From assembly GCF_017114985.1 (NCBI RefSeq), contig NZ_JABXKP010000054.1:1-64000 (forward strand): a stretch of 64,000 bases of DNA, read 5' to 3'. Of this stretch, positions 1 through 64,000 are shown one piece after another. Origin of the DNA: Nostoc sp. JL33. Its GTDB lineage: Bacteria; Cyanobacteriota; Cyanobacteriia; Cyanobacteriales; Nostocaceae. The translations under genes and the position numbers were made by a program. Within the stretch, counting starts at the first letter, position 1. Each line of letters starts with the position of its first letter. The notes beneath the pieces are model-generated. The model made no database searches. It was not told the origin of the DNA and saw only the letters and a program-made list of their open reading frames with translations.

Positions 1-2
1 TA

Positions 3-839
3 TCCGAAACCGACCCTAATTCAAACACTCAAAACACTGAGCTAATTAACTCAGCGATCACTTCCTTAGGTAAAATAACCGACCGCATTTCTGCTCTCGA
101 AGATAATTTTATACAACTACAATTCACAAATTCTCTAAATTCTCAAAAACATACTACCCCAGAGCCTAATACACATACCACAGCCCAAAATCAAACTAAA
201 CCAAAATCTTTAACTCTAAATCCAGATCCCAAGCCTAAGCCTTTACCTCTACCACTCAAAGGAACCACCTCTATTAAAGAACTACCTTCCCCTCTTGGCA
301 CAACTGAACTTGCTCAACGTCTCAAAATTTCTGTCAAACGCCTTGAAAAAGTCAGAACTCAGTACAAACATTCTCCTGAAGGTTTTTTCAAATATACCCT
401 TAAAAAAGAAAATGGAAAATTTGGCTGGATTTATGATCCTACTCAACGACTCCACATTCCCTACTTAGAACCTCCCACAACTGTTACTGTTACTTTTACT
501 GCTGCTCCCCCTACCGCCAAAGAAATACAGACCTTGCCCGCTCCTTCTGATACCACTGAAAAACCTGAGTCTACTACAACTAAACTCCAAACAGAAAAAT
601 TAGCCACTAAATCTAAATCAACCAAAAAACCTAAGCCACAACTTCTACCCGATCTCAATCAATCTCAACTCGCAAAGAGATTCGGACTTAATTCCTCTAC
701 TTTAAGCAGAAAACGATCAAGCTTCTCTAATGCCTATATCTCAGCACAAGATTTTGACTCTTGGTGCCGAAGCAAAGACCCCGACAACTTTACATGGACT
801 TATTCTGAGGATTCTCAAAATTACACCTGCCACCCATAA
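3..839 (+). CDS. Coiled-coil / C-terminal DNA-binding-like protein (5' end outside window)
   Basis: The reading frame is open from the first bases of the window to the TAA at 837-839, so only the C-terminal ~278 residues are present. A short predicted helix (ELINSAITSLGKITDRI) is followed by a Pro/Thr/Lys-rich linker. Two helix-turn-helix-like segments follow, beginning LAQRLKISVKRLEKVR and LAKRFGLNSSTLSRKR. The end, FDSWCRSKDPDNFTWTY, matches the end of the protein at 43655-44062 (FISWSRNRDPMSVGWEW), so both belong to one plasmid paralogue family; a decayed copy lies at 39.8 kb. In the better-preserved relative an RHH-like N-terminus precedes the coiled coil. Role unknown; a plasmid regulator or accessory partition protein is an inference. 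The internal TTG at 534 is not a real start. Confidence 0.7.
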   Translation, partial: SETDPNSNTQNTELINSAITSLGKITDRISALEDNFIQLQFTNSLNSQKHTTPEPNTHTTAQNQTKPKSLTLNPDPKPKPLPLPLKGTTSIKELPSPLGTTELAQRLKISVKRLEKVRTQYKHSPEGFFKYTLKKENGKFGWIYDPTQRLHIPYLEPPTTVTVTFTAAPPTAKEIQTLPAPSDTTEKPESTTTKLQTEKLATKSKSTKKPKPQLLPDLNQSQLAKRFGLNSSTLSRKRSSFSNAYISAQDFDSWCRSKDPDNFTWTYSEDSQNYTCHP

Positions 840-848
840 AGCTAGTAA

Positions 849-2009
849 CTACAATTCTCTGATTAATCTCCTCGCTTTCTCCAATTCCATTGCATGCGCC
901 TGATAAAAATGGCTATCACTTGACTCACCAACCACAGGCTGAACGATCGCAAAAAATGCCTTCCCATTCCAATGCCCATAAATCTTTCTATCACTCCCAT
1001 CTAGAACATGCGTTATTAGACGTACACCAAAATTATTCACCAATTCATCTGTGAATGCGGCTGGCTTATACTTCAAGCCCCTAAGCCTTATTTGATGATT
1101 TACATCACGCTCACTGCCAATTGGATTTAATAAACCTATAAATCCAAATCCTTCATCCCATAACTGACCATATCCCAACTTTTTCGTTGAAAGCTGAAAT
1201 CCTTTCTCTGCTAAAAAACTCTCTAATTTCTCTAAAACTGATGTTGGGGTACAAGCCTTTAGAGTGAAACAATCTGTGTGACAACGAACACAGTAACCCT
1301 CAGTTATTTTTTGCCCTGCTTCCATCACATCATAAACTTTTTGCACTGCTAATGTTGCTGCGTTAAAAGCAGCACCCCATTTTGTACCATATTTTTTGGA
1401 AGCTAACATCCCAAAAGCACGATGCTTAAACCATTTAGGTAAATGTGGCGACCACTGGCGTAATTGATCTATACCACCACCATCTGGCTCAAATGTAGTA
1501 TTACCATTTTTATGTTCAAACAAGTATAAAGTCGGTAACTGGCACAGTGATGTGAAAAATGCTGATTTGATATCCCTATCTACCAAGTACTGCGGCTCAT
1601 GCTCTTGAAAATATTTATAGCTCCAGTACTCATCCGAACATTTTTCGGCTCTCGCTAATATTTTTTTCCCATAGTAGTAAGGGCTTCTCGGTGCTTTACT
1701 GTCACACTTTTGAGGATTAATACCGATTACCTCCTTCCAAAACTTTTCAGCAAGTGTGCCAGGAGTTAAATCTGGATGAATAGCCAATGAGAACCCAAAT
1801 ACCTGAGCTAATTCATAAGTCTCTTTTCGGAATTTCTGTCCTTCCTCACTCGGATTCCAGAATACCGCTAACTTCTTACTACCTCGCTTAACCGTAAAAC
1901 AGACCTTCCCTTTGGAGGCTTGCACATCTCCTCCCTTTTTATCTGCAAAGCCCTGTGCATCTGCCTCTGTCGCCCAGTCAACAATTATGCTCTCCACAGG
2001 TTTAACCAT
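849..2009 (-). CDS. Compact family-B DNA polymerase palm-like protein, probable plasmid replication protein
   Basis: About 386 residues from the ATG at 2009, which overlaps the TAA of the upstream gene; longer TTG/ATG starts at 2030 and 2021 exist. Three segments in the right order resemble family-B polymerase motifs. Motif A is VDRDIKSAFFTS (compare DxxSLYPS). Motif B is MLASKKYGTKWG, followed by a long helix (compare KxxxNSxYG). Motif C is VRCHTDCFTL (compare YGDTDS; the second, metal-binding Asp is kept). There is no room for a normal exonuclease domain. Together with its partner at 2002-2685 and the RHH gene across an operator-like repeat, a replication-initiation role is inferred. The polymerase call is from motif reading only and needs a profile or structure comparison. 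Confidence 0.55.
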   Translation of the reverse strand: MVKPVESIIVDWATEADAQGFADKKGGDVQASKGKVCFTVKRGSKKLAVFWNPSEEGQKFRKETYELAQVFGFSLAIHPDLTPGTLAEKFWKEVIGINPQKCDSKAPRSPYYYGKKILARAEKCSDEYWSYKYFQEHEPQYLVDRDIKSAFFTSLCQLPTLYLFEHKNGNTTFEPDGGGIDQLRQWSPHLPKWFKHRAFGMLASKKYGTKWGAAFNAATLAVQKVYDVMEAGQKITEGYCVRCHTDCFTLKACTPTSVLEKLESFLAEKGFQLSTKKLGYGQLWDEGFGFIGLLNPIGSERDVNHQIRLRGLKYKPAAFTDELVNNFGVRLITHVLDGSDRKIYGHWNGKAFFAIVQPVVGESSDSHFYQAHAMELEKARRLIREL

Positions 2010-2685
2010 ATAAATCACCATCCATATCAACTAAATCAGAGTCCTCATAATCCTCAAAATTTAACGATTTTCCTGACGAGTTAGGGGAATCATGATAATA
2101 CTCTAGGTAAACTGAACCTCCAGATTGGAATTTCAATTTCATCTGTGCTTGAGAATTAGATAAATTATCCTCTAACAAATAACGATATAACCGTTTATCA
2201 TCAATTCCTGTTACTGAGTTTTCGATTCCCCTAATCGCAACACCATTTTCTATACCCTCTTTCACAACTGCTTTGACTTCTTGACCTTCTGCCTTTCCAT
2301 TCACTACAGATTCACTAAACCTCAATTTCGCATTAAAAACGGCATCTATTTTATCTTCTGTTTTCGCTCCTCTCGGAAGCTCTACACTCTCTATTTTTGA
2401 CTCACGCGGCAGTTTTCTAAATTCTTCTGAAGTTTTTATATATTCTGGTACTTTTGCTTTCTTATTGTATGTGAACATTGTCCGAAACGCTTTAGAATCT
2501 GGATTTGCAGTCGGACTTATCCATTTTGATGCTGTTTCTTTACTTATTTTAAATACCTCAGAAATTGTATCTCTTAAGCTTTGACGCTCTACTTTAGTCA
2601 TCTTACCTACAGATGCTCTAAACTCCTGATCCCGCCTGATTAATTCTTGTTTATTCTCTGGTTCTACATCTCTCCTGTAACTCAT
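2002..2685 (-). CDS. Hypothetical plasmid replication-associated protein
   Basis: A 227-residue protein translated just ahead of the polymerase-palm-like gene; its TAA overlaps that gene's ATG, so the two are probably coupled. The N-terminal third is basic and contains a possible helix-turn-helix (DTISEVFKISKETASKWISP). The C-terminus is very acidic (FEDYEDSDLVDMDGDLYG). No family is recognised. The start ATG at 2683-2685 lies about 130 bp from the perfect inverted repeat at 2815-2855, across the divergent promoter region shared with the RHH gene. A DNA-binding partner for replication fits the context, but this is inference. Confidence 0.6.
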   Translation of the reverse strand: MSYRRDVEPENKQELIRRDQEFRASVGKMTKVERQSLRDTISEVFKISKETASKWISPTANPDSKAFRTMFTYNKKAKVPEYIKTSEEFRKLPRESKIESVELPRGAKTEDKIDAVFNAKLRFSESVVNGKAEGQEVKAVVKEGIENGVAIRGIENSVTGIDDKRLYRYLLEDNLSNSQAQMKLKFQSGGSVYLEYYHDSPNSSGKSLNFEDYEDSDLVDMDGDLYG

Positions 2686-2725
2686 TTTTTATTCCCAAAA
2701 TCCTATTTCTATTTTTATTTAAATC

Positions 2726-2777
2726 ATGATATTTTTAAAATATCTATTTTGATGTTTACCTATTTTAAATATATCAT
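2726..2777. repeat. AT-rich imperfect inverted repeat
   Basis: The arms at 2726-2742 (ATGATATTTTTAAAATA) and 2761-2777 pair at 16 of 17 positions. The left arm sits in a smaller dyad, GATATTTT-T-AAAATATC, at 2728-2744. This is the most AT-rich part of the divergent region between the replication-like genes and the RHH gene. An origin-unwinding element or a regulator site are both possible. Confidence 0.5.
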
Positions 2778-2814
2778 AGAAAGCTGCATAGTGCAGCACT
2801 TAGTAACTAAAAAA

Positions 2815-2855
2815 CTCACTTATATGCAATTATGTACTATTTGCATATAAGTGAG
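2815..2855. promoter_or_regulatory. Perfect 15-bp inverted repeat, likely operator
   Basis: CTCACTTATATGCAA at 2815-2829 and its exact reverse complement at 2841-2855 are separated by 11 bp. The element ends 35 bp before the start of the RHH gene at 2891 and lies between it and the divergent replication-like operon. RHH repressors of plasmids commonly bind such dyads to control themselves and rep. A role as a replication-protein site is the alternative. Confidence 0.6.
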
Positions 2856-2890
2856 GCATAATCAAGAAAGAGTTTACATCCCTCTTATCA

Positions 2891-3139
2891 ATGGCTTCTA
2901 ATTGGAGAATCACCGTAACCTTACCCGAACAATTCAAACAATTTTTAGAGCAATGGGCCCAAAACGAGCATCGCTCCGTCAGCAATCTCGCTGCTAGCAT
3001 ATTAATTAATGCCGCTCAGGAAAAGATATCCATATCCGAAGCCACACTCGAAAACAAAAAGTCAAAGTCCCAAACTCTCAAAAAATCTAACTCTAAACCC
3101 AAATCTACTAAGTCTGCCAACCCTAAGCCGATTACATAA
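2891..3139 (+). CDS. Ribbon-helix-helix (CopG/Arc-like) DNA-binding protein
   Basis: 82 residues. The N-terminal half is a recognisable RHH fold: a beta strand (NWRITVTLPEQFKQFLEQW) followed by a helix and a turn (NEHRSVSNLAASILINA). The remainder is a lysine/serine/proline-rich basic tail, common in plasmid copy-control and partition-associated RHH proteins. It lies divergent to the replication-like operon with a perfect dyad (2815-2855) directly upstream. Autoregulation plus control of the rep genes is the natural inference. No strong Shine-Dalgarno sequence is visible. Confidence 0.75.
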   Translation: MASNWRITVTLPEQFKQFLEQWAQNEHRSVSNLAASILINAAQEKISISEATLENKKSKSQTLKKSNSKPKSTKSANPKPIT

Positions 3140-3469
3140 CTCAATCCATGAATTACCCCGCCAATTTCTCTGAGCAAACTTGAGAGATACTTTTGACTGC
3201 AACAAATTCATATCCTCTTGCAGAGGTGCGAATCCCCTCCAGCATTTCCGCGCTGATCATCGAGTCACTACTCAACGATAGAATAAGGGTTTCAGCTTCT
3301 GAAAATACTTGTATTACTCATGTAATGTCTCTTAACCCAGTTTTCTGCGCGAATGCTACTCATACCCCAAAAAGAAGCAGAATTTAAGTATGAGCAGTAT
3401 TATTTCTGCCCCCGGTCTTTATCTTGGTGAAATAAAAATTTACATACCAGAATTTCTGAGAACGATCGC

Positions 3470-3507
3470 AAATTTATTCGAGCGCAGAAAATTTATTCGA
3501 GCGCAGA
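3470..3507. repeat. 19-bp perfect tandem duplication
   Basis: AAATTTATTCGAGCGCAGA occurs twice head to tail (3470-3488, 3489-3507). The unit is not a multiple of three, so it would shift the frame of any gene it entered; it lies at the edge of the decayed coding stretch that follows. Confidence 0.8.
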
Positions 3508-3794
3508 AATGACCGCTTTGCAGTAGTTACAGTTAGTAATAACCTCCAAATTGCGAGGAGTATTAGTTCCCTGAAGATTTGTATGAATTCAATCGTATTT
3601 AGAGGAGAGATTTATCTGAAGGTAGCCAAATTGAATTTACTTATCGCGCACTAACTAACTCAGTTGTAATTAAAGAACATTGGTCACAATTTACTACTAA
3701 ATACAGACTCATTGGAGACGGGAATGAACATTACCACATGGCAGAGATACTAGCATTAGAGCCAATAGTAGCGCCTACTGGGGCAAAATGTTGA
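3505..3794 (+). pseudogene. Decayed coding remnant, unidentified
   Basis: The end of this stretch is protein-like in one frame (for example ALTNSVVIKEHWSQFTTKYR and HYHMAEILALEPIVAPTG, stop at 3792-3794). It has an in-frame TAG upstream at about 3600, no start codon, and a second frame taking over on the left. It looks like the remains of a gene broken by small indels. No family recognised. Confidence 0.35.
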
Positions 3795-4453
3795 AGGGTA
3801 TCTACCCTTTTTGGTGTACTTGCATTCATAAAAGTACACTTCGCAATTATCCTCATTTACCCGCGTTTACCCGCGTTTTTTTATATTAATTTCAAAAAAT
3901 GGCTGACAGAATCAAGGTGAAATGTACTTATCGATAGACATAGGTATCAGCGCCTGTAATTCATAGCCAGAGCCTATATTTTAGGTAAGAGTACAACAAC
4001 AAATAATGGCACATTCTAGGTTTTTTATTCTATCTCAGGTATACCGGAGATAGAATAAACTACAGCCCAAAAACAAAAATCTCAAGATATCATTTTTTAA
4101 TTTGCCTCGCCAAAAATCATTTTTCGATCTAATATCAATAACTAAGGCTATAACTAAGGCTATAAGTAAAATATGGTACAAGCAAGAACCAGACCCAGAA
4201 TTTGAGCAATCTATTTTCAGAGAAATAAACCCTTAATTATTTCAAGCAAAAAAAACAGGAGGATGCTGACGCTCTCACCAGAGTTTGCCCAAACAACCAC
4301 CCGTCCAACATCAAAATAGTATTACTATTTTGTCAAAAAACTTATATTAACTCTAGCTCACTTTGGTTCCCAGTGCGGTCATAGAGGCGTAACTCAAAGA
4401 ATGCTTACTTCTAGGAACACGGGTTTTGTAGAAACGAAATAGCGTTGGCATCC
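3795..4453. other. Non-coding stretch between replication-like modules
   Basis: No convincing gene. It holds a short direct repeat (TTTACCCGCG twice near 3860), a 36-bp near-palindrome (4024-4059) and a 12-bp tandem repeat, AACTAAGGCTAT, at 4140-4163. The richness in dyads and the position beside two replication-like modules make it a candidate origin or control region. Confidence 0.45.
4024..4059. repeat. 36-bp near-perfect palindrome
   Basis: TTTATTCTATCTC and GAGATAGAATAAA flank a central GGTATACC dyad, with one mismatched pair in the whole 36 bp. There is no T-run after either arm, so it is not a typical terminator. It could be an operator or a cruciform-forming origin element. Confidence 0.7.
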
Positions 4454-4482
4454 TCCTGTGGCAAACATTACAGGCCACAGGA
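4454..4482 (+). promoter_or_regulatory. Hairpin overlapping the ribosome-binding site of the Rep-like gene
   Basis: TCCTGTGGC at 4454-4462 pairs perfectly with GCCACAGGA at 4474-4482. The right arm contains the AGGA that serves as Shine-Dalgarno sequence for the ATG at 4491. Folding would hide the ribosome-binding site, a plausible translational brake on a replication gene. Confidence 0.5.
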
Positions 4483-4490
4483 CGACAAAA

Positions 4491-5183
4491 ATGAAATTTA
4501 CAGATTTACTCGAAGGAATCGGCTCACCCATAGCTTTCTACCCTGATTTAATACCACTGACTGGTTCTCCAAACGCAGCCTTATTCCTGTGTCAATTAAC
4601 GTATTGGACAGGCAAGCAGCATAATCCAGACGGTTGGATTTACAAGACACAAGAAGAGTGGGGCTATGAGACTGGCTTAAGTGAGAAAGAGCAACGAACC
4701 GCACGGCGGTCATTAGTTGAGCGTGGATATGTCGAAGAACAAGAACGTGGTATCCCATCGCGGTTGGAGTATCGTCTGCTTGCAGATCCTTTAAAAGAGA
4801 TTTGGGATGTTTGGGCGATCGCATCCAATGTAAAAAAACAGTTTGAAACTTTAAGCAGTACTTATGGCGTACTTTTGAGTCGCGGCATCCAATACTTAGA
4901 GATGCAGGATCAAATGAAACGATTCCGCTCAGTAATTCGCCAGTGCCACCAAGTTACTAATCAATTTTTTGACCGATGCCAACAATTACAAATCAGTCCA
5001 TCCGAAATTGCCGACTCTTTGCGCTCTCAACTCTCTCAACTGGCTCAAACCCTTGCTAGACCAACAAACTCCCATCGGGCAGTACTGGTTACTCCCAACG
5101 GGCAGTACAAGAAGGAACCATCGGGCAGTACTAGTACCCCCCAACAGGAAGTACTAGTACCTCCCGATGGGAGTTTACCCTAG
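4491..5183 (+). CDS. Replication-protein-like winged-helix protein, N-terminal part (ends at in-frame TAG)
   Basis: The start is taken as ATG 4491 behind AGGA; a GTG at 4458 would lie inside the hairpin. The N-terminal ~110 residues resemble the winged-helix domain of phage and plasmid replication initiators: a hydrophobic helix (NAALFLCQLTYW), WIYKTQEEWGYETGLSE, then ARRSLVERGYVEE and a beta wing (RLEYRLL). After a helical middle comes a linker with repeated SHRAVLV/PNGQY-like motifs. TAG at 5181-5183 ends the frame, but the same frame is then open without another stop to 5945. This and the next entry therefore look like one ~485-residue gene broken by a nonsense codon. Confidence 0.65.
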   Translation: MKFTDLLEGIGSPIAFYPDLIPLTGSPNAALFLCQLTYWTGKQHNPDGWIYKTQEEWGYETGLSEKEQRTARRSLVERGYVEEQERGIPSRLEYRLLADPLKEIWDVWAIASNVKKQFETLSSTYGVLLSRGIQYLEMQDQMKRFRSVIRQCHQVTNQFFDRCQQLQISPSEIADSLRSQLSQLAQTLARPTNSHRAVLVTPNGQYKKEPSGSTSTPQQEVLVPPDGSLP

Positions 5184-5447
5184 CCCTCAAGCCCAGCGCC
5201 CGCCTACGTCCTAGAGTCTACAGAGATTACGGCAAAAACTACGGCATTAATTTCGGCAAAGAGTGGGCAACCGACCCCGGATTCCACAAACAAAAAAACT
5301 GAACTATTAAATTTATTTAATGGCCCCGGACAAGAAAAAGAGCTGAACAAGGAAAACGCTCTACAAGTAGAAGTACAAGTATTACCAGATACTCAGCAAT
5401 CAACCAAGGATCAGGAATTAAAATCTCAAGGCCAGCAAAATATTTTC

Positions 5448-5945
5448 ATGGAGAAAAAATTCCTTGGCGGCGCGGGATTTTCTCTTGAAAAAGAAAAAAG
5501 CCCAGATTGGGTTATTGAGTATGAGGATAAAGTGCGTAATGGGGCGACTCTGCCGCGCTCAGAACTGGTTAAATTAGCTGAATATAGGTTAGGAGACTTG
5601 GCGAGTCTTTATCGGCACTCTGGGCGTGTTCTGGATGCAAATCCAAATGACATTAAGCCGGAGTTCTTAAAGTTTTTGCAGTGGTATGCGTTCAATCGGA
5701 ACCCGGATATTAGTTTCGTCCGGGCTTGTGTCGTTAAAGCAGAGCGGAATCCTGAGCAGTGGGGTGTATTGCTGTGTTGGTTATCGACATTCCAACAGGT
5801 TCAGGACGATCCGAGTGTTTTGGGAACCATACTTGCAGCCAAGGTGAGCAGTGGCGGTAACAATGTCAACAAAGAAGATTTGAGTGCGAGTAATCGTCGG
5901 AATTTGGAAATAGCTATGAGTGTCAAAAGTTGGCGGGATCTTTAA
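5448..5945 (+). CDS. C-terminal part of the split replication-like protein
   Basis: Same frame as 4491-5183, and open from 5184 onward; the first ATG is at 5448. The segment 5184-5447 encodes a low-complexity Ser/Thr/Gln linker. Residues from EKKFLGGAGFSLEKE onward form a compact domain (LPRSELVKLAEYRLGDLASL, FLKFLQWYAFNRNPDISFV, WGVLLCWLSTFQQVQ) of unknown fold. Whether it is made separately from the internal ATG or only as part of a read-through product cannot be told. Strong residual coding character up to its own TAA suggests that the nonsense mutation is recent or tolerated. Confidence 0.5.
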   Translation: MEKKFLGGAGFSLEKEKSPDWVIEYEDKVRNGATLPRSELVKLAEYRLGDLASLYRHSGRVLDANPNDIKPEFLKFLQWYAFNRNPDISFVRACVVKAERNPEQWGVLLCWLSTFQQVQDDPSVLGTILAAKVSSGGNNVNKEDLSASNRRNLEIAMSVKSWRDL

Positions 5946-5947
5946 TT

Positions 5948-6244
5948 ATGTTGCAAGAAACAGTTTTTAATGAGACTTTCCTAGAAATTACCAATTACTA
6001 CAATCAAGCTTTGAGTCCACGCATCTCAAGAATTTACTATGAATATTTCAGTAAAAATCTCAGCGATCAGGAATTCATGGATGCGGATGACTCAATTATG
6101 GTTCCCCGAAAAGATAGTGAATTGATAAATGCTAAAGATAGCGAATTATTTCGCTCTGAATTGAAACCTGGGGATAAAGTTGAGTTTTACAATCAGGATA
6201 TTCGCAAAAAATGGGTAGGAACCATTAAGAGCATTAAGCTATGA
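5948..6244 (+). CDS. Small hypothetical protein
   Basis: 98 residues from ATG 5948, which lies 2 bp after the TAA of the preceding frame, so it is probably translated with it; an upstream start at 5930 overlaps that gene. The ending LKPGDKVEFYNQDIRKKWVGTIKSIKL looks like a small beta-barrel (SH3/KOW-like) module. No family recognised. Same strand and tight spacing suggest co-expression with the split replication-like gene. Confidence 0.5.
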   Translation: MLQETVFNETFLEITNYYNQALSPRISRIYYEYFSKNLSDQEFMDADDSIMVPRKDSELINAKDSELFRSELKPGDKVEFYNQDIRKKWVGTIKSIKL

Positions 6245-6278
6245 CCTACCATCTGTATTTCCCTAACCTTCTTTACTG

Positions 6279-6308
6279 CGATGGCTACGCCCGCCGAAGG
6301 CATCGCAT
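6279..6308. repeat. Small palindromic dispersed repeat
   Basis: GCGATGGCTACGCCCGCCG followed by AAGGCATCGC pairs end to end (GCGATGcC...GgCATCGC). Relatives occur near 14869, 17510, 37307 and 37508, a style of short dispersed repeat common in Nostoc-type genomes. Confidence 0.6.
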
Positions 6309-6355
6309 TCCTCAAACCCATGATAGTCTGGGTATTCTCAGACGGACACTAACAT

Positions 6356-9325
6356 CTAAGAAGCAGCACGGCAAGATACAGCGTTCTGCCATGAACCATG
6401 AGGTGTGCTGGGTGCATTCGCTGTAAGTTCCAACTCCCCTTTTGCATTCATCACCCACCCTGTAGCTTCCACAATCGGTTTTGGTGTCGCAGTAGTAGGT
6501 TTGATGCTAACAGGTGGACTCTTACCTTCTCTGGTGCTGGGATTGAGAGTTACCCAATCTGCCAGAACTGCATTAGGAGAAAGAAAGTTATAGGGATTGA
6601 GGGGTAAGCCGCCACGTCCACTGATCACAAATCGGTTTTGGGCGTAACCTGCACTATAGCAGCCTTGTGTTACCTCTGTGGCAACTGGTATTGTTGGCAA
6701 CTCTAGCAAGCCACTGTTAGGGTCGATATCGGGCGTGTTTAATGTCACCTGTCCAGTTGCAACAATGTCACTTTCTGAAGTTAATTGTTGCCGAAATTGG
6801 GTGCCAAAAATTCCTTGTGCGTTGACTTGAATATTACTACCGGGGCTGCGTCCGAAGCCAGTTGCAACAATATCACTATTTTCTGCGGGAACAGCTATTA
6901 AGAATTTAGTGTTGATATTTATATTGCCGTCGAAACCATTACTGCTAAGATTACCACTAACAGCAGATATCAAGCTATTGCGTCGTGACACAAGTAAGTC
7001 TCTCGCCTGTAACTGAATACTCCCACCCTTACCAAATGCGGATTCAGCAGAGAGAACTGCTTGGTTATCCAAACTGATAGAGTAAGAAGTTGCAATATCT
7101 AAGTTGCCTGCATCCCCTGAACCAAGGCTACTTGTACTCACTTGGGCTCTATCTTGTACTTTCAATTGTCTACTTCTAATGTTCAAGTGTCCGCCATTTC
7201 CAGGTTTGATAATGACTCCAAATCTGGGATCTCCAACAGGAGGACTGCTCTGAGTCAACAAACTACTTCTAGTTTGACCATCTGCTGAGGTACCAATTAG
7301 TTCTATAGAGTCAGCAGCAGCCACAATCAAATTTCCTCCCTTCCCTGGGCCCAAAGTGGAAGCGGATACTTGAGCTCCATCTAGGACTTGTAATCGTTTT
7401 GTATTAATCTCTATATTTCCTGCATTTCCAGTAGCGACTCCTCTTCCAGGTAAAGAACCTGGAGCAATGGTACTTTCAGTTAATAAGCTACTCATAGTTT
7501 GACCATCTGCTGAGGTACCGACTAACTGTACGGAGTCTGAGGCACTGATAGTCAACTTTCCCCCTGACCCCAAGCCAAAAGTAGAAGCTGATACCCTTGC
7601 TCCATCTTGAACCAGCAAACGCCCAGTGGTAATCGTTATATCTCCTGCATCTCCGATACTATAACCATCAGTAGACAAACCGCTTAGATACTGACCAGTT
7701 TGTGAAATTAAGCTACCACTATAAGGGTAACTACCTTTTGAGGTACCAATTAATTCCACAAAGTCTGAAGCGTTCACGGTTATATTGCCACCCTTTCCCG
7801 CGCCCAGACCAACATTAGTGTTTATGCTTGATCCATCTTGGACAATCAATTTTGGGGTAGTTATCGTCAAGTTTCCTTTAGCTCCGTTACCATAATTTGA
7901 ACTATACAAACTAGCCGGAGAACCAAATCTATCAGTTTCACTGCCACTTAGTTCCACGAAGTCAGAAGCACTTACTGTCAAATTCCCCCCCCGATTAGTC
8001 AAATCAGGCTCTACATTAGTGCTGTCGAAACCAGAGGTAACTAATACACTTGCTCCATTGCGAACAAGCAATCTTCCAGTAGCAATTGTCAAGTTTCCTT
8101 CAGCACCTTCGCTGGTTGCAGATAAATTGCTCTTAGTCCATGAGCTTCCACTCACTTCTACAGAGTTAGAGGCGGCTACAGTCAAATTTCCTCCCGTCCC
8201 TTTGCCAGAATTGTCAGTGGATACTTCCGCTCCATCGCGGACAATTAACTTCCGCGTAGAAATTGTCAAGTTTCCTCCATTATCTTTACTACTCGCAGAT
8301 AATCTGCTACCGAACCCAAATTCTGAGCTTCCACTTAGTTCAACAGATTCAGTTGCGGTTACGGTCAAATTTCCTCCTGGTTCCGCTCCCTGGGCTGTAG
8401 CCAAAATTTCTGAACCATTAGTGAGCGTAAGATGCCTGGCTTGAACTTGAATATCATTAGCCTCGACTTGAGATCCATTAGTGAGGGTTACATCTGCTTG
8501 CGCCATACCATTGGGAAAACTCAAATGCAGATTTTTACCATCCACATTTAGCCCTACCGTTCCCGCTTCTGCTACCCCTCCCAACTCGACTCGACCACTC
8601 AAGGCATTCAAATTTCCGCCATCCAGGCTCACATTGCCGCCCAGGAACAACAAACTCCTGCCATCAGGAACCCTTAGACCAAACAATGGGAATGGGTCTC
8701 GAAAAAATAAATATAAATTGTCTCCTAACCCGGAATCATAGGTCAATAGCTTTGATCCTGCTGGCGCTGTTGACCCGTTTTGAATAGATCCAGTTGTAAT
8801 TTGATTGAAGAAAAAAGCAGAAGGATTGACCGTTAGCAGTGATGGAGAAGTTTCTGGATTTGAAATGCTCCAAAAACCTTGATTGCCAAATTGAATCGCA
8901 TTAGCTGTAGTTGCAACAAAAGAACCACCAATATTTAATTGAGCATTTTTACCAAAAACAATCCCCGATGGATTTATCAGAAACAGATTGGCTGTACCGT
9001 TAGCGCGAATTAATCCATCAATATTAGAAGCTAACCCACCCGTAACTCGACTAATAATATTTTGAATATCTAAAGCATTATTAAAAGAAGCAACACCGCC
9101 ATTCGGAACAGAGAACTCCCCAAAACTGTGAAACAAATTACTTCCTGCTTGGGTTCCTCCAGTTATATTGAGGGTGTTGCCATCTGATGTAACGACAGAA
9201 TTATTAGGCAAAGTGCCATCTGGGGTAATTTGGGCAAAGACATGCTCTTGCAAAGAAGCAATTAACACACCTCCCACCACCAAACTACTACACCAACGCT
9301 GCAAATCTTGAGTTATTGCTGACAT
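6356..9325 (-). CDS. Two-partner-secretion exoprotein, filamentous-hemagglutinin-like
   Basis: 989 residues from ATG 9325, which has GGGGAG five bases upstream; longer starts at 9346 and 9481 are less likely. A signal-like segment (LVVGGVLIASLQEHVFA) leads into a clear TPS domain: ITPDGTLPNNSVVT, LFHSFGEFSVPNGGVASFNN, NIISRVTGG, LFLINPSGIVFGKNAQLNIGG. Then come about ten repeats of the type GRLLVQDGARVSAST..G.GGKLTI, expected to form a right-handed beta-helix. The C-terminus has a PIVEATGWVMNAKGELELTA motif usual in cyanobacterial members. Such proteins are exported through a TpsB barrel; no tpsB is in the window, so the partner must lie elsewhere. Adhesion or surface function is inferred from family. 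Confidence 0.9.
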   Translation of the reverse strand: MSAITQDLQRWCSSLVVGGVLIASLQEHVFAQITPDGTLPNNSVVTSDGNTLNITGGTQAGSNLFHSFGEFSVPNGGVASFNNALDIQNIISRVTGGLASNIDGLIRANGTANLFLINPSGIVFGKNAQLNIGGSFVATTANAIQFGNQGFWSISNPETSPSLLTVNPSAFFFNQITTGSIQNGSTAPAGSKLLTYDSGLGDNLYLFFRDPFPLFGLRVPDGRSLLFLGGNVSLDGGNLNALSGRVELGGVAEAGTVGLNVDGKNLHLSFPNGMAQADVTLTNGSQVEANDIQVQARHLTLTNGSEILATAQGAEPGGNLTVTATESVELSGSSEFGFGSRLSASSKDNGGNLTISTRKLIVRDGAEVSTDNSGKGTGGNLTVAASNSVEVSGSSWTKSNLSATSEGAEGNLTIATGRLLVRNGASVLVTSGFDSTNVEPDLTNRGGNLTVSASDFVELSGSETDRFGSPASLYSSNYGNGAKGNLTITTPKLIVQDGSSINTNVGLGAGKGGNITVNASDFVELIGTSKGSYPYSGSLISQTGQYLSGLSTDGYSIGDAGDITITTGRLLVQDGARVSASTFGLGSGGKLTISASDSVQLVGTSADGQTMSSLLTESTIAPGSLPGRGVATGNAGNIEINTKRLQVLDGAQVSASTLGPGKGGNLIVAAADSIELIGTSADGQTRSSLLTQSSPPVGDPRFGVIIKPGNGGHLNIRSRQLKVQDRAQVSTSSLGSGDAGNLDIATSYSISLDNQAVLSAESAFGKGGSIQLQARDLLVSRRNSLISAVSGNLSSNGFDGNININTKFLIAVPAENSDIVATGFGRSPGSNIQVNAQGIFGTQFRQQLTSESDIVATGQVTLNTPDIDPNSGLLELPTIPVATEVTQGCYSAGYAQNRFVISGRGGLPLNPYNFLSPNAVLADWVTLNPSTREGKSPPVSIKPTTATPKPIVEATGWVMNAKGELELTANAPSTPHGSWQNAVSCRAAS

Positions 9326-9693
9326 ATCACTCCCCAATAAATCCATCGTGTAACTAGTCTTTTCCCCCGGCGTTGTAATCCTGTAGAATGGGCTTCCTAG
9401 CAATGTTTTGCAGCCAACTGCATTGAATTGAATTAACCCAATTATTTTATCAAAGCCCCTTTGATTGATTTGGCACTCCAAAAGTTTGCTAACTTTATCT
9501 CTGGCTTACCTTGGCGAGTTTTATGCAAAAGTGAATTATTTTTACAAGACTTTACGTAATGAAATGCTTAATTTAATTGCTGAGAAATCTGGGTAGCGAG
9601 TCGCGTTAACAACAAGAGAATACAGCTTGAAACGGTATGGCGTTGTTAATTTGAGCAAGTACTGAAATACACCAGTACTTGAGGCGTAAACGT

Positions 9694-10071
9694 TCAACAG
9701 CCAGTATTTCCTCTATTTAGCTCTTCCCGTTTCCAAGGATCAGTTTCTACCTCCCGCAGCGATCGCACGGTGATTGGATGAATCCGCAATTGCCATGTTG
9801 AGTCCCCGTCCACAGAAGTGATGTTAATCAAATCCAGTAATTCTTGTGGATTCATGGCAGGATTTTCTCGTATACAGTCCATTAAAGAACCTGCAAAATT
9901 TTGTTGATGTTGCTGCCAATCATGGGGGTATGCTCGGTCTAGAAACCATTCCCATCTTGATGTGTCGGACAGCATGTGTTCGGCAATCTCTAGCTCAGAT
10001 TGTGCCTCTACGACAATAAACGAACTGTCATACACGCCTTCATCGATTACACAAGTCACTAAAAACAACAT
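9694..10071 (-). CDS. Conserved cyanobacterial hypothetical protein
   Basis: 125 residues, start ATG 10071. It begins with an alternating hydrophobic strand (MLFLVTCVIDEGVYDSSFIVVEAQSE), as in small alpha/beta proteins, then a Trp-rich helical part (SRWEWFLDRAYPHDWQQHQQ) and a NPQELLDLI segment. I recognise the general type as a widespread uncharacterised cyanobacterial protein but know no function. It follows the parB-like gene on the same strand, with about 85 bp between them that contain a par-type repeat. Confidence 0.6.
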   Translation of the reverse strand: MLFLVTCVIDEGVYDSSFIVVEAQSELEIAEHMLSDTSRWEWFLDRAYPHDWQQHQQNFAGSLMDCIRENPAMNPQELLDLINITSVDGDSTWQLRIHPITVRSLREVETDPWKREELNRGNTGC

Positions 10072-10111
10072 CGCATTATATAACTCTAACAGTAAAAAGA
10101 ATCAAATCCCA

Positions 10112-10152
10112 AGTCTCTAGTAATAAGTAATTGAGTTAAGGAATTGAGTAAC
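10112..10152. repeat. Par-type repeat downstream of parB-like gene
   Basis: The segment contains TAAGTAATTGAGTTAAG-type units like those upstream of parA at 11088-11206. The block from TCTCTAGTAATAAGTAATTG onward recurs almost exactly at about 40310-40355. Confidence 0.55.
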
Positions 10153-10155
10153 TTA

Positions 10156-10452
10156 TTATTCTAGGTCAATCCCCTCAAATGCTTGCTCTAAAAGGACTCG
10201 GAGAATTTCAGCTTTTTTCCTGCCAGTGCGATTAGCCAGGTTAGTAAGTTTAGAGTGCATTTCTGGGGATAGATCCAAACTGACGCGAATGTGTTTTTCT
10301 CTTGGTGTAGATTGCTGAGTTAATTTCTCTAATAAATCATTAGATTGCTTCTCAGGCTTTTTAGCCGCGCCAGTCGTTTTTTTATTCGGTTCGTCTTCAG
10401 GAAAAATGAACTTAGCGGTATCATCGTCTAGCCTTTTTCGTTTAGTATTCAT
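10156..10452 (-). CDS. parB: ParB-like RHH partition partner
   Basis: 98 residues from the ATG at 10452, which overlaps the TGA of parA (ATGA), a classic coupled par operon. The N-terminal half is basic and disordered (KRKRLDDDTAKF, NKKTTGAAKKPEKQ). The C-terminal half, KHIRVSLDLSPEMHSKLTNL then TGRKKAEILRVLLEQAF, is a ribbon-helix-helix fold. Size and layout fit the small centromere-binding partner of type Ib partition systems, unrelated to chromosomal ParB. It probably binds the AT-rich repeats on either side of the operon and may repress it. Confidence 0.75.
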   Translation of the reverse strand: MNTKRKRLDDDTAKFIFPEDEPNKKTTGAAKKPEKQSNDLLEKLTQQSTPREKHIRVSLDLSPEMHSKLTNLANRTGRKKAEILRVLLEQAFEGIDLE

Positions 10453-11087
10453 TTCAGTAATCCCAATATCTCTTTGCACAATTGCTCAAATTCTTGAGCC
10501 GAATCTTCAGCTTTTTTCATTTCCCAAATGGTGCATTCCTGAGTAAAGCAATCCGCAATAGATTGTTTGCTGTGGATCGCAGTTTTGAGTAATTTAACGT
10601 CGGGAATTTGACTGAGCAATGATAATGCCTCCTCTTTGAGCCTCGTCCCCTTAGTGGCACGCGATAGAAACACTGCTGCTCTTGGCCGCCCTCCCCCAGT
10701 TATTTTTTGCGCTGATTTGATTAGCCTTATTGCCTCTGAAGCCGAATGCAGATCCAATCCAGTCGGCTGAATCGGCGTTACTGAAACATCCGACAAGCAC
10801 AAAATTGCTCTGGTGGATTCGCTGGTATTCGCCGCACCGTCCACAACTACAAACTGGAATTGTTCAGCAAGCTCTGGTAATCTCTCGATTAGCTCATTAG
10901 CGTCAGTAATTTTTGACGTAGGTATTTGGCTAGACAGCAGGGACATCCATGTTGCTCCACTGCTTTGTGGATCTGCATCGACAAAGTGGATTTTCTTGCG
11001 TTTGCGATGCAGCCAAGCGGCTAGATGCACTGCCCCCACTGTTTTTCCGCAGCCTCCCTTCTGATTGCAAAACGAAATAATGGGCAT
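10449..11087 (-). CDS. parA: ParA-family partition ATPase (locus 1)
   Basis: 212 residues, start ATG 11087. The deviant Walker A motif NQKGGCGKT is at residues 8-16, the Walker A' HFVDADPQSS at about 35-44 and Walker B FQFVVVDGAAN near residue 80. The length without an N-terminal HTH fits the small ParA of type Ib plasmid partition. It would drive ATP-dependent positioning of plasmid copies on the nucleoid through the RHH partner encoded next. Repeat arrays at 11088-11206 sit directly upstream and are the likely centromere and operator. Confidence 0.9.
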   Translation of the reverse strand: MPIISFCNQKGGCGKTVGAVHLAAWLHRKRKKIHFVDADPQSSGATWMSLLSSQIPTSKITDANELIERLPELAEQFQFVVVDGAANTSESTRAILCLSDVSVTPIQPTGLDLHSASEAIRLIKSAQKITGGGRPRAAVFLSRATKGTRLKEEALSLLSQIPDVKLLKTAIHSKQSIADCFTQECTIWEMKKAEDSAQEFEQLCKEILGLLK

Positions 11088-11206
11088 TTACTTAACTCAA
11101 TTACTTAACTGAGTTAAGTATAATCCCAGCAATGGAAGGATGTCACTATGATGGTAATACTGTTGGTTTTTTACTTAATTACTTAACTTAATTACTTAAG
11201 TAATTG
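11088..11206. repeat. Centromere-like AT-rich repeat array upstream of parA
   Basis: Two clusters of TTACTTAACT / AGTTAAGTAA units. The first, 11088-11120, contains the dyad ACTTAACT-G-AGTTAAGT. The second, 11170-11205, has four overlapping TTACTTAA-type units ending in AATTACTTAAGTAATT. Arrays like this directly upstream of parA are typical parS/operator regions. Confidence 0.65.
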
Positions 11207-11323
11207 GGGTAGAAAAGATAAAAATTCAGGCTTGTGGCTTTCCCGTTAGCTAGCGATCGCTTCTTGCAAATCAATTAAAGCTCACTTCTGGGTGATAATC
11301 TACTGGGAAAGTAACTCCCAGTG

Positions 11324-11890
11324 ATGATCTTGGAAGACAACCAGCTAAATCTATTTCCTGATTTGACCCTCACACCAGCACCTAGAGCAGAGGCGCTGGT
11401 GATGAGTGCTGATGCCCTGCTGAAGTGGAAAGCCCAAATTTTGGACTATCAGCAACGGGTGAGGGAAACCAAGCCAGTGCAGCAGGCGACATTATTCGAC
11501 ATTGCACCAAAGCGCTGTGGCCCAGACCAAATTGATCCACTTTTGCTGCGGCTTGTGCCAATGTCGTTTCATAGAGTGCCAGCAGACAACCCCGGTGATG
11601 TGTCTCTGTACTTCATCGTTGACTCTGTGGCTTCTCTTGTGCTGTATGTAGGTGAGACGTGCCGCTCTAACAAGCGCTGGAAGGGTATACACGCCTGCAA
11701 GGATTACATCGCCAGCTACCAGGATTTACATTATCGCTATGGGATTCAGACTGCGGTCAATGCGGCGTTTTGGTGGGATGCTCCGGTTGAGAGAAAACCT
11801 CGGCAAGAATTGGAGTTGAGTCTGATTTTGAAGTGGCGAAGTCCGTTCAATAAAGAAAACTGGGAACGCTGGGGGCAACCGTTTGGGTAG
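11324..11890 (+). CDS. GIY-YIG-type nuclease-domain protein
   Basis: 188 residues from ATG 11324 (a GTG lies one codon earlier). The core reads VSLYFIVDSVASLVLYVGET, a GIY-YIG-like pair of strands, then SNKRWKGIH with a basic residue on the helix. Later RKPRQELELSLILKWRSPFNKENW carries the Glu and the terminal Asn expected in this fold. The N-terminal ~80 residues (DNQLNLFPDLTLTPAPRAE...) look like a flexible adaptor with a helix. The substrate is unknown; it is divergent from the par operon and may be accessory cargo. Cleavage activity is inferred from fold only. Confidence 0.65.
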   Translation: MILEDNQLNLFPDLTLTPAPRAEALVMSADALLKWKAQILDYQQRVRETKPVQQATLFDIAPKRCGPDQIDPLLLRLVPMSFHRVPADNPGDVSLYFIVDSVASLVLYVGETCRSNKRWKGIHACKDYIASYQDLHYRYGIQTAVNAAFWWDAPVERKPRQELELSLILKWRSPFNKENWERWGQPFG

Positions 11891-12012
11891 GGCGGCTCAC
11901 TTGTCCTTGAGAGATGGAGGGCGATCGCAACATCCAAATTTAAAAGCGTAGTACGTAACCGGGAAACCTTTCTCTCGTGCATACCTTTTATAAAAGCATA
12001 GACACTTATATG

Positions 12013-12032
12013 TTTTTATAGTACTATAAAAA
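12013..12032. promoter_or_regulatory. 20-bp perfect palindrome upstream of padR-like gene
   Basis: TTTTTATAGTACTATAAAAA is an exact palindrome ending 27 bp before the PadR start. PadR regulators usually autoregulate through such dyads. The half-site TTATAGTA also occurs in the palindrome at 42650-42671. Confidence 0.6.
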
Positions 12033-12058
12033 GTGTGAATTAAGGTTGAAGCTCAACT

Positions 12059-12412
12059 ATGGGTAAAAAACAGAATGAATCAGAGTTGGTTAAGCTCTCA
12101 GCTATAGACGAAGATATTCTCACGGCTTTGCTGGGAAGGGAACTTTACGGTCTGGAAATCCTGAATGTACTCAATGATGGCAGACCAATACCTATTGGCT
12201 TTGGGAGCTTATACCCCGCTCTAAATCGACTGGAGAAGAAAGGCTTAGTCTTGTGGCATTGGGGAGATGAAGCCGAAGAAACAGGTGGAGCGCGGCGCAA
12301 ATACTATAGAGTAACGGCTTTAGGTGTAACGGCTCTCAGAGAAGTACAAGAATATCGTCAACAGCTTGCTTGGCGATCTGGAATGGCTACTCCCGGTTTA
12401 GAAGGAGCTTAA
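12059..12412 (+). CDS. PadR-family transcriptional regulator
   Basis: 117 residues. The winged helix is easy to read: EDILTALLGRELYGLEILNVL, then the recognition region IGFGSLYPALNRLEKKGLV and a wing ending in GGARRKYYRVTALG. The GSLYPALxRLExxG string is diagnostic of PadR. It is the first gene of a three-gene unit; its TAA at 12410-12412 is 4 bp before the ATG of the WD40 protein. The 20-bp palindrome just upstream is its probable operator. PadR proteins followed by membrane proteins of this kind recur in cyanobacteria. Confidence 0.9.
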   Translation: MGKKQNESELVKLSAIDEDILTALLGRELYGLEILNVLNDGRPIPIGFGSLYPALNRLEKKGLVLWHWGDEAEETGGARRKYYRVTALGVTALREVQEYRQQLAWRSGMATPGLEGA

Positions 12413-12416
12413 CAAC

Positions 12417-14114
12417 ATGAGCCAAAATTTAAAGTTTAAAAGTGTGAGAGTGACAAAGGTTGCATTTACAGCAATAGCATCTATCTTATCTATCGCATTA
12501 GTTTACGCTCAGGAACTTCAAAACCCCAAAGAACATAATACGAAAGTTTACGATGTCAGCTTTAGCCCTGACGGTAAGCTCCTTGCTTCTGGAAGTGGTG
12601 ATGGTACAGTAAAACTCTGGGATGCCGCTATTGGCAAAGAATTGAATACTCTCAAAGGGCATTCAGACAGTATTTCTAGTGTCAGCTTTAGTCCTGATGG
12701 AAAAACTATTGCTTCTGCTAGTGCTGACAAAACCATTAAAATCTGGAGTCTAGACGGTAGAAGAACAAAAGTCCTCCGAGGACATGATGCTGAAGTCACT
12801 AATGTAAGTTTTTGTCCTGATAATCAAATCATTGTTTCAAGCAGTGCTGATAATACAATCTCCCTCTGGAAGTTAGACGACAAGTTAGTAAAAACTTTAA
12901 CCGTGGGTGGTTCGATTCGCAACGTTGATTGCAGTCCTGACAGCAAGATCATTGCCGTTACTAGCGATGATAATATAGTTAGACTCTGGAATAGAAACGG
13001 TCAGAAACTGCAAACTTACAATTTTTCTTCATTAGGTAGTAGAGGAAAAATTTCTTTTGTCTCTCATAATAAGGATGGGGATGTTATAAGCGCTGCTACT
13101 CGTGGACAAGGGAAGGGTGGCGATATAAGCATCGATACTAAGTCTCTGATTCTAAAGGATGGGGATGTTATAGATGTTATAAGCGCTGCTACTCGTGGAC
13201 AAGGGAATGGTGGCAATATAACCATCGATACTAAGTCTCTGATTCTAAAGGATGGGGATGTTATAAGCTTTGCTACTCATGGACAAGGGAATGGTGCTAG
13301 TCCCGACGAACATAACGCAAGCGATTTAAAAAATCGAGATAGTCTAGCCTTTACAAATTACAAAAATAATCATGAAAATGCCGATAAAATCATTTCAAGT
13401 AATGATAACAGTATTGTTGCTTCTATTAGTGGTGATAACACAATCCTCTTGAGTAAGAATGGCTCATTACTAAATAGCCTGAAACATAATAAGCCTGTTC
13501 GTGCGATTGCTTTTCATCCCAATAATAAAATTCTTGCTTCTGGCTGTGATGATGGAACAATCTACATTTGGAATGTTAATACTGGCCAATTAATACGTAG
13601 TTTAAAAGTACATGAGAGGAAGGTAAACAAAGTTGATTACAGCCTTGACGGTCGAAGAATTACCTCTACTAGTGATGATGGTATTGTCAAGGTTTGGTAT
13701 CCTGAATCATCTACTAGTAAATCAGTATTTACAGGTGTAATAGTTGCATTTGCTTTCGTATTTTCTGGAGTCATAGTGTTATTTGTTCTAACAAAGCGTC
13801 GACAAAGCAAACGACATAATAACACCTCCAATACTCAAAACAGTTACATCATAACTGGGTGGGTAATTTGTGTTTTGCCAGAAGATTGGCGAGGCGACTT
13901 AGAAGCATTACGTTATGAATTAATTGCTGCAAATAAACCCAAATTTTACGTCAGATTCATCACAGTCACAACATTACTGGATATGCTTTACGGCAGTATC
14001 CGAGTAAAGTTGCAAAATCTCTATTATGGTGATGATTTAATGGCAGTTACCGGTCGCCGTTCTATCACCGACAGCAAAGATAAGTCAGTAACTCACAATA
14101 ATTTAAATGAGTAA
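12417..14114 (+). CDS. Membrane WD40 protein with inserted hemagglutinin-type repeats and conserved C-terminal domain
   Basis: 565 residues. A signal or anchor helix (AFTAIASILSIALVYA, about 16-31) is followed by WD40 repeats (VYDVSFSPDGKLLASGSGDG, VKLWD and so on) to about residue 205. The propeller is then interrupted by two and a half 28-residue repeats of the type DGDVISAATRGQGNGGNITI, which are filamentous-hemagglutinin repeats, not WD40. WD40 repeats resume at about 310-425 (AFHPNNKILASGCDDG). A TM helix follows (GVIVAFAFVFSGVIVLFVL), then a cytoplasmic tail with LPEDWRGDLEALRYELI...FITVTTLLDMLYG, a domain seen next to PadR genes. Probably a sensor or scaffold for the downstream two-TM protein; this is inference. 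Confidence 0.8.
   Translation: MSQNLKFKSVRVTKVAFTAIASILSIALVYAQELQNPKEHNTKVYDVSFSPDGKLLASGSGDGTVKLWDAAIGKELNTLKGHSDSISSVSFSPDGKTIASASADKTIKIWSLDGRRTKVLRGHDAEVTNVSFCPDNQIIVSSSADNTISLWKLDDKLVKTLTVGGSIRNVDCSPDSKIIAVTSDDNIVRLWNRNGQKLQTYNFSSLGSRGKISFVSHNKDGDVISAATRGQGKGGDISIDTKSLILKDGDVIDVISAATRGQGNGGNITIDTKSLILKDGDVISFATHGQGNGASPDEHNASDLKNRDSLAFTNYKNNHENADKIISSNDNSIVASISGDNTILLSKNGSLLNSLKHNKPVRAIAFHPNNKILASGCDDGTIYIWNVNTGQLIRSLKVHERKVNKVDYSLDGRRITSTSDDGIVKVWYPESSTSKSVFTGVIVAFAFVFSGVIVLFVLTKRRQSKRHNNTSNTQNSYIITGWVICVLPEDWRGDLEALRYELIAANKPKFYVRFITVTTLLDMLYGSIRVKLQNLYYGDDLMAVTGRRSITDSKDKSVTHNNLNE
13071..13300 (+). repeat. Recent in-gene tandem repeats (84 and 93 bp units)
   Basis: Units start with AAGGATGGGGATGTTATA at 13071, 13155 and 13248; the second carries a 9-bp extra copy of GATGTTATA-type sequence. 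Near identity at DNA level indicates recent duplication. The units encode the hemagglutinin-type repeats inserted in the WD40 protein. Confidence 0.8.
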
Positions 14115-14174
14115 CCTGCTTGACTCTTCCAACTTCCAAGCAAGTACTCTTTATCCAATGTAGGAGAGCAACAA

Positions 14175-14561
14175 ATGGATTCTAATCTTGCTACTAACCC
14201 ACACCATAATGATATGACGAACAACAACCTTGCATCTGTTCCTATCACAACCCTCAACTCAGATTCAGTATTGATGGCTCGTATTGCAGAGGAAGGCTTA
14301 CGTCAAACACAACAGACATTTAACATAGCTCGTCATAGTTTTATACTTGCATTGGTTATGACAGGAGCAAGCGCCATTGTAGGGTTTCTGGGTGTTGGAT
14401 TTTTATTAACAGGGAAAGCTTCTGAGGGAACTATAACTACTGCTGGGGGACTTGTCTCAAGCATGGTTTTCATCCAGCTTGCTAAAGATGCTAGCGATCG
14501 CCTCGACAAAGCTAACGAACGTCTTGATAAAATCGCAGCAAAAGTCAAGGACGAAGACTAA
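14175..14561 (+). CDS. Two-TM protein resembling CyanoTRADDas-TM (TRADD-N-associated membrane domain)
   Basis: 128 residues. After a polar N-terminus the conserved core runs EEGLRQTQQTFNIARHSFIL, a first TM (LALVMTGASAIVGFLGVGFLL), a short TGKASEGTITTAGG loop, a second TM-like helix (LVSSMVFIQLAKDAS) and an amphipathic helix (RLDKANERLDKIAAKV). I recognise this pattern as the cyanobacterial two-TM module described next to TRADD-N domains in predicted programmed-death and immunity systems; no TRADD-N domain is evident here. It is the third gene of the PadR-WD40 unit, 60 bp after the WD40 stop. A membrane effector or anchor role is inferred. Confidence 0.65.
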   Translation: MDSNLATNPHHNDMTNNNLASVPITTLNSDSVLMARIAEEGLRQTQQTFNIARHSFILALVMTGASAIVGFLGVGFLLTGKASEGTITTAGGLVSSMVFIQLAKDASDRLDKANERLDKIAAKVKDED

Positions 14562-14737
14562 ATTATTCCTGCCTGAGTAGTGCGATCGCTCTTTTCCTCT
14601 AAGAATGATGAGCGATGTCTACGACGGCAAGCTACGCTCCCGATGCTGTTTTTTCCTCTAAGAATCAGGGGCGATGCCTACGGCGGCAAGCTACGCATCC
14701 TTAACTTTTCCTCGCTTGAATGAGGGGTGATCGCACA
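14562..14737. repeat. Cluster of dispersed intergenic repeats
   Basis: Three tandem-like copies of a dispersed element, TTTTCCTCTAAGAAT or CCTCGCTTGAAT, each followed by a GCGATGCCTACGGCGGCAAG-type half palindrome, at 14592, 14650 and 14706. The same element recurs at 17110, 19105/19291, 22290, 30880, 36118, 36815, 37375 and 38740. No gene here. Confidence 0.6.
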
Positions 14738-14802
14738 TCAAATTACTTTAGCCGCTACTTTGCCTAATGCTGTCTCTAAACGGTTGGTAAATTCTGAGGA
14801 GC
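14738..14802 (-). pseudogene. Remnant of the 3' end of a NERD-UvrD helicase gene
   Basis: On the minus strand this encodes SSEFTNRLETALGKVAAKVI then TGA. The intact helicase at 17186-19087 ends PSEFTTRLETALGKVAAKVI. Only the last ~20 codons survive, so a second copy once stood here or a partial duplication occurred. Confidence 0.7.
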
Positions 14803-14998
14803 GTAGGCTAGCAAAAACCGCAGGTATCGCTTTCCCTTTTCCTCGCTTGATTGGGAGAGCGATGGCGTACCCGCCCGCCGTAGGCATCGCATCGGTGGTT
14901 CTTGGAGTTTTTTGTGAAAGCAGTAAAGTGGGTACAACGACACCCCCACTGTCTGCTAAACTCTGCTTCTAGGAAACCTAGATATCCAAATATTGATA

Positions 14999-15637
14999 AT
15001 GTCGTTAATTCCAAATACATTCTTCACCTTTGTGGCTCTTTTCCCAATCGCCAATCCAATAGGTGCAGTTCCGGTTTTTTACAGCTTAACAGCAATGGAA
15101 ACATCATCTAGACGCCATCGGCAGGCGATACAAACTGCCATAAATGTAGTCTTAGTTTTAGCTGTGTTTTTACTAGCTGGCAGGTGGATTCTAGAATTTT
15201 TTGGAATCTCATTAAATGTGCTACGGCTGGCAGGGGGATTACTTGTTGCTCATACAGCCTGGGAAATGGTTACAGCCCGTCAACGACTAACTCCATCAGA
15301 AAATGATGAGGCTCTAGATAAAGAAGATATTTCTTTTACACCAATGGCAGTACCATTAATCAGTGGCCCTGGAGCAATTGGGGTAGTAACGAGTTTATCG
15401 ATTAGCTTTAAAGATTGGGTAGATTATCTTGAGTCTTTAGTGGGAATTGTTTTAATAGGTATAAGCCTTTATCTGTGCCTGTCATTAGGAGAACCACTTA
15501 TTAGTAAGTTAGGAAAAAATGGTGTGGGAGCCTTAAATCGAGTTTTTGGTTTTTTCATCCTAGCAATTGGTGTACGGTTTATTGCCGATGGCTCTATTTC
15601 CTTGTTGAAAGAGGCGTTCCATACTCAAGTTAAATAA
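14999..15637 (+). CDS. MarC-family integral membrane protein
   Basis: 212 residues from ATG 14999 (a TTG two codons upstream is ignored). Six hydrophobic segments and the family landmarks are visible: FFTFVALFPIANPIGAVPVF near the N-terminus, LRLAGGLLVAHTAWEMV, FTPMAVPLISGPGAIGVVTS in the centre and LNRVFGFFILAIGVRFIADG near the end. Length and topology fit MarC (UPF0056) proteins. The family's transport substrate is not established; the old link to multiple antibiotic resistance in E. coli was not upheld. It appears to be chromosomal-type cargo on this replicon. Confidence 0.9.
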   Translation: MSLIPNTFFTFVALFPIANPIGAVPVFYSLTAMETSSRRHRQAIQTAINVVLVLAVFLLAGRWILEFFGISLNVLRLAGGLLVAHTAWEMVTARQRLTPSENDEALDKEDISFTPMAVPLISGPGAIGVVTSLSISFKDWVDYLESLVGIVLIGISLYLCLSLGEPLISKLGKNGVGALNRVFGFFILAIGVRFIADGSISLLKEAFHTQVK

Positions 15638-15878
15638 TCTTTAACTTCTAAAAAGTTCAGAATTTATGGAGTTGAATAAATGTTATAAAAAACAGATAGC
15701 GTTGCAACTTAATTGCTGGAATTTTCAATTATGAAGTTGCTCTGTTTTCTTGATTCGTGCAAGAGGTCTAATGAATAACCCATATATAAAGTTTCCTCTC
15801 TATGATCCGCTCAACGCGAAAGCTTGAATCATGCTGTTTTAACTTTTAAATAAGTTCCTTTCGAGAGGAAAAATATAT

Positions 15879-16157
15879 ATGTCTTACGATATGACGATGT
15901 GTCCAGGACAAAATTGCCCGATAAAACAAAATTGTTCCCGTTTTACAGATGAAATTCTGGGTCGTCAAGATTTTTTTGGAGAAGCTCCCTATAATTTTAT
16001 TACTAATTATTGTGAACATTTTATCAGTAACCGCCCAGATGAAAATAAAATCCGTTTAAAAGCTTATGAAATTTGGCAACAAATGGGCTATCCAAATGGC
16101 AAGTCTGTAGAACATTGGCTTCAGGCTGTAAAGGAGTTGATAGATTTTAAAATTTAA
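15879..16157 (+). CDS. Small Cys-containing DUF2934-like protein
   Basis: 92 residues, ATG 15879 with a strong GAGAGGAA upstream. The N-terminal half has cysteines at 8, 13, 19 and 45 (MCPGQNCPIKQNC and NYCEHF), possibly a metal site. The C-terminal half, IRLKAYEIWQQMGYPNGKSVEHWLQAVKEL, matches the short DUF2934 helical motif. The ribosome-binding site lies in the right arm of a small hairpin (TTCCT / AGGAA). Function unknown; free-standing, no operon. Confidence 0.6.
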   Translation: MSYDMTMCPGQNCPIKQNCSRFTDEILGRQDFFGEAPYNFITNYCEHFISNRPDENKIRLKAYEIWQQMGYPNGKSVEHWLQAVKELIDFKI

Positions 16158-16506
16158 CTTTACTTTTGTAAATTAAGCTCTGAAATTAACTGTTAACAAT
16201 TAGACCTATTGCAAAAAAAATTTGTGGTACATGGCGGGCGATCGCTATGCATCCTCGCTTGAATGATCAGTGATGTCTACGACGGCAAGCTACGCTTTAG
16301 TTGTTATCGCTGCTCTCAAAAATTGGTAGAGTTGATAAGACTACCCAACAGCTTTGGGGAGTATCATCGGCAATGCCCATCTACAGAAAACGCTACGCAA
16401 ACAATTGGGACGAAATAGCGATTGCTCGTTTTCAGTTTCTTAGAGGAAACCCTTAACACCTAAAATACTGCTATGGTCAATCCCTAGAGGAAAAGTTAGA
16501 TTGAAC
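16158..16506. other. Intergenic repeats, no gene
   Basis: Contains another CCTCGCTTGAATGA / GATGTCTACGACGGCAAGC repeat at about 16250-16295, a HIP1 site, and TCTTAGAGGAAACC and CTAGAGGAAAAG segments; the last acts as ribosome-binding site for the next gene. Confidence 0.5.
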
Positions 16507-17058
16507 ATGAATGAGAGTTTAGCAGCCACACTAGGAGAACTACAAGCAGAAATATATTGGTTACATGATGCTCTGAAGTTTGCAGAATTGGCATCAGCAG
16601 CAGCTACCATATATATGAAACTTGGTTATACTCAACAGCAGGCAGAAACGGCGGGTAACTTAATTAGTCAGGCTTATCAATTATCTGATGATGCTGTTTT
16701 AGCCCAAAAAGCAGGTGATTTTGACAAAGAAATACAGTTTTATCATCAAGTTAAAGATAAATTAACCCAAGTAGAAACTATATTAGATTATCAAACCAGC
16801 ATCGCCATACATCAAATGAAATGGTGGATGTATTTTCGTCATAAACAAAAATTAAAAATTTTGCTTCACTTATTTTTACAACATTTTAAAGCGGTGGGAT
16901 GGATTAACCTAATCGCTGCTATTAAACTTACATATTTTCTAATGGAGATAGCCAGAGTTCACAAATCGCGTGACACAGAAACCACCAAACATAATGCTAT
17001 ACGATACTGGACAGAATTAGTGAAAATCAAACCACCACAATATCCTTATCTTGGTTAA
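16507..17058 (+). CDS. Hypothetical helical protein
   Basis: 183 residues from ATG 16507, 13 bp after AGAGGAAAAG; a TTG at 16501 is less likely. The sequence is largely alpha-helical (LGELQAEIYWLHDALKFAEL, QQAETAGNLISQAYQLSDDA, a YHQVKDKLTQVETIL helix). A hydrophobic region around GWINLIAAIKLTYFLMEIA could be membrane-associated. No recognised family. It lies alone between repeat-rich gaps, convergent with the NERD helicase. Confidence 0.5.
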   Translation: MNESLAATLGELQAEIYWLHDALKFAELASAAATIYMKLGYTQQQAETAGNLISQAYQLSDDAVLAQKAGDFDKEIQFYHQVKDKLTQVETILDYQTSIAIHQMKWWMYFRHKQKLKILLHLFLQHFKAVGWINLIAAIKLTYFLMEIARVHKSRDTETTKHNAIRYWTELVKIKPPQYPYLG

Positions 17059-17185
17059 ATTGCTTATTTTTAGGCTTGAGCGCGATTGGTAAACTACGCA
17101 TCCTTAACTTATCCTCTAAGAATCGAGTGAGGGCGATCGCTTAGTTTCCTCTCTTGATTGGGGGCTACGCCGGAGCAACTACCAA

Positions 17186-19087
17186 TCAAATTACTTTGGC
17201 CGCTACTTTACCTAATGCTGTTTCTAAACGAGTGGTAAATTCTGAAGGGCGATCGCAGGTCATGATCAACTGGTCAATTCCCCGTGTCATTGCAACATAC
17301 AATAGCCGCGCTTCTTCTTCTGCTGTGCCGTGTCCGTACTGGTCAGGCATATAACCAATACCAGGAATAAGCACCACTGGGAACTCTAGCCCTTTGCTGG
17401 AGTGCATGGTTATGAGTTTGATGCTTAACTCGGCTGGGTGATAGTTGCGGCTGTCACTGCTGCCGTTTACGCACTCTATTGGTATTTGGGCTTGTTGGAA
17501 GTCGTTGTAGATGCGTAGGCGTAGCCCGCCACAGGCATCGCCCATAAAATTGGAGCGGTAAATAATTGCTATTTCGTTCCAGGGGATATCTCGCTCGTGT
17601 AATTGTTGCACTCTATCGGCTAGGTAATTTACCTCATGCTGAAAAGTGGGGAGTTTAATTAAATCTGGTATTGCTCCCTGTCGTCCTGCACTAGCGGGTT
17701 CTAACAATACTACTTGGTCATCATCCCCGGTGGTAGGGGTCATCACATATGCAGCAAATTCATAGGCTACCCCTAACACCTGCTCTGTGTTGCGATAGTT
17801 GAGTTTAAAAATAGTGGTGCGTCCCTGTGCTTGAATGCCTACACTCTTAAAGCTAAATTTTTGACTACGTTCTCCTCCGTAAAGGTTTTGGGCATCATCA
17901 TAGAGGATAAGCAAAGAAGAATTGGTTTCGGGGTTGACCATCTGGGCAATTAACTTTAACCACTCTGGTTTAAAGTCGTGTCCCTCATCCAGCATGACAG
18001 CGCCATACGTGCCAGTAGGTATTAACTGGGCATCGACAGCTGTAATTACTCTTTGAACCAGTTCTTCTATATAAGCTTCACCTTGATACTCTCTAGAGTC
18101 GGGTCTGGGGATGTCATACTTTTTGAGTAAATCCATGCACCACCCATGAAAATGTCGTACCTTGATGCGACTGACTTTGTTTTTATCTTGGATAGTTTGC
18201 CGGAGCTTGGCAGCTAGGGAAACGTTGAAACATAGCACCAAAATTGGTTTGTTTCCAACTTGTGCAAGGTGTTGACAACGGTAGGCTAAAATCATGGTTT
18301 TTCCTGAACCAGCCACACCATGAATTACCCGATGTCCATCACCTAGACTCCGTGCCAACTGTTCCTGTTGCAAGTCCATAATTTTGAGAATGTCGGGGAT
18401 TTGCAGCTGCGGTGATTCTTCAGTGTCGGTTTCTAACTCAAGCAAAGATAACTGTTTGGGAGTAATGTGTAAATCTGGGAAGATGTGCCAACGGATTCTG
18501 TCTATTTGGCTGCTGGTGAGGGTCTTGCCAAATTGATATGCCGATAAATCCCAAATTCGTTGTTGAAATTCCCCTGCATCTGTTTTTGGGAGCATTTCAT
18601 CTTTGCAGATAACTAAGTGTTCCTCAAATACTGCGGGTAGTTCACTTTCATTGAATGCTTTGCGGGTGATGTTGGTGAATACGACCCCATAACCGTAGGG
18701 AATGACCAGCTTACCTTGATATTTACCTTCTTGCTGCACCAAGGCGGGGTCTTTTTCTAGCATCCTGTTCACTGCTAGGGCATAATCTCTGGCTTGTTGT
18801 AGTGGGTGTTTAACTTCCTTTATTCCATCTTCAGTAAGCAGTGTGAATGTGGAGGGGTTAATATTTTGAATAGTTTCTAACTTCCAGTCTTTCACCTCAA
18901 GAATGAACAAGCCCCGGCTAGGGTGCAGCACTATAAAATCTGGGTGCAGTTGGTTTCTACCTACTGGCACGTCATACCAAAGTAAATAATCATCTTCTAA
19001 TTTTTTCTCCAATCGCTGGGCTAACCTCGTTTCGCCAGGGGTCATCCGCTTTGAGCAACTATTGAATGAGGTAATTAGTGTGGCCAT
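17186..19087 (-). CDS. NERD-domain superfamily 1 (UvrD-like) helicase
   Basis: 633 residues, start ATG 19087. An N-terminal NERD nuclease-related domain (LHPDFIVLHPSRGLFILEVKDWKL, about residues 45-70, with the PD-(D/E)XK-type D and E-x-K) is fused to a UvrD-like helicase. Walker A GVAGSGKT lies near 256, a MLDEGHD Walker B near 365, LNYRNTEQV near 435 and TMHSSKGLEFPVVLI near 575, ending with AMTRGIDQLIM. Such fusions are common in defence islands. The coding sequence contains a small palindromic repeat (17510-17541) that appears inserted in frame. Its 3' end has a remnant copy at 14738-14802. Confidence 0.9.
   Translation of the reverse strand: MATLITSFNSCSKRMTPGETRLAQRLEKKLEDDYLLWYDVPVGRNQLHPDFIVLHPSRGLFILEVKDWKLETIQNINPSTFTLLTEDGIKEVKHPLQQARDYALAVNRMLEKDPALVQQEGKYQGKLVIPYGYGVVFTNITRKAFNESELPAVFEEHLVICKDEMLPKTDAGEFQQRIWDLSAYQFGKTLTSSQIDRIRWHIFPDLHITPKQLSLLELETDTEESPQLQIPDILKIMDLQQEQLARSLGDGHRVIHGVAGSGKTMILAYRCQHLAQVGNKPILVLCFNVSLAAKLRQTIQDKNKVSRIKVRHFHGWCMDLLKKYDIPRPDSREYQGEAYIEELVQRVITAVDAQLIPTGTYGAVMLDEGHDFKPEWLKLIAQMVNPETNSSLLILYDDAQNLYGGERSQKFSFKSVGIQAQGRTTIFKLNYRNTEQVLGVAYEFAAYVMTPTTGDDDQVVLLEPASAGRQGAIPDLIKLPTFQHEVNYLADRVQQLHERDIPWNEIAIIYRSNFMGDACGGLRLRIYNDFQQAQIPIECVNGSSDSRNYHPAELSIKLITMHSSKGLEFPVVLIPGIGYMPDQYGHGTAEEEARLLYVAMTRGIDQLIMTCDRPSEFTTRLETALGKVAAKVI
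17510..17541. repeat. Palindromic dispersed repeat inside the helicase coding sequence
   Basis: GATGCGTAGGCGTAGCCCGC followed by CACAGGCATCGC belongs to the intergenic palindromic family. In the helicase frame it adds MGDACGGLRLRIY where related UvrD-type proteins would be expected to run directly from the strand into the helix. Confidence 0.5.
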
Positions 19088-19115
19088 AGGAAGTGTAATT
19101 TGAGGTTTCCTCTAA

Positions 19116-19290
19116 GAGGTTGTTTGAAAAGTATTGGGCGAATATAATTCGCTACTACAGAAACTCTCGTCCACCTCCGTGGAAAGCATGAAAAATCAAG
19201 GTTTTTAACCCACGGAGGTGGGTAAAGTCTCGTGTAGCCGCGACTTCTAGTCGCCCGGCTAGTAATAAATTAGACTTTTCAAACATCCTC
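19116..19290. mobile_element. MITE-like element, 175 bp, with TAA target duplication
   Basis: The terminal inverted repeats are GAGGTTGTTTGAAAAGT at 19116-19132 and ACTTTTCAAACATCCTC at 19274-19290, pairing at 16 of 17. TAA flanks both ends (19113-19115, 19291-19293). Removing the element restores TTTCCTCTAAGAATGGGGAG, the dispersed repeat found elsewhere, so this is a clean insertion. An internal dyad (CCACCTCCGTGG ... CCACGGAGGTGG) is present and no ORF is carried. The 3-bp target and TIR style suggest mobilisation by an IS5-type transposase, which is inference. Confidence 0.8.
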
Positions 19291-19334
19291 TAAGAATGGG
19301 GAGGGCGATCGCTACAAATAGCAAGATGACTTTT

Positions 19335-20564
19335 TTAGTCCTCACTCTCCAACTGTTCAGGAGCATTTAGAGCATTTTCCATAATGTCAACAATTGAATT
19401 CTTGGAATCGTACAGCATAACTAAGTGATCTCTTGCTCTAGTCATGGCTGTGTAAATTCCTGCTTTTTCTTGAAAATCCTTATCTAGATCATCTGGGTAT
19501 TCATCAGCTTTATCTAGTCCAGCAATGATAACCGCATCAAATTCAACACCTTTTAAGGCATTCCAAGAGTCAACAATTACAAAAGGTCTATCCACCACAT
19601 TCATATCTCTGTCTGTAGAACTTTTGGGGGCATGATGTTCAATATTTAGCTTTGATAATTCTGCGCTAATTGCATTCTTTAGTTTCCAATTCTGTGGATG
19701 CACTAAAACACCAATTGAAGATTCTTTATGACTTGATAAGGCAAGTTTGACTTGCTCTGCAATTTTAACTGGTATCGCTTCATCAGAAATTTGCAATAAA
19801 GCTGGTTTAATATTTGAACTTCTAGAGTTTTTCTTTTTGGGTTGAATAATGTCGCCTATTCTACCTCCAGCTTGTTCTTTTTTAGAAACTTTCATATTGA
19901 CTTCTGATAATGCTCCAAGTATAAATTCCCAAGCCAATTCTAGAATTTCAGGGGAGTTTCTATAGTTAACATCAAATATTTGAGAACGCCCCACAACATC
20001 AATTCCCAGTTTTCGCCATGTCCAATCTTGTTTTCTTCTGTGAGATTGTCCATATACTGATTGAGTATTATCGTAGACAAAAAATAAAGATTTTGTATTA
20101 TCATCTAAAATTTCTAGTAAAGCAATAAACCACTCATCATAGAAATCTTGTGCTTCATCTACTAAAATAGCTTGATATTTTAAGTCTGAATTTTTAGCAA
20201 AATCTATAATTTGCGCTCTTAATTCATAATTATTATCAAATTTGTAATCATAATTTAAATTACGATAAGCCCAACTGTGAAAGGTATTGCAAGTTACTTC
20301 GTTGCTAATACCTTTCTCTCTTAGCTTTGATTTGAGCCATCCACTCATAAAACGGTTATAGCTGAGGATTAAAATATTATCAAATTCATTAATTATTTTT
20401 TCAACTCTATTTCTTAAAACTAAAGACTTACCAGAGCCAGCAATACCTCGAACAAGAGCGTGTCCTTTGGTATTCATGTTTCTGACTTTAGTTTGTTCTT
20501 GGTCTAAATCTTCTCTGAGTAACCTTTGATTAACGGTTTGTTGAAAATCAATCCATTGTCCCAT
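19335..20564 (-). CDS. Superfamily 1 DNA helicase (UvrD/Rep-like), third gene of the viperin operon
   Basis: 409 residues from ATG 20564, which has AAGGAG seven bases upstream; the longer frame to 20675 would overlap the viperin gene. Walker A GIAGSGKS is near residue 41, ILVDEAQDF near 133, YRNSPEILEL near 195 and a C-terminal IYTAMTRARDHLVMLYD near 375. A NALKGVEFDAVIIAGL segment is also typical. It is shorter than UvrD and lacks accessory subdomains. It follows the viperin gene by 85 bp on the same strand and is probably co-transcribed. Its role in that locus is not known. Confidence 0.85.
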   Translation of the reverse strand: MGQWIDFQQTVNQRLLREDLDQEQTKVRNMNTKGHALVRGIAGSGKSLVLRNRVEKIINEFDNILILSYNRFMSGWLKSKLREKGISNEVTCNTFHSWAYRNLNYDYKFDNNYELRAQIIDFAKNSDLKYQAILVDEAQDFYDEWFIALLEILDDNTKSLFFVYDNTQSVYGQSHRRKQDWTWRKLGIDVVGRSQIFDVNYRNSPEILELAWEFILGALSEVNMKVSKKEQAGGRIGDIIQPKKKNSRSSNIKPALLQISDEAIPVKIAEQVKLALSSHKESSIGVLVHPQNWKLKNAISAELSKLNIEHHAPKSSTDRDMNVVDRPFVIVDSWNALKGVEFDAVIIAGLDKADEYPDDLDKDFQEKAGIYTAMTRARDHLVMLYDSKNSIVDIMENALNAPEQLESED

Positions 20565-20649
20565 GATTTTTACTCCTTGACTTTTTTGGGTATCCCTGTT
20601 GTCAGTAATGAGGAAGTGCGCTAATCTTCGTCTGCAATTGGCGGTGCAA

Positions 20650-21483
20650 CTATTTCCAAGAGTAAATACCTCCACGATCCAAAAAAGTTTCTACATTCCA
20701 ACCGACTTGAGCTAGGGCAACATTTACACCCACTTCCAAAATTGGTGAACTATACAAATAACGCCCTCTTGTAGTGTTGTTGTAAAACTGCCCTTGTGGA
20801 TTGACCATTACATAGGAATCTTTCATCAAGTTGTTTGTCTCTGCGAGAAATCTGATTCCCTCATCTGAAAGGCTTTGGTGTCGTTCGACAAATTCTTGAA
20901 ACTGCTGTGGCGAGATTAGCAGATCCTCAACGCTACCATCATTTTGACCTTCCACTGGCAGCACTTGAAAGACCTTCCACCTTTCTGGACGCACCCGCCT
21001 TACAAAGGTTGACATATCTTCTTGGAAGTTAAGACGGGTGACTACTGTATTAAGTTTGACATGAATGCCACATCGATGTAGCTGATCAAACAAAGTAATT
21101 GAGCGTACTACATGATCCCCATTCCCCCGTCCCAACTGTTTTTGAACCATTTCCGAAGCAGAATCTACCGACAATGCGACCCAATCAATATCACCAGCGT
21201 GCTTTTCTAGTAATTCAGCCATTCGCGCACCATTGGTCACAATGCTTGTTACAAATCCCAAACGACGCGACTCAGCTATAAGTTCACCAATGTAAGGGTG
21301 CAGTGTTGGTTCTCCTCCAGCAAAGTTAATTTTTTCCGTCCCCGCCTCACGCAATAAGAAAAGAAGACGTTTAGCATCACTGAAACTTAAATATCCTTGG
21401 ACATCACGAAAGGTAGCAAAGCAAAATCGGCAATGATAATTGCATGGTTTCCACAAATGGAAATTTACAGATATTGGTCGCAT
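20650..21483 (-). CDS. Prokaryotic viperin (pVip), radical SAM antiviral ddhNTP synthase
   Basis: 277 residues, start ATG 21483. The radical-SAM cluster motif is CNYHCRFC (Cys 14, 18, 21), in the viperin context FHLWKPCNYHCRFCFATF. The SAM-binding INFAGGEPTLHP follows, with IVTNGARM and ALSVDSASE. The C-terminal block ERWKVFQVLPVEGQND and ILEVGVNVALAQ...FLDRGGIYSW is characteristic of prokaryotic viperins and distinguishes them from MoaA-like enzymes. Known pVips make 3'-deoxy-3',4'-didehydro nucleotides that terminate phage transcription. The adjacent nucleotide kinase is the expected partner. Which base is used cannot be told from sequence. Confidence 0.92.
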   Translation of the reverse strand: MRPISVNFHLWKPCNYHCRFCFATFRDVQGYLSFSDAKRLLFLLREAGTEKINFAGGEPTLHPYIGELIAESRRLGFVTSIVTNGARMAELLEKHAGDIDWVALSVDSASEMVQKQLGRGNGDHVVRSITLFDQLHRCGIHVKLNTVVTRLNFQEDMSTFVRRVRPERWKVFQVLPVEGQNDGSVEDLLISPQQFQEFVERHQSLSDEGIRFLAETNNLMKDSYVMVNPQGQFYNNTTRGRYLYSSPILEVGVNVALAQVGWNVETFLDRGGIYSWK

Positions 21484-21516
21484 GATAATATTTCTTGGTA
21501 AATTGAAAAGTTGAAG

Positions 21517-22152
21517 TTAGCTATTTAATGCAAAATCTGTAGACTGAATGATGGGTATATTTTGACCAATTCTGTGCAGTTCATAGCACAAAGTAGAATA
21601 AGCTTGCTCAGGGTCAGAATTAGTCGTATCAATCTCTAAAACTGGTATATCAACTAGGGAAAATATACGCTTATATGATTCAATAAGATTGTATTCAATA
21701 GAAACTTTATCCCCATACCATTGCATAGGAACTTCCTGACTTCGCTTGGCAAGACGCTGGCAAATTACAGGCTGAGAGGCCGTCACATAAACAATAACGT
21801 CAGGTAACAAAAATTTTTGTTCTGATTGCAATATAGGTAAATGCAAAGACAAGTCTTGTTTCATCAACAGGCTATGGTAAGCAAGAGTAGAAAACACATA
21901 TCTGTCAGCCACAACCCCTGAATAGTTCAACTTTAATCCATACTCATGGCTACGCATAAGGTTGCACAAAGTATAAAAATGAAACGTGGTGATTGGGGAA
22001 TGAGTCGCAGCTATTTGCTCTCGTAAAGAAATTAACTCAGGCGGTATGCTGCTGTAATAAGAAAAATTTTGTTGCTTGGCAAATAGCTCTGCCAAAGTAG
22101 TTTTCCCAGCCCCATCTAATCCTTCAAATACCAAAAAAGGAAACTGCTTCAT
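21517..22152 (-). CDS. Thymidylate-kinase-like nucleotide kinase partnered with viperin
   Basis: 211 residues. The P-loop FEGLDGAGKTTLAELFA is at residues 9-25, ADRYVFSTLAYHSLL gives the DRY-type substrate motif, and a lid-like RLAKRSQEV segment follows. The fold is that of dTMP kinases, but the protein is diverged and lies 33 bp upstream of pVip in the same orientation. Nucleotide kinases beside pVip genes are known to supply the nucleoside triphosphate substrate. It is the first gene of the operon; a palindrome (22168-22178) sits 16 bp before its start. Confidence 0.85.
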   Translation of the reverse strand: MKQFPFLVFEGLDGAGKTTLAELFAKQQNFSYYSSIPPELISLREQIAATHSPITTFHFYTLCNLMRSHEYGLKLNYSGVVADRYVFSTLAYHSLLMKQDLSLHLPILQSEQKFLLPDVIVYVTASQPVICQRLAKRSQEVPMQWYGDKVSIEYNLIESYKRIFSLVDIPVLEIDTTNSDPEQAYSTLCYELHRIGQNIPIIQSTDFALNS

Positions 22153-22167
22153 AGATGATATGACTTA

Positions 22168-22178
22168 TGTACTGTACA
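22168..22178. promoter_or_regulatory. Short palindrome before the viperin operon
   Basis: TGTACTGTACA, an 11-bp perfect palindrome, lies 15-16 bp upstream of the kinase ATG, in the expected promoter and 5' leader. It could be a repressor site. Confidence 0.35.
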
Positions 22179-22323
22179 AATTCATAATTGTGTGATGTGA
22201 TTTAAGACTTTTATCCATAATCTATGCCATTAATCTTTACCTTGTTGGAGGTGGTTTTTTTTGAATAATTGGTTGGGGCGTAGCCCATCGCTTGGGGTTT
22301 CCTCTAAGAATTGGGAAGCGTTG

Positions 22324-22746
22324 CTATCCTCTCAATTCATGTACACGTTGCCATTCCTGTTGTGTAACCTTGTAGTTTGTAGTGTTTGGCTGTCGAATTA
22401 CCATCAGAGTTTTTAGCACAGGGTCTTGTTTTAAGTCTTCCCTTAGCAGTGGCTTATCTAACAATTTGCTGGTAAAGCGAATTTTGGCGCAAGGTTTAGC
22501 ACCAATACGGCTGGTATCAATCCAGTAGCCAATGTCAGGGGGGTTAGTGATAATCTTGGGCGGCTCAATAATCTCTGCGATCGCATATATCCCCGCCTTA
22601 TCTCCAGATTTCCAAATCAGCACTCCATCACCAGGAGCCATGTCTTTGGCGTAGCGCGTTGTCAGCCAGGGCATCTGCTCAAAGTCGCGGATGCCGTCTA
22701 TGATGCGGTAATACTTGGGGTTGCCTTGAAATAGCCAGTAGGTCAT
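22324..22746 (-). CDS. EVE-domain protein
   Basis: 140 residues. The opening MTYWLFQGNPKYYRIIDGI, the central W..R.A..M.PGDGVLIWKSG string and GIYAIAEII are classic EVE (PUA-like) features. The fold's binding pocket recognises modified bases in DNA or RNA. EVE proteins are frequent in modification-dependent restriction and defence islands, and here it stands between the viperin operon and the methyltransferase/helicase operon. It encodes no visible effector domain of its own. Confidence 0.88.
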   Translation of the reverse strand: MTYWLFQGNPKYYRIIDGIRDFEQMPWLTTRYAKDMAPGDGVLIWKSGDKAGIYAIAEIIEPPKIITNPPDIGYWIDTSRIGAKPCAKIRFTSKLLDKPLLREDLKQDPVLKTLMVIRQPNTTNYKVTQQEWQRVHELRG

Positions 22747-22860
22747 TGTTGGTAGATTTCCTCTCTGCGAGACACTACGTGAATGCTTAATTTGGTGGGG
22801 GCGATCGCATCTAGATAAATTTCCCTCAAGAATGGAAGGATGATATTGATGTTCATGAAA

Positions 22861-25800
22861 TTATGCCCTCAATAAAAGTGCAGCTAAATAAACTTTGATA
22901 CTGGTAGATTTAATCCCTTCATTTAGAATCAGATTTAATCTGTCTGTATCTTGTACTAATTGAATAACGAAATCCTCATTATCTAAACCTGCCTTATTAC
23001 CATCGGTATACTCTTTTAAGAGTTTTTGTACAAACTTATTTTCTCGCTGAGAATTGAGCTTTTTGAGTGTACTTCTGACTGCTCCACGGTCTAAACCCTC
23101 TGGCAAGCTATCAAACATACTTAGCCGACGCTGAATTTGGGTAATGCGCTCAGATGTGACACTGATATTTTCTAAAGTTTCTGGTTGTTCTAGCTCTGCA
23201 CTGCGTTGTTGCTTTAATTTCACCAGTTCGTTGTAAATTGATTGAGCGCATGATAGTAAATACTTTGTAGAAAATATATTGCTGGCTACTGGAGTTTTGA
23301 TAGCAGTAGCGATCGCTAAACCATAACCATCTTTTTCTCCTGTTCGGTCATTCCAGAATAGGGTTTGCTGTTTGTCTGTAATTGGTTCGCCATTGGGGCC
23401 AAAATATTGCACTGTTAACGCTAGTAACCCAGTTGGTTCATCTAGTTCATTTGTACGCCCTACAGCAATGGGGTTAGCTTGATAGTCTTCACCTAATTTT
23501 TTTAGCAGTTCACTCAATTCTTCACTGTGTAAAATTTCATTCTGGGTATAAATGTCACGGTTGGTTTCCTGTTTTTTATAGGCATCTTCTTGTAAATTGC
23601 CCTGTTCCATTTTTCTGGCTTTGACTAAGCTTTGAAGAAAGTCAATATATCCTGGTAAAATCTCATCATCAAATAGGGTATCACCATAGATAGAAGCCCC
23701 TAATGTGTTGACACTGGAAATGGTAGGGATGTTGGGGTTAGGCTCAATACTAGCGATGTCTCCATCCTTTTGGGCTAAGTCTCCTACCAATTTTTTATGC
23801 AGATTTGATAGGCGAGAGGCTTGGCGTAAAAGTTGGCTTTCACTATTGGCATAATAAACATAAATGTTCTCAGCTTTATGTTGTTTTGGTCGGTCAATCC
23901 GTCCAATGCGCTGCTCTAAAATCATGGGATTCCAAGGCAGATCAATATTAATCAAGTAATCAGCATCTTGTAGATTTTGACCCACTGATAGAGTTTCTGA
24001 ACCAATTAATACTGCAATTTCTTCTTCTGGTTTGGGGCGTTCTGTGAGATTTTTACAAGTAGCATCTGGGGCAAACAGTCTAAATATTTCTTGGCGATTT
24101 AAAGTAACTGGACTACGTTTGTGTTGGAGTGCGTGACCTGGACTTACTTTTTGAGCTTGGTCTGAATTGTTGGGGTAATACAGTTTTGTAGAACCAATCA
24201 GCATCCCAATACCTTTAGATGCGATCGCACTGTCACGAGCCATATAACGGTAGTAATCAATTACGGTGTCACTGAACGTAGAAATTAGCAGTACCTTATG
24301 ACCTTGACTTACCAGTTCTCTTACTTTTTGGGTAACTTGCTTGCGTTTGTGGTCAACAAGAAATTCATCTACTAATAGGTTTTGAATCTGTTCTAGCTGA
24401 TGTAAGTCGCCTTCACAATCAGTTAGCATTCGGTTATAAACTGATTGAGCGGTGATTGGGTCTTTTTGCAAAGCATCAGTAACTTTCTTAATAGAACTAA
24501 GCAGCTGGTGACGCTTTTGCTTTTCTTGTTCCGGCTCAGTTTCTTCGTTTTCATCTTCCTCCTCTTCATCTTCACCCCAACTTTCACGGTCGAAGTCATC
24601 TTGTTTATCTTTCTTATCTGATTCAAAATTGTAGTGAATCAGCAAAAATTCTTTCAGCCCATCAGCATCTGGAGAAACCGATTCTAGACGTTGCTGCATT
24701 TGCCTAATACGATTACCAAAGTTTTTAATAGTCCGATTGAGGGCATACATACTGGATTCAGCCCGTTGCAAGAAAAATCGGCGTTGGTTAGCTAGTAAGC
24801 TTCGCTGTTCAACATTACCTGTTAAATAGCGAATAGGGTCAGCAAAGGGAATGAAAAGACTGGTTTCAAATTGGGTGAAAATCTGCTCAAGTGCCTGCTC
24901 GGTACTAAGTTCAAAATGCACAGGTAGCCATTCTGCTACCCGCTTGGCATACAAGTTTAAATCTGGGGTGGCTTCTCGCAACATTTGTCTAGTGCGCTGA
25001 AGAAACAGTTCCCGGTAGGTGCGGCGAAACAGTTCAGTGTTATCTGTAAAATTTTCAACCCCAATTTCCCGGTTTTGAAACCATTGGGCAACTTCTGCGG
25101 GAAACTTTAAATCATTGAATCCTTCAGGACGACTGATAAAGGGTGAGAGAATGTTATAAATATCTTCCCGGCGATTGTTCCAAGGTGTAGCGGTCAACAG
25201 TAGAAAGTAACGTTGCCAAGCAGACTTGCGATCGCTTTCTTGAATTGCTGCACAGGTTTTGTGAATACGGTTTTTATAATTGCGGATTCCTTCATGAGCT
25301 TCATCGATAATAACTAAGTCGGGGCCACGATAACGATTGAAGTCCGCCAGGAAATTACTACCTTTGCGGCTCATCAGGTTTTTATTGTAAAGCTCGTAAT
25401 CGTTAGATTTAAAGCCCAATTCTGCCATTTCTCGCTCCCAGTTGGGGTAGAGTTTCTTAGCAGCGATGATCGCAATCTTAGCTTGACCGTTCTGCTGGCG
25501 ATACAACCAGGAGACAGTAGCCGCTAGCCGAGTTTTTCCCAAACCTACAGCATCAGCACAGACGGCAACACCAAAATCTTGCATGACTCTTAGGCAATGT
25601 TGCGCTCCAGACTTTTGATGCTCAAACAAGATGTCTTGATTTAACAGCTCATCCAATAAATCACTACGTTCAACCCGGAACTGACGGGGGCGCTGCTGTG
25701 CCAACCAGTAGAGAAAATCGTTAGGTGTGCCGTGATTGCCAGCTAAAATTATTTCGACAGCTTGTTTAAACCCTTCAATCTCACTGAAATCTGGTATTTC

Positions 25801-27114
25801 TAGGGATTGGCTGACTGCTGGGGGATTTTCGGGTAAGTTGTGATAAGTGCCTTCGGTGGTTGTAACTTTGAATTCGGTTAACTTTGTCGGCGGATGTTCT
25901 GGGTCTACCTCAACTTGACCAATAATCCGTTCAGAATCTTGGCTATCAATGGTGATTTTAACCAATTCATCATCTACAACCTCAATGCTTTCTATTTTGT
26001 CTAAATTTTGACCTGTGATTTCAACTTGGGTGGTTTCTCCAGGGGCAAACTCATCAGGATTGATAGATTCAATAACTGGTTCTTTTAATTGGGCACGGCG
26101 ATCGCGTTCCGTCAACACCTGCTGTAAAAACTCTTGGGTTAAGTCAAAGGTGATGTCATCTCGCTGCCACTCAGCATCAAATTGACCAATACTTTCAAAT
26201 ATGGCTTCTGCATCTAAACGAGAATCCCAAGAATAAAGAAAAGTTACACTCTCAGCATTTTTAGAATGTGCTGCACGGGTGAAATTATCTGAGCCTTCAT
26301 GCAGAATGTGGTTTTCTAACTGGTCGCTCAGTATGCCAGTTTTTTTGTGATATATAGCTCGTCCTGATTCCATTTTGACGAGTTTAATTTGCAAAAAATT
26401 GAGGCGAACTAACTCTGCCAAAATTTCTGTCCCACTAAAGGCACTATCTTCTAAACCCTTAAGGAATTCAGTTAGGGTAAGATGAGCAAATTGGGCGCGG
26501 TAGTTAGGGTCTTGTAATTTCTCCAGTTCTTGGACATCAGCCTGCTTGGTGAATCCCTGCCAGTCCATCAATAGGCGAATTTGACCTTCAGTTTGCAGAA
26601 TTGAAGCGAGAGGTTCTTCATATAGTTTCAGCACACCACTATCAAAGTAAGCTGTAGAACGGCGATAAATTTGGGTGCGTTCTAGGGCAGAGCCGATGAA
26701 GACATTGTACTTATCTAGCTGTTCAGGCAAATTGAATCTACGAAGACGACCTTTAATTTCTAAAAAGCTGCCTGCAAGTAAAGCTTTTTCTTTGGTTACA
26801 CTTTCTTTATGAAGGAATTTTTCAATAACATTTAAATTACTAATTCGCAGTAGAGAGGTACTAGGTACATTTCCATCTTTGATGGGTGTATATTCAAAAA
26901 CCTTAGCGCTTTTTGGGTCAATTCGTAGTATTTTATAAGTCGCTTGTTTACCACCAATACCTAAGAACTTCACAACTGTTTTTAACAACCTGTCAGCATC
27001 GCGGTGCTTGAAGACAAGCCAGTATTGATTGTCAACGCCTTTGATGGGATTACCTTGGAGTAGGTAATAGGGGCGTTGTTTGCGAATTAGGTCTTGGATA
27101 AAGTTTTCAAGCAT
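22861..27114 (-). CDS. PLD-nuclease / SNF2-type helicase fusion, restriction-like effector
   Basis: 1417 residues, start ATG 27114, 11 bp after the methyltransferase stop. In order: an N-terminal region; a helicase-associated PLD nuclease motif (IYHKKTGILSD then EGSDNFTRAA, near 255-290); an IPT/TIG-like beta segment (INPDEFAPGETTQVEITGQN, about 345-365 onward); a SNF2-type motor with DAVGLGKTRLA near 522, VIIDEAHEG near 606 and LLTATPWNN. A very acidic insert lies near 855. Helicase C (IGSETLSVGQNLQDADYLIN, ILEQRIGRIDRPKQ) is near 1055-1085. With the methyltransferase it forms a two-component modification/translocation-nuclease system, reminiscent of parts of DISARM and type I systems but not a clear match. 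Confidence 0.88.
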   Translation of the reverse strand: MLENFIQDLIRKQRPYYLLQGNPIKGVDNQYWLVFKHRDADRLLKTVVKFLGIGGKQATYKILRIDPKSAKVFEYTPIKDGNVPSTSLLRISNLNVIEKFLHKESVTKEKALLAGSFLEIKGRLRRFNLPEQLDKYNVFIGSALERTQIYRRSTAYFDSGVLKLYEEPLASILQTEGQIRLLMDWQGFTKQADVQELEKLQDPNYRAQFAHLTLTEFLKGLEDSAFSGTEILAELVRLNFLQIKLVKMESGRAIYHKKTGILSDQLENHILHEGSDNFTRAAHSKNAESVTFLYSWDSRLDAEAIFESIGQFDAEWQRDDITFDLTQEFLQQVLTERDRRAQLKEPVIESINPDEFAPGETTQVEITGQNLDKIESIEVVDDELVKITIDSQDSERIIGQVEVDPEHPPTKLTEFKVTTTEGTYHNLPENPPAVSQSLEIPDFSEIEGFKQAVEIILAGNHGTPNDFLYWLAQQRPRQFRVERSDLLDELLNQDILFEHQKSGAQHCLRVMQDFGVAVCADAVGLGKTRLAATVSWLYRQQNGQAKIAIIAAKKLYPNWEREMAELGFKSNDYELYNKNLMSRKGSNFLADFNRYRGPDLVIIDEAHEGIRNYKNRIHKTCAAIQESDRKSAWQRYFLLLTATPWNNRREDIYNILSPFISRPEGFNDLKFPAEVAQWFQNREIGVENFTDNTELFRRTYRELFLQRTRQMLREATPDLNLYAKRVAEWLPVHFELSTEQALEQIFTQFETSLFIPFADPIRYLTGNVEQRSLLANQRRFFLQRAESSMYALNRTIKNFGNRIRQMQQRLESVSPDADGLKEFLLIHYNFESDKKDKQDDFDRESWGEDEEEEDENEETEPEQEKQKRHQLLSSIKKVTDALQKDPITAQSVYNRMLTDCEGDLHQLEQIQNLLVDEFLVDHKRKQVTQKVRELVSQGHKVLLISTFSDTVIDYYRYMARDSAIASKGIGMLIGSTKLYYPNNSDQAQKVSPGHALQHKRSPVTLNRQEIFRLFAPDATCKNLTERPKPEEEIAVLIGSETLSVGQNLQDADYLINIDLPWNPMILEQRIGRIDRPKQHKAENIYVYYANSESQLLRQASRLSNLHKKLVGDLAQKDGDIASIEPNPNIPTISSVNTLGASIYGDTLFDDEILPGYIDFLQSLVKARKMEQGNLQEDAYKKQETNRDIYTQNEILHSEELSELLKKLGEDYQANPIAVGRTNELDEPTGLLALTVQYFGPNGEPITDKQQTLFWNDRTGEKDGYGLAIATAIKTPVASNIFSTKYLLSCAQSIYNELVKLKQQRSAELEQPETLENISVTSERITQIQRRLSMFDSLPEGLDRGAVRSTLKKLNSQRENKFVQKLLKEYTDGNKAGLDNEDFVIQLVQDTDRLNLILNEGIKSTSIKVYLAALLLRA

Positions 27115-27124
27115 GGTTAATAAC

Positions 27125-30100
27125 TCACTGAATAGGCCAAGCTGGAATTACTGCGTCAATCTTTGCCATTAGTTCAATGGTTTCTTTGAGGGCTACAACA
27201 ATACGCTGATAATGTTGGATATCGTCAGAAGTGAGAATGCGTCCTTTACGGTCTTTGAGCCATTTTTGGCAGACTTGATAACCACCTACGTAAAATTCCC
27301 AAATTTCTTTTGGTACGCCAGTAAATTTGTCTCCTTTTTTGTTGATGATGACAGTGCCTTCGTTATATTTTGGGTGTCCTGCATCAACTATTTGATTGCC
27401 ACCATTTTCTTGAAACTGTGTGATTAGGTTGTTTAATTTAGGTGATTTCATTAAGTGGAGTGCTACTAATTCTTCACCATATTCTGATAGTTGAGAGAAG
27501 AGTTGATTATTACTGGTGAGAGGAACACGGGGGAAGTCGATTTTGAGGAATTCGGCGTAACGGGTGCGGTAGGTGGGAGAGTGGAAGATGGCGTAGATGT
27601 AGTAGAAGATGGTTTCTGGTGTGGGGGTGTAGCCGAGTTTTGCGGTGATGTCTTTGAGGAATTCGGGTGAAAGATTGGAACGGACTGATTGCTGTAGTTC
27701 TTTAGGGTTGCTTGAGTCAGGGTAGATATATAAAGGAGCAAGCTGCATAGCTCCTTTATTACTGTAAAAAGCTCGATTATCTGCTGTTTGGGAAGTTACT
27801 AAGAAATGATTATAGTTACCTTGTATAGCAACCTGACGCATAAACATTAAACCTAAGTTATGTTCCACAAGCAGGTTTTGCATAACTTCGTTTTTTGGTC
27901 TATCTACTACATCCGGATGATGGTAGTAATGTCTGAGGTCAAAGGGTCTGTATAAACATTTAATCAAATATTGTCTCCAGTTAGAATTTGTAGCTAAAGA
28001 TTTCCGCTTTTTATTTAATTTCCAATCTGATGCATCAGAAAGGTCATAAGCTGTTGCAATTTCTGTATCTGAAATATCTAAATTTCTAAAATCTTCTATA
28101 CGCTTTTGCAGTGATGAGAGTTCAAAATCGAATACAAAATGGTCACGATGGGTTTTTACTCCTGTAGAGTTAAGTGCCATAATATCTGTAATTTTATAAT
28201 CCCGTTCATATTCTGGTAGCAATGCAGTATCTTGTGGGGAAAAGAGAGAAAAGGGTATTTGCGGCTGTACAGAAATCCATTTAGTACTTATCACATCATT
28301 TTTCTTTAACCATTCATACTTTGCTTCTCTAACACCCCATATATTGGCATGACAAATATTACTTGGCTTTTTATTATCAATTTGAGCAAAAATACCAATT
28401 GCTACACCCTGCTGAATATCAAAAACATTTTCATCTTTTGAACCATCAAGTGCTTTTTCTTTTTTCTTAGAGTTACCATGTACATCAAGAGTGTAAATAT
28501 TATTAAAACTTTGCATCAGACTTTGACGCATACCCCGAAAAGTCGGATTATCTAGATACCCATGATTTGTAATAAAACTAAGAATTCCATACCCTGTCTG
28601 CTCAATCCGCCACTGAGCAAAGCGGATAAATTTAACGTAATCATCTAGTAAAAGTTTTGGGTTTTGTTCTTTAATTTCATCATTGGGGTAGTAACTATCT
28701 CGAACTAGGTTAGTAGCCCATTCACTCTTATTTGCAGAGTTTACAGAATAAGGTGGGTTTCCTAAAACCACCATAATAGGTTGATTTTGTTTAACTTTTA
28801 ATGCTGCTTCACCTTCTGCTGCAATAAATTCCTCAAAAGGAATTTCTGGTTTATCAGGTGCAGCTTGTTCTAGAGCATTTGTGAGATAAACATTTAACCT
28901 CTTACTCGTATCAAACTTATACCCCGTTTCTTGCAAAAATAACCCCAACTTCAGATGCGCGATCGCATAAGGAGCCATTAACAACTCAAACCCGAATATT
29001 CTTGGTAATAACCGCTCTTTGACATAACCAGACCAAGATTTATCTTCTAATCCTTCTGTTAGTGCTTCTGGAGACTCTTGAAAACGTTGATAAATAAGTT
29101 GACAAATCCATAATAAAAACGTCCCTGTACCACAAGCAGGGTCAAGAATCATTACCTCTGGATCTGCCAAACCCAAGGGTTTATTAAACTTTTCCTTCAC
29201 TAAAATATCTACAGAACGCACCATGTAAGAAACTACAGGTTCTGGCGTATAATAAACACCCCGGCGTTCTCGCATCTGTGACTTGTAGGCTGTCAAAAAA
29301 TCCTCATAGAACCGGATAACAATATCTTCCCGGTTCATCTTCAGTTGAAAATCCGAGAGAATCGCATCCATCTTGGCAGCGCGGAGGATGCCAAAGATAT
29401 CTGCGATCGCACCAATTAACTCATCACCCAATTCTTCTGGTTGACGCTCTGACACATCCTGAAACAGCTTACGAAGAAACGGGTTGGTTTCTGGTAATTG
29501 TTGCCATGCAGATTCACGGTCAAAATGCGTTTCCTTCTCACGTCCCTCCCGCTTATCTTTTACATGGCTGAATACCTTTGCTGTAAACAGTGCATAAGCA
29601 ATGGTTTGGGCGTAGATATCTGCAAAACTGTAATCCTTCTCATTCTCTGAAGTCAATTGCAGTGTGGGTAATAGTTCCCGTTGAAAACTCTTTAGCAGGT
29701 GGTGTAAATACCCATCAGCTTTTTCTTTCTCATAGACTTGGGGAATGACCTGCTCAATTCGACGGGCAGCTTCAGCCAACAACTGCGCCAGTTCTTTCGC
29801 CGTCTTAATCGGTTCATAGAAAACCCACTCCACCAAGGGAACCGAACTTAGTCCCTTAGCAGCAATCGGCAGTTCCCCTTGTTTTAAACGGTTTAACCGT
29901 GCTATTAGTTGCGGTTCATTCCAATCAAAAGTCTGGATTTGCCGTTGGCGTAGTCCACCTTCACTTGGCAGCACTAACGGCACTCGACCTAAAGCTTCTT
30001 TAGTTGGCAACAGCAAATACATCACTGGTTGCTGTTCAGCAACTCGATTTGTGTAATGCCCGTAAATTTCTTGTTGTTGCTCTTTTGAAGTCAAAAATCT

Positions 30101-30328
30101 TTTGATTTCTTGGTCTGTTGCTCCTGATAGTTCCTCGTAAAAGCCAACAGCAACTGGGCAAGTTTCCTCAGCTTCCTCCTCATCGACACCAGGACGCAAA
30201 TACCAGAACCGAGAACCTTGAGGGTCACGCTCTTTCACTGGATATTCCAACAGCTGCCGTAGCGCTTCAACGCGATTTATATCTGTGCCACTTATCACAT
30301 CCTGCAACTGTTCTTTAGTGAAAACCAT
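27125..30328 (-). CDS. Adenine-specific DNA methyltransferase (type ISP-like N6-MTase)
   Basis: 1067 residues, start ATG 30328. SAM motif I, LDPACGTGTFLLWICQ, lies near residue 395, preceded by RGVYYTPEPVVSYMVRSV, and motif IV VVLGNPPYSVNSANKS near 525; together these identify an N6-adenine MTase. The long C-terminal region (LYRPFDLRHYYHHPDVVDRP, ...YYIYAIFHSPTYRTRYAEFL, VPKEIWEFYVGGYQVCQKWL) matches the target-recognition part of type ISP and related restriction-modification enzymes. No helicase is fused here; it is supplied by the next gene. It would mark self DNA while the PLD-SNF2 protein acts on unmodified DNA. The upstream XRE gene is the likely control element. Confidence 0.9.
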   Translation of the reverse strand: MVFTKEQLQDVISGTDINRVEALRQLLEYPVKERDPQGSRFWYLRPGVDEEEAEETCPVAVGFYEELSGATDQEIKRFLTSKEQQQEIYGHYTNRVAEQQPVMYLLLPTKEALGRVPLVLPSEGGLRQRQIQTFDWNEPQLIARLNRLKQGELPIAAKGLSSVPLVEWVFYEPIKTAKELAQLLAEAARRIEQVIPQVYEKEKADGYLHHLLKSFQRELLPTLQLTSENEKDYSFADIYAQTIAYALFTAKVFSHVKDKREGREKETHFDRESAWQQLPETNPFLRKLFQDVSERQPEELGDELIGAIADIFGILRAAKMDAILSDFQLKMNREDIVIRFYEDFLTAYKSQMRERRGVYYTPEPVVSYMVRSVDILVKEKFNKPLGLADPEVMILDPACGTGTFLLWICQLIYQRFQESPEALTEGLEDKSWSGYVKERLLPRIFGFELLMAPYAIAHLKLGLFLQETGYKFDTSKRLNVYLTNALEQAAPDKPEIPFEEFIAAEGEAALKVKQNQPIMVVLGNPPYSVNSANKSEWATNLVRDSYYPNDEIKEQNPKLLLDDYVKFIRFAQWRIEQTGYGILSFITNHGYLDNPTFRGMRQSLMQSFNNIYTLDVHGNSKKKEKALDGSKDENVFDIQQGVAIGIFAQIDNKKPSNICHANIWGVREAKYEWLKKNDVISTKWISVQPQIPFSLFSPQDTALLPEYERDYKITDIMALNSTGVKTHRDHFVFDFELSSLQKRIEDFRNLDISDTEIATAYDLSDASDWKLNKKRKSLATNSNWRQYLIKCLYRPFDLRHYYHHPDVVDRPKNEVMQNLLVEHNLGLMFMRQVAIQGNYNHFLVTSQTADNRAFYSNKGAMQLAPLYIYPDSSNPKELQQSVRSNLSPEFLKDITAKLGYTPTPETIFYYIYAIFHSPTYRTRYAEFLKIDFPRVPLTSNNQLFSQLSEYGEELVALHLMKSPKLNNLITQFQENGGNQIVDAGHPKYNEGTVIINKKGDKFTGVPKEIWEFYVGGYQVCQKWLKDRKGRILTSDDIQHYQRIVVALKETIELMAKIDAVIPAWPIQ

Positions 30329-30464
30329 TCGTGTTCCTCATGAATCTCTAATTGGCACGTCAAATCTGCGATGGTCTACGAGCGACCGTAGGCGATCGCA
30401 CCCAACAGCGTCACCGAACAGCCCCAAAAAGTAGACATCGCTCACACAAAAACTGAGCAAGCAA

Positions 30465-30713
30465 CTAATTCCGCAAATAATTAGCCAACAAATCTTCCCC
30501 CTGACTGCCCATCTCATTAAGCTTCTGCTCAATAAGCTTCATCGCCATCGGCGAGGGTGTTGAGCGTCCATTTTCCCAACGATTAATCGTGGTATAAGTA
30601 ACGCCTAGAGTGGCTGCAAATTGTTCTTGCGTTAGCGCAGCCAAAAGCCGCAGATCACGAATGATCTGCCCCACCTCTGGCTGTTTGATAGCCAAGGCTT
30701 TTTTGATAGTCAT
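30465..30713 (-). CDS. XRE-family regulator of the methyltransferase/helicase operon
   Basis: 82 residues. A single helix-turn-helix, LTQEQFAATLGVTYTTINRW then ENGRSTPSPMA, is flanked by a conserved N-terminus (IKQPEVGQIIRDLRLL) and a C-terminus ending GEDLLANYLRN. It is about 75 percent identical by eye to the regulator at 35566-35814. It lies 136 bp before the methyltransferase on the same strand, as expected for a controller protein of a restriction-type operon. A leader AGAAGTTAAATG-type sequence before the start is shared with its paralogue. Confidence 0.85.
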   Translation of the reverse strand: MTIKKALAIKQPEVGQIIRDLRLLAALTQEQFAATLGVTYTTINRWENGRSTPSPMAMKLIEQKLNEMGSQGEDLLANYLRN

Positions 30714-30962
30714 TTAACTTCTAAACTTGATTCACTGTATCTTTAGTAGCTGGTGCTATATTATCTATTACAAGTTAGTCATTTTAAAGCTGCATACACA
30801 CCGTATATACACTGAAATGTGTTTTTATAGTAAAATTTCTTACTTGAATGAAGGGGAGTTTTTTAAGTAATGTTGAACTTGAATTCTTAGAGGAAAAATT
30901 GGAATGGGCGATCGCCTCAGCTTCTCCCATAACTGAAGGGCGATCGCTCCTACAATGACAGC

Positions 30963-31157
30963 ATGAACCAGTTACAGATCCAATCCCTCTTTGCAATCAA
31001 CGGCTGTATCCTCTTGGTGTTTTACACTCCTGGCAAGTGTTGGCAATTTCGTGTAATTAGCCCGGATGGTTCGGTGTTTGGTTCTGAGAAGATTTTCTAC
31101 ACCCCTCAAGCTGCTAGAGTTGCGGGAGTTAGTTGGGTTAGTGGTGGCGGTGTTTGA
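30963..31157 (+). CDS. Small hypothetical protein
   Basis: 64 residues, ATG 30963. The sequence INGCILLVFYTPGKCWQFRV and VFGSEKIFYTPQAARVAG reads as a compact beta-rich domain with a repeated FYTP motif. I believe similar short proteins occur in Nostoc-type genomes, but no function is known. It lies alone on the plus strand between two minus-strand defence operons, right after a HIP1 repeat cluster. Shortness keeps confidence moderate. Confidence 0.45.
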   Translation: MNQLQIQSLFAINGCILLVFYTPGKCWQFRVISPDGSVFGSEKIFYTPQAARVAGVSWVSGGGV

Positions 31158-31202
31158 GAGGGATTGATGGGGTCAAGGGGCGATCACGCCCTTGATATAT
31201 TT

Positions 31203-31937
31203 TTAAACTCCCTCTTGCCAGCCTTCAATTCCCGCTATTAGAACATTCACCAAAGGATGATCGACGGCTTCTTTAAAAGCTTCTTTACCAGCAAGTTTTA
31301 ATACTCCTAGCACTCTTGCCTTTAAAGTCGGATCATTTTCAATTTGTTTTATTGCTTTCTCTACTACAGCTGCTTTTTCTACTAAACTAGTAGTGGGATA
31401 GCTTTGCTCTAATTGTTTTAAAATCTGCTGAATTTCTGCGGCGGATTTAGCTAAATTTCGTTGAATAGCATAGTTGTGTGTGACATCGCCTGTGTAATCA
31501 CGTCCTGCAACGCCACCACCGATATTAGCACCCTGAAAATCATTATTTTGAATATTCGACATAGATTTATTTACAGCAACATTTTTAATGTTTAAACTGA
31601 GATTTTGAATCATGGCAGGGAAATAATTAGTGGGTTCATGGGGTTTTTTAATTGCAGCTTCTACTTCACACACACCTTGATGTGTGATAGTTATATAAGC
31701 TGAACCACCATACATTGCATACAGACTACCCAATGGCTTAATTAAACTTTGGTTTTCTAAATATTCTAAAATATGTAATAGTTCTTTACTACATACACCA
31801 GTGTTATTACAAATATAATTGGTATCTGCTGCTATATCTTTATCACCTTTAGTCTCAAAATAAATAAGTTTTAAAACTTTAAATCTTTTTGCGTCCTGCT
31901 CAATAACATAGTTATAATCTATTTCTATATCACTCAT
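31203..31937 (-). CDS. wHTH protein with NIGGGVAGRDYTGDV-type linker and conserved C-terminal helical domain
   Basis: 244 residues. The N-terminal ~95 residues look like a winged helix (FKVLKLIYFETKGD ... LLHILEYLENQSLIKPLG ... YITITHQG). The middle has the odd glycine/asparagine string NNDFQGANIGGGVAGRDY, and the C-terminal part (IQQILKQLEQSYPTTSLVEK, LKARVLGVLKLAGKEAFKEA, VDHPLVNVLIAGIEGW) is a module recurring in cyanobacterial signalling and immunity proteins. It lies downstream of the HerA-NurA operon on the same strand, with a ~200 bp gap holding repeats. Function unknown; it may sense or adapt for a defence complex. Confidence 0.6.
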   Translation of the reverse strand: MSDIEIDYNYVIEQDAKRFKVLKLIYFETKGDKDIAADTNYICNNTGVCSKELLHILEYLENQSLIKPLGSLYAMYGGSAYITITHQGVCEVEAAIKKPHEPTNYFPAMIQNLSLNIKNVAVNKSMSNIQNNDFQGANIGGGVAGRDYTGDVTHNYAIQRNLAKSAAEIQQILKQLEQSYPTTSLVEKAAVVEKAIKQIENDPTLKARVLGVLKLAGKEAFKEAVDHPLVNVLIAGIEGWQEGV

Positions 31938-32133
31938 CTCTTTTCAAACCTCTAAGCATTGGGAGAGCGATCGCAATTGAAAAGTTTACGTATGACCTTG
32001 GGCTTGAGCATGAGTAGCTGCTAGACTAATTCAACCAATCAGGTTAATACCCAATCTCTCAGCAATTTTTTCGCTTAGTCTAGTAGTTTGCTAAAAATGA
32101 GAGATGCGATCGCATCATCTGTAAAAACCACAG

Positions 32134-33468
32134 CTAAGTCTGTATTGCACTTTTGGCAAACTTCTGAAGGATTCTAGAGCTAGGATGATCAGCCAGAGAG
32201 ACAAGCTTGTTTGCTAAAGCGACAGGAATCAGAGAGTTGTCGTACATATCGCACTTTAGCTTCTCAACGTTGGTTAAAATTGCACTCAAGTTTTGGAAGT
32301 CTGCCTCTTTGGGATTTGTCATATTTCTTGAAGTTGGTAAAGAAACAACGTACATCCCACCCGCCAAGGTCTTAAAAATCAGCTTGTTGCTATAGTAAGT
32401 TGTAGAACCATAAGGTCTTGTTGGGTCAGCTTTGCCAGGAAGAATGTACTTGTAGATGTAATCATTATTCAGAATTAGGACAGTTCCATTTGCAAGCTTT
32501 TCAGAGATTTCATCGGCGTGTTCTACAAAGGCTCCACTCTTTTCCAATCCAGCTAGGTATAAGTTGTGATGTTTAAAGAGAAAGTTGACAAGCGATCGCA
32601 TCGGACGGTGCATATTTGCTGTTTGTCCAAAAAAGGCAAGTGGGCCATCCTTAACAAACAATATTTCCCCCAGCAAAGCTGGCTTCATCTTAAGAACAAC
32701 TCGAATGAGGTGAACTAAGATCATCTGCTCTAAGGTAGTTATCAAATATCCTAAAATACCGCCAGCACCTAATTCTTCATCAATAGCTTCATGTAGCCGG
32801 AATACATCTGTTAGAAAAATATCAGTGCTGCAATGATTACAGGAAAAGGTATGGTCTTTTGTCATTTCTCCCAGATTAAGGGGAATACCTGTACTTCCAC
32901 AAACTGGACAACTTGCTAAGTTCCAAGTTGGTAAACTTACATCATATTCCTGAAAGATAAACCATCTTAGTGTTGCAATCAATTCTTCATTGTCCACCTT
33001 CTGGCAGAAAAAGTTATGAATAGTTCTACGTACTGAGTTTAGAAGTGTACTTTCATTTTTAAATTGGATATTGCGAACAGGCAGAGTTAGTTTTAAACGT
33101 TGAATCTGCTTTAACTTCGCCATATCATCTGGGTCTATGAAAGGCTGTTTACCAAGTCCATCAAGATCATCAATGCTAAAAATGAGCGCCCCGATTTGAC
33201 AAAAGCAGACAGTTGAAGATGGGAAACCGGTTTGTACAGACACTTCACTGTATCCACCATCAATAGCGATAATATTGCGGATCGGATTTTTTACTACAGG
33301 TTCATAGGAAAAGTTAAGGCAGTCGTAAATAGTTACTTCATCTGCTGATTTAGGGAGATTACATTGACTAAGAAACTCCTGTAATGATTCATCATTAATT
33401 ATATGACTATGTGCAGACTTACTGGCATACTCATTAGGTCGCCGTCCACGCTTGCTTGTATATCCCAT
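32134..33468 (-). CDS. nurA: NurA-domain nuclease with zinc-finger insertion
   Basis: 444 residues. NurA signatures: IIAIDGGYSEVSV near residue 67, FVKDGPLAFFGQ near 270, a YLAGLEKSGAFVEHAD string and late motifs. Between them CPVCGSTGIPL and FSCNHCSTDIF (about 186-212) form a four-cysteine zinc ribbon not present in archaeal NurA. The gene starts 16 bp after the HerA-like gene, so the pair is an operon. NurA 5'-3' nucleases work with HerA hexameric translocases. In bacteria such pairs occur in defence islands, which fits here. The acidic active site is presumed from motif conservation. Confidence 0.85.
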   Translation of the reverse strand: MGYTSKRGRRPNEYASKSAHSHIINDESLQEFLSQCNLPKSADEVTIYDCLNFSYEPVVKNPIRNIIAIDGGYSEVSVQTGFPSSTVCFCQIGALIFSIDDLDGLGKQPFIDPDDMAKLKQIQRLKLTLPVRNIQFKNESTLLNSVRRTIHNFFCQKVDNEELIATLRWFIFQEYDVSLPTWNLASCPVCGSTGIPLNLGEMTKDHTFSCNHCSTDIFLTDVFRLHEAIDEELGAGGILGYLITTLEQMILVHLIRVVLKMKPALLGEILFVKDGPLAFFGQTANMHRPMRSLVNFLFKHHNLYLAGLEKSGAFVEHADEISEKLANGTVLILNNDYIYKYILPGKADPTRPYGSTTYYSNKLIFKTLAGGMYVVSLPTSRNMTNPKEADFQNLSAILTNVEKLKCDMYDNSLIPVALANKLVSLADHPSSRILQKFAKSAIQT

Positions 33469-33483
33469 ATACTACTTGCTTTC

Positions 33484-35508
33484 CTAAATTTTAGAGAAAC
33501 GGTCAATTTGAGTAGGAACTACGAAGGCATTTGAGTAGGTTTTCATGCGTACAAAACCTTTATCACTATCTGCACTAAACCTGACTAAAGATTCAGTAAA
33601 GTCTCCAAAGTCGTAATACTTTTTAATTTCTTTTGTCTCGTCCTCATTATTTAAGTGAGCAATGAACCAATTTTGAGTATTTTTCAGAATATTGGAACTT
33701 ATTGAACTGACTTCTTGAGTAGCATAAATTAAACCAAGATTTAGCTTTGCACCCTCTTTGGCAATCCTGTTATAGACTTGGCTTAAGTCCTTATCATCTT
33801 TTTTTGGAAAAAGATTATGAGCTTCTTCAAAGTAAAATTGAATGAAATTATTGGGTATGTTTTGAATGAAGTGATTCATTGCATCTGCAAAAATTTGTCG
33901 GCAAATGCGCTCGGAATATAAGCGTTGAATCTCTGGATCGCCCTGTGACAAATCTACTATGATAATCTGACCCTTGCGAAGTTCCTCAATAATTTCTATC
34001 TCAAAGGACTTGCCAACAGTCTCGGTATGTAGTTCAGCAATACTGCGTAATTTTTTATAACCATCTATATTAGCGCTACCTCCAGGACTCCGCTTGCGTG
34101 AAAGGAAAACTAGTATAGCTTTCAAATCTTCATCTGCCCATTCATGCCCATTGTCGCGTTTGTATTTAGAGAAGAATTGATTCTCGTAGTTATCCCAAAT
34201 AGTAGTAAACCAATCACAGGCTTCTTCAAGCGAAATACCCTTACTTGGATCTAAGCTTCCATCTTGCTTTACCAATTCATTAAGTTCTTTATTACCTGAA
34301 AAATTAATTTTAAAGCCTTGTGGTACAGTAAATCCTGCCCTGTACAAACAACAAAGATACGCTGCAACTTTCCTATCGTATCGAGTTTTTACAGAATTGT
34401 TTGTGTCATAGTCCTCTGACTTGGTAAAGTCTACTGCACAAAAACTATCAATATAGTTACCTGTGCTTTCAGCCAAACGTGATTTAACTAATTCAAATCC
34501 AGATTCTACGTCTCTGTAGAAATTTACCTTCATTACTTTGAAGCCATCTTTATTGATAGTACTGTACCGGATGGTTCGCTCTTTGTATATCTCAAATATC
34601 GCTGTACCTTCATCCTGCATATTTGCATTTGCATACTCGCCATTAATGTCAAATATGATTTGACCGACCGGATATTTTGGTAAACCGTCATCAGTTAAAG
34701 GTTCTAAGTTCTGTGCGGCGCTACCATTTAACTTAACGTTGAGTGTATAAGCAGCCTTATCGCTCATCAAAACAGTAGCTTGAATGACCTTTTTAACTGT
34801 GTTTGACTTACCTGTACGGGTCATTCCAAACAGGGCAGTACGTTTACCAAGAAAGTCTTTTGGACTTACAAATACAGGTACATCATCTTCTTTTGCTTGG
34901 AAACGAAGGCTAGAACTGTAGCGAACCTTACCAATTTTGATATCAGTTGGCTTACCTGTGATGCCCTCTTCACGGAAGTTGACTATAAGTTCTAATACGT
35001 CTGGATTTGGCTTAATGACCCTATAGTGATGGGCGCTATAAAAGTTTTCAACATCAGCGCCAAAACGTGTACATCCTTTATCGTCCTTATAAAATGTTCC
35101 TAAAATTCTGCATTCCAGGCCAGAGAAACTAAATTCATATTTTGTGTAGCTATCTAACTGACTTTCTTTACCACTTGTCTTTAAGTTATCTTTATAATAT
35201 TCAACCATTGAACTGATGACATCATTATCAGTAGGTAACTTCGCTGGTTTCACAACCCTAAGAAGTAATACCTCAGAAACATCAACCTCATTTTCATTTT
35301 CGTAATAAGCTAATAAAAAAGACCCTTGGGGAACTCCTTTAGCTTTTAGCTTCCAAGAGTCAGCAACTAAAATATATGCTTTTTCATAATCAATGTGAAA
35401 TGGACGACCAATAAAAATTCCAGTTTCTATATCACCTGTACTACTATTTCTTTTAAATAAATCAACAGATGCAATTTTTGCTATTATATTGGTAAAACTT
35501 AGTGTCAT
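33484..35508 (-). CDS. herA: HerA-like hexameric ATPase (DUF87/FtsK-HerA superfamily)
   Basis: 674 residues, start ATG 35508. A beta-barrel-like N-terminus (IGRPFHIDYEKAYILVADSW) precedes Walker A GMTRTGKSNTVKKVIQAT near 228. DPSKGISLEEACDW and GQIIIVDLSQGDPEIQRLYSE follow, and Walker B FYFEEAHNLFPKKDD lies near 558, with the sensor IYATQEVSSISSNILKNTQN. These are the HerA/DUF87 landmarks. With the adjacent NurA it is expected to form a DNA translocase-nuclease machine. It is preceded by its own XRE regulator with a 57-bp gap. Confidence 0.9.
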   Translation of the reverse strand: MTLSFTNIIAKIASVDLFKRNSSTGDIETGIFIGRPFHIDYEKAYILVADSWKLKAKGVPQGSFLLAYYENENEVDVSEVLLLRVVKPAKLPTDNDVISSMVEYYKDNLKTSGKESQLDSYTKYEFSFSGLECRILGTFYKDDKGCTRFGADVENFYSAHHYRVIKPNPDVLELIVNFREEGITGKPTDIKIGKVRYSSSLRFQAKEDDVPVFVSPKDFLGKRTALFGMTRTGKSNTVKKVIQATVLMSDKAAYTLNVKLNGSAAQNLEPLTDDGLPKYPVGQIIFDINGEYANANMQDEGTAIFEIYKERTIRYSTINKDGFKVMKVNFYRDVESGFELVKSRLAESTGNYIDSFCAVDFTKSEDYDTNNSVKTRYDRKVAAYLCCLYRAGFTVPQGFKINFSGNKELNELVKQDGSLDPSKGISLEEACDWFTTIWDNYENQFFSKYKRDNGHEWADEDLKAILVFLSRKRSPGGSANIDGYKKLRSIAELHTETVGKSFEIEIIEELRKGQIIIVDLSQGDPEIQRLYSERICRQIFADAMNHFIQNIPNNFIQFYFEEAHNLFPKKDDKDLSQVYNRIAKEGAKLNLGLIYATQEVSSISSNILKNTQNWFIAHLNNEDETKEIKKYYDFGDFTESLVRFSADSDKGFVRMKTYSNAFVVPTQIDRFSKI

Positions 35509-35565
35509 TGATAATTTCCTTTGAAAATTACTGCTTTTAGCACCAAATATTGCAGAAAATATTGG

Positions 35566-35814
35566 TTAAGTTGCCAAATACTTCTTCAACAAATCCTTAC
35601 CTTGATCGCCCATCTCGTGCAGCTGCGCCTCAATCTTTTCCATTGCCAAAGGTGATGGTTTAGCGCGTCCATTCTCCCAACGGTTAATTGTTGGGTAAGT
35701 GACACCTAAAGTAGCTGCAAACTGTTCTTGCGTTAGTCCAGTCAAAAGCCTGAGTTCACGAATAAGCTTACCAACTTCTGGCTGTTTGATAACTAGGGGC
35801 TTTTTTGTGGTCAT
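35566..35814 (-). CDS. XRE-family regulator of the HerA-NurA operon
   Basis: 82 residues; helix-turn-helix LTQEQFAATLGVTYPTINRW with ENGRAKPSPLA. It is the same length and nearly the same sequence as the regulator at 30465-30713, differing mostly at surface positions and in the C-terminal tail (GKDLLKKYLAT). It lies 57 bp before herA. It probably represses its own operon; the leader contains TCAAGT-type repeats between 35830 and 35860. The duplication of one regulator over two different defence operons is notable. Confidence 0.85.
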   Translation of the reverse strand: MTTKKPLVIKQPEVGKLIRELRLLTGLTQEQFAATLGVTYPTINRWENGRAKPSPLAMEKIEAQLHEMGDQGKDLLKKYLAT

Positions 35815-36202
35815 TTAGCTTCTGAACTCAAATAACAAACTTGATGTAACACTTGATATATCATTTGCTTTATATTAACTACACCTATGCTTATGTGTTC
35901 TCCGTAAAAACTCGGAAATTTTTTGAATTAACAAGATTTTAAGCAGTTTCGTCCAACTGAAAAGGCATAGAATGCGATAACTTCTCTACGAGACGCTCTT
36001 GCGTTCGTTAAGCTGCGCGTAGTTTACCGCCGTAGGCATCGCCCGCTTTGCCCCAGTTCTCTTGGAATTTAACAAGCATAAATTACGTATGCGGCCAACG
36101 CACAGGCGATCGCTCCCCCACTTTCCTCTAAGAATTGGGTGGGGTATGCGATGTCTGCGACGGGCTTCTCTACGAGAGGCTACGCCAACGCCTATCGCAC
36201 CC
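35815..36202. other. Intergenic region with dispersed repeats
   Basis: Holds the XRE-operon promoter side, then fragments of palindromic repeat (GAGACGCTCTTGCGTTCGTT, CGCCGTAGGCATCGC) and a TTTCCTCTAAGAATTGGG copy at 36119-36136. No gene seen. Confidence 0.45.
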
Positions 36203-36694
36203 CTACAATTGCTCCATCTTAATCCCCGCCACTTCCATCATCACCGTAGTAATCGGCACAAGCCGCCCCACAGTGGTGTAATAACTACTCCCCACTGGCG
36301 TTGTAGTCGAGCGCTCCCGAAACCGCCGCATGGTAATCAAAAACCACTCCCGCGTTTTTGGCATCGGTAGTCTGTACAGTTGGCGAGTATTGACAAAGTA
36401 ATAAAATAGCCAATCTGCCTCAGTGTACATAAAACAGCCGGGGGTTCCCTTTTCCAGGTTGCTGTGAGTTTCAAAGAAAAAGTTACGAGTTTTATTCCAC
36501 CTATCGCCCTTAATCTCAATCAAGATTTCACCCGTCTGCGTTGTCCAGATGAGGTCAACATCGCGGCGTTGGTATTCTGGGTGATCCTCAACATTAACAA
36601 CGCTAATAGTTTCTGGTTTGGAGAGCAGCCAAGCTTCAATATCAGTAGCAGCAAGGTTTGCTACTTCTAGAGCGTCGTGCATGGTGTAGGTCAT
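36203..36694 (-). CDS. PD-(D/E)XK-like hypothetical protein
   Basis: 163 residues, start at ATG 36694 (MTYTMHDALEVAN). The central RRDVDLIWTTQTGEILIEIKGDRW gives an Asp, a strand, and an E-x-K on the next strand, as in PD-(D/E)XK restriction-like folds. NLEKGTPGCFMYTEADWLFYYF and a LPMPKTREWFL segment follow. Conserved members are known in cyanobacteria without function. It is the last minus-strand gene of the defence island. Nuclease activity is inference; related non-catalytic DNA-binding versions exist. Confidence 0.6.
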   Translation of the reverse strand: MTYTMHDALEVANLAATDIEAWLLSKPETISVVNVEDHPEYQRRDVDLIWTTQTGEILIEIKGDRWNKTRNFFFETHSNLEKGTPGCFMYTEADWLFYYFVNTRQLYRLPMPKTREWFLITMRRFRERSTTTPVGSSYYTTVGRLVPITTVMMEVAGIKMEQL

Positions 36695-36923
36695 GGCGTG
36701 TATCTCCAGAGCAAGGCATACTAGTTTATTATTTCACTTCTATTGCTGAGTGCGACACCGAACAGCCCGTCCTAGACATCGCCCTCATTAAGAGCGAGTA
36801 TTTCAGTTAAAAATATTCTTAGAGGAAAAGTTGTACCTCAATAGCGATCGCACTTTCTTGCCCAAGCTAGGTATCGCACCTCAACAAATGGGAACCCTGT
36901 TAATAGTTGCGTTTCTCACAGTC

Positions 36924-37277
36924 ATGAAATTCTTGAACTTCCTCAAACCCAAACCAGTCCAGCCAACTATTCTATGCTACGGACAACAAAGCTGCGGCGT
37001 AGAGCCAGAGCAAATTCAATCACTGATGGAATGGCTGTTTGCTAGTTTAATGGCGGCTGGGTATGAAGGAAAATCGCATATTATTTGGTACGACAGCGAT
37101 CGCCCCGACACCACCCTGGAGCAAACAGTTAAGAAAGTGATGAAGCGGGACGAGCCAATCTTTTTGTATCGCTGTGGTAGTAGGGTATCGTCGCCGCCTA
37201 CTGGGTATTACTGGCGGATGATGGACGAATACCCATCAATGCGGATTTATCAGTTAGAGGTTAGGGATGGAGAGTGA
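36924..37277 (+). CDS. Conserved cyanobacterial hypothetical protein
   Basis: 117 residues from ATG 36924 (MKFLNFLKPKPVQPTILCYG). Longer starts at 36888 and TTG 36831 would translate a HIP1/repeat region and are less likely. Sequence features are GVEPEQIQSLMEWLFASLMAAG, a strand SHIIWYDSDRP, then IFLYRCGSRVSSPPTGYYW and SMRIYQLEV, consistent with a small alpha/beta domain. No function recognised. A dispersed CTTAGAGGAAAAG repeat precedes it. Confidence 0.55.
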   Translation: MKFLNFLKPKPVQPTILCYGQQSCGVEPEQIQSLMEWLFASLMAAGYEGKSHIIWYDSDRPDTTLEQTVKKVMKRDEPIFLYRCGSRVSSPPTGYYWRMMDEYPSMRIYQLEVRDGE

Positions 37278-37688
37278 TAAAGTTTTCAGTTCTGGCCCAA
37301 GTGGGAGCGATGCCTCCGGCGGGCGGGTACGCCATCGCACCGAAGCGTGTGAAATGCGGGCTACGCCCATAAAAAATTCTTAGAGGAAAAATTAACTGCT
37401 TTGAGCGATCGCTACATATCTGGACATTCAATCATCTGGAAACTGCCAGCACGAGATATGCTCAACATCTTTGCTGCTGCATTGACTACACACTGCATTA
37501 CTCCTGCGATGGCGTACCGTACCCGCCATGAACCGGTGGCATCGCACTCTTAAACTCGTTAATGTACAGCTCTGTTTATTGAAATATATGAATATTGTGT
37601 AGGGTGATTTATTTTTTTCATGCAAATTTAACCCTAACTTACCTGAATGCAACCTATACTTTAGCTGTATTTTCTAACAAAGAATTTT
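37278..37688. other. Repeat-rich intergenic region and promoter of the S1/P1 nuclease
   Basis: Contains palindromic repeats at 37307-37340 (GCGATGCCTCCGGCGGGC...) and 37508-37547, an ATTCTTAGAGGAAAA element at 37376, and an AT-rich stretch from 37570 that is the probable promoter for the gene at 37689. Confidence 0.45.
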
Positions 37689-38657
37689 ATGCTGAAGTTA
37701 CATTCTTTTGCTAAGTTTTCTTTATTGACAGCATTATCAACAATCTTGATTTGGCAGTACCCAGCTTTTGCTTGGAATAAAGCTGGACACATGGTTTCAG
37801 GAGCGATCGCCTACAGTGAACTTAAGCAGAATCATCAAGAAGTAATTGAGAAAATGGTTGCCATTTTGAAGGAACACCCTGAGTACTCCAAATTTGAGGA
37901 ACAGTGGAAGTCTCTTAATCAATCTAATATTTCTGCTGAATATAAAAATTTGTACTTGTTTATGTGGGCGGCAAAATGGGCAGATGAAGCCCGTGGCAAT
38001 CAAACATTTGATCACCCAACTTGGCACTACATCAACTTTCCTTATCAACCAAGCAATGCCTCAAACTCAATTCCTCGTGAAATTGCAGGTGAAGAAAATA
38101 TTCTCTACGCATTTAAAAAAAATTTTGATATTGTTCAAAGTAGTGCTACTAGTAACAGCGAAAAAGCAGTTGCAATATGCTGGCTATTCCATTTATTAGG
38201 AGATGTGCATCAGCCACTACATACCACCAAATTAATAACTAATCAGTATCCCGAACCGGAAGGTGATAGAGGTGGTACACGTTTTTATATTAGAGTTAAA
38301 CCAGATAGCCAAACAATTAGTTTGCATAAATTCTGGGATGACCTGATTCTTGGAAGCGAAAGATTTCAAACTGTTCGCAACACCGCAACCAAGATAAGAG
38401 CCGACTATCAACGCAGTAAATTGCCAGAATTAAGAGAAACTCAATTTAATAATTGGGCAAAATTAGAGAGTTTTAGGATAGCAAAACAAAAAGCATATCT
38501 CAATGGCAAACTTTCTGGCAGTAGTGATAAAAATGATGGAAACTCAAAGCCGTTACCGCCAAATTATGCTGCTACCGCCAAACCAATAGCAGAACGTCAA
38601 ATGAGTTTGGCGGGCTACCGTCTAGCTGATGTACTTAATAAGGTGTTCGGCAAGTGA
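37689..38657 (+). CDS. S1/P1-family zinc nuclease, exported
   Basis: 322 residues. The signal peptide LLTALSTILIWQYPAFA is followed by the mature N-terminus WNKAGHMVSGAIAY, whose Trp and His are the first zinc ligands of P1 nuclease. Further ligands: AAKWADEAR, DHPTWHYINFPYQ, LFHLLGDVHQPLHTT and SLHKFWDDLIL, i.e. the full S1/P1 pattern of three zinc ions. Predicted to cleave single-stranded DNA/RNA and 3'-nucleotides outside the cytoplasm, perhaps for phosphate or nucleotide scavenging. Stands alone. Confidence 0.92.
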   Translation: MLKLHSFAKFSLLTALSTILIWQYPAFAWNKAGHMVSGAIAYSELKQNHQEVIEKMVAILKEHPEYSKFEEQWKSLNQSNISAEYKNLYLFMWAAKWADEARGNQTFDHPTWHYINFPYQPSNASNSIPREIAGEENILYAFKKNFDIVQSSATSNSEKAVAICWLFHLLGDVHQPLHTTKLITNQYPEPEGDRGGTRFYIRVKPDSQTISLHKFWDDLILGSERFQTVRNTATKIRADYQRSKLPELRETQFNNWAKLESFRIAKQKAYLNGKLSGSSDKNDGNSKPLPPNYAATAKPIAERQMSLAGYRLADVLNKVFGK

Positions 38658-38804
38658 TAAAAGATATACAATCTCTTTTGTTCTCCACTTACATGATGTG
38701 GGTGGTTTTTGATTTTACTAGAGCGATCGCCCCTCCTAAAATTCTTAGAGGAAAAGTTGCACACAAAACAGCGATCGCTTGCCCCAAAGCAGTACACTGG
38801 TACT

Positions 38805-39152
38805 ATGAAGATTCCCGACTGCGATCGCTGTCTCCTTTACTCACATGATCCTCACCTCATCTGTGCCGTTCACCCAGCAGGGCCACAGGGGGATAGTTGT
38901 TTGGACTTTCGAGAAGATTCCAACATTGAGCCAGAGGAACTATGGCAACCGGAGGGGGCAAGCTACTACAACGGTGAATTAATACTGCAACCACAACAGC
39001 GATTGACGCAACAGCAACAGCTAGAACTGCTAGATACCCATCCTATGTTTACTGGCAAGTGTCCCCAGTGTGGATATGAGTTTGACCGCGACTGGTCAGC
39101 ACGGGTGCATTGGGATTGCCCGGAGTGCGGTTGGATGGATGACTCGGTGTAG
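38805..39152 (+). CDS. Cysteine-rich zinc-ribbon protein, conserved in cyanobacteria
   Basis: 115 residues from ATG 38805 (MKIPDCDRCLLYSHDPHLIC); the longer frame upstream crosses a repeat. Cysteines are arranged as CDRC...C...C near the N-terminus and FTGKCPQCGYEF ... HWDCPECGWMDDSV at the C-terminus, the latter a clear zinc ribbon. The middle has SYYNGELILQPQQRL. I recognise this as a common small Nostocales protein of unknown role. Convergent with the chaB-like gene. Confidence 0.7.
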   Translation: MKIPDCDRCLLYSHDPHLICAVHPAGPQGDSCLDFREDSNIEPEELWQPEGASYYNGELILQPQQRLTQQQQLELLDTHPMFTGKCPQCGYEFDRDWSARVHWDCPECGWMDDSV

Positions 39153-39158
39153 TAGAAT

Positions 39159-39362
39159 TTACTCTGCTTTTTTGTGCCAATGATCATCTGAACCTTTTTC
39201 GTAGTCACGCTTAACTGCTGCCCAGGCAACTTTAAATGCTGTCTCTTCTTCGCCATATTCAGAGAGCGCATTGTTAAACGCAGCCAAGAATATTTCCGCC
39301 GCGTGTTTGGGTAGATGCTTTTTCACGGAGTCTGGTAAATCCGCTACATCTTGATAGGGCAT
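39159..39362 (-). CDS. chaB: ChaB-family protein
   Basis: 67 residues, start ATG 39362. The sequence DLPDSVKKHLPKHAAEIFLAAFNNA followed by AFKVAWAAVKRDYEK is the ChaB domain almost end to end. The E. coli family member is called a cation-transport regulator, but this role is not proven, and in other bacteria and baculoviruses the domain is thought to bind DNA or act in stress responses. Stand-alone small gene. Confidence 0.88.
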   Translation of the reverse strand: MPYQDVADLPDSVKKHLPKHAAEIFLAAFNNALSEYGEEETAFKVAWAAVKRDYEKGSDDHWHKKAE

Positions 39363-39695
39363 ACATTTTCACTCCTTCCTGTTAGTTATCACCTCACTAG
39401 CTTTCATTGCTATTAACGCTCTTTCATCTGCCCCTAGTGATAAATACAACTCATACTGTGGTCAAGTTCTAGAGGATAATCAAAAGCGATCGCACTTTGT
39501 TGGTGACTTAATCAAGCGAGGAAAACCATCACAATCAGGCAATGCCTAACGCCGGCAAGCAACGCTTTGGCTCTACAATCAGTTTTTGCCTGATGATGAG
39601 TAGTGTTTGATGAAAGCGTGTGAGGTTTTTAATGAACCGTTTACTAACAAGTGGAGCGACTACGTAGCGAACTGGCTCACGCCCCCCAGTTCTGA

Positions 39696-39774
39696 TTTCA
39701 AAGAGGAAATCAAAGGGCGATGCCTGCGGCGGGCTGTTCGGTGTCGCCTCATTGCTCAAGTTTCCTCTTTGAAA
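39696..39774. repeat. 14-bp perfect inverted repeat in a repeat-rich gap
   Basis: TTTCAAAGAGGAAA at 39696-39709 and its exact complement at 39761-39774, about 50 bp apart, surround a GCGATGCCTGCGGCGGGC repeat. The gap 39363-39806 holds no convincing gene. Confidence 0.5.
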
Positions 39775-39806
39775 ATAGCGACACCAAATAGCCCCTTAAA
39801 GTAGAC

Positions 39807-40110
39807 ATCGCTTTCACTCTACAATCAGTTCATTGCTATCAAAACTGATATCAAATGGCTGACGACAAGACCCCACCAAGCGTTCCGGATTCGCGTCCCC
39901 ACTGCCTTAATTCCAGCAGTCAGAGAACTATCCAAACTGCACAGAGAGGGGGTACAATTGCTTTACTGCAAGGCTTAGAGGAATTAATATCCAAGTTTGA
40001 TAGCAATATTGATATCGATGTTGTAAAGGGCAGTAAATCGGTTTTGCAGCTAGAGGAGAAACTGGAAACCAATTGTTACTGCATTTTCTACTGTATTTTA
40101 TCTGGAGTTA
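39807..40110 (+). pseudogene. Decayed copy of the RHH/coiled-coil paralogue family
   Basis: The block 39807-40030 is a close copy of 43497-43715. One frame gives FRIRVPTALIPAVRELSKLH, an RHH-like N-terminus, but a one-base deletion in a G-run (about 39952) throws it into another frame (LLQGLEELISKFDSNIDI) and the C-terminal domain is missing. The ATG-initiated frame at 39855-40199 is therefore a chimeric shadow. Confidence 0.6.
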
Positions 40111-40299
40111 GAGTAGATGCAGGAAATTTTGCTTTGCAGCGATCGCTAATTGGTGCTGCTTGCTCCTTGCCAGATGTTTTTGTAGTGCTCAGTAGCTAAA
40201 TGTAGCACTACAAAGCCTGGAATATCAGCATAGTCCGAAACCTTTTCCCATCCCCAAAAATATCCGGTCTGAACGCGCAGTTCTCTCCCGTCTCTAAAT

Positions 40300-40385
40300 T
40301 CTAATTCCCAAATCTCTGGTAATAAGTAATTGAGTTAAGTAATTGAGTAACTGACAACTCTAACTCAATTGCCTCAAACGCATAC
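40300..40385. pseudogene. Remnant of a par locus (parB 3' end and repeats)
   Basis: CTCTGGTAATAAGTAATTGA and the following TTAAGTAATTGAGTAAC copy the sequence just downstream of the parB-like gene (10112-10152). The flanking ACTCAATTGCCTCAAACGC resembles the reversed parB 3' end (GGTCAATCCCCTCAAATGC). It suggests a lost partition locus or a captured centromere fragment. Confidence 0.5.
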
Positions 40386-40598
40386 TTACTGCGACTGCTA
40401 TACCAACTGCGATCGCTCTATCTTGGCATGGGCAAAGGATATCTGGTGTTTTGTAAACTGGCGCGACCAGGCAGCGAAAATGTTTTTCGGGCATTTTTCG
40501 AGGTAAAAAGGCTGAAAACTACCTTTTTGAGCGGCTTTGAACGCTTTTTTTTGTTGGCTAACGTGCGAACAAAGACAGCCGATGATTGCAGCCCAAGG

Positions 40599-42461
40599 TT
40601 AGGAATAAGTAACTGTATCTAACTGAGTAATCCACTGCGTAATTTGTCCGCGCCTCTCAGCACTTACTAGATCAATCGCGGCTTTAATCGCTGGTTTTTT
40701 ATAGATTTCCCATAAATCAGAAATCATCCCAATGTCTTCACAGATTTCCAGATCAGCCGCTATTGCTGTCAGATTTTCTTCGGTCAACCATTCCTTCATT
40801 TCGTTATCATACTGTGCTTTCATTTGGTTGAGTCTGTCTTTTTCTAAACCAGACAAATTACTCCAAATAACTTTCTTCACATTGTCTGGACGAAGAGACA
40901 TAATTCGGGTTACATTTTCCCATTCAGTAGCGTTGCGAACACGGGAGACTAAACATTTTATGCTGTACTCAAATGCCCATTCTGGACATGACAGTAGTTG
41001 AATAGCGTAAATTAGCTCCGAGAGAGTTAGTTCTTGGCAATTTAAAAACCAGTTTTTGATTGTGTCATTATAGAATAATAGCTTTTTTTCTTGGCTTCTA
41101 AACTTGCGCTTTTTGGCTGAAATAATTGGGAGCAGCAAAACAGGACGGACTTCAGCAGGAACTTCTTTAAATTCAATCTCGTTGCTAGAAACAATCACTG
41201 GTACTCCACTATTTTCTATTCCAGAATCCTCTGACAATATCCACTTAAAAGATTCGCCGCAGTTGGGACAATCCGCTTCATATTGAGTCAAAAACTCTAA
41301 TGAAGTGGAATTAAAATATTCTTTAGTACGAATTAGGGCTGGCATTGGTTTGAAAACATGGTGACAGTGTGGGCAGCATCTCACCCCAAGACTATCTTCT
41401 TCGCAGGATATCGGATCAAGGCTCCATTCTCTGTTGTCACAGGGACGACCAAGCCGAAACCAGTTATCAGTCATGTCTAGGACAGTTGCATATTCCTTAA
41501 GCGGTGCAGGGCGTAATATTCTGCCAATCATTTGCAACCAGAGAGTAACACTACTGGTGGGACGAGCAATCACCGCAGCAAGTGAGTCAGGACAATCAAA
41601 TCCCTCAGTCAGAATTGCACAATTGCTAATCACCTGCGTTTGACCATTACGAAATCTATCTAAAATTGCTTTTCGCTCAGAGTGTGGTGTATCTCCATCA
41701 AGATGCTCACAGGTGATGCCATCTGCACGAAATATTGCTGCGATCTCTTGAGAGTGCTTCACGTTGACCGCAAAAATAACTGTCTTTTGACCAGCACAAA
41801 ATTTGTTCCATTGCTTTAACACCTCAGACGGTTTGTAATCAGAAGCAACTTCTTCTAATTCTTTTCTGGTGAAGTCACGTTTTTTAGGGACTTTGTGTTT
41901 GGCATATTTAAAGCCAGCTATTAACTTATAATCTGTCAAATATCCAAGGGCTATTAATTCTTTGGTCTTAATTGAGCAAATCAGGTGGTCGAAAATATCT
42001 CGCAGTCCGTAACCATCTTCACGTCTTGGTGTCGCTGTCAATCCCAAAATGAGTGCATCTGGATAAGCATCTAGCAATTTACGGTAACTATTAGCTGAAG
42101 AATGGTGAGCTTCATCAATAATGACAACCTTCGCTATTGGGTAAGTTTGGCGACGAAAAAGAGTTTGGATACTGGCTACTTGAATTAAGGAATCAGTTGG
42201 CTTGTATCCTGCTTTAATGATTCCTGGTTGTACTTTTGTGGCTGCCGTCAGTTTCTCGCTGGCCTGGAGAATTAATTCCTCCCTGTGCGCCACTACCAAC
42301 ACACCTTCACCTTGGGCTATAAATTCAGATGCGATTGCAGCAAATATTATAGTCTTGCCGCCACCCGTACTCAGTTGCAATAATACTTTTCTAATTCCAC
42401 AAGACCAAGCAGTAAAAGTTTTTGAAACTAAATCTTGTTGGTAATCGCGCAGAATCAACAT
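40599..42461 (-). CDS. Superfamily 2 DEAD/DEAH-box helicase with zinc-binding C-terminus
   Basis: 620 residues, start ATG 42461. Motifs: RDYQQDLV near the start, LSTGGGKTIIFA (Walker A, about 30-41), VVIIDEAHHSS near 111, LILGLTATPRREDG, then helicase C with AILTEGFDCPD and LQMIGRILRPAP near 310. After the motor, CCPHCHHVF and ADCPNCGESF (about 362-400) form zinc-binding pairs, followed by a helical tail. Similar RecQ/Ssl2-like small helicases occur on phages and plasmids. No nuclease or methylase is adjacent. A role in plasmid replication or repair is inferred. Confidence 0.88.
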   Translation of the reverse strand: MLILRDYQQDLVSKTFTAWSCGIRKVLLQLSTGGGKTIIFAAIASEFIAQGEGVLVVAHREELILQASEKLTAATKVQPGIIKAGYKPTDSLIQVASIQTLFRRQTYPIAKVVIIDEAHHSSANSYRKLLDAYPDALILGLTATPRREDGYGLRDIFDHLICSIKTKELIALGYLTDYKLIAGFKYAKHKVPKKRDFTRKELEEVASDYKPSEVLKQWNKFCAGQKTVIFAVNVKHSQEIAAIFRADGITCEHLDGDTPHSERKAILDRFRNGQTQVISNCAILTEGFDCPDSLAAVIARPTSSVTLWLQMIGRILRPAPLKEYATVLDMTDNWFRLGRPCDNREWSLDPISCEEDSLGVRCCPHCHHVFKPMPALIRTKEYFNSTSLEFLTQYEADCPNCGESFKWILSEDSGIENSGVPVIVSSNEIEFKEVPAEVRPVLLLPIISAKKRKFRSQEKKLLFYNDTIKNWFLNCQELTLSELIYAIQLLSCPEWAFEYSIKCLVSRVRNATEWENVTRIMSLRPDNVKKVIWSNLSGLEKDRLNQMKAQYDNEMKEWLTEENLTAIAADLEICEDIGMISDLWEIYKKPAIKAAIDLVSAERRGQITQWITQLDTVTYS

Positions 42462-42649
42462 TCTTAACTATGTCGCTCCTTGTTCAAATTGCAATTTGCT
42501 TTCTTGACTGCTTTCTTTATAACCTCCATCTGAACCTGAGTTCATAAGATTTACTTGAATAGATCGGATGATGAAGGCGCTTAGGGGGCAAACAGAAACG
42601 CCCAAAGCGATCGCGCATAAGTTAATTATCAAAAAATAAGTTTTATTTT

Positions 42650-42671
42650 TTATAGTATAAATATACTATAA
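42650..42671. promoter_or_regulatory. Near-continuous palindrome upstream of 42711 gene
   Basis: TTATAGTATA-AA-TATACTATAA, perfect 10-bp arms with a 2-bp centre, 40 bp before the ATG at 42711. It resembles the PadR-side palindrome at 12013-12032 in the TTATAGTA half-site. Confidence 0.5.
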
Positions 42672-42710
42672 TGTGATTGCATATTTCAAATAAAAAATTG
42701 AGGAATAGAT

Positions 42711-43067
42711 ATGACAAAACCTCGTAAGAATAAACGCAACCAGAAGAATGGATTTGACCCCAAACTCATGACACCACAACAAAAAACTCTCAACCGCAAA
42801 ATCATCCAACGGTACAACCTTCTTGCAGAACAAGAGGCAGTCTCAATGGGGTTTCTACCCATTACAGGAAGTGAATGCCTTTGGGGTGTTCTTGTAGATT
42901 TCAAAGCTGGACGTAGTGACAAAGAGAGTTTTAAATGGTTTAAGCAAATGGTCAACAAGTGCCAGTGCGACCCCGAACATTTAGGCAAGTTGTACGAATC
43001 GATTCACTCAAAACTGGCAATGTACGACCAATTAATGGATACTGAATGCAAACGTTTAGGAATTTAA
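42711..43067 (+). CDS. Small basic hypothetical protein
   Basis: 118 residues, ATG 42711. The N-terminus is very basic (TKPRKNKRNQKNG), followed by helices (QQKTLNRKIIQRYNLLAEQE, SFKWFKQMVNKCQC, LGKLYESIHSKLAMYDQ). No family recognised. It has its own control elements: a 22-bp palindrome 40 bp upstream and a strong terminator hairpin 60 bp downstream, so it is an independent single-gene unit. Nucleic-acid binding is suggested by charge only. Confidence 0.6.
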   Translation: MTKPRKNKRNQKNGFDPKLMTPQQKTLNRKIIQRYNLLAEQEAVSMGFLPITGSECLWGVLVDFKAGRSDKESFKWFKQMVNKCQCDPEHLGKLYESIHSKLAMYDQLMDTECKRLGI

Positions 43068-43126
43068 ATGCTAGATTGAATTCCCATTTGGTCAAACTAT
43101 AATTAGTTAAAAATAAATCTGTAAAG

Positions 43127-43173
43127 CTAATTCATCCTCAGTTAATACTCACGCTCAACTGAGGATGAATTAG
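43127..43173. terminator. Strong hairpin terminator
   Basis: A 17-bp perfect stem, CTAATTCATCCTCAGTT at 43127-43143 pairing with 43157-43173, 13-nt loop, followed by ATTTTTA. It closes the 42711-43067 gene. Its right arm overlaps the start of the hsdR remnant. Confidence 0.7.
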
Positions 43174-43445
43174 ATTTTTATGATGCTTTGGGTTTAAATG
43201 ACACTTCTGTGTAAGCATTAGGGGATAAAATACTTCAAGCGATCGCTCGTGACTTAGTAGAGACAATCCGGCGCAACGTCACGATTGATTGGACTCTAAA
43301 AGAAAGTGTCAAAGCGAATCTGCGGAGATTAGTCAAGCGCCTGCTGCGGAAATATGGCTATCCTCCAGACAAGCAGGAGAAGGCGATGGTAACGGTGTTG
43401 CAACAGGCAGAATTGTTGTGTAGGGATTGGGAGCGTGAGGTTTGA
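43160..43445 (+). pseudogene. hsdR: Remnant of the C-terminus of a type I restriction enzyme HsdR
   Basis: The frame ending at TGA 43443-43445 reads FYDALGLNDTSV, an in-frame TAA near 43213, then [40 protein letters not shown] and [18 protein letters not shown]. This is the conserved extreme C-terminus of HsdR (DUF3387 region). There is no start and nothing of the motor or nuclease remains. It shows that a type I restriction system once stood at this site. Confidence 0.75.
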
Positions 43446-43654
43446 TACCATGTCTGGGCTGCGATCGCTCCATAGCATCTGGGCTTTGAAAAAACGGATC
43501 GCTTTTCATCTATCATCAGTTTATTGCTATCAAAATTGATATCAAATGGCTGAGGACAAGACCCCACCTAGCGTTCCGGATTCGTGTCCCGACTGCTTTA
43601 ATTCCAGTAGTACGCCAACTATCTAAACTGCATAGAGAGGGGCATACAATTTCC

Positions 43655-44062
43655 TTGCTGCAAAGCTTGGAGGAATTAATATCTAAGTTTGATAGCAAGA
43701 TTGATATCAATAATTCCGGGAGATTGGATCAGAAGCTAGAAAATCTGGAATCCCATCTCGACACTAAACTAGAAACAATTACCAAGAAGTTGGAACTCAT
43801 AGAGAAGGCAATTACTTCTGGTACATACAGCAACACCAGACCTCGAAGACAAGCGCACCCGTACCAACAACCCCAAGTTGAACTCCTTCCCAGAAATAAT
43901 GAAAGTTTAGCCCAAAGGCTTGCTGTAAGCCACCAAAGTCTCATTGCAGAAAGGGAAAACAAGAGCGTCAAAGAATTTATCAGTTGGTCGCGTAACCGTG
44001 ACCCCATGAGCGTGGGATGGGAATGGAATGTAAAAGACGGACTTTACCATCCGGTGAAATAA
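43655..44062 (+). CDS. Coiled-coil / C-terminal DNA-binding-like protein (paralogue of the gene at 3-839)
   Basis: From the first usable start (TTG 43655) 135 residues. The frame is open from 43490 and upstream encodes an RHH-like FRIRVPTALIPVVRQLSKLH, so the true protein may be longer, but no ATG is in that frame; the nearby ATG at about 43546 is off by one. After LLQSLEELISKFDSKIDI comes a coiled coil (KLENLESHLDTKLETITKKL), then a linker and the C-terminal LAQRLAVSHQSLIAERENKS with FISWSRNRDPMSVGWEW. Same family as 3-839 and 39.8 kb. It may be a partly broken copy. Confidence 0.5.
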   Translation: MLQSLEELISKFDSKIDINNSGRLDQKLENLESHLDTKLETITKKLELIEKAITSGTYSNTRPRRQAHPYQQPQVELLPRNNESLAQRLAVSHQSLIAERENKSVKEFISWSRNRDPMSVGWEWNVKDGLYHPVK

Positions 44063-44096
44063 TTTCAACTGTCTCCGCAATAGGGTTCGTCTGTAT

Positions 44097-45026
44097 TTAA
44101 ACCCGTGGCAAGTGCAAAGCACTACTGTCTCCAGGGCGAATGTGAATGTATCCTGCCGTTGTGGAAATATCGGCGTGGCCCATAGTTTGCTGGAGCAACG
44201 GGATAGGCGTACCCCTCTCAGCATTGTGCGTAGCGTGACTATGCCTGAGCCAGTGACAACTAACTTTCTCCATCAGCCTGGCCCTTTCTGCTGCATCCTT
44301 AATTATTGGATCAACATTTTGACGATGGATCGGCTTATTTTTCCCGTTGCGGCTCTTGAAGACATAGGCATCTTTCGGCGCGTCTCCTCTGTAATTTATC
44401 AATTCCTGCCACAGATATTCCGGCAGTAAGATGTGACGGGACTTATCCCCCTTCCCCACAACGGTAATTTGTCCGGTGAGATTGCGTGGGGTAAAGTCCT
44501 TCCACCTTAGTCCGACTAGCTCCGACACCCGCAACCCAGCCACGTATAAAAGCTTCAATATCAACAAATCTCTAATTTGTTGACCTTTATAACGATACTC
44601 AGCCCGTTCTGTCAGCCGAATCATCAAAGCGATATCAGTTAAAGTCAGAACTTTCTCATGCAATCGCTGGTCAAGCTTCTTTAACTTAATCGCAGCACCG
44701 GGGTTTACCTTGATATAACCCGTCTTGTAAGCAAAGGAAAGCAGACTTTTCACAGATGCCATATAGGTCTTAATGGTAGGCGCTGCCAATCCCCGATTAT
44801 GCAAATGTTCAGAAAACTCCACCATATCCTCGACAGTCGTGTGAGCGATCGCCTTCCCTACCCCCGCCAAAAATCCAGTAAACTGCGCCGCATACCGCAA
44901 ATAACACTTTTGGGTACTTTGAGGCTTATCGTGCAGCCACAGTTGAACTAAGCGCTGCTGGGCATCAACCGGCGCTAAATGGGATAATTGCTTACGTCTT
45001 GCCTTGACTACGACTACTGGTGTCAT
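44097..45026 (-). CDS. Tyrosine recombinase (XerC/XerD-like integrase)
   Basis: 309 residues from ATG 45026 (a longer start at 45044 exists). An N-terminal SAM-like core-binding domain (STQKCYLRYAAQFTGFL, PTIKTYMASVKSLLSFAY) precedes the catalytic domain with VAGLRVSELVGLRWKD (first Arg), GKGDKSRHILLP (Lys), CHWLRHSHATH (H-x-x-R), QTMGHADISTTAGYIHI (His and nucleophilic Tyr). All five catalytic residues are present. Length fits Xer-type recombinases. It lies 560 bp from the first of six dif-like 28-bp sites; it is the obvious candidate to act on them and to resolve plasmid dimers. That link is inference. Confidence 0.92.
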   Translation of the reverse strand: MTPVVVVKARRKQLSHLAPVDAQQRLVQLWLHDKPQSTQKCYLRYAAQFTGFLAGVGKAIAHTTVEDMVEFSEHLHNRGLAAPTIKTYMASVKSLLSFAYKTGYIKVNPGAAIKLKKLDQRLHEKVLTLTDIALMIRLTERAEYRYKGQQIRDLLILKLLYVAGLRVSELVGLRWKDFTPRNLTGQITVVGKGDKSRHILLPEYLWQELINYRGDAPKDAYVFKSRNGKNKPIHRQNVDPIIKDAAERARLMEKVSCHWLRHSHATHNAERGTPIPLLQQTMGHADISTTAGYIHIRPGDSSALHLPRV

Positions 45027-45044
45027 AATTATCGCGGATATCAA

Positions 45045-45586
45045 AAAGACAAAAGACTAATTTTGTCTCCTTCATACACATACAGCTGTTCGGGAACAAC
45101 CAAAAGCATTTCTACTAATTTCTTTACCGAATCCCTGATATCAATTCCCCAAAACTGCTTTTTCTACAACCACAACCCATATTTAAGTATTTTTATTGCT
45201 GACAAAGGGTGTATTAAGTATCTCTCCCAAGCCTTAGCCAATGTCCAAGAGGACTGCGATCGCAACATGACCAGACCGAAGTGGAATGTACAAGGAAACT
45301 TCCCAGATTCCCAAATTGGGAATCCCAGTAAATCGCAAGTATGCGCCGAACTGTCCGAATCATTCAGCTTTTGAGCAAGTCTAGAAATTGCGATGGCGCT
45401 CTTTCTCCCACCGTAGGTGATCGCACACAGATAGTTTTTCCCCTTTGATCACGTAAGCGCCCCAAACCTTTATTTCTGGTGAACAGTGCGAACTGCTGAT
45501 CAACTATTGCGAATGCTTATATATGAGAGGTGCGGACAGGAGTGCTGGAATGCTGATTCTGCCGTTGATTAATAAGTTGCGCTTAA
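45045..45586. other. Intergenic, no convincing gene
   Basis: Between the recombinase and the dif-like site. Contains HIP1 at about 45257 and a CGATGGCGC...GTGATCGC repeat near 45392-45424. The long plus-strand frame across here overlaps the recombinase start and has no protein-like features. Confidence 0.4.
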
Positions 45587-45614
45587 CTGTTTCCAGATAT
45601 ACACATCTCGGATC
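45587..45614 (-). other. dif-like 28-bp site D
   Basis: Read on the minus strand it ends in centre TGTATA and right arm TCTGGAAACAG. The 17 bases ATGTGTATATCTGGAAA are shared exactly with the site at 58326-58353. It lies just beyond the stop of the pentapeptide gene. Confidence 0.5.
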
Positions 45615-45631
45615 AATGCCCATAGCACAGT

Positions 45632-47287
45632 TTACTCGTGAGTACTGCCATCAGGCATGATAGCGCCAGTGAGATTTGCTCCAGTCAGATTCGCACCAGT
45701 AAGGTTTGCTGAAGTGAAGTTTGATTTTGTAAGATTTGCCTTGGTCAAGATTGCCCCACGTAGGTCTGCTGAAGTGAAGTTTGCTTCACTTAAGTTTTCC
45801 TGATTGAAGTTACATCCTCGGAGATCAGCTTCACTCAAGTTTGCACCACTGAGTTTTGGATAGTTAAATGTAGCCCCACCCAGTTTTACGCCAATCAGGT
45901 TAGCGCCGTTTAAGTTTGTCCCGGATAATTTTGCATTTTTCAAATTTGCTTTATTCAATTCTGCCCCAGTCAAGTTTGTTGATTGTAGATTTGCTTCAAT
46001 CAGGTTTGAGTCATTGAGATTTGCTCCACTCAGGTTTGCCGATTCTAAGCTTGCCTGACTCAAGTTGGCTCCTTGCAGTTCTGCTCCACTTAGATTTACG
46101 TTATTGAGGTTAGCACCAGCTAAATTAGCATTTTGTAATGATGCACCCGGAGTAATAAAATACGCACCAGATTGAGCAGCGTCAAAGCCCGTTGGAAATA
46201 TAGTTGTTGGGTCGTAATAGCTATACAGAAGATTAGTTCTTTCAAGGTTAACTCCTTCCAGATTTGCCTCTATCAGCTTTACCTGACTCATATTGGCATT
46301 ACTTAAGTCTGCTCTCATCAGTTTTGCCAGTCTCATGTTTGCCCCGCTCAAATTCGCTCCACTTAGGTTTGCCATGCTGAGGTCAACCCCTCCAGATAGT
46401 TGAGATCCACTGAGATTGGCTTCACAGAAATTAGCCTCTCGCATATATGCTTGAGTTAAATCAGCTCTATTGAGGTTGGCTTTTTTCAGTGTTGCTTTCT
46501 CTAGCTTTGCCGATTTCAGTTTTGTCTTATGAAGGTATGCGTTATCTAAGTTAGCTCCAGTCAGGTTAACACCAGATAAGTCTGCCTCACTCATATCGGC
46601 TCCCCTAAGATTTGCTCCAGTCAAGTTAGCACTAGAGCCTAGAGTTTTTCCACTAAGATTTATCCCGGCTAAATTAATCCCTGTAAAATCCCGTTCTCCG
46701 GCGTTATATCGCTTTAAAAATTCTTTAGCATCGACAGGTATTTCGTGGCTAGGTTCCTCACCTGCATAAATTCTGTTGACTAACCACATTATTCTCTCAG
46801 TCTTGAATTCTGGAGCGCTGAAAGCTCTCTCTAATTGCGGCTGCTCCTCAGCTACATTAATTGGCTTATCTGGCTCAGTTTCAACAATATCTATATTTTC
46901 AGAAATAGCAATTACATCTACACACGCTAGTTGTTTTTCGGGCTTTTCAACAGGCTCAAAAAACTGCTTGATAATCTCCGTATCATCAATATTCGTCTCT
47001 TTAATAGATGGGTCAATAGTGTGGTTATTATTCAAGCCATTACTCAAATTAGACGAAAGATTGAGGTGCTGTTGCAAGTCGGCGACTTGTGCAGTTAAGA
47101 GCGCGATCGCCTCTTGCATACTTTGAAACTGCTGTATTTCAGTCCGATTATTTAATTCTTGTTTGATTTCATCCAAATAGCGTTTTAGCCATGCAATATT
47201 TTGCTTGCGGAGATTTTGCTCCTCTTCTATTTGTTCAATTCTGGAAGCTAAAGAGACTAAATCTAGTTCTGAGTCAGAGATATTCAC
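45632..47287 (-). CDS. Coiled-coil pentapeptide-repeat protein
   Basis: 551 residues. The N-terminal ~75 residues form a coiled coil (LASRIEQIEEEQNLRKQNIA, IQQFQSMQEAIALLTAQVAD). An acidic linker and a small domain (ERIMWLVNRIYAGEEPSHEI) lead to about 65 pentapeptides of the A(D/N)LXX type from residue ~200 to the end (GANLRGADMSEADLSGVNLT), interrupted once near 350-370 by YYDPTTIFPTGFDAAQSGAY. The array would fold as a right-handed quadrilateral helix. Function of such proteins is usually unknown; a few mimic DNA. Sites of the dif-like family lie on both sides. Confidence 0.9.
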   Translation of the reverse strand: MNISDSELDLVSLASRIEQIEEEQNLRKQNIAWLKRYLDEIKQELNNRTEIQQFQSMQEAIALLTAQVADLQQHLNLSSNLSNGLNNNHTIDPSIKETNIDDTEIIKQFFEPVEKPEKQLACVDVIAISENIDIVETEPDKPINVAEEQPQLERAFSAPEFKTERIMWLVNRIYAGEEPSHEIPVDAKEFLKRYNAGERDFTGINLAGINLSGKTLGSSANLTGANLRGADMSEADLSGVNLTGANLDNAYLHKTKLKSAKLEKATLKKANLNRADLTQAYMREANFCEANLSGSQLSGGVDLSMANLSGANLSGANMRLAKLMRADLSNANMSQVKLIEANLEGVNLERTNLLYSYYDPTTIFPTGFDAAQSGAYFITPGASLQNANLAGANLNNVNLSGAELQGANLSQASLESANLSGANLNDSNLIEANLQSTNLTGAELNKANLKNAKLSGTNLNGANLIGVKLGGATFNYPKLSGANLSEADLRGCNFNQENLSEANFTSADLRGAILTKANLTKSNFTSANLTGANLTGANLTGAIMPDGSTHE

Positions 47288-47467
47288 AGGTTTATAGCCA
47301 AATAAGGTGTGCCTGATGATAGTGAGTTAGCAAAAACTGTATTTGTCCAACCCTATATATAAATTGCCCAACATCAAGCCTGGAGTAACAGCCACTACCT
47401 ATGACAGAGCTTTTACTACCCACCACCAAAATCATCAGTAACCCGCGATCAAAGAATAATCTCTATA

Positions 47468-47495
47468 GCTATTCCAAAAATACACACTTATAGAA
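47468..47495 (-). other. dif-like 28-bp site A
   Basis: On the minus strand: left arm TTCTATAAGTG, centre TGTATT, right arm TTTGGAATAGC (11-6-11). It abuts the stop codon of the gene 47496-47903 and is in inverted orientation to site B at that gene's other end. Confidence 0.55.
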
Positions 47496-47903
47496 TTAGT
47501 TTAATACTGCCAGGGCTTCCCTAATTTTCTCTTTAATAGCTCCACCCCGATTTGTGGGTAGTGGCAGTGCCTCATCAAGTAGCTTAACAGCCTTTTTTAA
47601 TTTGCTCCGTATCTGCTTCAATTCCTTCCCTAAATCTGAAATCTGCTGCTTAGTGTTAGGAACTTCTTGAATCTCTACTAGCTGACGCTCTTTGACCTGA
47701 CGTACCAGTTCATCAATTTTTGCGCTGGCACTCTTATGCTTTTGGAGCCATTTTACGGTTTCCTCAAATAAGGTAAAGTTGTGCCGGACTTTTGGTTTCT
47801 TCCCCTGCATAAGCGAAGAAGGCCCCAACCTTAAATTCTTCTTGGAATTTGGGTGTAGAGTCCTTTTCTCCTTGCCAATAGTTCCACGCTTTAGTTTGCT
47901 CAT
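47496..47903 (-). CDS. Basic coiled-coil hypothetical protein, in a dif-like-flanked cassette
   Basis: 135 residues from ATG 47903; the longer frame to 47936 would be translated through site B and is rejected. N-terminus basic (MSKLKRGTIGKEKRTLH), then VRHNFTLFEETVKWLQKHKSASAKIDELV, which could be an RHH-like or helical DNA-binding part. A coiled coil follows (TKQQISDLGKELKQIRSKLK) and a tail (GGAIKEKIREALAVL). No family recognised. The gene fills almost exactly the space between two inverted 28-bp sites, like single-gene pdif modules known from other plasmids. Confidence 0.6.
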   Translation of the reverse strand: MSKLKRGTIGKEKRTLHPNSKKNLRLGPSSLMQGKKPKVRHNFTLFEETVKWLQKHKSASAKIDELVRQVKERQLVEIQEVPNTKQQISDLGKELKQIRSKLKKAVKLLDEALPLPTNRGGAIKEKIREALAVLN

Positions 47904-47904
47904 G

Positions 47905-47932
47905 TTCCATAAGTGTGTATATTTGGATAAGT
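47905..47932 (+). other. dif-like 28-bp site B
   Basis: Left arm TTCCATAAGTG, centre TGTATA (the centre of the E. coli dif site), right arm TTTGGATAAGT. It starts 2 bp upstream of the ATG of the gene 47496-47903. Confidence 0.55.
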
Positions 47933-47962
47933 CCATTTTAGCGTAGCTTTAAATGTCTGATC

Positions 47963-47990
47963 ATCCAGTAGTGTATATAATTGGATAGCC
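47963..47990 (+). other. dif-like 28-bp site B2
   Basis: A diverged copy, left ATCCAGTAGTG, centre TATATA, right ATTGGATAGCC, 30 bp after site B in the same orientation. Confidence 0.4.
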
Positions 47991-48228
47991 AACATGGACT
48001 AAAAATATCTAGTCATTTACCTACCTCAAAATTCCAGCCGAATTTCAGTTTTTTAATCCGCAGGATTTTTATATAGAGTTGGCTGAAACGGGCTTCTAGA
48101 TTTGTTTTGAGCAGTCTAGAGTGCCAAAAAAATAGCGTTTTTTATCTAGGGTTTGTCTTGAGTGAGCAGAGGAGTTATATTGCCACTGTAACGATGTCGT
48201 AGCCTGAGTCTTGAGGCAGTCCGACCAA

Positions 48229-48263
48229 TAAAAAGCACCCGACAAAACAATCAAGTGGGTGCT
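48229..48263 (-). terminator. Terminator of the small secreted-protein gene
   Basis: AGCACCC / GGGTGCT stem of 7 bp at 48234-48240 and 48257-48263; on the minus strand it is followed by a T-run. It lies 35 bp after the stop of the gene ending at 48298. Confidence 0.55.
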
Positions 48264-48297
48264 GCTAATGGTTATCTAGAATTTGTCTAAAGCTTAT

Positions 48298-48663
48298 CTA
48301 GAGGTGCGCCGATTTAATAATTTTTGCACTTACTACGGTTCCGCCTATTCCAAGTGTGCTTCCAATGCCAGAACATACTGTAGCTAAGTAAACTGCTACT
48401 GGCGGAGCGACTGGAGCAATAAAAACATCAGATGCATAACAGATTGCTGTCAAGCCTGCTACGCTACCTGCGGCACTACCCGCATTCTTAACGAATTCTT
48501 GCAAAAAATCCTTAACAAAGGAGTTGACTACCGAACCAGTATCAGCAAAGTCTGAAGAACTAGTAGCAGCGAAGGCTGGGCTAATAAAACAATTCAAAGC
48601 AATTACACAGGTCAGAAATACTGCAAACAGAGAGCGAACGATTTTCACTGGGAACATAAACAT
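48298..48663 (-). CDS. Small exported, glycine/alanine-rich hydrophobic protein
   Basis: 121 residues from ATG 48663 (MFMFPVKIVRSLFAVF); the frame upstream to 48750 looks non-coding. Signal peptide LFAVFLTCVIALNCFISPAFA with an AFA-A cleavage site. The mature part has a short amphipathic helix (SVVNSFVKDFLQEFVKNAG) and two glycine-spaced hydrophobic segments (GSAAGSVAGLTAICYASDVF, VYLATVCSGIGSTLGIGGTV) with two cysteines. GxxxG spacing suggests membrane insertion or oligomerisation. No family recognised; a bacteriocin-like or envelope role is a guess. It has its own terminator. Confidence 0.55.
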   Translation of the reverse strand: MFMFPVKIVRSLFAVFLTCVIALNCFISPAFAATSSSDFADTGSVVNSFVKDFLQEFVKNAGSAAGSVAGLTAICYASDVFIAPVAPPVAVYLATVCSGIGSTLGIGGTVVSAKIIKSAHL

Positions 48664-48915
48664 TTTTTTACTAATTGAAATGGCATTATTAGTTTGATGC
48701 TTAATTCCAGTGTTCCCACCTCCAGAAAGCACTTTGCAATCGTGGAGCATTCTTCATGCTTCCCAAACATAGCCCATGCGATCGCATGTTCCTTCCACAC
48801 GTCCCCAACCAGCATCAGCAATGGATTGGAAGAATAAACGGATATCATCAACTGTGAATTTAACTTCACAATTACATGTAGAAGCAGATGGCACTTACAA
48901 GAAAATTGACGGCAG

Positions 48916-49015
48916 GCTAAAGCTAAAAAGCTAATTTTACAAAAAGCTAAAAAGCTAACTTGCTAAATTTAGTATTTGACAAAATAATTAAATAACTCTA
49001 AGTTAAATAGCTAAT
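48916..49015. repeat. Iteron-like array upstream of parA locus 2
   Basis: Repeats of AAAAAGCTAA (48925, 48941, 48950 regions), with further GCTAAATTTA and TTAAATAGCTAATTTAA units, immediately before the ParA-type gene at 49031. Likely centromere/operator of the second partition locus. Confidence 0.6.
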
Positions 49016-49030
49016 TTAATAAATATATTT

Positions 49031-49483
49031 ATGCTGACAATAACCGTAAGCTCCTTGAGTGGCGGTCAGGGCAAGACTACAACATCCCTGTTCCTGGGGC
49101 GGTTGCTATCGCGCCAGGGTTTACCTACCTTGATGCTAGACTCCGACCCCCAACACAATCTCACCACCTATCTAGGTTTCGAGTTGGAACCCAACCAACC
49201 AACCCTATTGGAATTTCTCAAAAAAACAGTCGCACCAGAAGACTGTATTTACCCGACTCAAGACAACGATAATTTATTTTTAATCCCCGCCGACGATCAA
49301 CTCGATACCGTACAGGATTATTTATCTAACAGTGGAGTTGGTGCAACCTTACTCAAGCGGCGATTGGAAGCCATCAGCAAAATATTCAAAGTGTGCATAA
49401 TTGATGCCCCACTTCAGCGATCGCAAATTTGTTTGACAGTGATCGGCGCAGCAGATTTTTTGATTATCCCCGCAGAGGCATGA
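49031..49483 (+). CDS. parA: ParA-family ATPase (locus 2), N-terminal part, ends at in-frame TGA
   Basis: 150 residues, ATG 49031. Walker A SGGQGKTTTSLFLGRLL, then LMLDSDPQHNLTTYLGF (Walker A' Asp) and VCIIDAPLQRSQI (Walker B) are all present. The frame ends at TGA 49481-49483 in IIPAEA-stop-VKGYGSLVRTLDLL, a place where ParA proteins have an AEAS-x-KG-like run. The same frame continues open to 49810. A single Ser-to-stop change would explain it. Locus order (iterons, parA, small partner) matches locus 1, so this is a second partition system, apparently broken. Confidence 0.8.
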   Translation: MLTITVSSLSGGQGKTTTSLFLGRLLSRQGLPTLMLDSDPQHNLTTYLGFELEPNQPTLLEFLKKTVAPEDCIYPTQDNDNLFLIPADDQLDTVQDYLSNSGVGATLLKRRLEAISKIFKVCIIDAPLQRSQICLTVIGAADFLIIPAEA

Positions 49484-49504
49484 GTTAAAGGGTACGGTTC
49501 ACTT

Positions 49505-49810
49505 GTGCGGACACTCGATTTATTGAACGGCTTGCAAGATGTCGGTGCAACAGATGCCCAAGTATTAGGTGTTTTACCATTCCGCGATCGCTGGTTTGGT
49601 AAAACGCAAGCACAAGAAAGTCGGGCGGCTGTAGATGGTATGCGTGACGAAGTGGGCGTTGGGTTGGTTTTACCCTCAATCCGCGAATCAGAACGCTATA
49701 AGCAAGCTATCAACAAACGTACAACCCTCTCGCAGTTGGGATATAACGACTTGGAGTATCCATTTGAAATTTTAGTTGAGAAAATTCGTACTTCACTTGG
49801 GGGTAAATAA
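49505..49810 (+). CDS. parA: ParA locus 2, C-terminal part after the in-frame TGA
   Basis: In the same frame as 49031-49483; coding resumes immediately at 49484 (VKGYGSLVRTLDLLNGLQDV), with a GTG at 49505 as the first possible start. The segment contains QVLGVLPFRDRWFGKTQAQE, GLVLPSIRESERYKQAINKR and EYPFEILVEKIRTSLG, the normal C-terminal third of a ParA ATPase. By itself it has no P-loop and could not act. Good preservation suggests that the nonsense mutation is recent, suppressed, or a sequencing error. Confidence 0.7.
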   Translation: MRTLDLLNGLQDVGATDAQVLGVLPFRDRWFGKTQAQESRAAVDGMRDEVGVGLVLPSIRESERYKQAINKRTTLSQLGYNDLEYPFEILVEKIRTSLGGK

Positions 49811-49812
49811 AA

Positions 49813-50283
49813 ATGTCAGATAACGTACTCAATCAACTACGCAATCAGCGCAATCGCCCGACAGTTACACCACGCCAGGATGCACTCGTCAAGAAAGTAC
49901 AACCCCAAGCGGAGAAACAAAAGTCATCACAAGAACCCAGCACAGTTACCGAACCAGCCAACCCAACTGCTGCACCAGCAGACACAATCGCCGAACTCCA
50001 AGCCGAACTTGAAAAATATCCCGAAACTCGACGGCATTCGGCGATCGTTTTAGAAAAAGACCTCGACCAAGAATTAACACGATTTTGTAAAGACAGGGGA
50101 ATTACAGTTGAGGTATTTCTAGAAGCAGCCTGGACTATTGCAAGTGCCGATAATGCGCTCGTAGAAAAAATCACTACAGAAGCCAAGCACCGTTACAACC
50201 AACGTAAACGAGTTGGGCAAATTAAACGGTTAATTACAATGTTGAGCAACTCGTCCAAAAAAGATAACGTATCGTCCCAGTAA
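49813..50283 (+). CDS. parB: ParB-like partner of partition locus 2
   Basis: 156 residues, ATG 49813, 2 bp after the parA frame ends. The N-terminal half is a Pro/Ala/Gln-rich disordered arm (QKSSQEPSTVTEPANPTAAP). The C-terminal half (RRHSAIVLEKDLDQELTRFC, GITVEVFLEAAWTIASADNA) resembles an RHH-like DNA-binding domain, followed by a basic tail (HRYNQRKRVGQIKRLITML). Gene order and size fit a type Ib partition adaptor. It is intact although its ATPase is split. Confidence 0.65.
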   Translation: MSDNVLNQLRNQRNRPTVTPRQDALVKKVQPQAEKQKSSQEPSTVTEPANPTAAPADTIAELQAELEKYPETRRHSAIVLEKDLDQELTRFCKDRGITVEVFLEAAWTIASADNALVEKITTEAKHRYNQRKRVGQIKRLITMLSNSSKKDNVSSQ

Positions 50284-50382
50284 AAAAGAGGAATAAAATC
50301 AGCGATCGCTAATTGGGTGCTGGTTCAGGTTAAAGAGTAGATTAATTTTATCGGTTTAATTGGGTATTTTAACTATAGGGAT

Positions 50383-50406
50383 TATCCGTAACTCCTATCA
50401 CGGATA
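50383..50406. promoter_or_regulatory. Inverted repeat before the Z1 operon
   Basis: TATCCGT at 50383-50389 and ACGGATA at 50400-50406, 10-nt loop, ending 9 bp before the ATG at 50416. Could be an operator or a leader hairpin. Confidence 0.4.
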
Positions 50407-50415
50407 GATTTGACC

Positions 50416-50877
50416 ATGATCAATGATCGGGAATTTCTTTACGGCGCTGCATTTTTGCGACTAATTGATCATGGAGAGCGCCTCACTATAACTCACGCAT
50501 CTTGGATACATTCCTCGATCTACCTAATTGAAACTGATAGCAGTAAATTGGCTATTCTCTTTAAAGTTTCCAAGAAACCCAAATCTGCATGGCAATTTAC
50601 CTTAAGTAGTCAAGAAGAATTAGCCTTGGATACTCTGCATAATAAGTATCACGATATTTCAGTATTTTTGGCATTTATCTGTTATAAAGACGGTATCTGT
50701 TGCATATCTCAGCAAAGGCTTTGGAGTATATTGGACAAAAATGCTGGTATTGCTGGTCAGCATATATCCATGTCTCGCAAGGCACATGGTAGTTATCATA
50801 TAAGTGGCCCAGGTAGACAACAGATGGATCAGACAGTGCCTCAAAATGACTGGCCTCGTGTACTTTTTTCCAACTAA
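50416..50877 (+). CDS. Z1-associated hypothetical protein
   Basis: 153 residues from ATG 50416. Beta-rich start (REFLYGAAFLRLIDHGERLT, SIYLIETDSSKLAILFKVSK), WQFTLSSQEELAL and an ICYKDGICCISQQRLWSIL strand pair lead to a distinctive end, AHGSYHISGPGRQQMDQTVP then QNDWPRVLF. I recognise this kind of ending from genes in mobile defence-type loci but know no function. It ends 10 bp before the Z1 gene and is certainly in its operon. May be a specificity or nuclease-like subunit; no catalytic motif is obvious. Confidence 0.65.
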   Translation: MINDREFLYGAAFLRLIDHGERLTITHASWIHSSIYLIETDSSKLAILFKVSKKPKSAWQFTLSSQEELALDTLHNKYHDISVFLAFICYKDGICCISQQRLWSILDKNAGIAGQHISMSRKAHGSYHISGPGRQQMDQTVPQNDWPRVLFSN

Positions 50878-50887
50878 GACAACACCG

Positions 50888-53089
50888 ATGAGTAAGATAG
50901 ATATTGCAACGGATGGATATTGTATTAATAAGGTTATTGACAGACTTAAAAGCAAAATTGGGGATACAGCAGCAGAGCAATTAAAACAAACTGCTGTTGA
51001 AGTAGTCCAGAATTGCGTTGATGTCTACTCGGCAACTTTTGGTTATGGTGATGTTGGTGCTACAGGTACAGGTATTGTTAGTCAACCTTACAAGGGAAAA
51101 ATAGCTGATGGTACTACCGGACTAATCTATGGCAAAGTCCAAAGTGGTAAAACTAATACTACTATTGCTACACTGGCACTTGCTCAGGCTAACCATTTCC
51201 GTTGTTTCATTGTTTTGACTTCTAACAATACATGGCTCGGTAAACAAACTGCGGCTCGGTTTAATAATCAGCTTAAAGGTGGCCCTGTTGTCTTTGATTG
51301 GGAACAATGGAAAAAAGATCCAAACGTTTTTGCTAAAACTAAATTCCTTCCCTATGTCAAAGATACAGGAGTTGTTTTAGTATCTACAAAGAATCCTCAT
51401 CACTTAGATAATCTGCTTCAGGTTCTCAAGTTTGCTAAAGCTAGTAGTGTACCCACTCTCATATTTGACGATGAAGCCGATAATGCGAGTCTGAACACCA
51501 ACGAAGCAAGGCAATCAAAAAAAGGTAAAGATACAATTCAAGATAGCTCAACGTTTGAAAAAATAGGCAATATTCGCAAAGAAGTAGCTAATCATATATA
51601 TTTACAGATTACTGCAACTCCTCAAAGCCTTCTACTGCAAAGTCTTGAACATCCCTGCAAACCAGTTTTCTGTGCTGCTCTTCCTCAGCCAGGTAATAGT
51701 TATATGGGAGGTGACTTATTTTTTGAAGAAAATAGCTTATATTCCTACACAGTTAAAGCTGAAGAATTAGATCGCTTAAAAAAACAGGAAGGAGAAAATC
51801 CCAGTAATAACTGGGATATTCCTAGTGGTCTTAAATTAGCTCTATGCTGCTTCTTCCTGGGATCAATTTACAATATGCAATCAGGAAAGGAAGATGCTAG
51901 TTATTCTTTCCTAGCTCATATATGTTACAAGAAAGATAATCACAAAAATTTAGAAGAAATTATTAGTTCTTTTATTTTACATATTGATAAATCGATTCGT
52001 GAAGAAGCATCAATTACAAAGCAAGCTGATGCTTATAAATGTTTAAACGAAGCTTATAACGAATTAAATAAAACAGCGCCAGATTTACCGCCACTAAATA
52101 ACCTTATTGAAGATTTAAAATATGAATTGCGGAGTGCTATCCCAAAAGTTATCAATGCTAATAATCCGGATAAAGAGCCAAACTATAACCCAGGAATGAA
52201 CATTCTTATAGGCGGTAATAGACTTGGACGTGGAGTTACTATTGAGGGTTTGATGGTAACTTACTATCTTCGTGATGCCAAGCAAAGAACGATGGATACA
52301 GTTCATCAGCACGCACGAATGTTTGGTTACCGCCAAGAATTACTAGATGTTACCCGCCTTTTTTTACCTCAGCATATTTTAGAAGATTTTCGGGCAATTC
52401 ATGAAGCTGATGAGGGAATGCGTCAGGCGATTGGAGACGATCCAAATAACATTCAGATTACGCCAGTTTGGGTAGGGCCTCAACTCAAAGCAACCCGTTC
52501 TAATGTTTTGAACCTAGCAGAAATTAATGCTTTCATTCCAGGTTCACATATTTTTCCTCGCGCTCCTTTGTGGAAAGCCTCAGAAGTTAGAAAAGATGTA
52601 GAAGAGTTAGATAGGCTATTGTCCGGTTACGAGAGTATAGGTGAGAAAGGCGAGTATCACGAAGTAGAAGTTGATTTTCTCATCAAAATTCTTTCTTATA
52701 TGAAAACTCGCTATTACCCAGGATATCCCTGGCAAGATGACAGAGTTAAAAACTTGCTTGTTCAAATGAAGACAAAAGATATTTTAAAAGGACGGCTCAA
52801 TGTTGTTCGAGGAAAAACGAGTAAGGGGCTAGAATTGTCACGACAAGAACCGTCAGGATGGGGAGGTTTTGGTTTTATCAATGCTAGGGTACTGAATAAA
52901 CCTAAAACTGAGTACCCAAATGTGCCTACCCTTTTGATCATGTATGAAAAAGGTGAAAGCATAAAAGGTTGGGATAATCAACCGCTTTATCTTCCAACCC
53001 TGATTCTACCTAAAAACAAATTTATCTTCATGTTCAATTACTCGGACGCTGCTGAAGAATTAGAAGATGATATAAACTTGCAGGATTAA
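50888..53089 (+). CDS. Z1-domain ATPase/helicase
   Basis: 733 residues from ATG 50888; the frame upstream overlaps the preceding gene. P-loop GLIYGKVQSGKTNTTIATLA near residue 80, TLIFDDEADNASLN Walker B near 193, ITATPQSLLLQS near 240. The Z1 signature GMNILIGGNRLGRGVTIEGL, MVTYYLRDAKQRTMDTVHQH and ARMFGYR lies near 435-480. Z1 proteins are superfamily 2-type ATPases known from mobile restriction-like operons with MORC/GHKL ATPases, nucleases and methylases. None of those classic partners is adjacent here; only a small conserved gene precedes it, and a PLD-helicase lies 1.4 kb downstream on the other strand. Confidence 0.85.
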   Translation: MSKIDIATDGYCINKVIDRLKSKIGDTAAEQLKQTAVEVVQNCVDVYSATFGYGDVGATGTGIVSQPYKGKIADGTTGLIYGKVQSGKTNTTIATLALAQANHFRCFIVLTSNNTWLGKQTAARFNNQLKGGPVVFDWEQWKKDPNVFAKTKFLPYVKDTGVVLVSTKNPHHLDNLLQVLKFAKASSVPTLIFDDEADNASLNTNEARQSKKGKDTIQDSSTFEKIGNIRKEVANHIYLQITATPQSLLLQSLEHPCKPVFCAALPQPGNSYMGGDLFFEENSLYSYTVKAEELDRLKKQEGENPSNNWDIPSGLKLALCCFFLGSIYNMQSGKEDASYSFLAHICYKKDNHKNLEEIISSFILHIDKSIREEASITKQADAYKCLNEAYNELNKTAPDLPPLNNLIEDLKYELRSAIPKVINANNPDKEPNYNPGMNILIGGNRLGRGVTIEGLMVTYYLRDAKQRTMDTVHQHARMFGYRQELLDVTRLFLPQHILEDFRAIHEADEGMRQAIGDDPNNIQITPVWVGPQLKATRSNVLNLAEINAFIPGSHIFPRAPLWKASEVRKDVEELDRLLSGYESIGEKGEYHEVEVDFLIKILSYMKTRYYPGYPWQDDRVKNLLVQMKTKDILKGRLNVVRGKTSKGLELSRQEPSGWGGFGFINARVLNKPKTEYPNVPTLLIMYEKGESIKGWDNQPLYLPTLILPKNKFIFMFNYSDAAEELEDDINLQD

Positions 53090-53274
53090 AAAACAAGTAC
53101 GTGATGTAGCGATCGCTAATTTGACGCTGGTTGCTCCTTGCCGGATAGCCTCAATTACGGAGTCTTTCAATGCAAGTAAACCCACACTTTTTTCCCGTCT
53201 GCGGGAATCGGTAATCGCAGCAGGAATGCGTTTATCCACCGAAAAAGCAAGAGAAGGCTAGGGTGATGTACTGC

Positions 53275-53568
53275 CTACCTTCTAAACTCCCGCACTAAAC
53301 CACTAATCGCGCACAGTATTAAAAAAATACTGACAGAGATCGCCAGTATTAGAGTAACTGGAGTATTACCCGCCGTTAACAGTGGCGCTACAACAAACCG
53401 AAATGCAAGCAATACAGCAACCGTCCAGCCTCCAGTTTTTAGTAGTAGAGAAAGAAACTGCTGCCACGATAGCAACTGATTAAATGGAGTATTGTCTGGC
53501 AACATTTCAGGTGTGTCAGTCTGTTGTCTGGGTTCTATTGCTCCAGCTTCACTCTCGTTGATGAACAA
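53275..53568 (-). CDS. Small membrane protein
   Basis: Up to 97 residues; the outer start is TTG 53568 and an ATG exists at 53505. A polar N-terminus is followed by LLLKTGGWTVAVLLAFRFVVAPLL and TPVTLILAISVSIFLILCAI, two TM helices, then VREFRR. No family recognised. Minus strand, between the Z1 operon and the ankyrin gene. The 53100-53260 gap carries a short coding-like remnant (ESVIAAGMRLSTEKAREG) and a HIP1 site. Confidence 0.4.
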   Translation of the reverse strand: MFINESEAGAIEPRQQTDTPEMLPDNTPFNQLLSWQQFLSLLLKTGGWTVAVLLAFRFVVAPLLTAGNTPVTLILAISVSIFLILCAISGLVREFRR

Positions 53569-53655
53569 GAAGTGCTAGAACCTTTAATATCAAATGGTGG
53601 CTGGGAAGCTTTGAAACTTCAGCGTAATAAAGAGGTCTGTTTACTCTGCTGCGGA

Positions 53656-54315
53656 TTAAACAAAGCCTTCATCAACTAATTTACCCTCCTTGCTGGTAAT
53701 CTCATGACGTTCACCTGACCCACCAACAACACGACACCAACTCTCAGAAATCAACTTTAGATTTTCTCCCTTACCATTAAACCAATAACTAAATCCACCA
53801 TACATCCCAGGAACCGGAAACCACATTCGCGGTTGCTCTATCTCTAGCAACGGTTCCAACTCTGGCAACCTCAAACCAGATTTTTCAACTAAATCATTTA
53901 CTCGACCACGAATAATTGCATGGAAATGCTTTTGAATTGAGGCAAGCGTTTCGTAAGGAACATATATTTTGTAAACTGGCTCCAGTAACTCAATTAACTG
54001 TTGATGTGCTTTTATCCTGGCGATATCAACTGGTCTTTGACAAGAAGCATTCTTTAGCGTCCGCCATCCTCCCATTGCTACCATTTGCTGAACTACTTGT
54101 ATTGGTGCGTTCCCATGTGCAGCTTGATGGAAAGGGGTGTATAGTGAGCGCCCATTAGGACGAGTCACATTAATTAAGTCTGGACGCTTATTCAAAATTT
54201 CAAGAGTTTTGTTCCAGTTGTAAGCTTTTGCAGCATCTGCAAGGTTATGGCGAATCGCAGTTTCATTATCCCCAAGTACTTCTGATTTTGTAATCCCGTT
54301 CCATGTAGCAGTCAT
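53656..54315 (-). CDS. Ankyrin-repeat protein
   Basis: 219 residues from ATG 54315; an in-frame TTG at 54342 is less likely. Ankyrin-like repeats: LADAAKAYNWNKTLEILNKR, TPFHQAAHGNAPIQVVQQMV, then RPVDIARIKAHQQLIELLEP. After them a unique C-terminal domain (QKHFHAIIRGRVNDLVEKSG, MWFPVPGMYGGFSYWFNGKG, RHEITSKEGKLVDEGF) of unknown fold. The gene is downstream of the PLD-helicase on the same strand. Ankyrin proteins in such settings may mediate protein contacts. Confidence 0.7.
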   Translation of the reverse strand: MTATWNGITKSEVLGDNETAIRHNLADAAKAYNWNKTLEILNKRPDLINVTRPNGRSLYTPFHQAAHGNAPIQVVQQMVAMGGWRTLKNASCQRPVDIARIKAHQQLIELLEPVYKIYVPYETLASIQKHFHAIIRGRVNDLVEKSGLRLPELEPLLEIEQPRMWFPVPGMYGGFSYWFNGKGENLKLISESWCRVVGGSGERHEITSKEGKLVDEGFV

Positions 54316-54427
54316 CGCTTTCAATCCTTGAGACAACTTCACTCAAAACAAAACCTATAATTCCCACAGACAGGGTAACGCCAAACAGATGCAACTGAAT
54401 TGACCAATAATAAATGAGTATAGCCAT
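54266..54427 (-). CDS. Possible small membrane protein
   Basis: 53 residues from ATG 54427 (MAILIYYWSIQLHLFGVTLS then VGIIGFVLSEVVSR), one TM helix and a polar tail. It starts 40 bp after the PLD-helicase stop and overlaps the start of the ankyrin gene in another frame. A TTG start overlapping the helicase stop is also possible. Weak call. Confidence 0.3.
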   Translation of the reverse strand: MAILIYYWSIQLHLFGVTLSVGIIGFVLSEVVSRIESDDCYMERDYKIRSTWG

Positions 54428-54468
54428 CGATGCTCCACCCCAGCGATCGCTTTCTTTGTTTGACGACT

Positions 54469-57267
54469 TCAAGGAATATTCAGCAAAGATGAAGCAGTAT
54501 CTTCTTCACTCTCTGGCTTCAAGTACAGAGCGCACTCTCTGATTACCTCTTGCTCAGAAACGCAATGTGTTTCGCACCAGGCGCGTATGCAAATATCACT
54601 TAACGCCTCTACTTCGTCAGGGTCAACCAAAGCCGGCTCAGTATTCTCACAGCAAGCAATCAAATCAAGAAGCTGGACATCAGTCAGCGATACTAATTGT
54701 TTCAATTTTGGATTATATACAGACCAGTTATATTTGTCGTTGTACTTTAGCAGAACATAAATTAGTGGGTTCTGACCAGGGTATGTCTTGGCGCTGATAA
54801 TATCGCTATTGATATTTTCGGCATAGTCACGGTTTAGTTGGAGTTGGGCTGTGTGTTTGTAAAAGGGTGAAACATCTTGGTCATCGGCTCTATCCAGTTT
54901 CAAGCTGCCTGATTCCATCATTACCTTTTGGGGGGCTACGTCAGGCATATAAATTTCTTGCATTGTGCTGGCGGTTAATACAGGTAAATCAATTAACTTT
55001 CGAGATTCACCATGACGCTCCATCAGATTTTCCCATCGTTGCCTAATATTTAATAGCTCATATCCAAGATTCGTATTTCCTGACAACGTGGGTATAAAAG
55101 TATATAACTGAACTGTTCTAGGAAGATGCCAAAAACGTAATATGCGCCCAGCGCGTTGAACTGGCTCAATCGGAGTCCAAGCAATATCATAATTAACGAC
55201 GACTGAAGCATCCTGCATACTAACACCGATGCCATAAGCATCTGTGGCAATGAAGACATCGTAAGTTTCCTTGTAGTTACCTACAGTATTGTTAGCATGG
55301 GGCGCAAATTTGGCTATGGCTTCTTCTATATCCTTTGTTTTCTTCGGCTCGTAGTTATCAATTTTTTGAGACTGACCACTGACTATAGTGCTGAATACTC
55401 GCAGTTCTGGCATCAATTTAGCTAAACCTTGTTCCAGGTAAACCGCAGTTGGTAGCCGCTCACAAAATACAATTACTTTTTCTTTTTCTTTTTTAGCATG
55501 AAGTTCTTCGAGAATACGAACGAGGGTTTGCAGTTTCAGATCGTGTTCAAAAGCCAGTTCTCTTAGTTTTTTGATAATGGGATTTAGAACTTGCTGACGC
55601 TCGGTTCTTGAAAATTTAAAGGTTGATGTTCCCTTCTTAGCAAAATCGAATTCCTTTAATCCTTCAGGTGTATCCACAACGCGCTCAAGTAGCGATAGAA
55701 GCGCTTCTGGGGAACTGCCCCAAGATATTTTGACCTGGGTTTCTATATTTTTTCTATATATAGGATGGGGTGTATTAAGGTCGAAATAACCATCAACAAT
55801 AATTGAAGTAAGTTCGCGCTCATTGGGTAAAGGAACATAAATACTATGTAGAATTACTTGGGGAATATATTTCTTTTGTCCACCAAAGTCGATGTAGATA
55901 CCTTGCGAGTCAGTTTGCCCATAATACTTAGCTACGTGAGGCGTGGTTAACTGAGAAGCTACACATAATTTTGTAAACTCTTCGGCTTGGGCAATACGCC
56001 ACGCCTGTGCATCGTAAGAAAACTCTACTAAAGGCAAATAATCATGACTTTCCGCAGTATGAGGCAATAACAATAACTGGGTGTTGATATTGTCGATCTC
56101 TGTGGCATAAGGAGAGCCACTTAGAAGTAAAACCTTCAAATTCCCAGCTTTGACTAAATTGCTAAGGCGTGTAAATGCCAGACGCTCTGTTCTGTCTTCT
56201 TTTCTATATCTTCTGTTGCTAAACTCATCTGAATAACGTTTTCTTAACTGATGACTTTCATCAAAAATGAGAAAATAGCGCCCATCACTACCAATGTTTT
56301 GGACAATTTCTTCAAAATCGTTAAGGGTACGATCGTGGGTGGAATTTTCCTTATCCAATGCAGAAAGAGTAAAGTAGTCTGAATGTAAACTGGCATCACG
56401 CATTTCGCGTTTCCAAATATTGCGGACAGCTACAGGGCAGACAACAATAACCTTATCAATCAAACCCTCCTCACGCAGATGTATTGCCACATGAACAGCC
56501 ACTACAGTTTTGCCTAGTCCAGTAGAGGCAACCAACATTGACCCACCATGATCACGAATTTTGTTCAAGGTTTGAGAGATCATGTCTACCTGATACGAAA
56601 CAGGTTGCTTTTTATAGTTAGCTTTAATAGGTTGTAGATTTTCTAGAGCCAGTATGGTCTTAAGATAAATATCCCACGGATCAGCTAATTCTAGCCATCT
56701 TTGGAAAGCTTCAAGGAGTTCCTGAGTTATGTCTTTAGCTTGAGCAAAATATTCATCGAACTTATCCACTAAAGCTACCACTTTATCGCGCTTAGTTTCC
56801 AAAGTTCCTGACTCAATTTGCTCAATAAAACCACGTCCCGTTGTGTTGGCTGAAGTAATAATGGCTACTTTGCGGTCAATGAGATAAAGCTTGGCATGAT
56901 GGTTCATGGCACGAGCGTCAAATATGTGGAACTCACCCGCAGCCATTTTTTGGACTAAATCAAACACAGCCTGTCGTCGTGAGTGATCCAAACCAGTACG
57001 CAGATCACGCATAATTTCATTAACTAAAGCTTTTCGCGCCCGATCCTCACCTGGGTCTTCAATTCCAACTAAGAGGTAAACTTGCTTCCTTGTTGTAGAC
57101 TTTCGGATCAATCCCCAACCTCTGATTGTGAAAAATCCAGATGCAATCCGAATTTCTTTTTTACCCTCCATGAAGCAACGACGTATTTGTTCAAAAGTAA
57201 TTCGGGATTCAAACCATGTTGAGGGCAAATTAATTGGTTGTGTGTCGAAGTCAACGTTGGCATCCAT
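54469..57267 (-). CDS. PLD-nuclease / SNF2-like helicase fusion (second type)
   Basis: 932 residues, start ATG 57267. An N-terminal PLD-type nuclease domain has the catalytic HAKLYLID with ITSANTTGRG near 121-142, i.e. a full H-x-K-x4-D. The helicase follows: MLVASTGLGKTVVAVHVAIH near 245, LIFDESHQLRKRYSDE near 335, LLLSGSPYATEIDN, then helicase C with FIATDAYGIGVSMQDASVVV and PVQRAGRILRFWHLP near 700. The architecture resembles the protein at 22861-27114, but the sequences are clearly different and this one has no methyltransferase beside it. It looks like a stand-alone antiviral or plasmid-restriction effector. Confidence 0.85.
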   Translation of the reverse strand: MDANVDFDTQPINLPSTWFESRITFEQIRRCFMEGKKEIRIASGFFTIRGWGLIRKSTTRKQVYLLVGIEDPGEDRARKALVNEIMRDLRTGLDHSRRQAVFDLVQKMAAGEFHIFDARAMNHHAKLYLIDRKVAIITSANTTGRGFIEQIESGTLETKRDKVVALVDKFDEYFAQAKDITQELLEAFQRWLELADPWDIYLKTILALENLQPIKANYKKQPVSYQVDMISQTLNKIRDHGGSMLVASTGLGKTVVAVHVAIHLREEGLIDKVIVVCPVAVRNIWKREMRDASLHSDYFTLSALDKENSTHDRTLNDFEEIVQNIGSDGRYFLIFDESHQLRKRYSDEFSNRRYRKEDRTERLAFTRLSNLVKAGNLKVLLLSGSPYATEIDNINTQLLLLPHTAESHDYLPLVEFSYDAQAWRIAQAEEFTKLCVASQLTTPHVAKYYGQTDSQGIYIDFGGQKKYIPQVILHSIYVPLPNERELTSIIVDGYFDLNTPHPIYRKNIETQVKISWGSSPEALLSLLERVVDTPEGLKEFDFAKKGTSTFKFSRTERQQVLNPIIKKLRELAFEHDLKLQTLVRILEELHAKKEKEKVIVFCERLPTAVYLEQGLAKLMPELRVFSTIVSGQSQKIDNYEPKKTKDIEEAIAKFAPHANNTVGNYKETYDVFIATDAYGIGVSMQDASVVVNYDIAWTPIEPVQRAGRILRFWHLPRTVQLYTFIPTLSGNTNLGYELLNIRQRWENLMERHGESRKLIDLPVLTASTMQEIYMPDVAPQKVMMESGSLKLDRADDQDVSPFYKHTAQLQLNRDYAENINSDIISAKTYPGQNPLIYVLLKYNDKYNWSVYNPKLKQLVSLTDVQLLDLIACCENTEPALVDPDEVEALSDICIRAWCETHCVSEQEVIRECALYLKPESEEDTASSLLNIP

Positions 57268-57491
57268 GCGGGTTTGTCAGCTTATGGTTATAGAAACGCT
57301 CACATATTATTCTTCCCTTATTAAAGGTGATGTAAGTGGCTCTGCCAAGAAAAAGTAACACAGAATAACCACAAAGAAACTAACAAGCGATCGCAGTAAA
57401 TGGACGAAGCCTGAAGCCTGTATTAATGGGTGACTTCCAGGCTTTGCTCATGCCTACCGTGACTGTTGGCCATCAATATCGGTGATTGGTT
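57268..57491. other. Intergenic
   Basis: Promoter side of the PLD-helicase, then a HIP1 site and sequence without coding features. Confidence 0.35.
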
Positions 57492-57749
57492 TCAGTTTCC
57501 CACATCAAGAGTATCGCCGTAAGCTTGCTTGATAGCCGACAACCACAATTCTTTAGGCACTAATTTGACTGCTTCAACCAACCCAAAGGACTGGAGCGAC
57601 ATGGCTAGTAGTTGCTTGGCATCTTGCTTAGACTGTCCCATGTATCCATCTCTGAGTTCTAATTTTTCAGGGCAACGGGCAACGAAATCATCAAACTTGA
57701 GTGGCTGTGGTTCCAAACCAATTTTTTCTAAATCTTTTTTCTTAACCAT
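57492..57749 (-). CDS. Small conserved cyanobacterial protein
   Basis: 85 residues. KKKDLEKIGLEPQPLKFDDF, CPEKLELRDGYMGQSKQDAK, then a helix LLAMSLQSFGLVEAVKLVPK and ELWLSAIKQAYGD. The ELRDGY..... string and general size are typical of a protein family seen many times in cyanobacterial genomes and plasmids, with no function I can name. It follows the next gene by 15 bp on the same strand, so the two form an operon. Confidence 0.55.
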   Translation of the reverse strand: MVKKKDLEKIGLEPQPLKFDDFVARCPEKLELRDGYMGQSKQDAKQLLAMSLQSFGLVEAVKLVPKELWLSAIKQAYGDTLDVGN

Positions 57750-57763
57750 AGTTTTGCACGGGT

Positions 57764-58087
57764 CTATGAACTTGCGCCAGCCTCAGATACAGCAGCACCT
57801 ACCTCTAGTTTCACTTCTTTCGGCTTCTTCTCAAAAATTTGAATCCCAGCGTCAATCACTTCAAAACCGTCTGCTCCCCGACCAAGCTTACCTGACACAG
57901 TACCAGCCCAGTCTGCAAACTCAGCCACGTTCGCTTCAGCCTTGCGCCAGCTTTTGGCGTTAATTTGAGCGCTGAAAACTATACCATTCTGGTCAGTTAG
58001 TGAGATTTCAACTTTTTTGTTTTCGGCTGGTGTGGCTGTTGGTAGTGAACCACTAAACTTAATTATGACCTCGCTTTTCGCTTCCAT
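57764..58087 (-). CDS. Conserved plasmid protein
   Basis: 107 residues, ATG 58087. VIIKFSGSLPTATPAENKKV is followed by strands (EISLTDQNGIVFSAQINAKS) and WRKAEANVAEFADWAGTVSG with KLGRGADGFEVIDAGIQIFE, ending in a KKPKE tail. I recall similar proteins from cyanobacterial plasmids; function unknown. First gene of the two-gene unit with 57492-57749. Confidence 0.55.
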   Translation of the reverse strand: MEAKSEVIIKFSGSLPTATPAENKKVEISLTDQNGIVFSAQINAKSWRKAEANVAEFADWAGTVSGKLGRGADGFEVIDAGIQIFEKKPKEVKLEVGAAVSEAGASS

Positions 58088-58215
58088 TGCTTACCCCAAA
58101 GAATCAGAAAATCAGATTTCCCATCCTGATTTTATCAAGCGATGGAAGCTAACGCACAAAGTATGCACCATATCTATCCATTGTAATCAGGGAAGTATTG
58201 GCAATATTAGAGTAA

Positions 58216-58243
58216 TTCCATAAGTGTATATTTTTGGAATTAG
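58216..58243 (+). other. dif-like 28-bp site C
   Basis: Left arm TTCCATAAGTG (identical to site B), centre TATATT, right arm TTTGGAATTAG. Confidence 0.5.
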
Positions 58244-58325
58244 GGAATTGCTCAACATACTTTTAGCAACTCTCAATATTTTGGGGGGCAATAATAAATC
58301 CCAGCCCAGATATCAACCATCTCTT

Positions 58326-58353
58326 GCCCAAGTATGTGTATATCTGGAAATAG
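58326..58353 (+). other. dif-like 28-bp site C2
   Basis: Left arm GCCCAAGTATG, centre TGTATA, right arm TCTGGAAATAG; shares 17 bases exactly with site D. Confidence 0.45.
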
Positions 58354-58602
58354 TTAAGTCCAACTCATTAATCAACACAGAATCAGCATTCCAGTCTAAT
58401 ACCCAGACTGCGACTATCGTGATGGGCTACGCGCCTCTAGGAGCGATCGCTAGAATAATCTTCGCAGAGGCTTCGGATATGGGAAGCACCGATAATCGAT
58501 TTCCTGGTCTGATCACCATTAATTCCTCAAAAACCAAAAGCCCTCGGATTATACCTTGGGCATTTGCTTCATATTGAAGGGCTTTCAACCCCCGCCAACA
58601 AT

Positions 58603-59439
58603 TTAGTTAATTAAGGTATAACCACTATATTGTTGCGCTCTTGCTATAAACCAGTCTAGGAAACTGGGGAAAGTCTCAAAATTAACTACATCTCGGACAT
58701 TGAATTCATAAAGCACCGCAAAACGTGAATAATATATCGCTAGACGCTTTAACTCAATGGCATCTTTTTGCAGCGTTCTCTGAATCACCGACAAAGTATA
58801 GTACCCCATCAACTGATGAAAGTCTCTGAGTCCGAGCTTAAGTTCTTTAAGTGTCTTAAAATCCACGAGCAAATCATGAACGATTAAATCGCCATCGGCG
58901 GCACGAACTAGTCGGGCAGCATTGGGCCAGGTAGGATTCAGAATTGTCTTCTCCGAACACTTAAAAAGCTCAGGCTTTAATAACGAAACTAAATTTCGCA
59001 AATCCTGAATATCTTGCTCATTAATTGTTTCCCAGCCATCATGAATATAGCCAGCCCGCAGAACTGCATCTAGCCTTCCTAGCAAAAGGGCTGATTGGAG
59101 CAGTTCATTTGTGAATTGTCCATTGGTTAAGAATTCTTGGTAATTGTTACGGGCTTGGTCAATAACATTTTTTGCTTGGTTAAACAAATCATTTTGACCC
59201 CTACGGTTAAAATGACGCAAGGCATACTCAGCAATCCATTCTGATTCCTCTGCGTGAGGATTTTGATACTTGATATAGAAACGCAGTAAATAATCGAATA
59301 CAGTACCTACCAATTGGACATTACTACCATTCGGTGCAGCAGCCAATATTTCTTGTTTTAGATCCAGTTTGGGCTTCGGGAATTCTGCTTTAAATCTTGC
59401 CTTAACATCTGGTAATTCAATAAAGTCACTAAGGCTCAT
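58603..59439 (-). CDS. PD-(D/E)XK-like hypothetical protein
   Basis: 278 residues, ATG 59439. Mostly helical N-terminal part (VGTVFDYLLRFYIKYQNPHA, LLGRLDAVLRAGYI), then ADGDLIVHDLLVDFKTLKEL, which fits the GD...(D/E)-x-K core of PD-(D/E)XK folds, then LRDFHQLMGYYTLSVIQ with a RecB/Cas4-like QL..Y motif and RLAIYYSRFAVLYEFNV strands. It probably has a nuclease-type fold; catalysis is not proven. Same strand as the following plasmid genes but separated by about 120 bp. Confidence 0.6.
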   Translation of the reverse strand: MSLSDFIELPDVKARFKAEFPKPKLDLKQEILAAAPNGSNVQLVGTVFDYLLRFYIKYQNPHAEESEWIAEYALRHFNRRGQNDLFNQAKNVIDQARNNYQEFLTNGQFTNELLQSALLLGRLDAVLRAGYIHDGWETINEQDIQDLRNLVSLLKPELFKCSEKTILNPTWPNAARLVRAADGDLIVHDLLVDFKTLKELKLGLRDFHQLMGYYTLSVIQRTLQKDAIELKRLAIYYSRFAVLYEFNVRDVVNFETFPSFLDWFIARAQQYSGYTLIN

Positions 59440-59561
59440 AAATCAAAAAGTGCTTTAAATCAATGACAAAACGGATAAATCAAAACCAGCCTAATTAAAT
59501 TGTCTGGGGAAATATATGATGAATCATCATTGACTTTGACAACAATATAGATTAATCGCGT

Positions 59562-59876
59562 TTAATAATCATCATCAAAGGGACACAGCAGAGCCTGTAA
59601 AAATTCAGGGAGATATTCATACTGCCCCAAAATAATATGGGCTGTGGTCAAATACCATAAATGGTAGGTTTGGGGTTGCTGATGAGTACGTCCTTGAGAA
59701 AACCAGGTGTTGACAGTCCTCAGATCAACCCGGCAAACTTGAGCGATCAATTGCCGATTAAGATCCCAAGTAGCAACAAATTCCTGAAGATCCAAGATTG
59801 GTTCAGCATAAATATATGCTTTCAATCGTTTTAATTGAAGGGAAGTTAAAGGTCGAGGTAATTTAGGACTACTCAT
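59562..59876 (-). CDS. Helix-turn-helix-type small protein
   Basis: 104 residues. LTSLQLKRLKAYIYAEPILD, then the segment NRQLIAQVCRVDLRTVNTWF with SQGRTHQQP, a helix-turn-helix of the Xre/Mor-like kind, and a HLWYLTTAHIILGQYEYLPE helix. Similar short regulators are found beside plasmid genes in cyanobacteria. Its ATG overlaps the TAA of the upstream gene (TAATG), so the two are coupled. Confidence 0.6.
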   Translation of the reverse strand: MSSPKLPRPLTSLQLKRLKAYIYAEPILDLQEFVATWDLNRQLIAQVCRVDLRTVNTWFSQGRTHQQPQTYHLWYLTTAHIILGQYEYLPEFLQALLCPFDDDY

Positions 59877-60412
59877 TAAACCTTACCCAACAGGCATTCA
59901 ATTTCATCTTCCCAGGCAAAAGTTGCTTTTACCCAAGCAGCACTAGTTGAGCTTTCATCTAAAAAAAGAATATAGCGGTACACCCATTGGCAGCGATGAG
60001 CAGCGTAGCAGAGGTAATAGCCAATTAATGTTCCCCACTCAGTAGCACCATCAATGGGAGTTAGGCGAACTCTATCCCCAATAGCATAGTACGGTGATAA
60101 GGTTTCTGATAGATTAGGAAGCTGCAAGGATTGAGGATATTCCAATGTGATGGGCGCGGTAAAGGCATCAACTAAATATGCGGTACGAATGCTATGAAGA
60201 TAATTGCTGACAAGTTCAAAGTTAATCGCTTGTAGTGACTGTTTTATCAGTAAGGCAGCAATTAAACTAGACTCGGATTCAGTGAGGATAGGATATATCT
60301 GTTTTAGTGTTTCTAATAAATTGGTGAGCGCATAATCCTCCATCGCTTGAGAATAGCCTTTTTGATAAGCCAACTCAATTCCAGTTGAGGTACGTCTTGG
60401 TGTTTGAGTCAT
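59876..60412 (-). CDS. Hypothetical protein coupled to the HTH gene
   Basis: 178 residues from ATG 60412 (MTQTPRRTSTGIEL); the longer frame to 60436 adds a His/Asn-rich leader. Helical N-terminal half (LTNLLETLKQIYPILTESES, LIAALLIKQSLQAINFELVS), then a beta-rich C-terminal half (YAIGDRVRLTPIDGATEWGT, WVYRYILFLDESSTSAAWVK) with an SH3-like feel. No family recognised. Operon with 59562-59876 by stop/start overlap. Confidence 0.5.
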   Translation of the reverse strand: MTQTPRRTSTGIELAYQKGYSQAMEDYALTNLLETLKQIYPILTESESSLIAALLIKQSLQAINFELVSNYLHSIRTAYLVDAFTAPITLEYPQSLQLPNLSETLSPYYAIGDRVRLTPIDGATEWGTLIGYYLCYAAHRCQWVYRYILFLDESSTSAAWVKATFAWEDEIECLLGKV

Positions 60413-60460
60413 CTTGTTATTTGAATGCGAATGCACATAGATAGTTACCGCGACTATTGC

Positions 60461-60967
60461 TTATTTTGTTAATTTGTCTTGTGGCTGGATCACAGAGTTA
60501 TCTGGCTGATTTATCAATCTTCCAGCAATTACCCCCACTCCTAAAACCCCGATCATGCTAAAAATGATTAACTTAATTGGCAAATCACTAAGGCTCAAGA
60601 CATGAAGCGATCTCTTTTCAAACTCCCAGTTAACCATCAAAAATTGCACTGGATTAAAATCAAACCACTCTTGGCTTTTAATTAAGTCAACATTACATCG
60701 GCTAAATTTTTGATGCAATTCGCTCTCTACCTCTGCCATATCCTCTACGTAAATAGTCTTGAGGATTTTGACATTACAAGGCGGTTGATTACGATGAAAA
60801 TTATCAAGTCTAGCTTCGGGATTTCTGGATAATCCAATTTTACATCTACGCAACCACGCGCCAGGGATTAAGCCGTGATACCCCTCTGCCTCCATTAAAT
60901 AAATAAATCCCGACTCATGGTCATTTTTGGGCTGATAGACAATTGTCGAAATCTCATCAAGATTCAT
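60461..60967 (-). CDS. T5orf172/Mug113-type GIY-YIG protein with C-terminal TM
   Basis: 168 residues. ESGFIYLMEAEGYHGLIPGA then WLRRCKIGLSRNPEARLDNF is the T5orf172 form of the GIY-YIG fold (YLM ... KIG...R). The pattern continues with KILKTIYVEDMAEVESELHQ, whose Glu and His suit the active site, and EWFDFNP. The C-terminus has a TM helix (LPIKLIIFSMIGVLGVGVIA), unusual for this nuclease family and suggesting membrane attachment. It starts 5 bp after the large coiled-coil ATPase ends, so they are likely one operon. Confidence 0.7.
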   Translation of the reverse strand: MNLDEISTIVYQPKNDHESGFIYLMEAEGYHGLIPGAWLRRCKIGLSRNPEARLDNFHRNQPPCNVKILKTIYVEDMAEVESELHQKFSRCNVDLIKSQEWFDFNPVQFLMVNWEFEKRSLHVLSLSDLPIKLIIFSMIGVLGVGVIAGRLINQPDNSVIQPQDKLTK

Positions 60968-60971
60968 GGAT

Positions 60972-63143
60972 TTATTTCCAGATTATTTTATTGCTAACTG
61001 TGCGTTTTTTACAGTCTAAGCAGCGATATCTATCATCGTTCTGTAGCTTTAAACTTGCGCTCCCACAGTGGGGACAGTGGGGAATTGTGCCAGATTGGTG
61101 GCTACCCCCTACTGTCGAAATTGGTGGCAACACTGCCATTGTGCCAGTGCTTGCTGTGAAAGGCTTTTGGCTTTCGCTTCCCAGTCCGTTACCAATCGTG
61201 CCAGGGGACAAGGCAAGCCTTGCCAGTCGCTTTGTCTCCTCTATTTCTTGATAGTTGAAACTAACTCTATCGAGATTAGGTAAAAAATAAAGCTTGGGTG
61301 AGCGAGAATCGACTACTAAAGCTACTCTCAATAATCTGGCATCGTCGGTAACTAACTCATTTTTATGGTCAATGTATTCTTCGATAGCGTCTAAATTGCG
61401 AGTCAACTTCGCCAAGTTAGAGTCGCTGTTTTTCCCTTTTCCGTAGGTATTTAGGTAATGTCTAATCTTGGAAATGCCAATGATTATCTCGGTGAACAAT
61501 GACCTATCATCATTGGTAAAACCAGGGATTTGTTTAGTCATAACGGACTGCCCAGACACAATCCAACCGATGTTATTGTGTCCAAACTGTTTCAGGATCT
61601 TCTTTAGGTTTTCCCCTGCTTTATATGGCTCACTACAGGAATTCAGAGTGTTATCAAGTTCATCCCATGCCCAAATCTGGAAAAAGCTAGCAGCAAATGT
61701 GGGATTTTTAACTCTGAAATTCCCGTCATCCAAACAATCATCAAAAGACTTAATTGCGGCTGTTGTATCGCCATACTTAAGGAAATGCTCTAATGGATAA
61801 TTGCTATCTTTGAGTGAACCAACAGCACCGGGATAGCTGACTGTAACGAGAGTGTGAGGTACTTTCTCACCCTTCCCGGTATTGCCGCGAGTGCATCCAG
61901 CTTTGACAATTTCGCTAATCATTACCGCAGTGGTTGGGGTTTTACCCACACCTGGATCTGCTATCAGCCGATAGCGGATAGGATGAGACGTAACGTAGTT
62001 AATAAATTCATCGGGAGTTCCGACCATCAATTTAATTTCGTCTGTTTTGATAGCTGGCTCCATCCGGTAACTAACCACAATACAGTCGGTTATTTCCAGC
62101 TTACGAACAGACGTAATTTTGAATATTCCCAGCTTTTTAGCAATGCTCTGAGATTGCCTCTTAATCGCCTCTACAACCGCATTTGCATCAACAGAGCGGG
62201 AATAACCATAACCCACGTCTACAACACCGTCAGGCTTTATCTGAAAGCCTTTAACGCTTAAAGCCAGCGTGATATCAAGAAACAGGGTACGCGCTATTTC
62301 GTTAGCAATTTTCCCATTGATATCAAAACCAAATTCCCCATACAGAGGTTCTGCTAAATCACCCTGTAATTGCTGCTGTAACTGTGCTACACGCTCATTA
62401 AGTAATTCTATTTGGCTAAGATAATTTTGTTGTTCTTCGGAAATTGCTTTGCTGACTTCATCCAAATTATTGTTGTAGCTACTCGCTAAACTCTTGATAA
62501 TTTGAGCTTTACTCTGATGACCATGCGCGACTTTCTCGCCCCAGTTTTGCAGTCGTCTGAATAACTGCATAGTTTCACCAGTTATCGCGTCATGCTCATC
62601 ATAAATTTTCTGCAATTCCTGAGATTTAGCAACCTGGAAACGTTGATTAGCCTCAGTTTCTACTTGATTTTTAAAGCTAAGTTCCCATTGCTCAGTTTCA
62701 CTTTCTAGATATTCAATGCGTTGTTTATCTTGCTGTGATTGGGCAAACGCTTGATTTAACTTGGCTTGCAGTTGGGCAATTAAACCCGTGTTTTCTAGTT
62801 TGTTGTGACCTAATGAGTTTATGGTATTTCTCGCTTCCTTAAGCTCATCCTTCAGGGATTCTAATTGGCTATTCACACTGGCTAGCCTGGATTTACAGTT
62901 GTCAAACTCCCTGATGACTTTATGTAATGTCTTACCTGCTTCTTCGTTCTTACTTTCGGCATCGTTTAATAGTCGCTGCGATTTAGTATCCGCAACAAAG
63001 TAAGTGATGAAACTCGCTGGTAATGCTCCCATACCAAGCATAGATATTATTTTGGCTATGTCGTTGGCAAACCCTCCAGAAGTAATTGCCAACCCAGCGC
63101 AAAACCCAAATACACCCAATCCCAAACTGTGTATTGCTTTCAT
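60972..63143 (-). CDS. Membrane-anchored coiled-coil P-loop protein with zinc ribbon
   Basis: 723 residues, ATG 63143. Two N-terminal TM segments (AIHSLGLGVFGFCAGLAITS, IISMLGMGALPASFITYFVA), a long coiled coil (about 60-270), then a P-loop ATPase domain with RYRLIADPGVGKTPTTAVMI near 395, FQIWAWDELDNTLNS (Walker B-like) near 490 and NNIGWIVSGQSVMTKQIPGF near 525. A C-terminal zinc ribbon, IPHCPHCGSASLKLQNDDRY then RCLDCKKR, ends the protein. It resembles plasmid VirD4/FtsK-like or replication-associated ATPases in plan but I cannot name the family. Its neighbours (63153-64000 and 60461) are probably part of the same membrane complex. Confidence 0.6.
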   Translation of the reverse strand: MKAIHSLGLGVFGFCAGLAITSGGFANDIAKIISMLGMGALPASFITYFVADTKSQRLLNDAESKNEEAGKTLHKVIREFDNCKSRLASVNSQLESLKDELKEARNTINSLGHNKLENTGLIAQLQAKLNQAFAQSQQDKQRIEYLESETEQWELSFKNQVETEANQRFQVAKSQELQKIYDEHDAITGETMQLFRRLQNWGEKVAHGHQSKAQIIKSLASSYNNNLDEVSKAISEEQQNYLSQIELLNERVAQLQQQLQGDLAEPLYGEFGFDINGKIANEIARTLFLDITLALSVKGFQIKPDGVVDVGYGYSRSVDANAVVEAIKRQSQSIAKKLGIFKITSVRKLEITDCIVVSYRMEPAIKTDEIKLMVGTPDEFINYVTSHPIRYRLIADPGVGKTPTTAVMISEIVKAGCTRGNTGKGEKVPHTLVTVSYPGAVGSLKDSNYPLEHFLKYGDTTAAIKSFDDCLDDGNFRVKNPTFAASFFQIWAWDELDNTLNSCSEPYKAGENLKKILKQFGHNNIGWIVSGQSVMTKQIPGFTNDDRSLFTEIIIGISKIRHYLNTYGKGKNSDSNLAKLTRNLDAIEEYIDHKNELVTDDARLLRVALVVDSRSPKLYFLPNLDRVSFNYQEIEETKRLARLALSPGTIGNGLGSESQKPFTASTGTMAVLPPISTVGGSHQSGTIPHCPHCGSASLKLQNDDRYRCLDCKKRTVSNKIIWK

Positions 63144-63152
63144 CGCAGCTAT

Positions 63153-63449
63153 TTAAATCCGTTCAGTATCTAAATTTCTTTTTTGCTCAATGGATATATA
63201 GCCTTGCTCATAAAGCTCTTGCAGTGTATATCCCTCCCAAATCATTTGAGCAATAGTTTCTGGGTCAAGCGGTCGAACTCTTTGTCTCTTTAATTCCTCG
63301 GCACAATAAGGTGAAGTTGCTCCCCCTTCCTGTATCTCCTCTTTTTCACAATCAGTTAACTTCTTTTTCTTCTCCGCTAAAACAGAATTTACTTTAAGTA
63401 CTGTGCCAAGAACTGTTAAAACCAGCAGAGTTGCGGTGAATGTCTTCAT
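63153..63449 (-). CDS. Small exported protein
   Basis: 98 residues, ATG 63449, overlapping the stop of the upstream gene (ATGA). Signal peptide TFTATLLVLTVLGTVLKVNS ending VLA, then a basic stretch EKKKKLTDCEKEEI, a second cysteine (SPYCAEEL) and PETIAQMIWEGYTLQELYEQ with GYISIEQKR at the end. The two cysteines could form a disulfide. Function unknown; the operon context suggests a periplasmic part of a membrane complex with the coiled-coil ATPase. Confidence 0.6.
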   Translation of the reverse strand: MKTFTATLLVLTVLGTVLKVNSVLAEKKKKLTDCEKEEIQEGGATSPYCAEELKRQRVRPLDPETIAQMIWEGYTLQELYEQGYISIEQKRNLDTERI

Positions 63450-64000
63450 TCTTTCACCTCTAGATAATCACCCAACTGTGCTTTAAAACTTGCCAAGTTT
63501 CCTTGTGACTCAACAGTTTTGAACCGCAACTCTTCAGCTTTTATTTGTGCTTGTAACAACTTTTGATTTAGTTCATCTTTGCTGTAAACAGAGATATTCG
63601 TATTGGCAATAGTCTTAACTTGGCTGACATCTAAGGAAACTGACTTCTGGGTAGTTACTTCTTTTTGATTTAAATAATCAATATAGTTACCTTTGGTTTT
63701 CTCGATCTCAGTAGCAGCCTGAATACCAGCGCCAAAAGCCCTTGAATGTTTAGAAACTACAGCAAATTTCTCCCGTGTCAGGTCTAGCGCGGCTCCCGTT
63801 AGTTTCAACGCTCTTGTAGAACCTTCGTAAATTTTCATCCCCTTATCAAACTGACTTTGAGTTGCCTGGGGAAGGCTTTCGGGAGGATTCAAAGGGTCAT
63901 TTACTCGGTAATCTTCTGGCTTAAAAGGTGGCAGCATTGCCGGGATTAGATCCGGCGTGACGGTCATTAAGCCAGGAATACGGGTATCTATGGGAATTGT
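63446..64000 (-). CDS. Plasmid membrane-complex-associated protein, runs off the window edge
   Basis: An ATG at 63967 gives 173 residues, but the frame is open to the window end and reads IPIDTRIPGL just before that ATG, so the true start may lie outside. Features: VTPDLIPAMLPPFKPEDYRV, PPESLPQATQSQFDKGMKIY, a long helical middle with AFGAGIQAATEIEKTKGNYI, and a C-terminal coiled coil (DELNQKLLQAQIKAEELRF). No family recognised. First known gene of the operon that includes 63153-63449 and the ATPase. Confidence 0.5.
   Translation of the reverse strand, partial: TIPIDTRIPGLMTVTPDLIPAMLPPFKPEDYRVNDPLNPPESLPQATQSQFDKGMKIYEGSTRALKLTGAALDLTREKFAVVSKHSRAFGAGIQAATEIEKTKGNYIDYLNQKEVTTQKSVSLDVSQVKTIANTNISVYSKDELNQKLLQAQIKAEELRFKTVESQGNLASFKAQLGDYLEVKE

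Follow-up and report, generated by a model that had tools for sequence, protein, structure and literature searches.

Does the helicase gene that lies beside a prokaryotic viperin (pVip) in Nostoc sp. JL33 form part of the viperin defence, or does it only travel with it? The question is raised by three minus-strand open reading frames, encoding a kinase, a pVip and a helicase, which we confirmed between positions 19335 and 22152 of the 64,000-nt stretch analysed here (the window). The preliminary description of this DNA had read them as an operon in which a helicase, placed third, might add a function to a known kinase-viperin pair.

The kinase-pVip pair

The central gene (20650..21483, minus strand; 277 aa) encodes a pVip, a radical SAM nucleotide dehydratase, as had been proposed from its CNYHCRFC sequence, a CxxxCxxC radical SAM cluster motif. 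The product scored 300 bits with the NCBIfam viperin model NF038283 (cut-off 180) and matched both the PADLOC model 'Viperins associated with kinases' (5e-97) and Pfam Radical_SAM (6.7e-20); C14, C18, C21 and 24 further columns are invariant in 19 aligned viperins. Nine solved sequences matched it at 1e-20 or better, five of which are named viperin, viperin-like or RSAD2 (among them 'Viperin' 6b4c, 1.5e-54, and RSAD2 6q2p, 9.5e-52), and the other four, named radical SAM core proteins only, resemble the named ones in such of their alignments as were inspected. In a tree with solved chains, which held no MoaA row and left out the incomplete pVip frames of L019, L022 and L081, a 97/100 split placed the window pVip together with two solved viperin-type chains; all trees were built without the Anabaena cylindrica PCC 7122 pVip (L128). 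The window pVip is nearer the eukaryotic type than several other pVips compared. Anabaena and Planktothricoides pVips appear in published trees (PMC11291487, PMC10732462). These two studies disagree on cyanobacterial pVips of such type, placing them either with the eukaryotic/Asgard clade (PMC11291487) or in the bacterial clade, next to algal viperins acquired by transfer (PMC10732462).

Upstream lies a gene (21517..22152, minus strand; 211 aa) for a nucleotide kinase of the VakA type with a thymidylate/deoxynucleoside-kinase fold. Its Pfam matches (Thymidylate_kin, 4.2e-14; dNK, 6.2e-10), its P-loop (GLDGAGKTT), its PADLOC VakA match (1.5e-55) and the pVip 33 nt downstream bear out the earlier proposal that it is the known pVip partner. 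A kinase stands directly 5' of pVip in the window and in the six loci with the closest pVips, and directly upstream in all ten loci examined whose pVips are at least 73% identical, including L078-L080, which have no neighbouring helicase. Kinase and pVip are an already described pair, both genes of which have PADLOC models.

By homology, pVip would use SAM and a 4Fe-4S cluster to convert a nucleoside triphosphate to its 3'-deoxy-3',4'-didehydro (ddh) form, which would end phage RNA chains, and the kinase most likely supplies pVip with phosphorylated nucleotide. As a first guess from phylogeny, the product may be ddhCTP, since the window pVip leans to the eukaryotic type.

The helicase and its neighbourhood

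The third gene (19335..20564, minus strand) encodes a compact SF1 (UvrD-like) helicase of 409 aa, with Pfam matches to UvrD-helicase (8e-16) and UvrD_C (4.7e-11); the E-values are so low that chance matches are excluded for this protein as for kinase and pVip. The regions GIAGSGKS, DEAQDF, NTQSVYGQ, ALKGVEFD and YTAMTRARD, which we take to be the usual SF1 motifs, are kept in the 16 aligned members of a 28-member family (the truncated L047 copy was left out). An AlphaFold model built on an alignment of four close sequences only had a mean pLDDT of 43.7 and was not used. The listed reading frame opens at GTG 20675 and overlaps the end of pVip. The likely start is instead the non-overlapping ATG 20564, because a Shine-Dalgarno-like AGGAG precedes it, close homologues open at the same MGQW/MSQW, and RefSeq agrees, the copy in Nostoc sp. 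UHCC 0926 being annotated from the same start.

This start leaves a gap of 85 nt between pVip and helicase (20565..20649, minus strand). A crude scan found no promoter-like or terminator-like site in it, a result of little power because site counts lay near the shuffle expectation (13 promoter-like sites vs 10.5 expected; 4 terminator-like vs 3.0). The three genes are presumably co-transcribed. As a description of this locus, the helicase as third operon gene holds as far as its presence, its strand and the gap are concerned; it does not extend to the helicase family, which we found in 28 cyanobacterial genomes and which in 22 of them has neighbours other than the pVip cassette (judged by comparing neighbours with the cassette proteins; Pfam scans covered 10 proteins from 7 of the 22 loci). 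The family is accordingly not confined to pVip loci, and the unrelated neighbours that the preliminary description would have counted against it do occur; the pVip-linked clade has none, all six of its members lying beside kinase-pVip.

These six Nostocales loci, where the helicase adjoins kinase-pVip on the same strand, show two gene orders, kinase-pVip-helicase and helicase-kinase-pVip. Adjacency was seen in 6 of the 16 pVip genomes among 388 searched, so the helicase is not a regular component of pVip systems, although 2 of the 10 pVip loci without it lie on contigs shorter than 7 kb. Related pVips with VakA at L078-L080 lack a neighbouring helicase, ATCC 53789 carries a truncated copy, and the 16 kb analysed at the PCC 7122 locus gave no helicase match. 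Among non-cyanobacterial plasmid pVip loci (8 opened of 10 listed), none had an SF1-annotated gene adjoining pVip, as judged by annotation only. Within the taxonomic family of the window genome, the genomes listed carry both pVip and helicase (6) or neither (28), and none carries one only. Elsewhere in the genome the helicase occurs in 4 of the 10 other pVip genomes vs 16 of 372 without pVip (Fisher p 0.0009), to which we give little weight because those four genomes represent two genera. A limited literature search gave nothing joining pVip to this helicase, from which we claim no absence from print. A phage or viral origin was rejected on the following searches. Of 50,697 phage records, none matched pVip at 1e-15 or the helicase at 1e-20. 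In viral contigs, a pVip search able to pick up close relatives only gave nine pattern matches, none of them to a pVip relative, and a helicase search gave at least 11 distant helicases of 22-29% identity.

The cassette sits in a defence island. On one side lies a minus-strand gene (17186..19087; 633 aa) joining a NERD nuclease-related domain to a UvrD helicase (Pfam NERD 1.5e-13, UvrD_C 5e-24; PADLOC candidate C3a187, 1.8e-256). On the other lie, likewise on the minus strand, genes for an EVE-domain protein (22324..22746; 140 aa; Pfam EVE 5.8e-20), relatives of which also stand upstream at L025 and L026, for an SNF2-like helicase (22861..27114; Pfam Helicase_C 1.7e-9; PADLOC PbeA and DpdE models) and for a type ISP/IIG restriction-modification enzyme (27125..30328; Pfam Type_ISP_C 3.8e-93; PADLOC REase_MTase_IIG 2.8e-221). 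A ParA-like gene occurs at 10449-11087. Three linked genomes have matching finished records, and in all three the cassette is plasmid-borne (UHCC 0926 pn2, ATCC 53789 pNsp_a and NIES-73 plasmid1), and PCC 7122 pANACY.03, found through a plasmid-only search, is a fourth plasmid case; the window contig is probably of plasmid type as well.

Component, accessory or fellow traveller

The six pVip-linked helicases form one clade (99/99), so that a single recruitment suffices to explain them, and the five intact copies are under purifying selection (dN/dS 0.09-0.20 over 10 pairs; the truncated L047 helicase was left out, as were, for NERD-UvrD, the truncated gene of L017 and L047, which has none at the locus). 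We favour, with good confidence, a defence pair of kinase and pVip, set in a defence island that is probably carried on a plasmid, together with one lineage-specific helicase that is either accessory or co-travelling. The helicase would be a compact ATP-dependent SF1 motor, drawn from a cyanobacterial family that usually lives away from pVip, which joined the cassette once and has since been carried alongside; it is possible that it adds a function to viperin defence. Taken alone, the notion of a fellow traveller leaves unexplained both the occurrence of the helicase only with pVip among the genomes listed for the window's taxonomic family and an adjacency kept despite changed gene order.

A stronger claim, that a Nostocales variant of the viperin system uses the helicase as a functional third part, draws on the same-strand adjacency at six loci in two orders, on the purifying selection and on the complete co-occurrence among the genomes listed for the window's taxonomic family. 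Such a component could clear ddh-terminated ends of stalled host or phage polymerases, or of stalled RNA-DNA hybrids, and so limit self-harm or stop the rescue of phage transcription. The histories of helicase and pVip may also differ, which would mean that one gene was exchanged while adjacency was kept: L028 and L017 share 95.7% identity in pVip and 83.1% in helicase, and L025 and L017 share 79.8% and 88.5%, respectively. In topology tests a helicase clade of the four first-order loci was rejected (p 0.037) and L025+L017 was rejected for pVip (5e-6). Against this, neither L028+L017 in the helicase (p 0.094) nor L025+L017+L028 in pVip (p 0.095) was rejected, and one pVip tree joins L025 with L028-L017 (81/81); the four-locus clade is absent from the best pVip tree too and was not rejected there (p 0.086). 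For the helicase the test trees held 12 of 32 rows (6 linked and 6 of the 22 others, with all 4 NERD-UvrD outgroup rows omitted), for pVip 11 of 20, and the conflict is suggestive only. Transfer of the whole cassette can yield the same co-occurrence, most of the helicase family lives apart from pVip, the helicase is missing next to VakA and pVip at L078-L080 and truncated or unmatched in the two strains named above, and pVip alone reportedly protected E. coli in work by Bernheim from 2021. We hold a working third component to be rather doubtful. Its most specific form, in which a near-eukaryotic kinase-viperin pair of the Nostocales gained a dedicated SF1 helicase to handle ddh-ended polymerases or transcripts, giving a three-part system whose motor self-protects or finishes stalled phage transcription, we consider unlikely.

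The helicase might instead belong with the NERD-UvrD gene, the two forming a separate defence system that landed beside kinase-pVip. They lie near each other in the four loci where both are intact, their motor domains show a distant resemblance at about 25% identity, and NERD plus UvrD is itself the candidate C3a187; but the helicase occurs in only 7 of the 36 genomes (of 388) with NERD-UvrD relatives at 1e-80, 5 of those 7 being pVip-linked, and in the second gene order kinase-pVip separates the two genes. Such a two-gene system is improbable, and NERD-UvrD is probably an independent gene. A regular part of viperin systems it is not, as 31 of the 36 genomes are without pVip and 5 have it. That 20650-21483 encodes a radical SAM enzyme of a different type, such as a MoaA-like or peptide-maturase-like one, would fit the common fold seen by Pfam and a MoaA score of 71 bits; that score falls far under the MoaA cut-off of 284, whereas the viperin model is exceeded and most of the solved matches carry viperin names, so that MoaA-like identity is ruled out and any such enzyme highly improbable. 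The grouping with MoaA that could have undone the preliminary identification did not appear in these scores.

Relation to known systems

The locus resembles the pair described by PADLOC pVip plus VakA and by NF038283 in that both genes fit the models, with the kinase first, pVip second and 33 nt between them; it differs in its lineage-specific SF1 helicase and its near-eukaryotic pVip. The PCC 7122 pVip is 77.6% identical to that of the window over 237 residues and has the same kinase upstream, but an insertion sequence interrupts its gene, and its locus gave no helicase match. Vertebrates have the RSAD2-CMPK2 gene pair, in which viperin lies beside a thymidylate-kinase-like nucleotide kinase; the likeness of the two kinases is one of fold class, and organisation and regulation differ. 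The helicase has SF1 motor core motifs in common with Gabija GajB, NERD-UvrD (C3a187), HelD and UvrD/PcrA, yet at only 409 aa it is unlike Gabija, HelD and UvrD. HelD, a larger protein that carries RNA-polymerase-binding arms, was rejected at 49 bits against a cut-off of 419, and UvrD/PcrA far below the UvrD cut-off; GajB was rejected on a weak best match (1.1e-20) and because the Pfam-scanned neighbours in the window include no OLD-family GajA. A further gene beside pVip in part of the family has a parallel in pVips next to hicA or relE toxin genes, for which a helper role is proposed; those pVips are linked to toxin RNases, whereas the window pVip has an SF1 motor (PMC10865869).

The kinase-pVip pair is a well-documented addition to a known defence type. 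This cyanobacterial pVip clade, often plasmid-borne and with a thymidylate-kinase-like partner, bears on the origin of viperin-kinase pairs. Natural loci with the helicase whole, truncated or missing beside pVip offer a direct genetic test of how bacteria escape harm from chain-terminating nucleotides of their own making.

Gene layout around the pVip

The contig whose first 64,000 bases form the window comprises 80,575 bases of a 7.1-Mb genome in 106 contigs, the genus group of which is shared with Nostoc sp. UHCC 0926 and ATCC 53789. Five genes follow one another on the minus strand and encode, in transcription order, an EVE-domain protein (22746-22324), a kinase (22152-21517), the prokaryotic viperin (pVip; 21483-20650), a compact SF1 helicase (20564-19335) and a protein with a NERD nuclease-related domain and a UvrD helicase (NERD-UvrD; 19087-17186). 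The genes upstream of this row include those for a restriction enzyme of type ISP/IIG and for an SNF2-like helicase. The helicase start in the ORF list, GTG 20675, lies inside the pVip gene, and ATG 20564, with AGGAG ahead of it, was preferred; this start matches that of close homologues, and a RefSeq copy 94% identical to the window's helicase is annotated from the equivalent position.

A short repeat, TTCTTAGAGGAAACC, occurs at 16437-16451, 19104-19118 and 22296-22310. These three copies in the 64 kb (at most one mismatch allowed; none expected from shuffles) are all intergenic and lie around the pVip cassette, and in related loci words resembling the repeat precede genes of the cassette. 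Elsewhere in the window, genes for a NurA-domain protein and, after it, a HerA-type (DUF87) helicase (32134-35508) are further defence-island-like genes. A Z1-domain protein (50804-53089) is encoded near a PLD-like plus helicase protein (54469-57267), and 50804-57267 is possibly another defence locus. The ParA/VirC1-like ATPase (10449-11087) and tyrosine integrase (44097-45044) fit a plasmid or other mobile element.

The kinase-pVip pair

The preliminary description had identified 20650-21483 as a pVip, and profile scores bear this out, with 300 bits on the NCBIfam viperin model NF038283 (cut-off 180) and 71 bits on the MoaA model (cut-off 284). Nine solved sequences match at E 1e-20 or better, five named viperin, viperin-like or RSAD2 and four named radical SAM core protein only. 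The proposal that the upstream kinase is the known pVip partner also stands: it matches the nucleotide kinase VakA at 1.5e-55, and its matches to thymidylate and deoxynucleoside kinases are weaker (PDB 8puu, 4e-6). Ten loci with pVips at least 73% identical were examined, and in each the kinase gene stands immediately before pVip; they are the six with the helicase, the Anabaena cylindrica PCC 7122 locus (L128) and L078-L080, which are near-identical. Because of this constant position, kinase and pVip are taken as the conserved unit, a kind of defence already known and modelled in PADLOC.

On TIGR04278, the animal-type viperin model, the window pVip scores 195 bits, those of L078 and L077 211 and 185, four other pVips 147-164, and those of L023, L131 and L134 only 83-108. 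In a pVip tree of 27 rows, to which long-branch warnings attach, a 97/100 split places the window clade with solved chains 9dfw and 9dfu, a Thiodictyon pVip (L129), an archaeal pVip (L130) and two MAG sequences (L020, L021), and on the other side six plasmid loci (L131-L136) and cyanobacterial L023, L024 and L082. Published placements are split: Anabaena and Planktothricoides pVips fall in an Asgard-eukaryote clade in one (PMC11291487), whereas in the other the A. cylindrica pVip falls in a bacterial clade, adjoining green-algal viperins regarded as transferred (PMC10732462). The PCC 7122 pVip shares 77.6% identity with the window pVip across 237 residues; its gene is a plasmid copy, which may or may not be the A. 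cylindrica pVip used in published trees. An ISL3 transposase gene interrupts this copy (L128:8001-10252), the remainder of the protein lying beyond the insertion. With TIGR04278 scores, tree split and divided literature taken together, the window pVip leans towards the eukaryotic type, and its predicted product is ddhCTP.

Distribution and history of the helicase

Searches of genome draws (helicase at E 1e-40, pVip at E 1e-35) covered 386 genomes from the phylum and 388 from the order. The helicase turned up in 11 and 26 of these, respectively (28 distinct genomes overall), and pVip in 7 and 16. The helicase adjoins kinase-pVip in six of the 28: the window, Nostoc sp. UHCC 0926 (plasmid pn2), Nostoc sp. 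ATCC 53789 (plasmid pNsp_a), Anabaena sp. 4-3, Anabaena sp. UHCC 0187 and Sphaerospermopsis kisseleviana NIES-73 (plasmid1). Around the other 22, the 9-20 kb read showed no relative of pVip, kinase, EVE protein or NERD-UvrD. Unrelated neighbours elsewhere, which together with a promoter of its own the preliminary description had held to count against the helicase as an operon member, are thus found for these 22 unlinked relatives and not for the six linked copies. In four of the 16 pVip genomes of the order draw (G002, G494, G415, G511) the helicase is located away from pVip.

Neighbours of unlinked helicases are mixed. Seven loci, scanned in part, gave PutA, PPK2 and further proteins, metabolic or unknown, as well as the neighbours described next for L083 and L040. 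At L083:621-4878 the helicase lies just 3' of a prokaryotic Argonaute gene (PAZ_3, 2e-26) on the same strand, with one small gene between, and this Argonaute is a second defence-type neighbour for the family. At L040:9117-13602 it lies near a divergent pair, an AAA_21 ATPase and a DUF3226 protein, that looks OLD/AbiEii-like.

The six linked copies form one clade (support 99/99), and all cassette genes share a single strand in every linked locus. The order kinase-pVip-helicase-NERD-UvrD is found in the window, UHCC 0926 and Anabaena 4-3; in ATCC 53789 kinase and pVip are followed by a truncated helicase and an ISLre2 transposase gene, NERD-UvrD being on another contig. UHCC 0187 and NIES-73 have helicase-kinase-pVip-NERD-UvrD, with NERD-UvrD truncated in NIES-73. 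Helicase dN/dS is 0.09-0.20 (10 pairs of five intact copies), compared with 0.15-0.47 for the kinase and 0.11-0.32 for pVip. Between the linked loci L028 and L017 identity is 95.7% for pVip, 87.6% for the kinase and 83.1% for the helicase; between L025 and L017 it is 88.5% for the helicase and 79.8% for pVip. The position of L025 differs between pVip trees. A helicase history separate from that of pVip is possible from trees and AU tests. Among the genomes listed for the window's family, six have both genes, 28 neither and none one only (Fisher 7e-7), a value that overstates the case because the genomes are related, the counts come from those listed and the cassette may have been transferred whole.

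Other pVip neighbours and the reading of the helicase

Several loci speak against a fixed tie between helicase and pVip. No helicase lies beside pVip at L078-L080, where the kinase is present, and at the PCC 7122 locus the 16 kb read gave no helicase match. Ten non-cyanobacterial plasmid records have a pVip; in the eight examined no gene annotated as SF1 helicase adjoins it, many neighbours being hypothetical proteins, and 50,697 phage records gave no pVip match at 1e-15 and no helicase match at 1e-20.

Zorya type I genes lie close to pVip in other cyanobacteria. At L027:9577-15112 the genes after pVip, on its strand, encode a 116-aa protein that matches nothing in Pfam or PADLOC, and ZorA (1.3e-233), ZorB (1.4e-75) and ZorC (4e-168). 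Homologues of these genes lie 2.6-2.8 kb downstream of kinase-pVip at L078-L080 (L078:9801-18450), their Zorya identity resting on homology to L027 and, for one L080 ZorB, on its own profile scan; L077, at a contig end, has the gene for the 116-aa protein and a piece of ZorA. In two Pseudoalteromonas plasmids (L131:5974-8246, L132:5974-8237) a DUF4145 protein gene overlaps the pVip end by 4 nt, and in L131 a VakA kinase lies upstream. Since hicA and relE genes are reported to adjoin pVips elsewhere (PMC10865869), a changing pVip neighbour is not unusual.

The window helicase is an intact-looking SF1 motor. That it has a functional role of any kind with pVip seems rather unlikely, and the stronger reading, a three-part viperin system of kinase, pVip and helicase, is more doubtful still. 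The helicase family has a cyanobacterial life independent of pVip, and it joined the kinase-pVip cassette once.
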